Source of the DNA: Pegea sp. RAD2-039
Lineage: Eukaryota; Chordata; Thaliacea; Salpida; Salpidae
Assembly: GCA_034620365.1 (NCBI GenBank)
Contig: JAQGEQ010000071.1
Span: 1,612,001 to 1,676,000, forward strand
DNA: 64,000 nt
Direction of reading: 5' to 3'
The translations under genes were made by a program, and so were the position numbers. Below are positions 1 through 64,000 of this stretch, piece after piece. The notes beneath the pieces are model-generated. The model saw only the letters and a program-made list of their open reading frames with translations. It made no database searches and had not been told where the DNA came from. Each line of letters opens with the position of its first letter. Within the stretch, counting starts at the first letter, position 1.

Positions 1-1179
1 AAATATTACTTTCTTCTTTCATTAGAAAATTAAAGATTCATTATTTTTGCTTAACTCAAAGATTATGCAGATTATGGTTTCGTGATGCAAATGTTTATAT
101 ACTTTTTTAAAGCTAAACAACATCAAGGGCTAATCTATCCGTTTAAAATACTTTCGTTAAAAACACTCAACGCTTTCTTAGTTTAGCTACTAAAGTATCA
201 TGATAAGCTTTCAAGTAAGCTGTAATTTTAAAAAGGAATTTTCTAAATAAATTCTTATTTTAGTAGCTAATGGTTTGTTGATGTATTTGTGTTATGTAAA
301 CTAACTTGAGAGTAAATACTTTTTGGCAGAGTGTTATGATGACATCAATACCAGCAAGTGACGTATTTGGTTGTGATGAACATTGCGTTTAACATCAATA
401 ATTTAACCACGTGGAGATCTGAAGAGAGAATGCAGCAGGAAGCAATAGGACTTTTTTAAGAAAAAATTCAAGCATGAATAATGCACAAGTAAAGAAGTTC
501 CTTGAATGTTGGCTTCGATGTATACTCACAAGATTCTAAACTGTGTTTCATGACCAAACAACAAAAAAGTAAATTTCAGAAACCAAAAAACAACTTATAC
601 TTGAAAAAAAAACTCTTTATTATCATCAATACTTGACGATGACTGAGTTACTTACAAAAAGGTTTAATTAAGCAGAAAAAAGTCGATTTAGGAATAAACA
701 AAGTTTCGATTGCTTATATAAGGCTGCGGCTAAAAGTGAAATCAGAAATACTTCCTATCACGGGTAGAAAATCGTTTACAAATCTGAGTTAGATTTATAA
801 ACAATTAAAGTATCCTTTTCACTCTAATTTGAAATTTTTGGAGATTAATGAGTGTTGCTGAGTTAATCTTGCAAAAGAAGAAGAATGTCTCACTCTAAAG
901 TTTTGTGGTAAAAAACCATTTACACTTTAAATCTTAAAAACGTTTAAGGGTTCAAAGAACGGAAATAAATGGCAGAGCAGGAAGCTTGAATAATAGCGGC
1001 AACTTGTTTGATGTTCTTCGGCTATTACTAATCGATTCTTATTTGCCTTATTCTCTGACGCGTGTTGTTCACAAAGCCTTCCAAGTACATAGAAGAAAGC
1101 CGCTAACAACAAAAGACTTTCACCTCTTACTTTGCATCAACGCAAACCAACTTTTGTTCTCACTTGATTCCTCTTGTAG

Positions 1180-1187
1180 TGACGTCA
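1180..1187. promoter_or_regulatory. Perfect CRE palindrome (TGACGTCA)
   Basis: An exact 8-bp TGACGTCA, the consensus for CREB/ATF bZIP factors, inside a local G+C-richer patch (about 960-1290). It lies in the presumed Lmx1 intron 2, so an enhancer role is possible. Only the motif is seen; function is inference. Confidence 0.3.
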
Positions 1188-3479
1188 CACACTAACCAGA
1201 GCTGGATTGGTGCGGTGAGTTACTTTGGAGATTAAGCAAAGCATAGTAAGGAGGTGATATGTATGACTGGTGAAGGAGTGAAGATGTGAAGTTAAAAGCT
1301 CACAAAATCGCTTTTTGGTTTTGTCGCAACCCTCAAGTAGCCAATAAGCGATGAAAAGTAGCCGTAATATCGGAATATTAGTGTTGAAAACTTGTTTAAA
1401 AAATCCTAAATCGAGAAAAAAAAGAGCAAAAAAAGTTGCATAGTTGCATCACGGATAATTAATAACAGTAGAATTTCTCTCTACACCTGACAGCATCTTT
1501 AAATAACCGTCAAGTTCAAACTGTGTTCTGACAATGATGCATGCTTGCAACAGTTTATAGTTTAAATAGCTTTTTTAAAGTTACTTTAAATACTCCATGA
1601 AATTCATTCATTTGTGTATAAACCTACAACAACTCTGTGATTAGCTTATTTTAGATCCATAAAAAGATTCCTATATCGGATTTAGACAGCTAAAATAATG
1701 TGAGTTTGACTGCTTCATTTAAACACACAATGTGAATAATGAATTAGAAAAAAATGTCATCATCTGCCTATCTATTTACTATTTAAATTTTCAAATTAAA
1801 AAAAAAACAAATTTACGCAGACATAAAAGCTTTTACCCAGTTGTTCGTCCAAGATAATTAAAGTAAGAATTTTTTTTTAAAGTTTTTGTTAAATCTTTTG
1901 TTGTTTACTTGCTTTAGTTTTATTTGTTGTTTGAAAAATATTGTTTGAAACAATTGTTTATTTTGAATGCTGGTTTTACTGTTAAATGTTGATTTGTGGT
2001 AAGGTAAATTGCTGTCAGTTTGATGATTGAATATGTGATCTACTTCAAAGCGGCAGAGTATGCACGAACATTTTATTTGCTAATATAAGAAATATAAAGA
2101 AATCAGTTTTACTTATTTACTTTGAAAACCACAGCTTACCAAACTTCAATCATGTAAATATCAAAGATTCAACAAATATTTCTAATCTAAATAGTTTCAC
2201 TTCTTAAAAGAAGCAGAATAAATTTTATTATATCAAAAGTATATATAGAAAATAAAATGAATAATTTAAAATATTTTTATGTATATGGTTATATAAAATC
2301 TACTTTATTAGCGTACTTTCAGCGCTGACATAAGGATGTTAGATGTAATAAGCTCATATTTTAACCATCATAATTTGCTTAGATAGACATTAAAAAGATG
2401 TTTGCGTGAACACTTTTAATGAAATTTAATCTACTATCAAAATAATATAAAGAGTAAAATTGTAGATCTGAACAACAGCTTGTTTCCAAATGTCGAAAAA
2501 ACATTGAAAAACTCAAGTTGAATTCAAAAACTTATATTTACTTACAACTATTGTGGTTATGATCTTTACACCTAGTTGTTGTTCGAAAAGGTTTTGATGC
2601 CTACAACAGAGCAAGTCAAGCTTTGAATTCAGTGTAATAAATCAAGTATAAATTATTTCACCGTGTTGACTAGTTAAACTTCTTTTATCTTTAAACAATA
2701 AACGACAAGGGAAAGTAGAAGATCAAACAAGCACCGCTACTACACCCTTCTTCACATATAAGCTCGTTTACTAGTTTGCAAATGATTAGTTGAGATATGG
2801 TTGTTTGTGAAAGAACAACAATCTCATCTCATTTGCGTCAAAAGATATTTATGTCGTTGCTACTTCAAAACAACAACTTTTGATCTTTCAATCTCTTCTT
2901 CCACACGAAGTCTCTGATTGGAAATTGCAAATCAGTATTTTGTGAAAATATTGGCGGAGTGTTGTAAACTTAAATGGCAAATATTTGTGACCAAACAGCA
3001 AGTTTTCCTTCAATAAGCTTTCTGACATTCATTGGTCGACAACTTCATGTCATCATCGTTGCTAGCGTTGTTGCTTACATCAAAGACAATGACCGCATCT
3101 TGTTTTTTCTACTCCTAACGGGAGGTCTAATAGACACGGCGTCGACAGCAAATGACGTGGCGCCTTTAAGGATGTCAATAAGGTCGCAAAATGGCAACCT
3201 CGACTTTCCAAAGAGCCCCATGCCTCAGTGTACAGTGTAGGTAGAGAAATGTTTCTTGCTTGCATCAGTACTGAGTTTTTGTCAAATGATTACAAATTCT
3301 GCTAAATTATCTAAACCTCAAAATCACGTGACTTCACAAGCCTTTTTTCTCACATATTCTGCTGCTGAGCGTATCATATTAGTGACCTGAGAATCTAAAC
3401 GAAAATCGTGGAATAATCGAGACAGCAACGATGCTGTAGCGAAAAGATAGTACAATTGATGACGCATAAGACTATCTTG

Positions 3480-3780
3480 ATAAAAGCACTACGTCACGCT
3501 TCATTTAGCAGCAAGCATGCAACCGCATACGGCAGTTAAAAAGCAGTCAAGTTGTTTCGACGATTTTCCAGATTCAGCCGCCGAGAAAGAAGGAGCAGAC
3601 CTTATATCATCAGTGTATGCTGAGACTCCTACGCTTGTGTTTTTCCCATCACATCTTCTAACACCTGCATGCTTTCTTTCAAATATCAAGCAATCTCACC
3701 ACAAAGTAACTTTGAATTATTGCAAAGTAAACCGAAGAAAGCGAAGCAAACAGTGATACGCGGGAGTGATCAATCACTAA
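3480..3780. promoter_or_regulatory. G+C-richer island with CRE-like sites, candidate intronic enhancer
   Basis: Contrasts with its A+T-rich surroundings. At the left border are TGACGCA (about 3461), a GATA-type TATCTTGATA (about 3473) and ACGTCAC (about 3491). Both strands are open for about 60-80 codons, but neither shows a recognisable domain or good splice signals, so I do not call an exon. Confidence 0.2.
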
Positions 3781-6529
3781 ATTAATCGCTAATTTCTGTG
3801 CTTTGTACTTAATACCAATAATGCTGATAGAACTATTGCTTTGTAAAACAAACGGATATTTTGTCATCAAAAAGCTTCAACACTACATTGAATTACCCAA
3901 AACAAAAGATATAAAAGTATTTGAAGCATTGTGGTAAATTCATCTTATAATAATATGCAGGAAATATCCACAAGGCAATCATAAATATATGATTCGAAAA
4001 AATACATTTGGGTTTTGTTAATGCCTTTGATTAAATGGAACACTTGTTGGAATTTTCAAAAAACTTGTCTGAAATATATGTGTCTCTAGGGTTTAAATGT
4101 AATGTTTTTACTGACTTCACCTAATACCGAACAATTGAATTTCTATTAGATTCGTTCTCTTGTAATAGAATTTGACCATCATTTGAATAGATTTTAGTTG
4201 ACAAAAAATACATTTTTTATAGTTTTTCTGGCAGCAAAAGATTTCCATCCATATTTTTACTTCAACTTTGAGTTTCTATCGGAATAAATTCTACTGACAT
4301 GTACAAAAAATCTATAAAAATATAGTCGCAAACTTTTTATGATTAGATTTTTCTTCATCGAACTCTTTCGCGGGTCTAAGAGAGAAGGAATGATTTGAAA
4401 ATAAAATCTTTTTCTGATATGACAGTTCATCTAATGATTTGTAGATGTTTTTATATAACGAGTAATAAGAAAAAATGTTAACCTCTTGTAACCTGCTCAT
4501 AAATGAACTTAGAAATTTTTTGTTTAACAAAACAATTCTAATTTTACTCTTCTTTTAGTCACCATTATAATTTCAGTTCAACAAGTTATATTTAAGGAAA
4601 AATACAGAAATTGTGGTAGTAGTAGTTAAACAAATAAGCTCTCATTTCAATAATAAATGATCACGTTTGAAAAGCATAGTAAAATGTATTTCACCAGATT
4701 ATTTATTTTGCAAAACTCAAACATTTCAAAAAGCTTTGGCTAAACCTTAGAATAAATTCTCATCTCACTGAAACTCATTGAATGGCAACAACTGAAAAAA
4801 AAAACTTTTTCTTCTAATGACTGATAACTTAAGTGATATAATGTCAAAATTACAAAATGTTCAACGTTAATCTACATGATTAGTTTTCATTTGATTATTT
4901 ATATTTCATGTCATTATTTTAAGTAACTTAGCAAAGAAAAAGGTTCACCATAATGAAAATTATAGATCTAGCATAAATATAATATGAACATTTTATATGA
5001 ATGCAGTTGCAGTTAGCTTTGTAACTACATCACTTATACATCATATGTTGGTTATTGTTATAACGAAATATAGTGATAAATAAACAAATAAAGGATTGAT
5101 GTAAATGTTCAATGAAGTAACACTCAGAAAAGCTTTTTTGAGTCTAATTTTTTTTGTCTTTTTTTATTTATGTCTGTAGAAATTGGCGATGAAAATTTAA
5201 TGAGTCTCAAGCTATAAGTTGTGAGTTACTTAAATGTTGACACAATAAAGAACAAATTTGTTGTGACTAATGAGATAACGCTACGAAAAATATAACTTAT
5301 CTAATTTCAATTAATTTAGTTAAGTCGTAGTTGCTCTCATTTTAAACCTAAATATACTCACAAGAGTTATTTAATGTTAGATAATTATATATAATACTAT
5401 TAATCAATTATAATCATTTTCTGCTGAAAAATAGAACTTACTTTACTTTATTGGTTAATCATGTCGGCAATAAATTGGTTTAAGCATATAATCTTTGATT
5501 TGGTTCACTGGCGGGTTAATTTGGCACAAATGATTTTACTTAAAGTATTAGAGGTGAAAAGCTGATAAGTATTTAGGCTTTAGTTTTTAACAATGATTCA
5601 GATCTGCTTTAAGCTAAATATTTTTTGAAACATAGAATTTTATGATAAACTTAAACCTTCAAAAAACTTTTCAACAGTATATAAAAATAATTTTCGAAGT
5701 ATTTTCAAATTAATTTCTTGAAGCTACATTTTAAAATATCAATAAGAACTTTTTAAAACAACCGACAAACATTATTCTCAAAATGAGTTTTAAATATAAG
5801 AAAAATTGTTAAGTTAGGATACAAGAAAGTTTGTTTATGTAATTAAGTTTCGGAGGATTGTAATTGGAATTCTGATTCATCTCAAAACGATTTTGGTGGA
5901 GATAAATGTAAAAATTAATACGAGTGTGAATGAAAAATATATTATTTCCAAGTTTATTAATTCGGTATGCCTTTTATGCACGGATAAGTATTGTAAAAAT
6001 ATTTTTTTTTGTCATTTCAAATTGGAATATATAAAGTTGGTTTTAATAAAAATTCTAAGGTTGCTAAAAGTTAAACAAAGTATCAGAAGAAAGTTTATTT
6101 GATATTTTAGTTTAATTAAAATAAAAACTACTAAACGTTAGTAGATTAGTAGTTGAGCTCTTGTGAAGTGTTAATTTTTTTCCTATAATTAAAAAAATCT
6201 GTAGCTTGAGGCTGCAAAATATACTTGAATAAATAATTAAAGTCAGTAAACTAAAGAGTTTGGAGATTTGAAGAAATTATTTAGAAAAAAACTAAAAGAG
6301 CTTTGAAAATACCTTGCAACTTTTTAACAATGTTTATATGAAATTGAGTAATTGAACTAATGATCATTTAACATTTTCTTCAACAGACAACTAAAAATAT
6401 AACAGCTAAAATACTTAAATGAAGTATAGGAAGATTTAGACTCAGCAAAAAGTAAGGAGGTACTAAATCTGCAACAGCTGTTCAGTTGAGTAAATTGCTG
6501 TTGCAAAGTCGTGCACAAGAGAACGTGCT

Positions 6530-6840
6530 CAATTTATTGGCCCACATAAAGGCTCCAAACTTTTAGTGGTAGGTTTGTTCATGACTTCCACTCCCTTCCA
6601 ACAGTTGCATCGTGATTAGCTGATGCAGGTGGTACACGGTAAATTTTCACCAGCATGGATATGGCCGCCAACAAAGTCAGAAAGGTCAGAAGAAGGTGAA
6701 ATGAAATACACGAAGGGTCATCGTCACGTTTTCTTTCGTTGTATACAAGAGGCAAGCTAAACACACATTAGGAACTTGTAAACATTGATGGATATTTTTA
6801 CGTAGTGTAGAGGGTACTGTTTCGCCTCCTCTTCCGGTCT
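6530..6840. promoter_or_regulatory. G+C-richer island, candidate intronic enhancer
   Basis: Contains a short inverted repeat GCATC..GATGC around a homeobox-type GATTAGC core (about 6608-6627) and an E-box CAGGTG next to it. No coding signal recognised. Evidence is composition and motifs only. Confidence 0.2.
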
Positions 6841-7690
6841 TAACAAACTAATAAGTTTCGCAAAACAGCTTGTAATATGACGCTGCTTACAGCAGCTAGA
6901 TGAAATTCGGAAAACAAATTTGCATCAAAGTTTTTACTACTTTAACATTTGTAAACGTTTTTATTCTCAGGCTCGTTTTAAGCGATTACGATAAAAACTA
7001 TCTGGAATTTTTCTCAGAACGATCATTTAGTTGACTTACTTTTGGTACAAAGACAATATATAAAACTTATCATATGGATTAGCAGAGAGATTAAATCAGA
7101 AATAAAATGTTAAAACTGTAAATTCTAAGTAGTCCTCCAAGCAATTTTGGCTGCAGTTCAAATACAACTTTACTGAAGGTAGTAAAATGAGACTAACAGA
7201 GCTCTACACTAAACCACGTGACAAGCGATAACACAACAGTAAATGCGCTTATCTCACAACGTAACTGTCATCGCTGTTCGTGGTTCAGTGTTACCTCCTC
7301 TTACTGCACTGTACCACCCTGAAAGGAGTTAAAACATAGAAACTCTAGATGACAATAATTGCGTAGAGCGCACGTGCAAAGCTTGTTTCTTTACTCCTTG
7401 ACAAAATAGAAGAGTTGTATGCTAACTCTATAAGTTTAACTGATATAAATGCGCACCTTTCCAACCCGGCGGTCTCACAGCTATGCTGGACTTACTTCAA
7501 AGCAAGCATTAACGGAAGTGATTTACTGAATGAATTATAACTTTCAGTGTCTTTGGTAGTGTTAAGATTACATGATCGAATTTTGATATCAGACTGACTA
7601 CTTTTTTGGTGGTCTTTAATTAGGTTACATATTCTTTTGCTAGATGACTATTTTGTTACCAGCAATATGAGAATAAAGAACATGACTTAC

Positions 7691-8018
7691 CGCTGGTAGT
7701 CTTGCTGGCAGTACATTTTTCCATTCCGCACATAACAAAACTTGATTAAAGGCTGGTTACAGACGCAACAACAAACACATGCTTCATGCCAAGTCATTTT
7801 GTCGACTTTCATGAAGAAACGATCGTAGATAGGTTTTCTACATCCTCCACATACACTAGGTGCTGATGTTGTGGCCAGGGTGGTGTTGCCTATTTGTATT
7901 TGTAACTGTTGTAGTTTTTGTTGGTTTAGTTGTTTTTGGCAAATTTGCATTTGTTCATTGTCACAAATTCCATTTGTACATGGGGGTTGGTTACTGTGTT
8001 CCTCTAAAAGTGTTCTTG
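7691..8018 (-). CDS. Lmx1: Lmx1 coding exon 2 with LIM domain 1
   Basis: Acceptor ..TTTCATGAGCAG|CAAG at 8019; donor CAGCG|GTAAGTC at 7690. Encodes residues 13-121: an acidic/Gln-rich linker with three extra cysteines (26, 31, 39) outside the domain, then the complete LIM1 with all eight zinc ligands. Residue C95 and C97 sit between ligands, giving an unusually Cys-dense run (VCCCVC) in the central knuckle. The exon stops right after the LIM1 Asp ligand, so LIM2 must lie in a separate exon. Confidence 0.92.
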
Positions 8019-10824
8019 CTGCTCATGAAATGAAAGAAATCAGTTATAAGAATCACTAAACAACTTCTATAAGATCTAGCATTTAAGCGATAACAAGTAA
8101 GATCGAACATGATACACGTGACCATAAATAGAAAATCAGTTTAATCAGAGACAAATAAAAATTGTAGTCTTCAATCTACAACAATTATATTATTTTCAGC
8201 TACTACTTAATACAAGTGAGTGAAATAGATATATTTATATATAATTTATCGCTCTTGTTATGACTTAATGTTCTGTTACTCTGGTGATAAGAACTAAATT
8301 TATCCTATAAACTGTTTAATATTGGCATTGGTGGTTGTTAGTTGTCATTATTTATAAGCTTAATTGACAAAATAAAAAACTAATTTCAAATTGTTGAGAT
8401 TTCAATAGGTTTGTCAAGCTGAAAAAATTAATTATACTTTTAAGAATTGTAAAAAATCGGTTGAAAAGGAGTATTTCTAAAATAGGAACAACTTATAAAC
8501 TAAAAATAAGCTCTTCAAAACAAATGTTCATTTCAGAATAAAAATAAACTGTAATATAAAAGATTTAGATTTACTTTAAACATCTCGTTGATTTGTTATG
8601 TAAACAATCAACATATCTATTTTAAACATGTTTTACATAACTTACATGTATTTATGAGTTTACAGCTAGAAAATTGCGTTTAATTTCTTTCACAATGGCC
8701 TAAAAGTTATTACCGTTACAAATAAACTATTAAAAAACTTAATGTCTGTTTTTGCTTAAATTTTCTATGATCTTTTGTTAAATAATCTAATAATTGAAGG
8801 ATGAATTTTGAAATTTCACATATTATAGCACTAGTAGTCATAGAAAAATCCACAAAAACGTTTTCAAGAAAATTGAGTTTAAGACGAGACTTATGGTGCC
8901 AATATCTCATGAAATTTTGTCTTATAGAAAATTATTATAACATGTCTTAGTGGGCTGTTGACGCTTTGATTAAATAACATCAAGCATTTCAATGATTTGA
9001 TACGATATAGGTGGCGAGATGGTTATCTTTTTTACTCTAATGTTAGTACATTATTTTATTAGTTTGGCGAGTTTTAACTAATTGTAATAAAATTTAGTGC
9101 TTATGGCTTTATGCTACCGATCAAAAGCTTATGAGTAAAAGTTTTAAATGCTAGCAACTGTATGCTAGTTTTGAAATCAGCCTGATTTGGAATACAAACT
9201 CCTAATGTTTAATTGTGCAATATGTGCCTTGAAGACTTTCTATAACCTAAATTAAAATCAGCCAAATCAATTTCAACCAAGAAATAATTGCTATCTGTAG
9301 TTAGTATCTAAAATTAAGTAGAATATCGAAGTTAAATAGTTTATAAAATTGCTGATCTATTTCAAGGCTGCATTAGTGAATAATCGATGCTAATAAGAAC
9401 TTAATAATTTTGTTTACTTAAGTAACGATTTTTCTAAAACTTAAATATTTCTTTATCGTGTTCGCATAAACTGTGACTTAAACAATTTTTGAACAAATGT
9501 CATTAGTTTGTAGCTAATATGTTTGCATTACACTAGTTTAAAAAACTTTTAGGGTTTACTGATACTCCCAAATAATCTGTGTCATAGATCTCCTGAAAAC
9601 TAAAAATAAACGTCAACTTAAAAAAAGTTTTTTTTTAAATCTGGACAAAACTTTCACAAACATGTCAACAGAAACTCCTAGCTTTAAGTAACATTTGATC
9701 ATAAAGATAAACGCCTATCAGTCAATAATGTTTAATAAACAATAATAAAAGATGACAGTATACAAGGTTTACGTTTAGTGATGCCAAAATTAAACTACGA
9801 AAAAATAAATAAAAACTAATCTCTAATATTATTGTATAACTAGCTACTGGCAGCTAATCTTAATGATTCGACAAAGTTTTCCATTTTAAGTCAAACGACT
9901 AATAATTTTAAGAAGTTTTGGCAGTCACCTAGTTTTAACTGTGAATAATAAAGCATGTACGTCAGTAAAAAATAGATTAAATCGATTAGTCACTTGTAAT
10001 GATTTTTTATAGAAACTAAATTTAAACATATGTCAGCATAATTTATTCATACAGAGTTATTATAAAACTATTATTAGCTGTTTATTAACGAAAAATTTAA
10101 CAAAACTGTTGTTAGACATCTAAAACACTAAATAATGGGCTTATCAACGTTTCTCAGCTCGTAAATGAGCTAAAAACAATAAACTGGCAGCAAACTTGTT
10201 CATCTCAATGATTAAAATATATTACAATTTTGTTGAATGAACTAAACTAATTTTATCTTGTAGGATCGTAAGCGTTTGGACATTTAAACCTTTTAAAAAC
10301 GAATTTACTAAATAAAGAGACGGGAAACACTGACTTGATCAGCTTGCTTCGTTTAAAAATTATAAAAAATGTTACTGAAAATACAAGTTGTATCCACAGT
10401 GTTAAATACTTCTGCAATTAATTCAAAATAATGCAGTTAACAAATATTTGTCAGGGAAAAGCTAACAGCAGTTTAAGTTAAAGCATTTATTTGTTCTATA
10501 TCTTTAAAATATCAGTAGGCTGTAGACAGATATAAATCAAACGAGTCGATGAAGTCGAAGTAATTTGCATTTAACTTGCTGAATACTGTTTTTGATCTTG
10601 TTTTTATATAGAGAAAGTCTGACACAGTTTAACCTCAACTATTACTTAATAAAGTTAATATTCATCTACTTTAGAGATATATGATAATTACTGTTTTAAG
10701 GGCATTTCATTTACGACCAAGTTATATAAAATATTGGTTAGTATTAAACAAACTGTGAAAATGAAAGGGAAAATTTCGTGTAAATACCTTCTTCGTTTAC
10801 TTGATCCTCTTCCATGTTGGTCAT
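7691..10824 (-). CDS. Lmx1: Lmx1-type LIM-homeobox transcription factor, 5' part (coding exons 1-2, continues off left edge)
   Basis: Two minus-strand exons join in frame: 10788-10824 (start codon, 12 codons plus 1 nt) and 7691-8018 (phase 1 in, phase 2 out), giving 121 residues. Residues 13-67 form a linker with a Gln-rich stretch (about 35-54). Residues 69-119 are a full LIM zinc-binding domain: C69, C72, H90, C93, C96, C99, C116, D119, spaced C-x2-C-x17-H-x2-C-x2-C-x2-C-x16-C-x2-D. The words SVCGGC, DRFFMKV, TWHEAC and YCQQDYQ match the first LIM domain of the LMX1A/LMX1B family better than other LIM-HD families I know. The family has two N-terminal LIM domains then a homeodomain and acts in the nucleus on A+T-rich sites in neural and dorsal patterning. 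The second exon ends at a strong donor (CG|GTAAGTC) just after LIM1. LIM2 and the homeodomain were not found in 1-7690, so this is a 5' fragment. Family call firm; full architecture inferred. Confidence 0.88.
8019..10787 (-). other. Lmx1: Lmx1 intron 1
   Basis: A 2.8 kb phase-1 intron bounded by GTATTTAC (donor, 10787 downward) and TTTCATGAGCAG (acceptor). Uniformly A+T-rich. I see no exon, RNA gene or repeat in it. Confidence 0.65.
10788..10824 (-). CDS. Lmx1: Lmx1 coding exon 1
   Basis: Starts with ATG at 10824 and encodes MTNMEEDQVNEE before the donor G|GTATTTAC, leaving phase 1. The next exon supplies CA to make Ala13 and stays open, which supports the join. The start has G at -3. A possible acceptor (AAGCAG) ends at 10833, so the exon could begin at 10832 with a few in-frame codons (E-E-A) before this ATG; then the ATG might not be the first start. 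Confidence 0.7.
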
Positions 10825-10967
10825 AGCTTCCTCTGCTTGTAGGATTTAAATTTATTTGGATGAAAATTGAAGAAGCTTAAGGGATTGACTCAGATATTTT
10901 CAACCTTTTTTGCCAAATCATCAAAATCTAAACACCTATAACTCTGTGAGTTGTTTAGTGAGCAAAA

Positions 10968-10986
10968 TTGTGGCTGCATGCCACAA
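10968..10986. promoter_or_regulatory. Inverted repeat TTGTGGC-TGCAT-GCCACAA upstream of Lmx1
   Basis: Two perfect 7-bp arms separated by 5 bp, about 145 bp upstream of the Lmx1 start codon. Each arm carries TGTGGC, one base from the RUNX core TGTGGT, and the centre is GCATGC. A paired binding site near the promoter or 5' UTR is possible; binding is inference. Confidence 0.25.
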
Positions 10987-13779
10987 GCAGATAAACCTAA
11001 AATTATAAAAAAGCTCTGAAAAACACGATGGTTGCATATTTTGTAAAAATTAAGTAAAACTATATATGTTCATGACATGTTGATGGTAAATATAAAGAAA
11101 TTCTTAGCTTAGCGTATTAAATATTCGTGACAACTCTGTGATCGATTTTGTAATAGTTTTGCTCATTGCAGTTTACGTTAAAATATTTTCTATTTTCAGT
11201 ATGCTTGATATTTGCAACGCACGATTTTTCTTAAGTACAAAGATAAAACTGACAAATTATGCAAGCTGTTTGCAAACAATGCAAATCGAATTTCAAAGCT
11301 TATTATCTTGAAAAAAAATCAAATAAACCTATTTCCAATTTGGTTACCTTGTTTTTCTTCAATTAAAAAAAATAATCTAATTGCATTCAAATTTATTTGA
11401 TGAATATCAGAATAATTTTCTTTATAAGTACTATGCAAACTGGCTAACAAAAAGTTGAAGAAAAATGTTAACAAAAAAACTGTGGATAAAAATTGGAAGA
11501 ATAAATATTTGCCTGATTAAAATTTTATAAATTTTATCGCTTCTGATAGTTAGAAAGATGAAAATTATCAAAATTGCAAACTAATTAACAACTTTGATAT
11601 ACTTAAAATGTTCAGAAAAATATTTCCTAGATTTAATGAAAGCATCGTTTTTGTTAAACAATAGATAGTGAACTCTTTTATCAATTTCTAAGCAAAATTT
11701 GAAAGGAAAACGAAAATTTTTTTACTTTCATTTAATTTAATATTTGATAATTTATAATAAAAATAAAAATTATATTTCAAAGCATTGAATATTTTTCTCC
11801 AGAAGAAAGTTGAAAAAATTTTGATATTATAGATTGTTAACCATCATTTCCGTAAAGTTTTTGAAAATTATTCTTTTTAAATGTTTTAGTATTTAGGAGG
11901 TCAAAGGACAACTTGGAAGTCTAAAAAATATACTTCTAAATGATAGATTAAAATGATTTTAACTATTGTTAGTGAATTTTTAATACCTTTCTAAGCTTTA
12001 TAGAAAGCAGCTTATTTTGTTACTAATTAATACACTTTATAAAAAATACTTTTTCTGAATAGACAAGTAAACGCTTTTTTCTTATTTTTTTTTATCTCTT
12101 ACCTTAGAACTAAAATATCTTTCAAATGGTTTATATTTAAGAATTAGATAACCAATAACAGCTTAAATTGATTAAATGTGCAAGAAACCATGATAAATTG
12201 ACATAAAATTGATAATTGATATAATAAGAATTTGTTTATGAAACATTTTTCAATAGTAATGAATCAGTGAGTAGCTTGGTGATAAAAACTAATGTACAGC
12301 CTGGTGAGAAATTACAACTTTCTCACTTTTAGTTGCATAAAATTATTCAAGAAATTTTCATCTATAAATTATAGAAAATTTTTCTGAAACAGTTTGGTCT
12401 AAATGATAAAAAAAAATTTGGAAAAACAACTTTGCTTATTTAAGAAACAAAAACACTAAACAAAAAATAATCGTCGACTTTTGAATGTCATGCGAAACCT
12501 CATTAGGGTGAGAACTGCTCAAAGTAAAATTTTATGTTAAAAAGTGATTTGACGTTGAAAACTGAGTCTAACAATAATTACATCAATCTAGTGATTTGCG
12601 GAGACAGCGCTCTACCACTTGCTCAAGTCTTTACAAATACGTTTGAAACTTATCTTAAAATTGTTGTACTTTCAGCTTAACTTTAATGACAGACCCTGGC
12701 GAAACCTTGCACAAATCCGTACGCCACTATATGTAATTTTGATAACTAAATGTCATTTCATTTCTTTCTAAGAAGTTTAACTGGTGGTTTGTTGACCAGT
12801 CGAGAGTTCTCAGAATTTTTTTTGTGGTTTTACTTTTTCTGTCTCTTCAGATTTTAATGTAATTTAAATCAAAAAACATATTTTCAAAGATGCACGAATT
12901 TACAAGCTAGCTTTGACAGTAACTTCAAATAAATCTTTTAAAAACAAAATATTCTTTAAAATATTTTAATAACATTTCAAACTTTACATTTTTTTTTATT
13001 AATTTTTTACTTAAACTGTATTTGTTGAAATGAGAAACTAATTTTGCGAGCCATTTAATCATACGTTTGTAAAGTTGGTTATAAGAAGCACCATCACAAA
13101 ACCTTCTTTAGTTTTTGCTTTCAAAAACGTAGTCTTACAAAACAAAATAGTGATAACCACAACTTATTTCAACCATAAGGTTAAGTTTCAAATACTCAAT
13201 CAGCCTCAAGGTTATCAAGTTTTGATTAGCTTCTAGTGAACTGATTTGATAATCAAACAACTTAGACATATTTTTTCAAATTATTAGAAACTATTTTTAC
13301 TATTCTGAATTAACAAATTCTCTAATTCTCGCTTGACTAAACTTGAAACTACTCATTAAAATATTGCTTAATCTTGAATTTAGTCTTCATGCAAAGATTA
13401 AATTATAGATTTTAAACGATAACTAAAAACTTTTCTGATAATATACAGAAATCGTTTAATTCCTTTATTAGTAAATCAATGACTTTATGTTACCAGCAAC
13501 CATTTGACAAACATTATGTTTGCATTACATCTTTATCAGTAATAAAACTATACACTCGTTTCACTTTTTAGCCGCATCACGAAATAATACTACGCTAGCT
13601 AAGAAATTATTCATAAACTCAATAAACAAACCTTTAACGAAAACTTATATACACAACTGAATAATGAATTTGTAGGAATAAGCGTAAAATTTAACTCCTT
13701 TTTCACTGAATATTTACTGTAAATAATCATCTTTGTATAAAATTTATGAAATACGACAAAACTAATCTCTTGTAGTAGC

Positions 13780-13870
13780 AAGTTCGAAAGCAGAGAAACT
13801 GCTTATACTGCGGGTGGTCACGACAGTGCATCACCGTGTTCAACAACCGTGTACACTGTAGATACTTTAA
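13780..13870. promoter_or_regulatory. Small G+C-rich island
   Basis: About 90 bp of near-balanced composition inside very A+T-rich flanks, with CCGTGT repeated (13832 region and about 25 bp on) and a GTGTACAC palindrome. On the minus strand an acceptor-like TATCTACAG precedes an open stretch, but no domain is recognisable, so an exon is not called. Confidence 0.2.
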
Positions 13871-16800
13871 GTATAAAGATTTATCAATTGCTGATCTAAC
13901 AGTATTAGAAGATATGGGTAGCTTCTTATATATTTTATCTCAGTATTGAAAGAGTGAGATAAAAGCAGTTTTACGATTTTTACTGCAGCAAAGTAAAGTT
14001 AGCCAAATGAAGGCCATCCCTTATCGTATACCTTCTAGCTTTTTGTAGATAACTTGCAGTTATAGATGAGCAAAATTAGTTTCTTACTTTAAAAAATTTT
14101 AATTTTTGAAACTACTTTGTAAAACTGCATTGTTCTACATTGATAGCGCAAGAAAAAATTAAGCAACAAACAAAACGAGGTAAAGGATCGAATGTGCTTT
14201 AGATAATTCATTTAAAACTGCATCAGTTAATTCTTTCAAAGTATCACAACTTTTGAATAATAATTTTCTTCAGATTTTCCACGATTGGATTTATATCGAA
14301 AACTACATTGAAACATGCCTCAAATTAGATGATTGAAAAAAATAAAATATGAAAAATTGGTGACTACCGAAACTAAATACATGTTATTAAGAATAGTTTA
14401 TCCTTTAACAGAAAGCAACAAACATTTTAAAATAAGATTAATATTTAAATAGTTTAAATAATTCAAATGTAAATGAATAAATAAGTTAAAGAAAAAACAA
14501 GAAAAGAGAAGTTAACTTTTATTCCAAAAAGTTTCTATTTTGTAATTACACTTGAAAGAACTTGTCACAGAAATTAATCAAATAATTGCTGAAAGGACTT
14601 TAAAAGATTTTGAAAATTATCTCAATTTCTTGATATTTTTATAATTATATATCAATAAATAGCTTGCTAATAAAGATTTTGTTACATAATTGTTAATTAG
14701 TTAATGAAACAATAAATCAGAAAATCTTTCACTTGATTTTACATCAACAGTAAAAATTAAAGAAATTAAAAGAAATACCTGAAAATCGTCAAACAGTTCC
14801 ATAACAATACTACAAAAACAAGATTATAATATGTTCATTAAGTAGTCAAACTAATAAAAAATTGAACACAAATATTCATAGTTAAACATTTAACAAAAAT
14901 TAATTATTTATGTTGAATTGTTAAGTTATAAAACTCTAAGAAAAAAAATTATAATAAAAAAGTTGGTGAATAGGCTGTATTGAAAATCTAATTAATATCA
15001 TCAAAATTTTAGTTGTGATTTGTTTAGTTTCTCACAATATGAGAGTACAGTAAGAATACAAAATGCTTGTATGTGGTTTTTACATTGACATTTTACCAGC
15101 TGGCAATACATCAGGTTATTTCTGTTTATCATTTCTTAAAAAAGTCTGAGATGTAGTGTAAAAATCTATTCTAGCAAGCAATAGTTAATTCTGATGTTAA
15201 AAATAACTTTGAAGATCAGTTATCGATTTTTGATTTTAATCTTTATTTAGTCACATCAGTTTTTCACACAAACTTTGCTAGGTTTTTGTCAGTAAATTAT
15301 TTCATTCTTCTTTTTTAAATCTTACTCTATTTATGTTCTAAATTTTAGTCAGTTATTTATCTAGTAATAATCAAACTGATATTTTTGGTATAAAAATGAC
15401 ATTAGGTAAAAAGATTGATTCTTAATACCATCATGAAACTTAATTCATAATCTGTTGCTGATTCATGCAACAATTCGTCTTTTACTAGTTACTTATAGCT
15501 TTCTTCCCTCATAATAAATAATATCTGCTTTGCTTAAAATAAAAATAAACTAAAACTACTAAGATTTTATCATGTCAAATTTGTTAAAGTCTGACGCCAT
15601 ATTTGTTTAACTATTTTTAAGAAAAATAAAACAAAAAAGTTTAACTTGAGCGAACAATCAGTATCAGATAATCAAGAAGCAGAAACTAATTTTCGTATTT
15701 TTTAAATGATAAAAAATCAAAAATAAATCAAATCAGTGATATAATCTACAACATAAACAAACGTCAATGTTATCTTAATCAATTATACATTACTATTATT
15801 TGGCTTAAGTAAAATAAATCTAAATACTCGTTTCAATAACTTAGCATTTTCAGCTAGCTTATTTTAGTTATGTAAATCATTAAAACATAAACTTTGTAAT
15901 ATATATAAAAGTAATCTTTTAAAGTCATTTGCTTCATTAAAAATCTCAATCAGTTCAGATTTTATAATTCTGCATTTTTTTAAAATTGTTCGTATTTATA
16001 AGTTTTCTTATTTTTATATATTAAATATCAATTAATGAGCTGAATATATGCACCAAAATAATTATTTGAATGATGAATTTCAAATTTTGTGTACTTTCTA
16101 CTTTGAAAAATAAATTAATTATGTAATTCCACTGGCACTTTACTGATATTTTTATCTTTCCAATAACTTAAACTAAACTAAAGTAAAAACTGAAATCAAA
16201 GTAAAAATTTTCTTAAGAAATTAAATCTTAGCACAGCTCAATATTAAAAACTTTATGATAAACTATGAATTCTAGACCTTTTCAATATATTGCCCGATAA
16301 AAACAGAGCAAAGAAAAGGCCATTTGAGAGATAGATATGGAAGAAGAACAGATATTGAATCTTAAGATCTTTACATTACATGCGGGTTTAAATAAAATGG
16401 AAAAACTTTTTCTGCCAAGAAAAAGAATAAATAGAAATTTGAACTTGAGATAAGGATAATAATAAATTTTTTAAACCTAATTGGAATGAATCCAGCTACT
16501 ACTTCTATTAAACTTTGCGTCTTGCTAATCTGTTTAAAGTTCTTACGTGTAGACATAACCATCTAGTTGTCATATTTTGTTTGTCTGCTAGTATTTAGAT
16601 GAAAACTTTCAACAATAAACTAAAATTAACACAAGACAGCTGTTTTTACTGAAGCGTATAATTCTTAACAAACTTATTGTTTGCTTGTAAGTATGGGAAA
16701 GCCAAACAGTAGTTGGAAAATAGTCTTTTGCAATAATTAGACACACCAAAAGTTGATCAAATATTTTCATAAATTGCTTCAACAAGTCTACATGTTTACT

Positions 16801-17939
16801 TTAATTTTAATTACAAGCCTCATCAGTGAAAGTAAGAAGAAGCTAGATTTGTAGTAGCGTACGTTTTTGTGTACTACTTGTAAATAAAGTCACAAATGTT
16901 TTATTATAATTAGTATAAAGTCTCCTTCACAACAGCTGTAAGCAACTATTTCAAGAAAAAGACTTAATTTTGAGGAAAACTCCCAATTATACATTGAAAT
17001 TGACTTATTCTACCACTCCTATTACTAATAACCTTGTTCTCCAAGTAATTCTTACTTTTTTGTTTTTATGTAATTAATAACACATGCACGTGACATCAGC
17101 AAACTAAACTTTTTGATTAACTGTAAACTGCTCTATTAGCTTAACAGACCGTTGCTTTCTATTATAGCTTATATGAAAAAGAATAATTCTGGTTAGAATT
17201 AATAATCTCATGCAACATTCGGCCAGTTAGTAGTACTAAAGTATTTTAATCTAAGATTACAAAAAAAGTTGGTCAATTTGAGGTAAGTAGAATTTCTACA
17301 AACAAAAATTATTTATTTGATAAAAAACTTGAAAAAATAAAACCCTCATCACAAAATCAAAATTTAAACTTGCGAATTAAGCTTTTTTCTAATATGTGAT
17401 TTCTAATTAATTGTGAATAGTTTTTATTAATTAATTAGGAGTTTTTATAAAGTTGAAAAGAATAAAAGTGAAGATGTAAATTCTACCTATGTAGAGTAAA
17501 ACACCAATTACTATTTCATATTAAGCGTCTTGCATAAATCAAATTTTTAATATTCTTTATTTATGAGCCGTTATAAAAAGCATGCAGTTAAATGAAAAAA
17601 ATATATTGATTAGTTAATAAACTAAGGCAAGCTGATTATGGCTGTTGTTAAGCTTCATAAATTTCCAACCTCACTTAAGCTTTGACTTCAAAATAAATAA
17701 TTAATGATAAGATGCACAAAACAGAGCTTGTTTGACGACTGAAAATTCTAAAACAAATCTTATTTGTAATTGACAAAACAGAAACTGTGAGATTGTGACT
17801 TAGCACAAAAAATTTAAAATAAGCAAATAAGGTTAAGAGCAAAAATATTCAAATTATTAGCAGTAATTTTCTAATAGATTTTAAACTGCTACTGAATTGT
17901 ATAAAAAATGTAAAAATTCTCTTGGTTTAGATTATAATT

Positions 17940-18100
17940 CTTTGGCCGGGAGAGGACCATAAGGCACCGGCATGGAGTCGATCGATTGCTCCGATGTCAA
18001 AGAGAGGATAAAAAAACACGATCGACTTCTATCTAATTTGAGTTTTTAAAACTAACCGATCGAACATTTAATGGCGCCTGGTGAAAAAGCCTCAAGCAAG
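17940..18100. promoter_or_regulatory. Cluster of three CGATCGA sites
   Basis: CGATCGA occurs at 17979-17985, 18019-18025 and 18057-18063, spaced 40 and 38 bp. The block also has GGCGCC (about 18074) and ends sharply into A+T-rich sequence. All three forward frames are open for only 15-25 codons, so I favour a regulatory element or the 5' end of an RNA over a coding exon. No known factor is assigned. Confidence 0.3.
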
Positions 18101-18999
18101 CAAAGAGTAGAAATCAAATAAACAGTCAAAGAAAAAGGAAGATTACTCGAAATTGAATAAAAAAGAAGGAAATCAAATTGAATACGTAAGTCGCTTGTTG
18201 ATGTAGAAATAAAAATCATGAAGTTTTGACAAGTAGTTTTTCTCTTTGTTGCGTTCTGCTCTTTTCAATATAGCAACTATCTAAATACTTAGCTATGGAA
18301 TGAAGTTTTTGTAAAAGCTTTTTATGATAAAACGATTACAATTTACAAGGATAAAACTCAACAAGTACATACAGTATGGCATAACAAGCTAACAACTTTT
18401 CTAATCTTAAAGGATCTGATTTTTGTTTTCTATACAATCTGTGTGCAAATAAAAACTCAAAAACGTAACCTCAACATCATTCAATCAAAACAGAATAAGT
18501 TTCAAAGTAGCCTATATATTTGACCTCGCGTAATATCAGCTCTAAAAAGATTTAAATCAGAAACATTATATATAACACAGAACTTGAAATTTTATGTTAT
18601 GCTTACTGAAATATACAATAATGATTTATTAAGATTATTTTTAAATTTTAAAAATACATTTTTAATAAGAAATAAATTTCGAAAATTAATAACTTAAAAT
18701 GACTTATTGATAAGTTATTAAAAATAATTCAATCAATTGTATTTCAAAAATTTATAAGTTGAAAAATATTACAAAGCATTTGTTTTTTATTATTTTCAGT
18801 ACAAGAAATGGTATGTAACAACTCAATTTGATGATTTGATATGTTCTGCAGATGTTACCCAACGATGTATAACCTTCTACCGCAAATCGTATTTAACCAC
18901 CACAAAACTTATAACCAACAAATTGAACTTCTGAAGCAAACTATTTGTACTTTTTTCAGACCTATCTTCTTAAATATATATGTCTATTAGTCGGCCACA

Positions 19000-19400
19000 G
19001 TATAGCTTCCAGTAGGACCAAAAGGGTCCCGCACTTTTTTCTCTCCGACCTCAGGCGCGCCCTAAGCTGAGCAAACACTCAACCTTTTTCGATGACGGCC
19101 ATAATCGACGGGAAAGTGAGCTGAGTAGACGTTTGAAAGAAGTGTTAGATGTATGTAGAGTATCGCTACCCGGTACTGGTGTTTCTTCCTTAACAATAAA
19201 GCTGCTGATGAGAGGCTCGTATAAGCATGGTGAAGTAGTAGTAATTCAACTATGTCACTCTTATGCCCGTTGTGAAGAAGACCAGAAAAGATAAGAGCAG
19301 CTCAATTGTACTACAGTCAACGATTTCGATTGTGGCCGCATCAAAAACTACATAAAACCTGCCACAAAGTAAATAACGTCGATTCTGTTTAGGTGTGTCG
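19000..19400. promoter_or_regulatory. G+C-rich island in the desert
   Basis: A 400-bp block with motifs rare elsewhere in the window (GGCGCGCC at about 19054, CCCGGTACTGG at about 19169, several CGs). No long frame, no paired splice sites, no tRNA boxes. Candidate enhancer or promoter of a non-coding transcript. Confidence 0.2.
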
Positions 19401-20355
19401 GTCTTACTAGCTTGCTCTTCATCGAAGAAAGACTTTTTTTAATAATTGAAAATCCAAAAAATAATATTTCTGAAAGTGTAAGTTTTAAGAGTCGAGAAAG
19501 ATTTTAATATCTTTCCTTGACTAACTAAGTCATTGCAACTTTAGTTTGATACAGATGTTTTGATGGGTATACTGCTTCTGTCGCGTTACTTTTCCAGTAT
19601 AAAATATCTGATAAAGTCAATTTGAAAAGCAATATTTCAATGATGCCAACAATATTATCCATGCATGAAGCACAAGTACAAGCGATTTCTTTTTATGACA
19701 TGATCCCAACCGACTTTTGGCTTTGACTCAATTTCATGCCGGCTGCCTTGCAGGTGTTGGATTCAAGCACGGTTTCCTGGGTACAGACCATCGTCTGCAT
19801 AGACCCTCTTACCGTCCGCTGCAACGTTTCTCAGCACAATTAAAAAATATCTCAAATCTATTCTGAATACTGTTTTTAAAAGAATTTTGATAGACAAAAG
19901 AAAACTGAAAATCATATAAAAATGAAGCAGATAATCATACTTTAAGTTCATGAGATTTTCCAGAAAGCTAATCATCATATTTACAAGCTGCAAATTGTCT
20001 AAACTTTACAGCAGGTGCAGAGATACAAACGGATTACAATGACTGTATGATAGATTGCAGTCTGTTTTGTTTCATTGTGCAAAATTATATTTGGAAACAC
20101 TGATCTTGTTATAAAAATACTCAAATGTAACTTTCTGAGAGGAAAAAGTTCAAGGATAATTTGAGATACTTACCAGAATGGAAAAAGATTAGAGATAACT
20201 TGTAACAAATGTTTTGAGTGAGTGCAATAGATGATTACGTTCCAACTTTATTATCAATTAATTTGCGGCTTCTTCTATTGATATTGATGCCAGTTTTTTC
20301 AGTAATCATAACAATTGAAGAATCAACCAGTTTTGTTCTAGTGATTTCATCTTGC

Positions 20356-20390
20356 TGGTGCCTCAAGGCATCATCATTGAACCGGCACCA
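20356..20390. other. Hairpin-forming inverted repeat TGGTGCC..GGCACCA
   Basis: Perfect 7-bp arms at 20356-20362 and 20384-20390 enclose a 21-bp spacer. The stem is shorter than a microRNA precursor needs. Both strands are open here for about 65 codons, but no family is recognised. Confidence 0.25.
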
Positions 20391-23300
20391 ATGGAAAAGC
20401 AATAATAATAGACAAGAGGATGAATAAAGCAATCAGCAAAATATTTTCAGCGCTTTCATTCTAGTTTTTAGATTCTAGTTGTAAGTCACGTGATAAAGCC
20501 ATCAGCAAAAGTAAAAATTTGACAGATATTAAAGATAATTTAAAAATATTCAAATCATCTGTTCACTTATTCATAAATATTGATGGTACCTTAAATTCTT
20601 TACAAACTATTCTATGAATTTTGATTTATCAAATGCTCTAGTTGGCTAAAATAATCTAAAAAAATCACATAAAAAGTCATTTCAAAATTGTTTAAACTCA
20701 TTTCAACTAAAACACCCCATAATATTATAATCATGATCCCAAAGCTTTCATATTTGGTGTTGCCAAAATAACTTATATGCTTGTTTCTAAGCTATAAAGT
20801 AGTTTTGACCCAAAACAATGTCTTATATTTATATATTGGATACAGTTATTATAAAACAAATTTAATTATAGCGTAAGCTTCGCAAAACAAAATCACTATT
20901 ACCTACTAAGTATTAAGTATCATCAAATATTTTTATGATTTATTAAAATGGGGACTAAAGAGTGAAATTATTGAAAAGGTTTGATGCTTAGTTTTCCCAT
21001 ATTATATCAATTATGATTAGTGAAGAGAAATCAAATGCTGATTATTATTTTTTCATACGCTAAAATCAAACGTTTCTCAAGAAATTAGTTTAAAACAATG
21101 TTTATCAGCCATCTAGAATATTTTTTTGGCAAATTGTAACGTATGATTAAAATTAAGATATTTTAATTAGTTTACCCAAAGCCAAATCAGTTGTAACTTG
21201 AGGCTCACTATGTTTTAAATTTTGTTTTAGCTGAAAGTATAGTCTTACTCTCAACTTAAAACTTAATTAAAACATATTGTAATTTAACTGTGAAATAGTT
21301 AATCTGTTGCATTATCAATTATTTTTAAAAATTTGATACTTTTTGATACTAAAGTTTAAAAAAAGAAGGAAAACAAGTTCTGCAAACTTCAGTGATTAAA
21401 TTTCGCGCTAATATTTTTCTTTCTTCAAAGATAAAGTAAAAAAAATTGAAAATGGCGGAAAGCATAAAAGCCCAAGTCGCAACTTAAACGCTTCCTATTT
21501 GGATGCACTCATCAACAACTAATAAAAACCTCATTCATTATATTTACTTTCGATTAGAAAGTGTCAGAAACGATGATCTAAACAAAAGGGCCGGACATTG
21601 ACTCTTGTTTTAGAAGATAGTAATCAGAAAGGTAATCGCAGACTTAATAGAGAGACAGCTATGTCTTTTTTATGATGATAAATTGCTGTTTGATTCCAGT
21701 CTGTCTGAAGGTAATTGACCCAGCATGCTTTGGTTTTATCTTTGTTATTTATTTCCTGTTTGGTAAATCAAACCGTTAGGGTCGTCCATTGTGACAAGAT
21801 ATGTCACTTTGACCTAGGTTACTGCCGGCACTGTTACAAACTAGAGAAAGCTTCACCAATCCAATTAATCTTTTCTTCTTATTACAATCTAATTAATGAT
21901 TTAAACAAAACTGGAAACTTTAATTCTTCATAAACTCATGCATCATGAAAAGCTGTTCACTTGAGTAGCATTGAAGGCAACTTACTAATTGATGATTTAT
22001 TGACCTTCTTGCTTCAATCAAAACCTGTTTAAACACGACAAGTAATTTACTATTTTGTTTTCGATTTATTTAAACAGTAATGAGGTACTTTATCGTATTA
22101 TTAGTTCAATTACAAATTGTTTACTGAAGTAGCTTATATTTTCAACTTTCTTTATAAGTGGTAAATCACACTTTTCTAATTGTAACCTAAACTCATGTTA
22201 CTAGTGACTGCCAACTTTAATTAATAATCATACGTTCAAACGCTCTTGTAAGTCTAGTTCAAGGTGTTGAATTGCTCGTTCATTGTAACTGATATACCTA
22301 TAAGTTCATATCTACTGCTAAAAACATTGCTTGAAATTGTAAGCCTTAAACAAACTAAATATTATATATCATTAAAGCTAGTGTATGTGAACTAGCTCCA
22401 GTCTGTGTAGACTTCACTCAAGGGAACGGCTAAGTTTTTTCATTACTCAAAGTTGTCTTTGTCAACATTAGTTTGGGCTCCCGATCTGAACGTGCCTGTC
22501 CGTGTTAGAACAAGAAAAAGATAGCTGACGATACAAAATTTATAAAGTATTATTACTTTTCGCCCAAAAAAGTGACAAAAAAGACAGAAAAGAAAAAAAG
22601 TTTAAATGTCAAGCAAATTGTACATTTGACCGAAATTAAAGTACATAACTGTACTCTCTAACGCTTGTTTTTCATGTTCAAAACTTTGCTATTACTCGTA
22701 ATCTTTCCGACTGAATAATAAAAATAATTTTAGTTTATTTAGACAGAAGGAGTTACTTGAAAATGCTATCATTATATTCATCAGGTTAAATAAAAGTTGT
22801 AATTTTATAATAATCAATTCAATTTTCAAAAAACTTATTTAAACCAATTACTTTTGAAACTTGGTGCTCAAAGTGTTTTAAAGTTGAAATTATAACTGGA
22901 ATTTTTTCTAAAACCTTATGAGCATTTCGATATTGCAATTCAAAATAACATATTTACATTCATGAATTATCAGTTTCTTATAACAAAACTTGATCTATTA
23001 GTTAAATTTAAAAAAATCAATATTAATAAGTTTTTATTTCTCAACAAATACATACAACCAATTGTTTTCAAATTGCACTCCAAATCAAACTTACGTTTTT
23101 TTCAAATATTGAAATAAACAAATTTATTTGCTTGTTACTATGGTTTGTTCAGCTTTAGTTACAAGTAAATGAAGATCACAAGTTTAACCAAATAACTTTT
23201 ACAATACTTAAGTTAGCATAATAAACATTCTATTTGGATAACATTTAATTAGTCAAATATACTTTATCAATATAAGCAAAAAATAAAAGAATTTTGTTAA

Positions 23301-24769
23301 TTATATAAAGAGTTCAAAATAGCAACGACCATTTTAACAATTTATTTTCAACCTGTCGTTTAGTTAGTCTTTTGACTGTTAAAACGATCTGTATGCCAAA
23401 ATACGTCTTATAAACATTTTTACGACAGCATTGAGCCTAAAAGTAAATGAAAATCAAACAACTTGATCAGATTACTCTAAGGATTTTGCTTTACAAATGT
23501 CAGCTTTCAATTTTAGATTTTCAGCATCAATTATATAATGTACATCTATAATTTAAAAAACAAATAGATAAACAAACATTTATCCAACAAAAGTAATTTT
23601 AGAAAATCTATTTAAGGTCAAAAATATTATATTCATAATATAGAAAGCTCTTCAAAGCATCCAACAAAGTTATTTGTTGTTAAAAAAGCATAACAAACCT
23701 TGAAATTTTCTTTAACTTCTTCAAGCAAACCAACATTTTTTTATAATCACTCAAAATCTAAAAATTCACTTTAAACTGATAAGAAGATAAATTCTGTAAC
23801 TCTCAGCTTATTACTCTTTCGGTATCATTCTAAGCAATCCGTTTTTCTGCTTGTTCCTTATCGAACACTTAGCAACATATAAGGGAGTCAATGATATGCG
23901 AAGATGACTTGCAAAGATTTGCAGAAGAAAATTTCACTTTTATGCTGAAGTGAGAAGAAGTAAACTTCTCATCAAAACCATCTGCGCTTCTAAGAGAACT
24001 TTGCGAATAGTAAAAGACTATTTGTTGGAATGCAGCTTTTTAAGTAGGTACTCGAGCCAAGCATCGGCTAGTAGTAATCCGATCACGTGTCTAATCGATG
24101 AGCTGGGAGGTTATCTTAATTTCTACGAGTTTTTAACCAATTATGGAAAATAGTGTTTAATAAAAATAAGTTTTAAACGCGTTTTGTAACGCGCAAAATC
24201 TCTATACATAATATTCAATGAATTCAACCTCATTGCTGAAACAGTTTTAACATCTTAATCACTCAGTCTTTACTTCAACAACTTTATGTAATTTTTCTTT
24301 TGATGTTGAAGTGATTGATCATTTTCGTTCTGTCAAAGATGGAAAACTATTCAAAGTTTCTGTAACTTTTTTTCATTTCCTTTCGCAATGGGTGGTAGGT
24401 AAAGTTGTAATCTACTTTGCAAATCACTATTTTCTCGACTTTTATCCAGCAACGCGGCTAAAAAACCTGTTTACAAAACAACAACTAAGAAGAAGGAAAG
24501 AGCCGCGAGAAGTCTACACACTCTTGTGTCACTAAGGCTCTGCAAGAACCAAGACACCTTCTAAACGATAACGTTGTTGTCAAAACGAGACAGAGCGGTG
24601 TAGAGAGGAAATAGAAGGGTGGTAGAGAAACTGGCGATCAAGGAAGCAGTTCTTAGTAGATACTTGCATCAGAAAATAATGTATATCACATCAACCAAGC
24701 TTTCTAACTTCAGGGTCAAGTTTACTGTAAACAAATTGAGAAAGATGCTTTGCCGCTGACGTTAATCTA

Positions 24770-24850
24770 TGAACGTTTAGTTAAGCCACGTGTTATAGTC
24801 GCGCCATCTTAACGGCAGTCATGTTGATTTGATGGCGCCGATAGTTGTTA
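24770..24850. promoter_or_regulatory. Inverted pair of GATGGCGC boxes in a G+C island
   Basis: GCGCCATC (about 24803) and GATGGCGC (about 24832) are exact reverse complements about 24 bp apart, flanked by an E-box CACGTG (about 24788). The longer left form, read on the minus strand, is TAAGATGGCGCGAC, close to the YY1 motif AAGATGGCGGC. A promoter or enhancer element is likely; the factor is inferred. Confidence 0.28.
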
Positions 24851-26658
24851 AAGCTGTCGTGAGTATTCTACATCATAGAAGGGTTTCCAAGTCATAAATC
24901 TTTCCCAGGCTTAGGTAGCTATCATGTAAGGCTGTGAAAGTTTTAGAATAACCGGTATTTGAATTTGTCCCAGCACTAATTATTAGAAGTCCAATCTTAC
25001 AGATGACAAAAAAGTGCTGAAAAATTGATTGAGAATTTTAAATCCCTTCCGGTTTTCAGTAAGTCTGCTAAAGTTGCCATTAATCCTCAATCGGACAAAT
25101 TTAAAAGTGTAGATGAAATCGGATAATCAACTATCGATCTCGTGGATTAGTTGGTCTTAGTTTGAAAACGAACAACAAATAAATGAATCCAAGCCATCTC
25201 TTTAATAACAAACAAGGTCGTTATGATCAGGGTTTGAAGTATTTTCTTTATACGCTAAATCTTCTGATGTTACATCTTTATTGGCATGACTAATTACAAG
25301 ATATCTAACAGTTCAATTATAAGCCATAAAGCCTTGTTCTTTTTGGAATGAGAGATATTCTTTCAAAATCAGTTTCTATGAATGATTTGGGAATTCGAAC
25401 TGAATTTTTATATCAACTTTTAGATCTCCTTACTAAAATAAAAAGTCGACATACTTTGGCTTATAGTCATAATTATGACAGAAAATTTACTTCTTAGAAG
25501 CTTCTTAGGAGCTAAAGTTTATGAAAGGGAGTAATTACATTGGTTATTAGGTTATACAAGCAAACTGATAACTATTGAAGCCCATGAAAGCAAAAACTTT
25601 ACTTTAGAAATAATTTATGTGTAGCAATTTCAAAAATGTGATACAGTTGCAGAAGCGAATAGCAGCAATAGGTAGATCTGAATGAAGTGTAACCATCTTT
25701 CATGATATCAAAATTATTTTCCTTCTTATTATGTCAGGCTCAACATTTCTTTCTAATAGAAAATCATTTGTCTAGTTTTTGATCATGGGTTCGTTCCGCT
25801 CAGTATTTTTTATCAATGTTTACAAATAGTGTAAATATGAAATCGTGAAATCAGAGCTTAATAACTGCAAATGGAACGAATTATTTTCATGTTTCGCATA
25901 CGTATCAAAAGTTTTCTAAAAATTAAACATTAAATTTCTACTGCTCAAGTATATTCTGTTTTCGTAAAAGTGAAATTTTACTTAACTGAAATTTTATCAA
26001 AGTATCTACGAAATTGAAAATGATCAAAAAAGGAGTAAAAAGGTAAAATATCTACACGAATGCAGCGTGTGGGGTCCCTACTGAAATACATTTAGTTACG
26101 GAAAATGTCGATTTATTACACGAAGAAACGGCCGAATACTAACCACTCTTGTTATAAATAACTTACACTGCTCAAATACTTTGCCTTTCGCATCTCAATT
26201 ACAAAACCGTGAAAAAAAATTTGAAGTTTCTACTTTTATACTATGATCAGATTTTCTTTTCTCAACTTATATCAAATAGCGAACTTCATGTATTATCATT
26301 TTCGACCTACCGCAGTTTACTAGCAAATGTAAAATGGAATTTGACAGATTTATTTCACATCTAATTTGCCGCACCCATTCAAAGCCTTTTTGAACCTTAC
26401 CAACATGATTCAGTTACATTCAATTATCATTCTCATAGTAAAAACAGGAACTAACACTTTCTGCTTGTTTATTTCTCAAAAAACTCTTCGCTGCTCAACT
26501 CATATAGAAATACAATTAATGAACTACCGCACAACATAAGCATCTGTCAGCTGAAAAAGTTGAAAATGGAAATAATTAATATCGAATAATGAGAAAAAGA
26601 ACAATCACAAAAGATTGGTATTCACTATTCACTTCTATTCTTATCTTTTTTGCAAGCT

Positions 26659-26670
26659 TCTCTCTCTCTC
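26659..26670 (+). repeat. Short (TC)n microsatellite
   Basis: Six TC units in a pyrimidine-rich stretch. Downstream, at about 26725-26780, a possible plus-strand acceptor (AAGCAG) and donor (CAAG|GTAATAG) bracket a short open frame, but no family is recognisable and no partner exons were found. Confidence 0.5.
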
Positions 26671-27539
26671 TAAGTCAAGTGTAATCTTTTTTCACTTCGT
26701 CCAAGCCGGCATAAGCAGCTTTAAACGCCTGTTGAGCAAATCGTTGGCTTCGAGCCACTGTTACTTGACTTGCAAAGACAAGGTAATAGATGAGATTTAA
26801 CTCAAAAACTAAAAATTTGTCGTTTTACATTGCTAAACTTAAAACTTGTTTTAATTCTATAAATTCAACCTGGTTCTGTTGTAAATATCTTAAATCTCAA
26901 ATTTTAAACCCTAAATCTGTTACACCTCAAATCACAATAGGAAAAAATTTAAATCTAAACCAGTTTTTAAATAGTTAATATCACCGAATCCACCTCAATT
27001 CATTCGTAACTTAAAGCTGGATTTCAATCGGAAAGTCGACTTTACCGAAGTTAATCTAATCACAAATGTCAAACTACAGCGTACGTGTTAAAGTGTGGAG
27101 ACTTTACAGTTGAAAGATAATAGACGAGAGTATTTGAATAGAAGGAAGTGAAGACAAAACACATTGTAAAAGGAAGACACTTGGCTGCTTTTTCAGCCAA
27201 TAGTGATTAGATATATTACAGAGATGAAACTGCTTGGCAGCAAGGGTACCCGATCTTCAGTATGATGCTGGACTCGATACAATAATTTTATGCTGCCAAA
27301 CATAACTTTACCCGTAACGAAATTAACAAAATTTTTGAAATATAAACTGCAAGATGGCACAAGCATCTGTATAAGGTTAGGAAGTAATAAAATAAACAAA
27401 AAACAAATTTGATTGAACTTTTTGCTACTTCACTCAGTTAGTTTTCAACCAAACTTGACAAGCTTGCTTTCAACATAGCCGACCACATCATCAACCTCTC
27501 TGTGGTTTACTGAAAAGAAAACCTTTTGAACGCTCTTAC

Positions 27540-27860
27540 CAGAAAGTCAATAGATGAACGCGAGATCTTACACACAACTTTCCATCAAAACCTACGTACG
27601 TGTTTTAGGCATTGCAAACGGCCGAAGAAGAAGAAACAAAAGCGTGTGAGGATATGAGAGAAATATAGTACCAGTAACAACCAAAACACTGACATCATAC
27701 CGTCAGCACCACAGAATGACACAAAAGAAACAAACACTTTCATCAATAGTCACTTCTGACTATCATCTCAAGGCATCAGTGGAAGATAGATGACTGAATG
27801 AATGAAGTTTTGGTGCGAGTCTTCCTTCATCACCACTCGTTGAGCTGGTTGGTGTTGACA
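27540..27860. promoter_or_regulatory. G+C-richer island
   Basis: About 320 bp of higher G+C containing an ACGTACGT palindrome (about 27595), CGGCCG, and AACCACA/ACCACA words. Not open in any frame over its length. Candidate enhancer by composition and context only. Confidence 0.18.
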
Positions 27861-28859
27861 TGTCTTTAGCGACTCACACCTGTGCCTTGCTTATTCCAAA
27901 TGTTCTTCTTCTTTTTTTGCTCACTTTTTACATTTCTTTTTTCAAACTTACTTTTCTCTTCTTCCTAACCGTGACAAAAATGTTGCTACTAGTAACCGGC
28001 TCCTTCTTCTACTGCTTATGTAATGTAGCAATATAATTTATGCATGAATAATTTCTTCTAGCGTATTAATTCGATTCTTTCCTATAGCAATAAAAGAAAT
28101 TTGTAACAAAACTGACAATCGCCAAACGATGTTGATGAAAGCATTGGAACGTGGTAGGAGTTTCTTCATTCGATTTTAAATTTGCATTTCAAATAGATAC
28201 AACAAATGACAAGAAACCTCTTCACTATTTCACAAACCTCTCACACACACAAAATTTTATTTGACTTATAACAAATATCTTTGTTTTCCTATCTTTGAAA
28301 GTGTTTGTTTTACTTCCATTAGGCATTATCAGACTATTCTGCGGCCATCAAATGTTGTTACCTATTGTCATTCCTTTTCATTGAAACCAAATCTATTCAA
28401 TTTATAGAGGTAAGCTACAAGTTTCAAAAACGCAAGCAGAAAAAATAGAATTGATTGGTGTCAGCTTTTCTATGACTTTGAAACTTCACGCAGTACGATA
28501 GGTACTTAAGCTAATAACAAGTCTTAAAACAAAAAATGTAATGAGTAATCCAAGGCTGGTGCAATGAGAGCTTATCGCTTAACAAAAAGATTTGGTTTTA
28601 TCTTTAATGCAGTTAATATAACACGTAAAACATGAAATAGTGGAGGTCATTTCCGTTTCATCGGCGATTTTATCACTAGCTCAGTCATGATAAAGGTTGA
28701 AAAGATAGTATATCGCAAAATTTACGCAAAGAAAGAAAAAAAAGCAAGCACTTGCTACGCTCTCAAAAAAATTGATTCAAAATAATACTAGTTTAATAGT
28801 TGTTGTCCTTTAGGAGAAAAAGCTTGAAAACAAACAGAAAGATAATTTTTGTTGAAGTA

Positions 28860-29160
28860 CACGTAGAGGCGTGGGTTATTTACTTTCATGTTGGCTATCA
28901 CCAAATCACAAGTCACCTAACGCAACAGAGTTTAGCTGAGCGACCATCTAAATGCTTGTTAAGCGATTAGACTGTGTAGGTGGTAGTCTACCAAGTAACT
29001 TCAGCACGAAGCCTGAAAGTAACCCGATGTTAGTTGGTCCACAGGTGGTTTAAACTGATGATGCCGTTCCTGAAAAGGCGCAATTTCAGTCTTAGATGGC
29101 CGCAATAACGAAACTGAGCAGCTGCAACGCTATCTCAAAGCAACGAGAATTTGCTCAAAA
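28860..29160. promoter_or_regulatory. G+C-richer island
   Basis: About 300 bp close to 45% G+C by eye, with GCAGCTGC palindrome (about 29120), a short hairpin GGTAGTCTACC (about 28984) and CAGGTGG. No coding frame. Candidate enhancer. Confidence 0.2.
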
Positions 29161-31089
29161 AAGTTATGTTGGATTAGAAGGTTTCTTGCATGTTCATGTT
29201 TAAAACTTCTACAGCAGGTGCATAGACCGGGTGGTATTTTTACTCTAATCTATTTTCAGCTCTAAGCGACAAAAAAGAAAAAAATGCAAAAAATAGACAA
29301 AGTATTGTGCAGCAAACTTCAACGGGTATTGAGTTTATTATTTCAAATTGTTGATTTATCTAAATTATGAAATTAAGCCCCTGAATTTGATTTATAACAA
29401 CATCAATCTCTAAGAATTTGATGAATTAAAGGCTCAATGCTGCCAATAGATACCTTTTAAATTTGAAACACAAAAAACATCGCTTTTTTAGTTGTTTTTA
29501 TTTTTCCGGTAATTATCGTAACTAATTATCTGATCTTACACCTAAGCTTGCTTTAGCTCGATTAAATACATTTAAACCTTTTTAACTGAAAAAAAAAACA
29601 TTCATTAATCGTGAAAGAGAAACAAAATAAAGCTTTCGTAATGTACTGAATGGTATTTGAGGCTTACTTTTAAGTAAATCAATCCCTGTAACAATGTTTG
29701 AAGACAAGAGCTTCAAAATCCAAAAGTAGGTTGACGAATAAAGAAAGCTAGTTGCTCATAGTTTTGTTTGTCTTTCGTTTGTCTCAATCTTCAAACATCT
29801 TACCGAAATATCCATTCACACGTGCACTATCCTCCTATGTGAATGTCTTTGGAAGAAAAGAAGCAAGCAGGTGTGGAACAAAAGACAAGACAGAACTCTG
29901 TCCATATACAGCCGCTCGTTTTCCACGCTTCAACAGATACCAATCATCACTGTTGTTCCTTCTTTTTCCCTGTTCGCTGTACAAGTGAGAAATGTTGTTA
30001 ATACTGGTCACAAATTATGTTGTAGACACGCGAATAAAATACAAGAAGGACAAAGAAGTAAATGCTACGTAAGTATTTGTATTGCTAAAAGAGTCTTTTA
30101 ACACTTCTATTCACAATCATATGAATCAAATCGTGTTTTTGCCTCTTGTTTTTACTCTGCCTGTCAACTCTGATGTGGATAGAACGGCCTTAAAGACATG
30201 ATCATTAACAATGCATCCTTTCAAATCTTACCAGCCGTGATGATCTCTTAAAGAAAACATTTAGGCGAGTTTATCATACAAATTCCTTTATTTCAATGCT
30301 TAAGAAACAGAAGTAGAGGTTGAATGATATATAGAAGGCGTGAAATGATGAACAGGTGAGCAAATATAGTTCAACTAACCTTCAAGTATATGACAAAAAA
30401 TACAAATACTTGTAAATTATCAATTCAGATGATGTAGCAAATTTAATATGTAAAAATAAATTGAAGATTTTATTTCTAATCAGCTTTTGCCCAATTCATT
30501 TTTTCTACTTCACAATTACTTGAAACATTGTTTTGAATTTATAATCAATATATTTTGTAGAAATGTTTTTACATTAGAAATCCTTTACCAATATTTTAGT
30601 TTTCATTCTATTCATGTAGATAAAACAAACAAACATTAATTTAATTAGGTAAGTTTTGTTTATTAGAATCTAAATAAAAGTTTATATGAAAATAATTTGC
30701 TTTATTTTCTATTCTAATATGGAACTCGTTTTAACCTTAAAATTGCTTTTGACTATTTTAGCTTTATACAAACTTTCAAATACTTTTTGTAACATTATTT
30801 TACTTGAATCAAGTAGCATTTTTGAACTTGAAAATAGGAAAAGCTTTTTAAGTAAGTTGATTTACAATTGACAGAAGAAACTTTATTACTGATCGTATGA
30901 TGTGCTAGTACTTAAATCATATGTACAACAGACCAGACACCAATTTCCTCTAAAGGCTGACAACCTAAACATGTTTTACAGTCATAAAGCATGAGACAAG
31001 TTTTCTAACGTTTTGACGTACAAGTTTAAATGATAGTCAGACTTTTGTGACGCGTAACCATCTTTTATCGATATCATAAATTCAAGAAA

Positions 31090-31740
31090 ACTCCTAAACT
31101 ACAGCCAACAAGGGAGTGAGTTTTTAGCGAGAGACGGAAAAGTTAACAGCACTCATAAATTTTCTATGAAACTTGTGTGTACTTTTCTGCAACGATGAAA
31201 CGTCTTCAACTTCCAGTAGGTTGATTGTTTTTTATTCATGTTTAAATAGTTTTAAAATTTCAAAACTTTAAAGTAATCTTGACGTGAATTTTTTTTCTCT
31301 AATGAGATCACCATTTCGAGTTTCCTATTAAATATCTAAAAAAACTAGAATAAAAAATACACAGTTCAAAAACAAAGAGCTTTAAAAGTCACTTCCATTT
31401 AGTTTAAATGATTATTTAACACTTTCATTGTTTTCGTTTAAACGAATGTCGTAACAGAAAGTAAGAAGTAAATAAAAAAAATTATTGATGTAAGTAAAAA
31501 AAGATGCGTCATCAAAAGTATGACAGCACCGATGGTGGGCTGGTTGTTGGTGTCTTTGAAACACGGGAAAGAGTCTGCTGGCGTCACTACGGTTCCATCG
31601 TGTCGGCGTCGAAGTATATAAACAATTGCGTACCTTGTGTCATACGTTTTGGACTACTACCCAACCTGTATCTGAGAAAGGGTGGGTAACTTGTAATTCA
31701 CAGACTTTAAGTTGTAGTTGATGACGTAGAAGGTTTGAAA
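31090..31740. promoter_or_regulatory. Island with repeated CRE-like half sites
   Basis: Contains GCGTCATC (about 31505), GCGTCACT (about 31583), GGCGTCG (about 31604), TATATAAA (about 31617) and TGACGTAG (about 31721). The mix of CGTCA half sites with a TATA-like word could be a promoter, but no transcript is evident on either strand. Confidence 0.22.
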
Positions 31741-34700
31741 GAGATGACATATATCTTTGAAGCTCGTTAGCTTACCCAGAAAGTTAAAGTTGTAAATTTA
31801 ATGAAAAAGAGATAGGATTCGAAATCATGAAAAGTGCTTAAGGTGAAAGATTCATTTTTATGAATGTTGAATCTCAATTTAATAACAAACTACTCATTTG
31901 TAACTTATTTTTTCAGCGTTTCTTTAACTACGTCACTAATTTTTGCTTTTTACCTGGCAATCATTTTAGACTAGACTTTCTAGATGTAAAGCCACATTTA
32001 CTTAAAAGCTTATGTCTCATTTTCAAGACATTTTAATGCAAACGGTTGTAGTTACGATTTTTCAAAAAGTGCAAAATGCTTTTTGACAAAGATTTTAATT
32101 TAGTTTTATCATTTAATCTTATTATAACAATCAATGCTTTTAAGCAAATCCAGGTATTAATATTGTCTAGTTAAAAATCTTTTAACAAAATATTCTCTAT
32201 TCAATCGTTGATAATTTATCAAAAATGAACTTTTTTCTTTGAGAATAACAAAGTAAAATCTTTTTCGAAAGTATTTAGACATTTTTACAGAATATAAAAA
32301 CGTTTTTAAGCATAATTCAGGTAAAAGTAGCTACTAAATGGTATATCTAAAATAGTTTAAATCCTTAAAACTATGATTATAATTTTACTAAATCACCTTT
32401 TAAGCTATAAATATCTTAGCAGATTACGCTTGATCTGTGTATTAAAATTTACTCAACAAATGCACTTTTACATCAAACAAATTTATTCTCTTTTTATTAC
32501 ATCTATGGTGTATTTAAGAAAGCGCTATAAACACTTTTAATGCATTTATGACTTTTAAAGTGATGAAAATGTTTCAGCAACATACATATTTGTTTTTCTC
32601 TGATTAGACTACATTTCAAATGGTATATCAGAACAGTCGTACAAATCGATTTGATGAGCTAAAATACTTTATTAACTTTACTTTGGAATAAAACTCATTT
32701 TACAAAACAAAGAGCTTTTGAGCTTGCTTTTACTTTAGGTTTACAAAATATATAGTTCAGTATGTGAAATTTTATCTGACATAAGCATCAACTTAACTAT
32801 TGAGAAATCAATCATTTATCAAATGTAACTCCATCAAAAGTACAATACAGTTTTGCAGAAAATATATCTAAATGTTATTTTTGATCAAACTAGTATATAT
32901 GTTCCATTTTTCTCAATTTTCACTTTAAAATTCATTTAATTTAGCCAAATGTCATTCAATATGATTAAAAGTATAAATACTTTAAAGAAAAAAGCTTGCT
33001 TTATATTTTAGTCGATTTATTGTGATCTAGAAAAGATTTCATATTAATTTTGTTTGTTTATTAATTTTAGTTTACTGTTGTTTATTAAATTAAATGAAAA
33101 TATAATTAATTTTTGCTGTTTCATCTTGTTATAGATATTTTGTAGTTTAGGGTGTTCGTGACTGGCTGAAAGTTCTTTAAATTCACATAAAGTTTAATTT
33201 TTATGTTGGATTAAAAACACAAAAAAACGAATGAATTTGTCCTATCGTATCTCTATCAGACAAAACTTTTTCAAATTATTATTCAGGCAGAGATAATTTT
33301 TAATTAGATAGCAAACATCTAATTTGTTCACTATAATTTTTATAAACACTAAATTTTAATTAATTTTGTATCTTTAAAAGCTATTAAAATCCAATTTGTT
33401 TTTATACACACTATTGCCGGTGTAAAAACATAATTTTGTGATTAACAATCTAGATTACATTGTCGCATTCAGTCTTATACAACTGCATCTGTTATTATAA
33501 AATATTTATAACAATTCTATTTATAATTTATCTGAAATTAAAAAATAAATAATTTCGACAGTTACATGGCAAAAAAATTATCAGGTATTAATCATCAATT
33601 GCTACCATAAACAATAACTTAGAATGATGGATTATACAAAAGTTGAGGTTTAAATAGAAACAGTTTATACTTCAACAACAAACACTGTAGTATATGGATT
33701 ACAATTTTGAATCGAATAAGGTTTAGATGAATCTATCTAAATAAATTGATAAAAGCAAGTAATCATTCAGTAAAGAAAAATATCTTTTAAACGATTTTTA
33801 TAAATTTTATTAAAGACAAAAAATTAAAATTGCTTTTTTTCTTTCATCACCTATTATTCCTAGCAATATGTTTTACCATAAGTAATTATTTTTATTTACT
33901 AATCATATTAACATTAAAAATCATAGTTTCAAGTGATATTGTAGTAAAGAGTTGATAATATTTTGTTTTCAGGGATTATTTTATTGTACAGTATCAACTG
34001 TCAAAGACTTCAAATTTTTATGAAGTTTTTATTTAATTATGAAACTGATTAAATTTTCACATTAATTCCGATAAAACTCGAAGTTAGTTTTTTTGTAGAT
34101 TATAGAACAATTATTAAAATCATTTTCTGCCAAAAGTTATGTAATTGAATTTGTCAAAATAAATGTTAGTTGAAGGATATATACTACAAGTAAAAATGTA
34201 TCCAAAAATAGTTAAAAAAATATGTTAATGATTGACAGCTACAAAGTTTGTTTTGTTTGATGCTAAATTATTATCACAAAATATTTAATTATTAAAACTA
34301 GTTTTACTAATAAGAAAGCTTTTTTACTCAAACATTATTTTTTTTTAATCTTTAAAAATCTAAAAGTTTTTAGTAAATTGTCTCTATAAATTAATAAAAC
34401 TATAAATAAATTAAGTCGTTTGTCATTAGCTAACATAAAAAGTAAATATGTAATTTTCAAGAAACAATACCCAATTAAGAATCTAACTTTCATTACTTCC
34501 TATAGTCGAAGCGCGGTAGTAACCATGGCGACATAAAATTTCATCGCTAGCTATAGCGGCTTGGAATTTTTCATTTTCGTTTCTTTTTTCGTTGATTGAT
34601 TGATTTGATTTTGATTGAAATAAACAATTAATAACCAACAAAAAAGTTTGCAAGTTATAAATATTTGTTTGAATTAAATTTCCTTCTATAAAGCAGTAAA

Positions 34701-37700
34701 CTATGTCTACATTAAGCAAAAAGGGAGTTTTGAGCAAATAGTTAAATAATTTGACTCGACAACTGTAAAATTTCTTTTATACTTGGTTCAAATAGCTGTA
34801 TATACTTTATAGTTATTATTTAAACTTCCATAGTTACATCTCGTAATGAAAGTGAGTAAATATTTTCTTTTTTTGCTTGACTAACAACTCTTTGGTAACA
34901 ATTTTGAAACAACAAGACCTTACTCAAAAATTAATTCAAGAGCTTGAAGAGCTTGTGTTATTTGAATTTTTAAAAACTGAAGGATGATTTTTCAATTCTA
35001 GTTTTTAAATAATTGTTACAATCTTTTAATATATATTTGTTGTAACGTTCAAGTATAAACTTTTATTCTCATAAGTCACCAGGCTTCAAACTTACCTTTA
35101 ATTCTTAACTAATTGTTTAGAAAACTCTAATCTATCTACAACTGAGTAAATATATTTCAGTTTCAAGACTTTATTTATTTAGTAAATGATGAAGTAAATG
35201 TCTACATCTTAACTACGCCCGCTCGAATATGCTTAAAAACATGTTTTATAGATGATTTTCTATCTGTTTAAGCAATGAAAACTTTACGAAAGATAAATTG
35301 ACCTTTTTTGAAATGCAAAAAACTTTGCACAACAAATAAAATTTTAACTCTTAATCTCATCGTATTTGTATCGAACTAAAATTAGATATAAACTTAAGTT
35401 AGAGCTTAATTCTTGCTAACTGGATTTCAAATACTGATTTTAAAGAAATTTGAAAAATTTCTTTACTTTTGAACTAGTACTAAAGTTATTTAAAATAAAG
35501 TTTGCTAAATATTTGATAAAGATAACCATCAAATTGTTAACCAAAACATTAAGTTTTAGTAAATAACAAATATTTCTTAGATTTTTGAAACCTTACAAAG
35601 CGACTAATTATTTAATTTCTTTTTCTTGAGTAGCTAGCTTATAAAATATATTTGTAAAATAATGGTTTAACGAGAGTTTCATGAATTGTAAGATAATCTT
35701 TTAATGATGATAAAAACTTTGTTGAATCAATTCTTAATATTTTTAGTAAAAGAACTTTTTATTATTTTCTTAAAGTAAACGACAATTGAAACTTTACGTA
35801 GTTTAATCATTTACATTTAACTTTTTAATAACTACCATATCTTCTAAAGACTGCAATTAAAACGTAATTAGTAACTTCACTTATCAAGTTTGTTTATTCT
35901 CTTTCTCTACCTAGCGTTAGTTTTAAAAGTATAAAACTTATGCTTCTAACTACATCACTCTTTTTGACAATTTTGTTACAAAAATGTAATTGTTCGAGTC
36001 TTAGTAAGCCTACCTAGTTATAAATACAAGTTTTAACTCACTATTTAGCTTAGATTAATTGTTATTTAGTATATTCATACTATGCTTTAAACATTCCACA
36101 TATAGCTCTCGTTTAACTAGCTTATAGCGATTAAATACTTTAGTCTTCGTAACACTTTTACATAAACAATAATCGCAAATTTAAATTTTGTTGAAACACT
36201 CAAAATGACAACCTTTTGTAATAACATTACTGATAATAATATGATCTTAGTAAAATATTTTGTTTTTATATCAGCAGCAAAAACAAAATTGTCCTATAAA
36301 AAGTATAGAATAAATTCAGACAGTTTTATTATTTTCAACTGTTTTACAAAAAATACTTTCAAAACAAAAAGCTTAATATTAATTTCAGAAGTTTTATTCT
36401 TTAAGTAATTTAAAAAATATTACAAGTATCACAACTTTTCAGAAAACCGTACTTTCAGTTTTTCACCAAAAATCTTTAAGCAATTTACCAACACTTTTAA
36501 AGTTGTTATAATAAAATTTGGGTGGTCTGAATGAAATGTGATTGTAGTTTAACTTAAAATTTGTTCGAAAATTTTTTAGCGTGAAATAAATTCAAATTTG
36601 AATTATTCAGGTAAGCTTACGATAAATTTAGAAAAAAATTGAAACAATTTGCAAGAAAATGTTTGCAACAATAGTTTAGTACAAATCAAAAACAAAGTAA
36701 ACTTTTAATAAACACAATCGAGACAAAAAAAACTAAATTTCCAGACTTAAGAAAGTTTTTTGCATGAATAAGATTCTAGTTAAAACCAAGGAAAAATAAC
36801 TTTAAGATTTTACACGAAATACTCTTTGCTAGAAAAGTTAGAATCTGTCACTGCACTTTTTAGCTATACTCATCAATTAAATAAGAATCATACTAATACA
36901 ATAACATCTGAGTGTTTATAGTTTGAGAAATATGGAATTTTTTAACCCAAGAGAAATAATGAACGTGTTACGTAATAAAAAAGAAAAAATATCTGAAAAA
37001 AAGGTAAAAATATTTATAGAATATTTATTTCAAAGTGAAATATGATTTTTAGCTTTAGAAATCATAACATTTATTTTACTAAATTTAACCGTTATAAAAA
37101 TTAGTTTATGAAAAAACATAAAAAGTTACCTACCTATAATTACAACTTAATAGAACTATACCCTTATCATTCTTCAAGCCCAAAAAATTATTTTTTAATG
37201 TAAGAATATTAATTAAGACGAGCCAGTAATTCTTTTTTGAGAACAAATCTAATCTTTAAAACGTAAAGATGATTTGATGCAAAGATAAGTAAATGAGAAA
37301 ATGTCATCAACAGCTCTTATCAGAAAATAGCCCGATACTTTTTACACGCAGGAATAGTTACAAGGTTTTGTTATTTCAGCTGTACGTCATCTTATCTAGG
37401 AATTTGTTGAGAGTAAAAATATTAGTACTGGAATTTGATTTAGAGAATTAAAAGTGTTTTTTTCCATTGGTAAATCATAATGATCAACACTTATGTTTTA
37501 TTAACTTGATTTTTTTCTCATTAGTAATACAGCTTAACTTCAACTTGTCTTTCTTAATCCTTAACAAATCCTAGACTAATCAGTTACAACCCTAAACATT
37601 TCCTTTTGTACTTTGCATTTAGTAAATTGAAGCAAAAATTTAAGTTAACTTCAGAAAACTGAACTAATTTATTATACAAGCATTTTTGCCAAAACAATCT

Positions 37701-40392
37701 AATTTAGGTTTGATGAGATTTTGGCTAAGAAAATCAGTATTTATGTCAGTTCAAAGGCTTTATAGTTTGATCATTCTCAAACTTTACATCCAAGTATCTT
37801 CTTCAATTTTTGATAGAGATTTAATTTATTCGGCAATAACTAAAACAAATTTTACCAAAATAGTTTTAACAAAATTTCTGATTACAGATAAAAAGCGTTT
37901 GTCATTGGAATAGGTAATTCATATTTGGATTATTCAAATAAAAAGGATAAAAGAATATGAAATAAGAACCTGTACGATACTATTTAGTGACAGTAAGTAA
38001 TACATACACATTTTTATATTTTTCAAGAATTAAATCGATTTGTTTTTAGAAACAATAAAATTCATATAACTTTTGACTCAATATTTAAAACTTAAAATTT
38101 AATCATTAAAATCTTATTTTTGTAAATAAAAGTATGATTACAATTCAAATCTACACAGTTTTTCGTTGATAATTTGAAATTTATTAGTGAGCTACATTTC
38201 TTTAAAATTGATACATCATCTTGGCTAACATCTTTATAGGTGTAACTTTTATGGTTTAGTGAATTTTATTTTAATCAAGCTGTAATCATGAACAATTTTT
38301 CATTTTTAAAGAATGCGTATCTGTATTTTAAGAATTTCTTTATATTATTTACTCTATATTTACTAAAGTTACTTGGTGTTGTCAATTAATTACTTGTATC
38401 GAAAGCTATTGGCAAGTTATTAGCTTATGGAGCCACTATTATGCAGAAATTCAAACAAATTGCAAGCTTATTGAAAGTGAGTGTTTCAAAAATTCTTCTT
38501 TTTCGATATTCACTTCTATTCATAAGTCATTTCAGAAATCAACTTTTGAAACTACCTTAAAACGCTTATTTTTTATTTAAACAAGAATGCTCTCAAAAAA
38601 ATCTTAATTTCAGCTTGCTTAGATATATGAGGGCATCAGAGCTACATACTTGAAGAGTATGTGTCAGTACTTGAAGAATGTTTGGTGCTCAAATAAATGG
38701 TAGAAGTGCTTGAAAATGAACGGCTGCAAATACAAATAACAAACAGATAACAAGATGCTAGAAATCAAACTATGTTTAAGTGTACTTTCGAATTTTCCAA
38801 GCTGACAGCTGTGCTTTAACACTATTAATCACTATTGTTGTTTTGCATTCTTCATATTTTAAATACTTTTTTGATACATTCATTTTAGAATAAAGGAAAT
38901 TTGTTTTATTCTATAAGTAATCATGTGACCACAATGAATTTGGAGGATTTTTATTCAAATTAAAGTAAAGACGATATTTTGGTTGATGAAAAATTTAAGA
39001 ATAACACTATCTTAACAAAAAAATAACTTTTACAAATTTCTTTAGTTTATTTTTGCTAAAGATTAAAGCCCATGAAGTTAAACAAGCTCTAGACACATGT
39101 ACTACAGATTCAAATTTACTTTGAAGCCTAGTCGTTAGTAAAAAAATATTCATTATTCCTCTGTTTCCAAAACACTAACAAAACTTAAGTTTGAAAGTTA
39201 GTTTTGCATTCACTATAAATACTTTTCTTTGATATCTTGTGTTAAAAATGATCTCAAAATGTTGATTTTAATAATAATACTGATTGATTTATTAAGCTAT
39301 AAAAATCGTTCACTTCAGTGATTTGTTGCTGTAAGACTTAATATAGTGACCACAAGTCTTTAAACATTCCTTAATTATTATTCTAAGAACTTTAGGTTGC
39401 TCGAATTTGTAAATTATTTTTGATAAAAGTTATGATTTTTAACTCTTATAGTTTTTGTACAAAAGCTAAAATGTAACTAGGTCAGTATTATTGCTTCTAA
39501 AACTCTAACGCTTTTTCTCTTAAACAAAGTTTTTAGCAAAAATATACTTACAAATATTTTTTTGTGCATCGCCAAGAAAGCTATATTAAAATACGAAAGT
39601 AAAATAACTTAAACCCAAGATAAACAGCTTCTTTAAAAAACTGTAGAATACTAATAAGTTTGACCAAGTTCTAAAAAATTCGAGAAAACAAGTTTCTTAA
39701 CTTGAATAAGTAAAATCAGGAATTATTCTAAGAATATTGAGTCCTTGTTATTGTGTTTAACTACTCTTTATATAATTAAAGTTGGTAATTTAAAGTTACA
39801 AAAAATGTGTTTTTGTATAAAAATTTTGCAGCATGTTTCTACAAATCGCATTTGTTGCTTTACATATAAATATTTTCTACTGGATGTAACTAAATCTTTC
39901 ATCTTGATAATTTTTTTTGTAGAAAAGACGTCGGCTTTATTGATGACAAATCAACTGCACTTGTAAAACATTTTCTTCAAGGTTTAAACATTTATTTTTT
40001 ACTCAAAGCATAAACAATTTCGATATGAATCAAATAATAAAAATGGATGTTGCAAATTATATTTGACAGAAGACACTATACCGGAAATCAGAAAAAACAC
40101 AACCAATGTAGAAAATTAGGTGATGCCGGAAGCATATATATGGACGAATAAATTTGAATGAGACAGGTGCAAGCTAAAATATCAATATTAGCTGTGAAAA
40201 ACCCATAATTCAAAAAAATATCACATCATACTAAGTAGAATTGACAATGCAGTAAGCACACAGGAGTGAGTTTGCATCATTTATTACAGCGCTGTAGAGC
40301 TTGCAGGTGTAGAGTAAAATTAATAAATGTCTCTTGTAAAAAAGACTTGTATTTAATGTCTCAACACCTGGTTAAAAGAAAGTTTTAACTAA

Positions 40393-40398
40393 TTTATT
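40393..40398 (-). terminator. AATAAA just past the homeobox stop codon
   Basis: AATAAA begins 1-2 bases after the TGA at 40400-40402. That is very close for a cleavage signal; an ATTAAA variant follows at about 40355. Either could end the transcript. Confidence 0.35.
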
Positions 40399-40399
40399 T

Positions 40400-40443
40400 T
40401 CAGTGTGAAGTAGTACTGCTACCTCCAAGTGATAAAGATGCTT
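40400..40443 (-). CDS. Homeobox gene exon 18 (terminal)
   Basis: 44 nt after a 157-bp intron; acceptor AATCAACAG. Encodes EASLSLGGSSTTSH (the first codon is shared with exon 17) then TGA, directly followed by AATAAA. Chosen because it continues phase 1 and ends promptly. An internal GAG|GTAGCA could act as a donor, so a further exon is not excluded. Confidence 0.6.
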
Positions 40444-43400
40444 CTGTTGATTAGATAAAATGTTAAACTAATTTTTAGCAAACTCAAAAGTTTAGTAAAA
40501 TACTGAAGTAGAAATTGAATTTAATATTTGACCAAAGCGTTTAAATAAAAAAAAAGCGTTTATTCATAAAATTGAATCCAAGAGCACCCTTGATCCTTAC
40601 CTCCAGTGGGATATAAATTGATGTCCCGATGAGTGTCTCCTGGTTTTGATATATACTGATCCTCTGGAAGAAGAATATTAGGAGCATTTGTAGGAGAGAC
40701 CCTCCATTTAGCAACATGCAAATTATCATTGTTTGTTGCTTGCATAGCTTGATTGGAACAATGAAAGCTAGCCATAAGCGGTTGATTGTTGCCACTTAAT
40801 GTGTGAGCGATTTTACCTGTAAGCATGTAACATCAGTACTAACACAAATTTAATATTTATAATATTACGATCAAATATAATTATGTAAACGCTGATAGAA
40901 AATAATAATTTTTGTAATAAATATAATTGAACTTTAATGATAGATTAAACCATTAGGTAGATAGAAGGTTGATTGTTAACTTCAATCAGCAAGTCTTAAA
41001 TAATCAATTTTGGTTAGTCATATGCGAGGTGCTGTTCCTTAATTTGATGGATGTTAAAAACTAAGTCATCCTAATCACGTATCATATGTTTTTCAAAAAA
41101 TACAATTTCTAAAAGTTGACAGTAAGCACAAGTTTGCAAAATATTTCTTAGATTTTGATTGCTTTTTGCAGTGGATTTAATAACTTTAATTTTTACAACT
41201 GATTGTTGATAGTAATGATGTTAGTATTGGTTAAATATAAATTAATGCAAGTTTATTTTAAGTAACAAAGTACAACTTTACACATTTAGCAGTTTACGCT
41301 TTGTATAGAACTATTAAAAACTTTATGTTTAATGAATTCTAATTACTTAAGCTACAATTCCCATCACTGATAAGATATGACACGTAGATTTATGACTTTA
41401 AAATCTATTTTTTAACGGTATGTTAGATTTTGTCTATGCCCTATTTATTAGACTACGTCTTAAACATATATTTTTGTATATCTCTAACCAGATTTAATCT
41501 AGTATAAAATAAGTTTTGATAACTAATAATAAACTCTTGACAGGTTGATTGTAACGTTTCATGAATAAAACATAAATTTAAAGATTTAAATCATCACATC
41601 AAGATTTAAACTTAATCAATTGAAAGTTATCAGGTTATTTTTCGCGAAAACCATCAAGGTTTTTACCTCGTGCAGCTACTTAAACAATATTAGTGAATAT
41701 TCTATTAAACTCTGCAGTGATCAACTTTTTATGTCTTCTGTTGTCTACTCATTTACAACCTTTTCTTTTTTTAGTATAAAGTATTTCAAGTTCCAGTCTA
41801 TATTCTTCCACCTAATCTACCATCGATATTTTAAATCGACAAAAAGTTGAATTGCAGTCTGCTTTTTGACCTGATATCAAGCCGTAAAATGAATTTGATT
41901 TAATATAGCAAAAAATATATTAGTTTTATTTTATTTTAATCTAAGTAGGGATAAAGTTAGGAAAGAATGGTTTTGGCATTAAATATTACAAAATATAGCT
42001 TCAAAAAATAAACTATATTTCCCAAATAGTAAAACTTTTTTATAGATTTTAAAGAAAAATTTTTAAATTTCAAATTAAGTTATGTTTATTTGAAATTACT
42101 TAAAGATATTATTTATTTTAATATATTGTTGATTCTATTTCACAAAGAAACAAACAACAACAAATCTATTCATGCAAAAGAAAATATAACTAAAAAATGC
42201 TTTTTAATCATAAAAATGTAACCAAACAAATAGCTTTATTCATAAGACATTATTTATATATAAAACAATTATTTTAAATAATCTGTATTTGCAATCGTAA
42301 ATCTGTTAAGCTAACTAACTTTGGCTAACTAGTTTCATAAAAATATTTGCCACTATATTTTTTAAGTTTAATAAACAAAGGCTTATTAATTATATTTAGT
42401 AAGCTCAAAAACTATTTAGTTTTAAAATTATCACTTAAAAATGTGTCAATTAAGCTGTCAAAATATATTATTCTATCAAGTGTTGTATGTTTTTAGACTA
42501 GTTATTTTTCAATCTATTAGTTGGTCTCGTTAAACGTTTTAAAATTTTTATCTAAAAATAAATTTTAACTTATAGTTTGTTAAATCTAAGGTGTAAATTT
42601 AAATGGTGACAAAGTGATGAAATTGTTTTATCTTTCTTCTTCTTTTTGTAACTTTAAATCTGTACTTCAAAAGTCACTTCAATCATGCAAACACTTGTTA
42701 AATTAAATTTTGATTAAAACTGTTATACTGTTTTTAGTTGTTATTTTAATTAACAATCTGTTTTTTAGTTTCAAGTTTACTGTAAAATATAATTAAACAT
42801 ATATTTAATGTAGTTTGAAGAAAATGTATACAAGGCATTGGTTAAAGTAATGATTTATTGCTGCAGTTACAAACTTTTGACTTCTTGATATTGTGGAGCA
42901 AATTAGCTTCTTGTTGATAAAATCAAATTAAAAAAAAGTTATAAACGAAATAATAGAAGTAAATTAAACAAAATTATTTTGTGTAATCTTACCGGCAAAT
43001 TATGCTTTAACAAACAACTTCATTTTAACCAAATTTGCAAACTAATCACCTTGTAATCAAACTAGAGTTATACTGAATGAAAAAAGGTTTTATTTTTGTA
43101 GCTCATCAACAACAGTTTATGTCAATGTTTTAATTTCACGTTTATATTGATAACTTTCATTTTCTGACTTTTTTCAGTAAGAATCTGTATACAGCTTTAA
43201 AGAAACCTTTTATAAGCAATATGTAAAAATATACTTTTATATCTATGTGACTTTAATTAGTTACTAATTCTAAATCTTTATTTTTTAGCAACACTATTAT
43301 TCGAAAATTAGTATTAGTAAATAAATCAACTTCCTAGTCGCTTTTGTAATGATTAACTGTTCAACAGTCAATGAATTTACCTTCTTTGTTGTATGGATTG

Positions 43401-46400
43401 ACTATAATAGGAAGATTCTTGCGAAAACCATTGGCTTGTTTAGATTCAGGAGTAAGTAGTGGTTGAAATGACATTGAAGATGAAACTGGGCCTGGAATAA
43501 TGCCGTTCCTCGTGTCTGGAAGAAAGAAAACTATTATTGAATTTTTTTGTTGTGTGCTTATTAAATACATTTTTGAGAAGAACTATTTAAGAAGAAGTTT
43601 AATAAAATAATAAATACGAAAATATTATTTAAGACAAACTATTTAAGTAGTGAGTCAAAAAGATAAATCAGCTTCTTCTGGAGAAAAAATTGTTTTTTTT
43701 CTGCCTTTAATAAACTTTCTAAAGATATCTATATCATTAAATAATCGGAAGTAAATTTTGTAGTTGCCAATAAAATATGATGAGAAACAGAATTTCTGTA
43801 AACTTTTTAGTTCTATTTTCAGAAAACGTCAAGTAAAATCTTTCAATATAATGACAATTGATTACTTTGCTACCAGATGGTGTCTGCATTACATTAATTA
43901 TATGTTTGCTCGTTGGAGCTTTAATGTGTATTTCTTAAAGCAGGTGAATCCTGCGCAGCTTCCACAAATAAAAGTAAAGGTTTTTATGGGCATAAGTGCT
44001 AAATCGACCAATCTGGTGTTTCACATTTTTGTCATCAGCGTTTTAGTTGAAAGTTTTATTGATCTTCAAATTGAAGCTTTTATCGCAGCAGCAATAGAAC
44101 ATATGACTTGTCTTCTTTCAATAGTTTAATTCAGATATAAAGTTTATACATGACCAAGAACGATTAATGCAATTACTACTTCCTCACCTTGCATCATGAA
44201 AAGATTGTTGGCTTGAGGGTGATGACAGTGTATTGGAGGATTGTACTCACCAGTAGACAAGAACCCTGAATCAGGTGTGCCCTGTGGAACCTCTTTAACG
44301 GAATATTCCAAACCTGAATAATGAACTCACATCAGTAAAATTTTTTGAATAATTTACAATACAAGAGTTTTTATAGTTGGATGAATGTTTTAAGTTTAAT
44401 ATGGAAAAAGTTTAATGAAAATTAACTAGGACTTATATTACTAAAGAACGTTCTTAAGCTGTCACTTCTACTTATCAAACCAACATCATTTTTAATGACC
44501 TATTCTTTTCTAATGAAGGTTAGAAATGTATGGTTTTACTACACTATTATTATTATTTTTGCAACTAGCACTATAAATAATTAGAAAAATAAATAGGTAA
44601 AAATATTGATGGATTACAATCACCAAATATGATTCATAATAATATGAAACTGTGATTGATTGTTTTCGTAACTACTGTCTTCTTACTCAAAGTATCAATT
44701 ATAGTTTAACCTGATTGAAGATGAGACTGATACTGTCTACTCTGATTGTAGCTGTAATCGAAAGTATAAGTTGCTGATTTGCTATTGGGGTTTTTGTACT
44801 CGTGGTTGCTCCATTGCGCGTTCATAAGACCATCATTGACAAGAGAGACTTTAAAAAAATTTAAATTATTACAGAGAAGTTACTTAAAATCTCTGTTGTA
44901 AACAACTGAAATATCTACCTTGATTAACTGAATGATTTCCTGGAACTAGATTACTTTGATTCATGTAGGGTGGGTGGCGTGAATAAGTTGTGGCACCATA
45001 ATACGACGGCACAGAATGAGGCGAAGGATTGTTCCACATATAACCAGCAGTATGGCGTCCATTCATTCCACGAAATGAACGTTGAGGTCGAAACCCCCTC
45101 ATTCCTAACATACATTTACATCATCATATTTTACTTACACTGATTGACTTTATACATAAAATATTTTTCTGTTTTCAGCTTGATAACAGCAAAAGTTTCC
45201 AAAATAAAAATAAACTTGTGAAAGTTCATTTATAGTAAAACGTGCTAAAAGAACTTCAGTCGACTTATTCATCTCACAAATGTTTGGCTTTTAATTAAAC
45301 CAGATAATAATAGTTATCATAAAGTTTCATTATTTTGCCGAACTGTAACAGCAACTTCATAAAATTCATTTGACATATTTGTGGCTTAAATACGTCATAA
45401 TCTAAGTAAACACTAGGAGGAGCTATAGAGATAAATACAAAGCATTTTGTTAAGAATTTATCTTTGATATGTAATTAGATAAGTTGACAGGCGTCAATTT
45501 CTCAATATCCTTTGCGCCCATACAATTTTGTTACTAGTGTCATTCATAAAAGTTTTATTAATAAATTATTGACCAGAGATAAAGTTGCACTTAAAAAGTA
45601 CAAAATTTAAGTTAGAAAGAAATTCTTAAGAGTAACCATTTGACAGATGAGTTGAATGGTAAGGTGACTGTCGAAACGAGGACATAGCTGAAGCAAACCC
45701 AGCTGAGCGTGGATCATAATTAGGCCGACTGCCACTTGAGTATTTCACTGAAAATTAATTAATAATATTAATTCTGACTTTATTATACATAAAAAAGATG
45801 TTTTGCAAAAAAAATTTTCAAAGTTGTAATCTATAAACTATAAATTATCTATAAGTTTAATAAAAATGATTAATACCGTTGTTTCGATTTTTGATTGCTT
45901 CCTTTTTTCTAGCGGCTCTGGTGTTTTGGAACCAGACTTGAACTACTCGAAGCTTTAATTGTGTTGAAAAAGCTAACTCTTCGCGTTCCTAAACAAAAAC
46001 AAATAATATTATTTACAAATGTATGAATTGGGGTCTTAATATAATACATTTGTTAAATCCAAATCTATCTGGAAGTAAAAGTGCTTTAAGCTAGATATTT
46101 TGAAATATTTTGACAGAATTTAACCCACTCTTTTATTTGGTTTTTGGTTATGAGCAAAGAAGGTAGTAAGCTTATGCTTCTGGAAAGCATTTAGTCGTGT
46201 TCTTGGTCGTTTCGCTCTACACTCGTTCAATTGTGAATTTTCTGCTTCGTCTTCGATTATTCTTGATACAATGAAAAACAGTCGGTTAATTTCACATTCA
46301 CAAAATAACGATTTATTGATATGTCAACAAGCATTCAGTTCAGAATGACTAATTGGTATACAACATTCGTTTTGTTATCAAATAATCGTTTATAATGAAA

Positions 46401-49400
46401 TTAGTTTTGCAAAAATAAAAGGTTTAATTCATCTGCTAGTTTCAATGATGTTAATTTCCACTTAAAGATTAAAGACTGATGAAGAAAAAGAACAAATATT
46501 TCTACTTGCAAGCTGGAACATTCAAAAGGTGGAAAAATACTTTAATCTACTGTTGGTATTATCAAAGCATAACTGTATATGATGGTAGTCATAAAATTTG
46601 TTAAAACTTATTTCATGATTTACTTCAAACATTTTTTTTTTAATACTCTTTGCCATTAATCTTTAGTTAAGAAATATTCTGATGGGCTAAAAACTCTAAC
46701 CAACCTTTCACTTTTTTCCGATTGTGCTTTGTCAGATCTTGCTGGCGAGGAATTTCCAGACACTACAATTGTATTAGTTACATCTTCTCTTAAATAATAT
46801 TTACGTTTATTCTAACCTGAGCTCGGACTTTTAGATAGATTATTATCCATATGAATTTTTGGTGTTTCAAAACTGGCATCATTCATATTATGATAACCGT
46901 TATTACTCACAACCACATCGTTTTGATAGTCAGTTTGGTGTGGTAGCAGTACTTCACATGGTTGAAAGTTGAAATTACTCCGATGCGTAACAAAATTATC
47001 ATAATGAATGTTTACATTCATTGAAGGAAGTGTTTCAAAATTCTGTCAAATAAAACGTTAGTGAAAAAATGATGATGAAATATGAGATGAGAAACAAAAT
47101 TGCTGAAATACTTTTGAAATGTAAACGGTAGATCAATTTATTTTTGCAATAGTACGATAAAAACACCGAGATTATTTTTATTATGGGCTTTTAGCAAGAA
47201 ATCATACCGAAGCAATACTTTAAAAAGCAAAGTAGAAATAGTAAATTAGGTATATAAGAACAAAACATATCTAATATTCAATTTATTTTATGTTTCTTAT
47301 GAAAACTTGTTACACAATTTGAGAAATTCAAATTCACTTTTAAATGCAAAGAAGCTTTTGAACAAAACGTTGCATTTCCGTTTGGAACTAAATTGTGATT
47401 TTCCTGCTGGTTGCTGCTCGTCAACACATTTAATTGATTTATGTTGTTGGTCGGTTTTGCTGTATCTTCGGATATGTATGGAACATTGTTGTCAGTTTTA
47501 CATAAAATACTCGACTCAGCATTCACACTGAAAAACCACTATAGTTGAAGCTTATTGACAATATTAGTGGTTTGGCTCAGCACATTATAAGTTTGATTCA
47601 CCCATTCAATAACCTCAATCACTCGGACTAATTAATCTAAATTAAGATTTTGAAAACGTCTACAAGCACATTCTTCTAATTTAACTTTAAATTAATTGTA
47701 AATATATACTTGAATATAGATGAAACGTGGTGGTAATAAAGGTGGTAATAAAAGTAAACTAATATAAAGTTCATTATTTTTGATGTTATCAAAGTTTAGA
47801 ATAAAAATAAATCAATTTATCAAAAATCAGTAGCAACTACTGTTAATGATTTCTTTTGAGTATTTTTATTAATAATCGAAAACATTGCTGCAGCAAAAAC
47901 GAAAAATAGAATCTTACTTGTTCTCAATCTTTTCTTTATCAGAGGATAACAAAAAACTACCCGTAAGACCACTTGAAGTGCTTGTTTCTTCACGAAAATT
48001 ATGTTAATTAGCAAAGTTTTAGAAAAACTATCTTTAGTAAGACTTACTTATGATGGGACTACCTTGGTGCGATCCAGTAAAAACTGGAATAGATGAAGCC
48101 GAGCTAACAGCTTCAAAACTTGTTGAAAATTCTGAATTTGAGTTGGAAAGAGAAGTTTCATCACACTGAAAATCTGCTGCCAAATGTGTACTCTCTGAAT
48201 TAATTAAACAAATTTCGCCACTGTGTTTCGATGTAGACACGGTTTCGAAAGTCTGTCTATGACCATCAGACAAAAGATAGGAACTTTCTTTTTCTTTTTC
48301 ATCTTGTTTATTTTTAGGATAAGTAAAAACATCAGAAGAGACTGTTTTGTGAGTGGAATATATATTTTCATTTGGTTGGTGAGTATTTAAAGTATTATTT
48401 CCAAGAGATAACGTTTGTTTTGCTTCTTCTATTGGTGATCTTGTTAAGCTGTGGTATCTTGAGTCTTCAGTACATTTTGAATAACCGAGGATTCTGCAAA
48501 TTAATTCCAAAAATCACAGCTTATTAAAATATATTATACATTTTTAAAGTCCGCGATTAAAGTACTTCTTTTATGTTTCAATTCAAGAAGTAAATTGGTT
48601 TTAAATATTAAAATGAGAGTATTAAATCGTATAATTAACACACATCTATTAGGATTTAATAAAAAATGAAGCAGCTTAACAAACACATAAAACAATTCTT
48701 TGATAATAGTGTCAATAAATTACGAAAAACTTTGTAAAAATCTTAAAAGCAGTTTTTACTACCTGTGATTAGTTTGGTTTTGATTGCAAATTGATCTAGC
48801 ATCAAAGCTCGGTAAATTTGGTAGCTCTAGAAAAAAAAAAACTCATTTTATGAAAATCTTAAAGTCTTAAGAAACTCAGCAGAGCACTAACCATGATGAG
48901 AATCACATTGAGAAGCAAATCTTATACTGGATGAAATACAGGCAGTTGAAGACTCTTCAAGAGGTTGATAGTCACCGTTGCTCAGCAAGTTATGTTTCAG
49001 TTCTTGTTGCCCGTGAAATTGTTTTGAATGATAGTTTGAGTTTGAACTTGCGGGTTCATGTTCTTTAGGAAAATCGATGTAACTATCTTCATTTTGTAAA
49101 CTTAGTTTGCAATTATTCGGGTACGACAAATCAATTTCATTTTGAAAAGGAGAATCTTGGTAAGGTTTGTCAAATGTAGATTGTAGATGAATTCCATTGG
49201 TCAATTGAGTTGGCATAAGAGCTGAATTATGAAAGTGACCACTGGGACCCCGATACGATTGATCAGTTGATTGAAAACAGCTAACTTCAATAGAGTTGTT
49301 ATTTAGCTTTGCCATTCTTTTATCAGTTTTGTTTAGCAACTGAATTTTTGGTAAACGTTTTGTATGATAAGCAGCGTTAAAGTCTGAGCTTAGTGAATAA

Positions 49401-52400
49401 TTACCAGCTGATAAGTTTCCAGAAGTATACTCAATAACGTTAGTATCATAAGCAGCATTGCTTTTAAAACACTGAGAATGCTTTTCTTGGTTTCTGAAAA
49501 CAAATCAAAGGTTTTCATTAATTCTTATGGAATCAGCTGTATAATGTTTGTAAATTTATCTTATGTATTAATCAGCAGTTGAATATAAGATGTAAAAGAC
49601 GGTTTACATACATATGTAGTTTTTCTACTGTTTATTACATGTTGAAACTTTTTTACAAAACAACTAAAACTTTATTAAAGTTGAAAATACATATTTCTAA
49701 TTTATCAATGTTTCGAATAATTAAAATATATAATAATATAATAATAATAATTGTAAATAATGTTGAATTCACTTGAAAAAAGGAAACAGTCATATAAAAT
49801 ATTAATAATTTTGTTATGTTTGAAGCATCAAAAATATAAACTCAAATATAATATTTCTTATGATTATATACTATTTACCTTAAAAATAAAAAAAACATAA
49901 AAACTTTCTACTTTATTTTCAAGAATGAACTATCAAAAGCTATCAACATTTATCGGAAAGACGGAAAAAGTATGTGACAGTGTAGTAGAGTTTGCTACAT
50001 TAGATAGATATAATAAAATAAAAACTGAAGCAGAAAATACTTTAGAAATTTAAATATGTCAATTCCTCTCAACTATTGCATTAATAAAAGGATAACATTA
50101 TAATTCTAAATGGTTGATAAAATAATTATAGTTTTATTATTTAACAACTTTCTCTTCCTACTTCAAGCTAAGTATGGAAATAGTATATGCATATAGGTTT
50201 TATATCTTCAAGCAATATAAGTTTCATATTTACTTGGCTGGCTACACAGTGCAACCATTTTATGGCTAATTGTTAAATGTTTCATTGGTCAAAATTTAGC
50301 CAATGTAATGATAATTATGATTGATAAGCAATGCTTTTTGAACACAGCTGTATATAACTAAGTATATCTCCTGTACCATTAATTACACTTAGTGAGGAGC
50401 TTTTCATTATGATTTTTGTAAACACTATAAATTAGTCACAATTACTATCTAAAACTTAAACTCCTAAAAGTTATACTAGTTTATAATCAAACCTTTAAAA
50501 TAATTTTTCGAACAATTTGATTTCTAACATTTTAAAATCAGACATCGAGCAATATTACAAGCTGTTCGGGCAAAAATAAAAGTCATAAATGGTCGTTCAG
50601 TCTGTAAGAATCTGTTCAAGCTGCTTTACAAAGAGAATGAGCAGCAACAGGCCAAGAGACGTGAAACGCATGTAAATAAACAAATGACAACCTGCCTTAT
50701 TCACCAATCCTAAACATGACCGTGTCATCTATCATTACTGAGCCGCACACACCTGTCCCTACAACCTTTTTTAGTCGACGAACTTTTAATGAACTTACCG
50801 CTTTTTCACCGCTTAGATTGGCGACATGGTGTACTCACATTCAACGAGATATCAGTAAAGATTTGCTCGTACGATTTGAAGCTATGGTGGGTTGTAGCAA
50901 GTGGACAGGTGTGATAGTTTGTATCATAACAAAAAATTTCTTTTCAAGTTTTTTTTGCCCTCTCAATGACCTAAGTAGTAAGTTAGCTGGTAATAAAATT
51001 CTCGGAGACTAGTTGCTCACTTTCTTTAGCATTTTTTGTAAAAATAGAAATGGGTTTGGTTCTCTAACCAAAATAAGAGTTGAAAAAATGGCCGTGTATC
51101 TAAGATCCAAGGTAAAGGATTAAGATTTTAATGATGAACAGTTTATTTAGACTTGCAGTTAAATCCTTAAAATATAATAATAACCAAAATTATAGATTAA
51201 GTATTTCTTCTAAAATCACAAAAGTAAAGATGCTAAAATTAGGAAAAAATCTATTACTGGTAATAACAAAGAAACAAATTCATCTAAAAATTTTTAGAAT
51301 AAAATTTCTTTTTATCTTTTCAAGCAGTTTTAAAACTAATTAATTTTAAAAAAAATACCTAATTAGCTTCAATGACTGAAACACTTCTGTTACTTATGTA
51401 CGCACTGTCTGTAGTATAATAAAGATGCAATCTACCTTAGCTATCAAAAGTTACAATAAAAGAAAAAAATAATTTTTTTCCACTAAATCATATTAAAATA
51501 CTTTTTAGAAAACTGTTAATTTCTACTTATCTTCCTAGTATTTAATCATTAACACCATTTTTAGTGCGAAATACAAAATATTTTTCACTGTTGATTAAAA
51601 AAAATAAACCGTAAGTTTTAGTTGCTTAACTTTTTTCAAGTTATTATTCTTCAAAGTCTTTTGATGATAAAATGAACAAATATCAAATATTATATTCCAT
51701 GTTAACCATAAGTTTCACAACAAGAAAAAACACAATAACTTTTTGTACAGTTAAAAACTATGACACATGTTTACTTCAATACCTTTTCCACTTTGGCACA
51801 ATCTGTTATTCGGACTTTAAATGCATCTAATGAGTAGAAAATACTTCAACAAAGCAAAATTTTCAATTATTAAGACTATGATCTACCATTTGATGATTCT
51901 TTCAATTAAACCTTACACCTGAGCAAGTAACCACTTCTGTTTGAAATGAGAGTTTTAAATAAAGAATAAAGTCTCCCAGATGTATAGAATGCATTAATAG
52001 TAATTTAAATTGTAGACGTCCTTAGGAGTGAAGTAAAGACAAAGTTACTAAAACTTAGTTTGTTGTTATATGGCTACAAGCCTGCTTGATATTTCATGAC
52101 CAAAACCGGACGTTAAATATTTATTGGCAAGCTTATTTCTGCGTACAGCTGTACATATCACCTAGGGTTATCACTAAAAATGAACTCCTGATAAGTTTCG
52201 TAAAGATTGTTGTGATTAAACACAGCTATGCTATATTTGAACTTTCTATACATTGCAAAAATCAAAGCATTAAGCTTACGTAGCAATATTTAACGACTTC
52301 AGTTTTTGAATATATCAATCTTTAGATAATGATCAAGAACGTCATCAAAAACTTTTCGACTTTACATTACAAATTCTATAAAAATTTCTTTTTCAGCTTG

Positions 52401-55400
52401 ACACAGTAAGTAATGAACTACTTCAGCAGTTTCACGTTTATAATCTTAATCTTAGTTAGGATAAACAATTAAGTAGATTTGGTACATTGCCTAACATCTA
52501 CCGCCAGTTGTTGTTTAACCACAAAACTTTAACTGAGCTGTAACTTAAGAACTTTTAGAATTTATTTGATTTTTTGTATCGTTCTCATCAAAATCATTTT
52601 CAAATATTTATGTAACTTGTTTTGCAAATGTTTGTAAAATTTTGTTGATTAGCTAATTTCAATAGAAGAGATCATATAGATAAGTCTTGAGAGGTGTATG
52701 ATGTTTACGTTTCGATCAAGCAAATAATAAAAAAATTAAACCAACTGGTAAACAATCTAGATTTTAATGCTTGTACATTAATTAAATCAATTAAAACTGG
52801 TTACAATGTCTAAAAGGCGTAAAATTCAAAAATACAGATTTTTATTATTGAATATCAAGTTCAATTAATTTTGATCTTTCTCTGACAGGCATTTGTTCTG
52901 CCAATTATATGATTAAGAGTAATTCATAATATTTTAACAAAGTTATCAACCAGATCAAAGTTATAAAAAAATATTTTCAGGCTTGGTTAAAAAACTTGTC
53001 TATATCTTCCCTAAACTTATTGGTCGTTGAAAGCAAGTCTGTGTAAGGCGTTAGACTACCACAGTTAAGAAAATAAGCAAGATGATTGATGACAACATTC
53101 AAGTTTAGTATATCAATGTTATAAGATATAAAACCATTATTTATTCATTTACATCAATATTAAATTTGTCACTTTAAATATTCATCAATTTAAAGTTGTT
53201 TAACTCTTTTTTGCAGTAAGACAATATCTTCTTTGCTTTAAGTGTTATTCGATTATTACAAAAGATTAAAAGTTCAAATTTTAACAAAAAAATTTGTGGC
53301 TTCAGAATTCGATAACAACAAAGGATAATTTTTTTTAATCTCTGGTTATTTTGGTCAGGTTTTTTAATTCTTTTAACAATTTTATAAAATATGCTCACTT
53401 TGCTTAAAAAATTCAGAATTTTCTACGTTTCTAGATTTTTAACTAAACTTTATAAGTTAAAAAAAATATGTGTATATAACAAAAGCTAATATAATTTTTG
53501 AAAGATAACTGAGAGATAGATTGAAGCCTGAAAATTACACTAATGTCAGTTTAAAATAATTGAATTGATTTGTTAATTTAAACTATTTCATGTTGCGATC
53601 ACAAACTTGCTCATATTAGAAATATGTTGGCTTTAATATCTGAAATGAAAACGTGCAGTAATTATTGGATAGAACTTTAAATGAATCACCTATTTTTCAT
53701 GTGAAAGCCATTTTATGGAAACCTAACATCTGGTAGTTCTAAAATAGAGATGTAATTTTTACCAGATGCTATTTGTTAAAGAGTATTTTAGATTTGCTGC
53801 TTTTCAAATAAAGTCATGTCCTTTATTGATACAATTTCATCTCACAGTAATAATTTTAAATTACGAATAGAATATTGGTAAAAAAATAAAACCATGAAAG
53901 TGTTTTAGTATCGGCAACTATCGCCTACCACCTTTAAGTTATTCTTGTTCCAATATTTTATTGTTTTGATCAGAAGCTAATAATATTGAACAAACAAAAC
54001 GCCGTCTTGAAAATGTTACCTCTTCATAAGCATCTGTTCAGTTTTCTACTAAGACGCTTATCTGACATATGTCAATTAATTAATGGCAATATTAAACAGT
54101 TAATAAATTGAAGTTAAATAAGAATGAAAAGAATATGGTCTAACATCTTAAGAAAATAAGATGCTGTTGGATGTATAGTAAAGTGGTTACTTCATTTTTT
54201 ACAATCCGAAAGTTTTGCGAATAAATCCAAAAATAGTCTTTTTATAAGATTATTACAATTTTTTATATCTTAAAATTTCATATCTTTAAATACATTTTTC
54301 GGACTTAAAAAATATAAGCAGCCATGTTATGAGCATATAAACGACAAAAGTCAACCAACTGCATGGTTAAAACGTAGAAAAAAAAATTATTTTTCCCATT
54401 AAGCTAATACCAGATACATGAACAGACAGAAGAAATTGAGAAGAGCTTTTGAAAAAATAAAGTTCTGCTGTAAATTATTTCACCCTGGCATTTATTTGGT
54501 ATGTATTTAGTGATCCATTGAAACACAGGAAATTAATAAATAAATTTCAATAAACCCATTTTAGTCTAACTGCTTTAAATTGAATAATCTTCAAGACTTT
54601 AGTAAACTATTGCTTTGATAAAAAGTCAATAAATTTTTTGCCTTTTCTTATAAAATCAAAATTTCAATCGATAGAAAGTAATTTATGCATAGTGGAAATA
54701 GAAAAACTTACAAATTTGTTTGATGTTGTAGATCATTTTTTACTTCCATTTTAACAGAAGATGAATCATTTTTCTTGTGATTAGTTGATTCAACGGTTAG
54801 GATCTTCTTGTCACTTGTAATAACATTCTTTTCCTACAAAATCAAGTTATGCTAATATATTTATAACATTCATAAAATAAGTACAATTAGCTTATAAAGT
54901 TTTAATCTCTGGAATAACTTTTCTTTTTCAAAGTTTCTGCTAGTATCACTTTCATTGTAACAAATATTTAATAGCAGAGTTGTAAAATCAATAAAAATGA
55001 TCAAAATATAAAAGTACTTTTACACATAAAGAGGTATATATTGATTATCAATTGAAGCAAATGCAGTGAAAGTTCAGTGATAAAAATTAAACTTGAAACT
55101 AACTTCTAAGTTTTGTAAGACTGAAAAGTACTAAAATCAAAAAAAGGTTATTGAAACAAAAATTTGTAACTAATGCATTTCTTTTTTATTTTTTTAGTTA
55201 CAACTAAATATTCAAATGATATATATACTATTTAAGCTGTTAAAACAATAGAGAAACATTAAAAACCTCTAAAGTAAAGACTTAGTTTCAATTTTAGTGC
55301 CGGTATTTATTGAAAAAAAAAACTAATCTAAGTAAGTTTTATATTCAGATCTAACAAATCTTGAAACTAAAAACATAAACCTTGTTCTTGGTGATTGAAG

Positions 55401-55605
55401 GTACCAAGAGATAATCTTTACAATTTTAAGTGAACAGTTCAAACTAAGAAGCTACTTTAACAAATATTCATCAAGTATAAAATATTGATTTAGTATTAGA
55501 CATCACCTTTTCATTTTTTTCACTTATTTTTGTTGTATTTCTTAGCGGTTTTATTTCTCCTTCAAAGATTTCGGAAAATGTTTTAGCATCGGATGTTAGC
55601 TCCAT
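40400..55605 (-). CDS. Orphan homeodomain transcription factor, 18 coding exons, complete
   Basis: Exons (minus strand): 55507-55605, 54712-54833, 48892-49493, 48763-48826, 48048-48493, 47918-47987, 47314-47527, 46817-47042, 46705-46762, 46129-46261, 45877-45988, 45637-45747, 44919-45104, 44711-44848, 44188-44313, 43381-43515, 40601-40816, 40400-40443. They sum to 3102 nt, one open frame of 1033 residues plus TGA, with GT/AG at every junction. Residues 1-633 are polar, Ser/Asn/Gln-rich. Residues 650-709 are a canonical 60-residue homeodomain (R5, L16, F20, L40, W48, F49, Q50, N51, R53; helix 3 RVVQVWFQNTRAARKK). Residues 710-1033 are Tyr/Ser/Pro/Asn-rich, with an Arg/Gly patch at the start of exon 13. 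Q50/N51 predict TAAT-type DNA sites. The homeodomain shares KRPRT, KP, REELA and RVVQVWFQN with LIM-class domains (Lmx1, Lhx1/5) and similar words with ZFHX, but no LIM domain or zinc finger is present. Not assigned to a family. An upstream non-coding exon is possible. Confidence 0.85.
40601..40816 (-). CDS. Homeobox gene exon 17 (phase 1-1)
   Basis: 216 nt, residues 948-1019, after a 2.56-kb intron. Acceptor GCTTACAG, donor GGAG|GTAAGG. Asn/Pro/His-rich. Symmetric phase 1-1. Confidence 0.8.
40817..43380 (-). other. Homeobox gene intron 16
   Basis: 2.56 kb, phase 1, very A+T-rich. Short open frames on the plus strand at 41620-41850 look like chance. I see no exon or repeat. Confidence 0.6.
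43381..43515 (-). CDS. Homeobox gene exon 16 (phase 1-1)
   Basis: 135 nt, residues 903-947. Acceptor TTTCTTCCAG, donor GAAG|GTAAAT. Pro/Ser-rich, no domain recognised. Confidence 0.8.
43516..44187. other. Homeobox gene intron 15, with a long open frame on the opposite strand
   Basis: 672-bp phase-1 intron. The plus strand is open from 43764 to 44129; its first ATG is at 43851 (92 residues). A plus-strand acceptor TATTTTCAG (43822) and donor AAGCAG|GTGAAT (43940) frame part of it. It contains hydrophobic and aromatic residues but no known domain. Treated as unproven. Confidence 0.3.
44188..44313 (-). CDS. Homeobox gene exon 15 (phase 1-1, internal alternative donor)
   Basis: 126 nt, residues 861-902. 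Acceptor TTATTCAG, donor CAAG|GTGAGG at 44187. A second strong donor, CTG|GTGAGTAC, lies inside at 44250 in the same phase; its use would drop exactly 21 residues. Confidence 0.8.
44711..44848 (-). CDS. Homeobox gene exon 14 (phase 1-1)
   Basis: 138 nt, residues 815-860, after a 70-bp intron. Acceptor TTTTTTTAAAG, donor CAG|GTTAAA. Ends in a Tyr/Gln/Ser-rich stretch (YTFDYSYNQSRQYQ). Symmetric phase 1-1. Confidence 0.8.
44919..45104 (-). CDS. Homeobox gene exon 13 (phase 1-1, RG/Tyr-rich)
   Basis: 186 nt, residues 753-814. Begins GMRGFRPQRSFRGMNGRH, an Arg/Gly-rich patch, then Tyr/Pro/Ser-rich sequence. Donor CAAG|GTAGAT. Symmetric phase 1-1. Confidence 0.82.
45637..45747 (-). CDS. Homeobox gene exon 12 (phase 1-1)
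   Basis: 111 nt, residues 716-752. Acceptor TTTTCAG, donor AATG|GTTACT. Tyr/Ser/Pro-rich. Length is a multiple of three and both ends are phase 1, so it could be skipped in frame. Confidence 0.8.
45877..45988 (-). CDS. Homeobox gene exon 11 (homeodomain C-terminal half)
   Basis: 112 nt, residues 679-715. Acceptor TTTGTTTAG. Carries homeodomain positions 30-60: REELA, then helix 3 with RVVQVWFQN. Position 50 is Gln, 51 Asn, 53 Arg, 54 Ala. A basic tail (ARKKEAIKNR) may act in nuclear import. Donor ACG|GTATTA, phase 1. Confidence 0.92.
46129..46261 (-). CDS. Homeobox gene exon 10 (homeodomain N-terminal half)
   Basis: 133 nt, residues 634-678. An acidic lead-in is followed by homeodomain positions 1-29: basic arm AKRPRTR, helix 1 and the loop to helix 2 (FFAHNQKPNKR). 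The donor AGA|GTGGGT lies between homeodomain positions 29 and 30, phase 0. Confidence 0.9.
46705..46762 (-). CDS. Homeobox gene exon 9
   Basis: 58 nt, residues 615-633, separated from exon 8 by a 54-bp intron. Ser/Lys-rich linker ahead of the homeodomain. Donor AAAG|GTTGGT. Phase 2 out fits exon 10. Confidence 0.75.
46817..47042 (-). CDS. Homeobox gene exon 8
   Basis: 226 nt, residues 540-614. Acceptor TTTGACAG, donor CAG|GTTAGA, phase 0 in and 1 out. Rich in Asn, His and Asp; ends with a Ser/Pro stretch (SKSPSSG). Confidence 0.8.
47314..47527 (-). CDS. Homeobox gene exon 7
   Basis: 214 nt, residues 468-539. Acceptor TTTTTCAG, donor TGT|GTAACA, phase 0 out. Asn/Gln/Ser-rich, no domain recognised. 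Confidence 0.75.
47729..47752 (+). repeat. 12-bp exact tandem duplication
   Basis: GGTGGTAATAAA twice head to tail, inside intron 6 of the homeobox gene. Likely a replication-slippage product. Confidence 0.75.
47918..47987 (-). CDS. Homeobox gene exon 6 (small)
   Basis: 70 nt between a 60-bp and a 390-bp intron. Without it exon 5 meets a stop in exon 7; with it the frame is kept (phase 1 in, phase 2 out). Encodes TSTSSGLTGSFLLSSDKEK. Donor CAA|GTAAGA is strong, acceptor GTGAAG is weaker. Confidence 0.7.
48048..48493 (-). CDS. Homeobox gene exon 5
   Basis: 446 nt, residues 296-444. Acceptor AATTTGCAG, donor ATAA|GTAAGTC. Ser/Thr-rich with an acidic/Lys segment near its middle (KNKQDEKEKESS). 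Leaves phase 1. Confidence 0.85.
48763..48826 (-). CDS. Homeobox gene exon 4
   Basis: 64 nt, residues 275-295. Preceded by a 65-bp intron with a long T-run ending in CTAG; donor CAG|GTAGTA. Enters in phase 1 and leaves in phase 2, matching both neighbours. Confidence 0.75.
48892..49493 (-). CDS. Homeobox gene exon 3 (largest)
   Basis: 602 nt, open throughout, residues 74-274. Acceptor TTTTCAG, donor ATG|GTTAGT. Composition is rich in Ser, Asn, Gln and His, as in disordered activation regions. No domain recognised. Confidence 0.85.
49724..49751 (+). repeat. (ATA)n-type microsatellite
   Basis: Imperfect run of ATA/TAA units in intron 2 of the homeobox gene. Confidence 0.6.
50540..50930. promoter_or_regulatory. 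Intronic G+C-richer island with inverted CACACCTGTCC boxes
   Basis: CACACCTGTCC at 50748-50758 and its exact reverse complement GGACAGGTGTG at 50903-50913 lie 144 bp apart. The second extends to AGGTGTGA, the T-box half site; both include the E-box CACCTG/CAGGTG bound by Snail/ZEB-type factors. A plus-strand frame is open for 98 codons (50716-51012) without a recognised domain. Candidate intronic enhancer of the homeobox gene; factor identity is inferred. Confidence 0.35.
54712..54833 (-). CDS. Homeobox gene exon 2
   Basis: Acceptor TTTGTAG, donor TT|GTAAGT. Encodes residues 34-73, Lys/Ser/Asn-rich, with no known domain. Joins exon 1 in phase 0 and leaves phase 2 for exon 3. Confidence 0.75.
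55507..55605 (-). CDS. Homeobox gene exon 1 (start)
   Basis: Begins MELTSDAKTF and has 33 codons, ending in phase 0 at AAG|GTGATG. The frame stays open upstream of the ATG to a possible acceptor (AACATAG at about 55622), so a 5' UTR exon may precede. The ATG context is weak at -3 but has G at +4. Confidence 0.65.
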
Positions 55606-58561
55606 ATAGAATTTTCTTTTACCTATGTTTGTTTGATTTTAATTGTTTTTTCTTTTACTAAACGTAATTATAGATTTGATAACAAATGACCTTGAGTATG
55701 TTACAAGCATAAAACTATTTAAAAAGACCTACAAAAGAAGAATTTAAAAACAATTTTGCATATATCAGAGCTTGGTAAGATTACAATTACTTACAAATAC
55801 TGACTCTATTATATTTCTAAATCTATTTAACACCGACAATAGTTTAAAGGATTTAACTTAATTATTTTATTAATTCAACATAAGAAAAAGTGAAGAAATA
55901 GTTTTTTGAAAAAGTTATAAATTGTTTAGAAAAATAAGAATGAAGCTTTTATTACTTATTTTATTACAATTAGTTTTTAGTTGAATTATAAATTTATAAA
56001 TGTAACAGAAAAGATCTTAAAAGGTATAGTAACTGATTCATAGTTGTAGCAAAATAATAAATAACTAGAATAGAATAGTTAAATATTCCAAGTACAAATT
56101 AAATTAAAGTCAAAATCATTGAAAAACAACTTTTATATGACATGTAGCTTGTTATAGTGATTGTAAGATCATTAAATTGCTGAACAACTGATTAAGAAAA
56201 TTAAGTTGAAATAAATAAATATAAAATCAACTAATTAGAATTGACATATTATTATTATTCTTAGTATTTCGAACCAATTAAGGTTGTTGGTATTAAGACC
56301 AATCCTTTTCGATTTAAAAAACTTAAAAAATGTTAGTTGAGTCAATTTGATAACTTTGTCATGCTATCCTTTCAAACTGTGATGAACTTTTTTTAATTAA
56401 ACTTTCTTAAGTTGACCTGAATAACAACAATACACTGAGCTTAAATGAGTTGAGATATCCTTCGCAAAAAATGTCACCCTTATTTTCTACAAACTTTGTT
56501 TCTGCTTTAAGCATTTTAGAAAACAAATTAAGAACTCCACAATCTATTATAAAACAGTAACAACTAACAAATGTTTCAAAATTGTTTAATTGATAATAGC
56601 TGATTTTAATAATAGGTAAATTTTTTAGTCTACTAAAGTAAAAAACGAAAATAAGTGAAAAATTTTATCCGCCATATTATTTAAGCGTGAAATTGGAACA
56701 AATAGAAAACCTTTACACAAAAAATTGCGATAACTTATAAAAACTATTCTATAATTGAAGATAACCTCCTAAACTCAGAAGTGAAATAATTATGTTACTA
56801 AAAAAATAAACCTATTTCAATTTTGTTTAAAATATAAATTTAATACCGTAACATTGACGCTACTTCCCTTCAAAATTGTCACACTGATTTTCAAAGACTT
56901 TTTCAAACTGTCAAGTCTCTTATAATTAACCTATAAGACTTTCTTTCATGAAAAGGCTTTTACCATCAATATGCGGAAAGTCTAAAAAAACTAGTTGATT
57001 GTGTAAATGATTCACAATCAATCTTAATAGTAAGTTTCAAAGAAGCTCAAAACAAACCGTTTTATACAATTTTTATCAGTTTAAAATTTACAGTAAATAT
57101 TGCCTCTCAAGTTTAATGTACAACTTTAAAAGCAGAAAAAAATATGCACAATGATTATAAATTCATAAATTTGAATAAAAATCATTGTTTTGTTGAATTT
57201 CCTTCAAAGTATTAAGCACTAATTGAGTTTTTAAATAAAAAAAATTATCGAAAAGTAACAAACTGATATTACACGAAAATTTCCAAAATTATTTTTACAT
57301 AAATGAAACAAAGAATTCTGTGTTTCATTTAATCTGCTTTGATTAGGTTAGACGTAACAAAACTACCAACAGTATCTTGCTATGTGGGTATTATCACCAA
57401 AACATGAAGTAGTTATAACTAAAAGTAAATAGCATAGAAACTAGTCTAAGAGTTTACCTCCAAGGATGAAATGAAAATTTGAACTGTTAATCTATTGTAA
57501 ATCTCAGATTTGTATCTTGCTTGCTCAACTCTATATCTTTATCCTCTACTGTATGATTCTCCAGGTATCGGCTCTTAAATCTTAATCTAGGACGATTAAA
57601 TATCACATTGGATGATGATTTAAAGAGTATTTTTTTGTCGTTTTAAATTTGGTGTAAAATGAATCGATATCTTATTCAATTTATCAGTTTTATTAGTTCT
57701 GTCATTCTATAATACAAAGTCGGTATTTCCTTTAATTTTATTTCTTGCTTCAATGCAATTCAATTATAATCAATAGATGATTTTTCAATAGTTTTAAATG
57801 TAACCAAAAGATTTTGCAAAAGTGTTTTTTATGGTTTTTTTGGTTAAAACTGTAAATAAAATAAAAGTTTGATTGATTAATAATTTTTCGGTGTAATAAA
57901 AAGGCAAAAAAGTAACTTATTTGCATAAGAAAATTGTTTATTATATATAAATGGCATCTGGAGGTAATTTCGCACTTTTTTTTGATAGCTTAGAAAATAA
58001 TTGCTAGAAGTTAAAGCTATTAAACAAACAACACTAAAAGATAAAATCAAAATTAATCAACAAATATAAACAAATATTCAAGAATCATAGCATAGCTCTT
58101 AAAACAAGTCACAATTTACGTATAAGGCATAAAACACAACAAAATAAAGCAGACATTTCTTGTGGGAAAGATTTAAATTTGTCTGCCTTTATTTATTTCA
58201 CAAATATGACAAACTAGTGTACAAAGGTAAAAAGGTAATTATTTAAAATAATTTTATTCAATCTTGAAAAATTATGATAAAATTTCGATTCTCAAAGTTG
58301 TCGATGAATAAACTATCAAACAAAATACTCATTATTTTTGGATTAATTCATCTCTAACAACATACTCTGACTATAACAAATATTTTCACACACTTTCACA
58401 AATGAAACGTTCTCTTGATAAAGTTTAATGAAACCATTTTATTGCTGACTAATGAACACTTAATTTAGCAGAAAATAAACTATTCTGCTGCAAAATTGCC
58501 TACTTAGATATCTTAGTCCTCAGCTTATCAAATCAAAGTTGAAAAGTGACGACTGTGCTGC

Positions 58562-58654
58562 GTTTCAATTCGATCGTCTTCACGATCAGCATGAGACCAT
58601 ACCACACGAAGACAGCGAAGTAGCGCAGCTTCTGCCGCTGCGAAGTATTGAAAC
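58562..58654. other. Nested inverted repeat, candidate structured RNA or promoter element
   Basis: Outer arms GTTTCAAT (58562-58569) and ATTGAAAC (58647-58654) enclose two perfect hairpins: GATCGT-CTTC-ACGATC (58572-58587) and CGCAGC-TTCTGCC-GCTGCG (58624-58642). The whole sits in a G+C-rich island about 3 kb upstream of the homeobox start. It does not have tRNA boxes or tRNA arm spacing. Function unknown; either strand could be transcribed. Confidence 0.35.
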
Positions 58655-58663
58655 TAGCATTTC

Positions 58664-58675
58664 AACACATGTGTT
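58664..58675. promoter_or_regulatory. 12-bp palindrome with central E-box
   Basis: AACACATGTGTT is a perfect palindrome with CACATGTG, an E-box for bHLH dimers. It lies 10 bp beyond the nested inverted repeat, upstream of the homeobox gene. Confidence 0.3.
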
Positions 58676-61600
58676 TATGAGTCCCTCGACCCCACCTACT
58701 TTTTATCTCCTTGTATAATCATTTATTACCAGCATCTTATCATCAGTCGCACTCTAGCTGTTGCGGTATCCTTCATGTTTCTTTAATGCGATTCGAAACA
58801 GCATCACTGTTTTAAAAGTTGGTGGTCTAAAGAAGGTGATCTCGCCCAGGTGGATTGCGACCTATCACACTAGTAAGTTTTTTTTCAGACTTGTACCCTC
58901 CAGCTACTCAGTAAAGTCTTGTTGTAATCAATCATAGTAAACTTTGCCATTAGAACCTGTCTCGAAGTTTTGAAAGTTAAATTCTCACTGTTATTGTGCT
59001 AAAGCTCAACCATAATTGGTTTCTTAGCAAGATAGCTTTCTATTAATAACTTTTGCTGATGCTTGAATGACGAATAATTTTCTAAATCCACAGAAGCTCA
59101 ATAATTTTTTGTACTTTTAAGCATATTTTTAAGTCTTACTATTTTGATAAAATGTTAAAAATTTGCAAATACTGAAGTTTTATGTAAAATGAAATCGATC
59201 TAGGAAAAAGCAAACGTGACATTATCTTCAATGATTGTATAAAATTTCATTTTAAAACCTTAATCTAATAATTTTATTGGTTTAAGGAAAATAGTTTCAT
59301 TAATTTTTGTCTAGTAAATACACTAATCTTATATTTGCGATGTGAGATTCGTTAATGTCATAAAACACAGTTTTTACTTAATCTTTGATTTGTAATTTTT
59401 GAATTTAGTCCCGAAATTTTTTTATCTAATGAGATTAAAATATGTTAATTTATCATTAATAAGTTTCATAGATTTCTGACAGTTACTTACACCGGAATTA
59501 CAAGCAAACAGTTGAACAAGCAAGTTTACTTTCACTAATTTTACAATAAAACAAACATTATTGACTGATTATACTTAGTCATAAAAGTCTTAAATAACCA
59601 AATAGCATAACAGTCTAATTAAGACTGTTTATTTTTAGCTACCTTTAGTTTACTTACGTGGTAAGTGTACCATTCATTTTTTGACAAACTTCAACAAAAG
59701 TTGGAGTCGTCATTATAAAAACTGACTAATTACAAGCTTCATGAGTCTTAAAGTCTCTTTATTGATAGTATATAAAAGTGCTTTTATAGTTTTACATAGT
59801 TTAAAAATGAAAACTGTTTAATAAAAACTAAATGTATTTTGGATGTAATTTTATTCAACAAAATTAGTATATAATGCCAAAAGTAAAGTTAAATCTTTTA
59901 CAGAAAAACATCTTACTAATTCTTAAACAGAAAATTTACTAAAAATGTGTTGGTGATAAACAAATGTCAGTTGTAATAATGATTTGAAGAGAAAAATCAA
60001 ATTAGAAAAATATATCTTCAATGTTTGCCGTATCTAACACTACAAATTGATAATTTCAACTATTTAACCAATATAAACCACAATCTAAAAAACAATTAGT
60101 ATAAATGGTATACAATAATAGAGAACTGCATTTTTGAATGTAGTTTTTTAGCTACTCTTAATTTTACGCCAGTTTACAAACACATTTCAACTTTATAAAA
60201 CGTTTTTTTAGCATACATACATTTCAAAAAAAAACACAGCATAACATAGAAATGTTAACAGCTGAACAAAGAATACAAAACGACTTTAACATGAAAACAT
60301 TTTTGAGATGGACAGCTACAAATGAGTGAGAAGTCAATCAAATTTAACCTTTGTAAAAACTGGAGGGTATAGTTTAAGTAGACCTATAAAACTTCAATTT
60401 CAGATGATTTGCTGGTTTGAAAGCGTTTACACGGTTATTAACATTAGTTGTTAATCTGAATGAGTGAAGCAAGAAATTATTTTTCATTAACTTAACTGCT
60501 TCTGAACGTGTCAAAATTTATCATTCTAAACATTTTTCTTTTAATGCTCTGGCTGATTATCTAAACCTTTAGCAAATTTATTGTTATAAGCAGATTAAAC
60601 AGACATTAATAGAAAATGATTATGATAAAATCATGAAAAAATAGCTTATGACTAAATCCTATGATAAACATCGGGTGGATGGCATAAACAACTAGTACAA
60701 GCTTACTTTATAGAATTTTTTAAATCGGACAGTTACCACAATATTAAAGCGTAAACATGTTACACGTCAGATCTTCAAAACATTAGACACTTATTAGCTT
60801 AGACATCTAAAGATCTCTACTTCCTCGGCGCCTATTAATCTCAAACTCGCAGTATAAAGGAAAAACACTTCAGACTATTGAATGTACTTGGTAAGATAGA
60901 TATGTAGGAGATTACCCACATTTGATGGATGTAAGCAAAGCTATAAGAATGATAATTTGTGAGCAGACATAATGGTGTGTCAATTACTAATCTATCATAC
61001 ACCAGATATCTCGTTCTTCTAATTTTATCTAAACCAAATAAACTTTAATAAATCAAAAAACAATAAGTTCATTGTGGTAGAGGATCTCTGATTCAAAATC
61101 AAACTTTTATTTTCTTGCAACAGTCAACTAGTTGTTCATTAGTCTAAATTCATTTTAAAGAATGATTGAAAGGTTGTTTTGCTAGTAGAAATAAGATCGC
61201 TTTCTACTTTTTGAGTTCTGATATAGAAAAAGGGTAGCGAGTTCTCACTAGCAACTCTCAGCAGGGTGTTAACAGCTAATAACAAGTGGAACGACAGTTG
61301 ATTCTCTTGTCTTCAGGAATACTGATATCAAGCTGTTCATATGACAAAAGACTTTTGCTTCAACCATTGAATAGTTTTTGTCATGGTCCTTGATATTCAA
61401 GTTACATGTGAAAATAGCTCTGCAAAGTTTTTGTGACGCTGCCTTGAATATAAAGTATAAGAGCTAAATTATCCATCTCGCATGTTCTTGTGACGCGTGG
61501 CAGAAAAGTAATTCACTGCATTCAAACAAGACATGGTATGCTAGAGGCCGTTTTGACTTGGAGTCAGGCAATATTTTCTCATTGACTGTTATCACTAAAC

Positions 61601-64000
61601 TATTGCTGCTTGTAGCAGACTTTGTTTACTTTATGTGATCAAGAGGTTTTTTAAGCCCCTTAAAGGTAAAAACAGAAATAAATTGATTGGTTGACATCTG
61701 CTCTGTTCGATGATAATTTAACAAGTTTGTTCATTAACATTTCTATGTTTATTGTACTAAATCAACCAACAATATTTACTTTATCTACAGGTTGGTAAAC
61801 AACAAAAATATTTTAAATAATGCTCATCTGCTGTAAGTAATGAAATATTTGTTGTGACACTTTTAATTATAATGAAAACGACTTTCTAGCGACTAAGAAG
61901 ATATTTTGAATAAATAGAGATATAGTAGTGCTAAGCTTTTTTTCTAAACTAAATACTTTTTTGAATAAAGTTAACATGTCTTTAAATCAAAACTTTACAT
62001 GTCATCAAACAAAAAATGATAAGAATTTTTGTAAAGAGGGTATAATGGAAGTTTACAAAAAGTACAAGTTTAATTTTTGTTCAAGCTCAACAACTGTTTA
62101 AAACCAAAATAAAAAAATTTAAATAAAAATAAAAACAATGAATTTGTAAGTCTTACAACTGTTTGATTTCTGTTTAAAAAATTTAACATCTCTTAATCTG
62201 TATTTTATTTTTTAAATCTGTTTTTTTTAATTTGACATCAGTCAAAAGCAAATGAAATATCTGATTCATGACTTTTTCCCTGGCAAGATAACTTAAAACA
62301 ATAAACTGATTACAAAAATAAGTCTTCTAAAAAGGATATTCAGATCTTTCACTTCGTGTTGCTTTATATTACTATAAATGTTGAAGCAACAGTTCAACCA
62401 TCTTCATTTTTCAATCTTAGTAAATCACTTTTTTTACTTTTTTCGATTATGATAATCAAATCATTTTCTCACATTTATCAAATCTTTCAAAAATTAAAGC
62501 AAAAAGCATTATTATTTGAAATTACTTTTAGAAATTTGATGGAGTTGTTACTTATAGTTTAAGAACTAACAAACTTTGTGTGAAAATAAATTTTCAAATT
62601 TTCAAATCAAATTTAAGATTATAGCAAGATTTATTGATGCAACAAAATTAATCATAATTCCATTCTTATTGTTTTCATAAACTTTAAATAGAAATAATCT
62701 ATTATTTATAAACTTCATTCAAATTTGATTCGATAATTAAATAAATGAAACAAATTGCAATATATTTCATAGGTCGTTTTTTTTCTTTTTTTCAAGGTAG
62801 TGTTTTGGTCAAATAAGAAACAACTTTGAATTAAATTCAAACCCTTGTAGTTTTTGATGATGTAATTTTTAACTAAAGCTACATTAAAGCCGTTGAACTT
62901 TCTGTTTTATAAACATCATAAATTCAGCTGAAAGCTCGTTTCAGGTGGAAGCCAAGATGACTGATTACTATAAAACAAGACTTTTTGTCTCGTGGTGATG
63001 AAAATATTTCTTTTGTTCAAATCTTTTACCGAAGTGAACAAAAAATATCAAATACAAATAGTTTTAAGATAAAACATTTAAAAAGATAATTTTTGTTGAG
63101 TAGCAGAACTAAATTGTTAAATCTTATTTATTATGAAAAGTTTAAACGAAATTATTTGATTATTTCTATAGTTCAAGTTTCATTAGTTTGTGTGTAGCTA
63201 GAACCTATATATTGAGCTATACCGTTTCAATCATCCTGTGGCTCAATTTCTGTATAGATTTCAACAATGTTCAACAGAGCCTAGCTTATCATTTTGGAAT
63301 CTTTTTATAACTTGCTGATCAATAAGATAAATAACTTAAGCTTTGGTGGTCAAAAGTATTAAAGACTCGTTTTAAGTTTTTTAAAGCAGCTCGCGGCTAA
63401 ATACTAAGCATTTATACTTCAAGAAAACTTCACACATGTGATTTTTAGAGACACAATTTACTATAACTGCAGTTAGCTTCGACGTGAGCCACTTTTATAG
63501 ATAAAGTGATTATGTTTCTTGAGCATTGTTTGTAAAATAAATAAATCAATATTTAATTTTAAGTTTTCAAATTTACGCAGTTTTGAATAACTCTTGATTA
63601 ATGTCAATTTAAATTTAATATCTTTATTTGTAAAAGTAGCAACTTCTTTTGAGTCACTGTTTTTTAGAAGTCCGTGTTTAAACTTAGTTTATACGAAAGA
63701 GACCTTCTACTGCATCTAACCAAATCACCTACTTAGATAATAAATTATGTGCTTCTCAAAAAAGAAAATTTGTTCAATGTTGTGTGATAATTAAACTTTT
63801 GTAAATTACTGTTGTCAATAAATTTCATTTCAAGGCCATAATGTCAAATTATTCTAAAAAATATTTTTTTGTAAATTTACAAACATATAGGCTTAAAACA
63901 AGTAGAGATTACTATACAGCTCTGGTGTATCTTCACTTACTTTTGATTTTTTTATTTAGTTCTCGAACTGTTAGCAATTTCTTTCTATTGTTGAATTTAA

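What the first reader, a model, noticed from the sequence alone, without database searches (positions are those of the whole stretch)
40400..55605. Orphan LIM-class-like homeodomain in a 1033-residue protein without LIM domains
Eighteen exons join in one frame around a fully canonical homeodomain. The homeodomain reads closest to LIM-class domains (KRPRT, KP, REELA, RVVQVWFQN), with some ZFHX likeness, yet the long flanks have no LIM domain, zinc finger or other known module. This could be an undescribed or lineage-specific homeobox family.
Basis: partly seen in the sequence, partly recalled or inferred. Interest (0 to 1): 0.75.

Follow-up and report, generated by a model that had tools for sequence, protein, structure and literature searches.

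The report
LIM-less sister of tunicate Lmx gene
A sea-squirt-type animal appears to carry, right beside its normal Lmx developmental control gene, a fast-changing relative that kept the DNA-binding homeodomain but shows no sign of the LIM protein-docking domains that define this gene class.

Summary
On the minus strand, 18 GT-AG exons (55605-40400) join in one frame around an intact homeodomain; the predicted frame scores best of six in 17 of 18 exons (16 of 18 if stops are ignored). Pfam finds no other domain. I found no convincing LIM or zinc-finger signature in the gene or in 77 kb upstream of it.

The "orphan, undescribed family" reading is not the best one. The homeodomain is closest in identity to Lmx (54% to the genome's own Lmx). 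It is split at index 28, phase 0; of 33 resolved split homeodomains only it and that Lmx use this position. The Lmx gene, with two LIM domains, homeodomain and Lmx-type C-terminus, lies about 32 kb downstream on the same strand; its first LIM exon is inside this window (7690-8022).

The genome is a tunicate (Ciona-type spliced leader, marginal GH6 match, Hox set by eye). Ciona is published to have two Lmx1 genes, both with LIM domains. Best explanation: a tandem Lmx duplicate that lost its LIM domains, and so its LDB-docking surface, and diverged fast. Homeodomain trees agree only weakly, no transcript was available, and the function is inferred.

The parts
55507..55605 (-). exon 1, with the predicted start ATG
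   Evidence: frame best of six; 5' end unproven
54712..54833 (-). exon 2; one diverged copy of this stretch plus intron flank lies on contig C67
48892..49493 (-). exon 3
48763..48826 (-). exon 4
48048..48493 (-). exon 5
47918..47987 (-). exon 6
47338..47527 (-). exon 7 (an alternative donor would add 8 codons)
46817..47042 (-). exon 8
46705..46762 (-). exon 9
46129..46261 (-). exon 10; homeodomain first half at 46212-46129 (28 codons)
45989..46128 (-). phase-0 intron inside the homeodomain, same position and phase as in the neighbouring Lmx gene
45877..45988 (-). exon 11; homeodomain second half at 45988-45902
45637..45747 (-). exon 12
44919..45104 (-). exon 13
44711..44848 (-). exon 14
   Evidence: narrowly not the best frame
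44188..44313 (-). exon 15
43381..43515 (-). exon 16
   Evidence: narrowly not the best frame
40601..40816 (-). exon 17
40400..40443 (-). exon 18, with the stop codon (weakest exon)
   Evidence: not the best frame
7690..8022 (-). first LIM exon of the neighbouring Lmx gene; its second LIM domain, homeodomain and C-terminus lie below the window at C1:1597448-1605191; its 5' exons were not located

Best explanation
This is an Lmx-derived homeobox gene of a tunicate: a tandem duplicate of the adjacent Lmx LIM-homeobox gene that no longer encodes LIM domains and has long, probably disordered flanks. Shown here: an intact homeodomain; a homeodomain intron position otherwise seen here only in the Lmx gene; tandem position on the same strand; no LIM signature found in the gene or upstream. 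Inferred: the protein is a nuclear DNA-binding factor that reads Lmx-like TAAT sites (residues 5, 47, 50, 51 and 54 equal those of LMX1A). Without LIM domains it should not recruit LDB/CLIM co-factors, so it would work through its Ser/Asn-rich flanks, or compete with Lmx for sites. It may be the counterpart of one of the two Lmx1 genes of Ciona (Lmx1 and Lmx1-related); that was not testable.
For: Of 35 other homeodomains compared, the highest identity is to the genome's own Lmx (31/57, 54%), then LMX1A (29/57, 51%). Intron at homeodomain index 28, phase 0, in 2 of 33 resolved split homeodomains: this gene and Lmx; the other 31 sit at index 43 (14, one of them, L057, a doubtful join), 45 (12), 41 (2), 50 (2), 32 (1). 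PMC2828406 (passages and section 6) states that Lmx homeodomains carry two conserved introns, the first shared by cnidarian and placozoan Lmx. The neighbour has two LIM stretches (whole-protein 3e-20), a homeodomain (1.4e-17), and 51 of 57 homeodomain residues equal to LMX1A. No second LIM-bearing Lmx among the 23 matches. No convincing LIM in 77 kb upstream of exon 1 (nearest other Pfam LIM on this contig at 2.36 Mb). 19-row tree: this gene + Lmx 81/73; LIM-class homeodomains with this one 95/94 starred. PDB search: LMX1A second of 70 with 46.5 bits.
Against: LHX4 slightly outscores LMX1A in the PDB search (47.5 bits; DUX4 42.6 over two domains, ISL1 42.5, LHX9 38.5, ZFHX3 33.9), and the nearest rows by tree path are LHX3 and LHX4. 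In the 36-row tree its sister is a ZFHX homeodomain (83/15), and holding it with Lmx, LHX3/4 or Isl is not rejected (AU p 0.378, 0.325, 0.37); LHX1/3/4 is not rejected in the 19-row tree (p 0.135). In a genome search with the whole protein the best outside match over the homeodomain is the unsplit Isl exon (37%, 1.6e-5); the Lmx half-exons do not reach E 0.1 there. The second Lmx homeodomain intron is absent. No convincing similarity to Lmx outside the homeodomain. No transcript, no orthologue and no Ciona sequence was available. Function is inference.
Confidence: 0.72

Rival explanations
1. It is a true Lmx LIM-homeodomain gene whose LIM exons lie upstream and were missed because they are split, diverged or in an unassembled stretch.
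For: The neighbour's second LIM domain is split over two exons and is absent from the Pfam genome scan, so a miss is possible in principle. The 5' end of the model is unproven, and a finger cut by an intron would escape the patterns.
Against: Half-finger patterns of the kind that caught the neighbour's split LIM2, and low-stringency tblastn with the neighbour's LIM1 and LIM2 (best E 0.56), found nothing convincing in 93 kb covering the gene and 77 kb upstream. From about 14.4 kb upstream of exon 1 another gene runs on the other strand, an aminotransferase by eye. Eleven exons up to the homeodomain already encode about 640 residues, and the whole protein has no C..C pair.
Confidence: 0.1
2. It is an old, separate LIM-like or ZFHX-derived homeobox gene (a genuine orphan family) that sits next to Lmx by chance.
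For: In the 36-row tree it pairs with one ZFHX homeodomain at 83/15 and sits inside a LIM + ZFHX group at 97/94 starred. Its end branch is long (1.33).
Against: The two own ZFHX homeodomains that have introns are split at index 45, not 28; the other two are unsplit. No zinc-finger pattern on this strand of the window. Adjacency to Lmx plus the shared intron position would need coincidence.
Confidence: 0.12
3. It is a decaying duplicate or a computed join of unrelated exons rather than a working gene.
For: Fast divergence; loss of domains; exon 2 has a diverged copy elsewhere.
Against: 1025 codons without an internal stop, all introns GT-AG, 17 of 18 exons best in the predicted frame (16 of 18 with stops neutral), and 13 of the 14 homeodomain positions listed kept as in LMX1A.
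Confidence: 0.06

Closest known systems
Lmx gene of this genome and human LMX1A
   Same: Homeodomain 54% and 51% identical; same residues at homeodomain positions 5, 6, 25, 31, 44, 46-51, 53 and 54; same phase-0 intron at index 28 as the genome's own Lmx; tandem on the same strand
   Different: No LIM domain found; lacks the second homeodomain intron of the own Lmx; lacks the C-terminal PIDRL-type motif seen in the neighbour (its presence in vertebrate LMX1 is recalled); about 640 residues of unrelated N-terminal part; Ala for Lys at homeodomain position 55
Ciona Lmx1 and Lmx1-related (KY21.Chr9.606 and KY21.Chr9.611)
   Same: Two Lmx genes in a tunicate, probably linked (passages of PMC12752508 and PMC11001920; linkage inferred from the gene-model numbers)
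Nematostella Lmx with one LIM domain
   Same: Lmx gene with reduced LIM content (PMC2828406, passages)
   Different: Keeps one LIM domain; the one here shows none and sits beside a normal Lmx
ZFHX homeodomain a of this genome (C44, L032)
   Same: 26/57 identical; sister in the 36-row tree, 83/15
   Different: Homeodomain intron at index 45; one of four homeodomains on C44; not in tandem with Lmx

Membership tests
LIM homeobox class | Two LIM domains N-terminal to the homeodomain (definition in PMC2211742, passage) | tested here: not met
   No LIM in Pfam, none by pattern in the window gene, nothing convincing by pattern or tblastn in the gene and 77 kb upstream
Lmx family | Homeodomain sequence groups with Lmx | tested here: inconclusive
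   Best identity is to Lmx; 81/73 in a 19-row tree; 90/87 for a group that also holds a ZFHX row in the 36-row tree; other placements not rejected
Lmx family | First conserved Lmx homeodomain intron | tested here: met
   Index 28, phase 0, identical to the genome's own Lmx; 2 of 33 resolved split homeodomains. That this is the intron of PMC2828406 figure 2b is inferred; figures are not held
Lmx family | Second conserved Lmx homeodomain intron | tested here: not met
   Exon 11 runs through that point; the neighbour Lmx has an intron there. PMC2828406 says one intron is also lost in Nematostella and C. elegans
Lmx family | C-terminal PIDRL-type motif (recalled as an Lmx feature) | tested here: not met
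   Present in the neighbour, absent from this protein
Lmx family | Location consistent with tandem duplication from Lmx (supporting, not defining) | tested here: met
   Same strand, about 32 kb upstream of the Lmx LIM1 exon
ZFHX (zinc-finger homeobox) | C2H2 zinc fingers with homeodomains | tested here: not met
   No C2H2 pattern on this strand of the window, none in Pfam
Ortholog of Ciona Lmx1 or Lmx1-related | Sequence orthology | not testable with these tools
   No Ciona protein or genome was at hand; one published C. robusta Lmx1-related primer is absent from this genome at up to 2 mismatches

The most novel reading that the evidence does not exclude
A chordate LIM-homeobox gene that shed both LIM domains yet stayed under selection beside its intact parent, producing an LDB-independent factor that binds the same sites and modulates or opposes Lmx. 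[quoted passage not shown]
Probability: 0.35. Interest if true: 0.65.

Novelty: new variant of a known kind. Interest (0 to 1): 0.45.

Why it matters
Homeobox classes are recognised partly by their partner domains. PMC2211742 (passage) names LIM-domain loss as one possible reason why LIM-class homeodomains do not always form one group in trees. A LIM-less Lmx duplicate beside an intact Lmx would be a concrete example in a chordate, and a natural test of what the LIM/LDB part adds to Lmx function in roof plate or notochord, where Ciona Lmx1 and Lmx1-related are reported to be expressed (PMC12752508, passage).

Tried and rejected
Nematode, insect and other origins were considered from the low GC (28.6% over 297,824 fetched bases) and the 105.7 Mb size. 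The nematode SL1 family gave no match, but nothing rang in the controls either, so that says little. TTAGGG arrays (77 pattern matches), a GH6 match just over the cut-off (27.5 against 27 bits), the Ciona spliced leader and the Hox set read by eye settled on a tunicate. Hox, Isl, Lhx2/9, ZFHX and other family labels of own-genome loci are recalled or judged by eye, except where a PDB hit supports them (LHX9; LMX1A). A search for papers by assembly size gave 3 papers, none about a genome of this kind. The human LMX1B splice variant that I recalled as marking the same intron was not in the 10 of 70 papers listed and is not used as evidence. Structure prediction was not run, because the protein is spliced and is not read letter for letter from the window. 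The ribosomal RNA search failed twice by machine error.

Literature on LIM-less Lmx genes: I saw none described in the listings (20 of 1003; 25 of 56; 7 of 7; 20 of 30; 12 of 92; 0 found), as titles and starts of abstracts. Passages were read in PMC11001920, PMC12752508, PMC2828406 (also its section 6), PMC2211742 and, for the spliced leader, PMC7986045. Most subscription papers are not in that library, so this does not show that none is in print.

Full report
Observation. The window is C1:1612001-1676000 of a 105.7-Mb genome in 387 contigs. On its minus strand, 18 exons from 55605 to 40400 join into 1025 codons with 17 GT-AG introns in continuous phase. The homeodomain (residues 643-699) covers the whole Pfam profile (E 2e-14) and is the only family above its cut-off. 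With codon scores from 45 mechanical ORFs of other homeobox loci (9269 codons), the predicted frame is the best of six in 17 of 18 exons; exon 18 (44 bases) is the miss. That score punishes stops and the exons were chosen to be open, so I repeated it with stops neutral: best in 16 of 18, with narrow misses at exons 14 and 16. Exons 1, 2, 17 and 18 are set apart by long introns or are short and are the least secure.

LIM domains. The protein has no C..C pair at all. The only LIM exon found in the window is at 7690-8022, on the same strand but about 32 kb downstream (Pfam 2.9e-13). In the genome scan (28 LIM matches from 42 candidates) the nearest other LIM on this contig is at 2.36 Mb. Because that scan misses split LIM domains (it missed the neighbour's LIM2), I searched 93 kb, the gene plus 77 kb upstream of exon 1, with half-finger patterns and low-stringency tblastn. 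A half-finger pattern of this kind had caught the neighbour's split LIM2. The patterns gave one loose half-pattern hit without LIM context, and tblastn gave scattered weak matches (best E 0.56 for LIM queries). In the window as a whole the best LIM match other than the LIM1 exon is E 0.023 at 4272-4156, far downstream of this gene and without a LIM pattern. About 14.4 kb upstream of exon 1 other genes begin; by eye they read as an aminotransferase, a coiled-coil protein, DNA polymerase delta and tubulin cofactor D (names recalled, not searched). A few short stretches with threshold-level coding scores lie in between; none matched a LIM pattern.

The neighbour. Reading on from the LIM exon, the same strand carries a second LIM domain split over two exons, a homeodomain, and a C-terminus ending TPIDRLMFMQNNYFRT. 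The joined protein gives two LIM stretches (whole-protein 3e-20) and a homeodomain (1.4e-17) in Pfam, and 51 of 57 homeodomain residues equal human LMX1A. It looks like an ordinary Lmx gene, though I did not locate its exons upstream of LIM1. A whole-genome search with it gave 23 matches at E up to 1; nine are this gene itself, one is the window gene's second homeodomain half (61%, E 0.067), and none shows another LIM-bearing Lmx.

Kinship. The homeodomain of the window gene is 31/57 identical to the own Lmx, 29/57 to LMX1A, 27/57 to LHX4 and LHX3, and 26/57 to ISL1 and to one own ZFHX homeodomain. In PDB, 70 sequences match at E up to 0.001 (60 shown); LHX4 is first with 47.5 bits, LMX1A second with 46.5, DUX4 42.6 summed over two domains, ISL1 42.5. 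Trees of 57 columns are weak. With 36 rows the gene lies in a LIM + ZFHX group (97/94 starred), inside a group with Lmx and one ZFHX homeodomain (90/87), and pairs with the latter at 83/15. Holding it with Lmx, with LHX3/4 or with Isl is not rejected (AU p 0.378, 0.325, 0.37). With 19 rows, after dropping 17 (all 4 ZFHX, both DUX and 11 own PRD- or ANTP-like rows), it joins Lmx at 81/73 and the LIM-class homeodomains at 95/94 starred; LHX1/3/4 is still not rejected (p 0.135). Three reference rows were recalled from memory. A genome search with the whole protein gave 18 matches: 15 are the gene itself, one is the exon-2 copy on C67, and two are the Isl exon (37%) and a Hox-like exon (33%) over the homeodomain; the short Lmx half-exons do not reach E 0.1 there.

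Intron. Sequence alone does not settle it, so I catalogued homeodomain introns. The family search gave 71 matches; 67 of these places lie in loci that I held (the window, L001-L067). From them 33 split homeodomains could be joined with splice sites, duplicates removed. Introns fall at index 43 phase 0 (14), 45 phase 0 (12), 41 phase 2 (2), 50 phase 2 (2), 32 phase 0 (1) and 28 phase 0 (2). The two at 28 are the Lmx neighbour and the window gene. L057 is a doubtful join (score 23.6). Others were not resolved by the script (for example L014, L033, L036, L044, L047, L059, L061); L051 (Lhx2/9) reads by eye at 45 and L059 near 30. PMC2828406 (passages and section 6) reports two conserved introns in Lmx homeodomains, the first shared with cnidarian and placozoan Lmx, one lost in Nematostella and C. 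elegans. The window gene keeps the first and lacks the second; that index 28 is the published first intron is inferred from the own Lmx, since figures are not held.

The animal. The Ciona spliced leader ATTCTATTTGAATAAG (given in PMC7986045, passage) followed by GT occurs 259 times within one mismatch, with 1 in the reversed control, partly in an array of about 199-bp period on C4. TTAGGG arrays, a GH6 match just over its cut-off (E 1.2e-4; among animals known to me only from tunicate cellulose synthase) and a Hox/ParaHox set that I read by eye as including Hox12/13-like genes agree on a tunicate. One C. robusta Lmx1-related primer is absent at up to 2 mismatches, so it is probably another species.

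Interpretation. Ciona has two Lmx1 genes, KY21.Chr9.606 and KY21.Chr9.611, said to carry two LIM domains each, with roof-plate and notochord expression (passages of PMC12752508 and PMC11001920). A linked pair may therefore be old in tunicates, and the window gene could be the counterpart of one member, without LIM domains. This orthology is a guess: no named tunicate sequence was held. A new tandem duplication in this lineage is equally open.

Function (inferred). Residues at homeodomain positions 5, 47, 50, 51 and 54 equal those of LMX1A, so similar TAAT-type sites are expected (established knowledge of homeodomains). [quoted passage not shown] Without them the protein should act alone, through flanks rich in Ser and Asn (24% S+N over the whole protein), or compete with Lmx. 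Simple patterns for eh1, CtBP and WRPW repression motifs found nothing. By strict definition it is not a LIM-class gene, since the defining LIM domains were looked for and not found; it is best called an Lmx-derived, LIM-less homeobox gene.

Noticed in passing
54625-54823 and L077 (C67:185046-185250): Exon 2 and the start of the next intron have one diverged copy elsewhere in the genome (82-84% identity), with an in-frame 6-base gap in the coding part; the genome search listed no further copy.
   Followed up: partly
G000 C4:1135044-1142219: Array of the Ciona-type spliced leader with about 199-bp spacing; other copies are scattered over many contigs.
   Followed up: no
L004 and L006 (C235), L017 and L045 (C18), L034 (C371), L049 (C265), L050 (C283): Hox-like genes are spread over several contigs, with two posterior ones 22 kb apart on opposite strands of C235; family labels are my recall.
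   Followed up: no
genome-wide homeobox matches: Among LIM-homeodomains I recognised only Isl, Lhx2/9 and Lmx; no Lhx1/5, Lhx3/4 or Lhx6/8 was seen, though split homeodomains may hide them and only 67 of 71 match places were looked at.
   Followed up: no
L059 (C260:297744): A homeodomain with an odd third helix (TWMQNRRAR) and, by eye, two introns inside the homeodomain.
   Followed up: no
about 2990-3700, 19000-19850 and 29000-31700: Patches with open frames on both strands and coding-like scores but no clear gene; possibly repeats.
   Followed up: no
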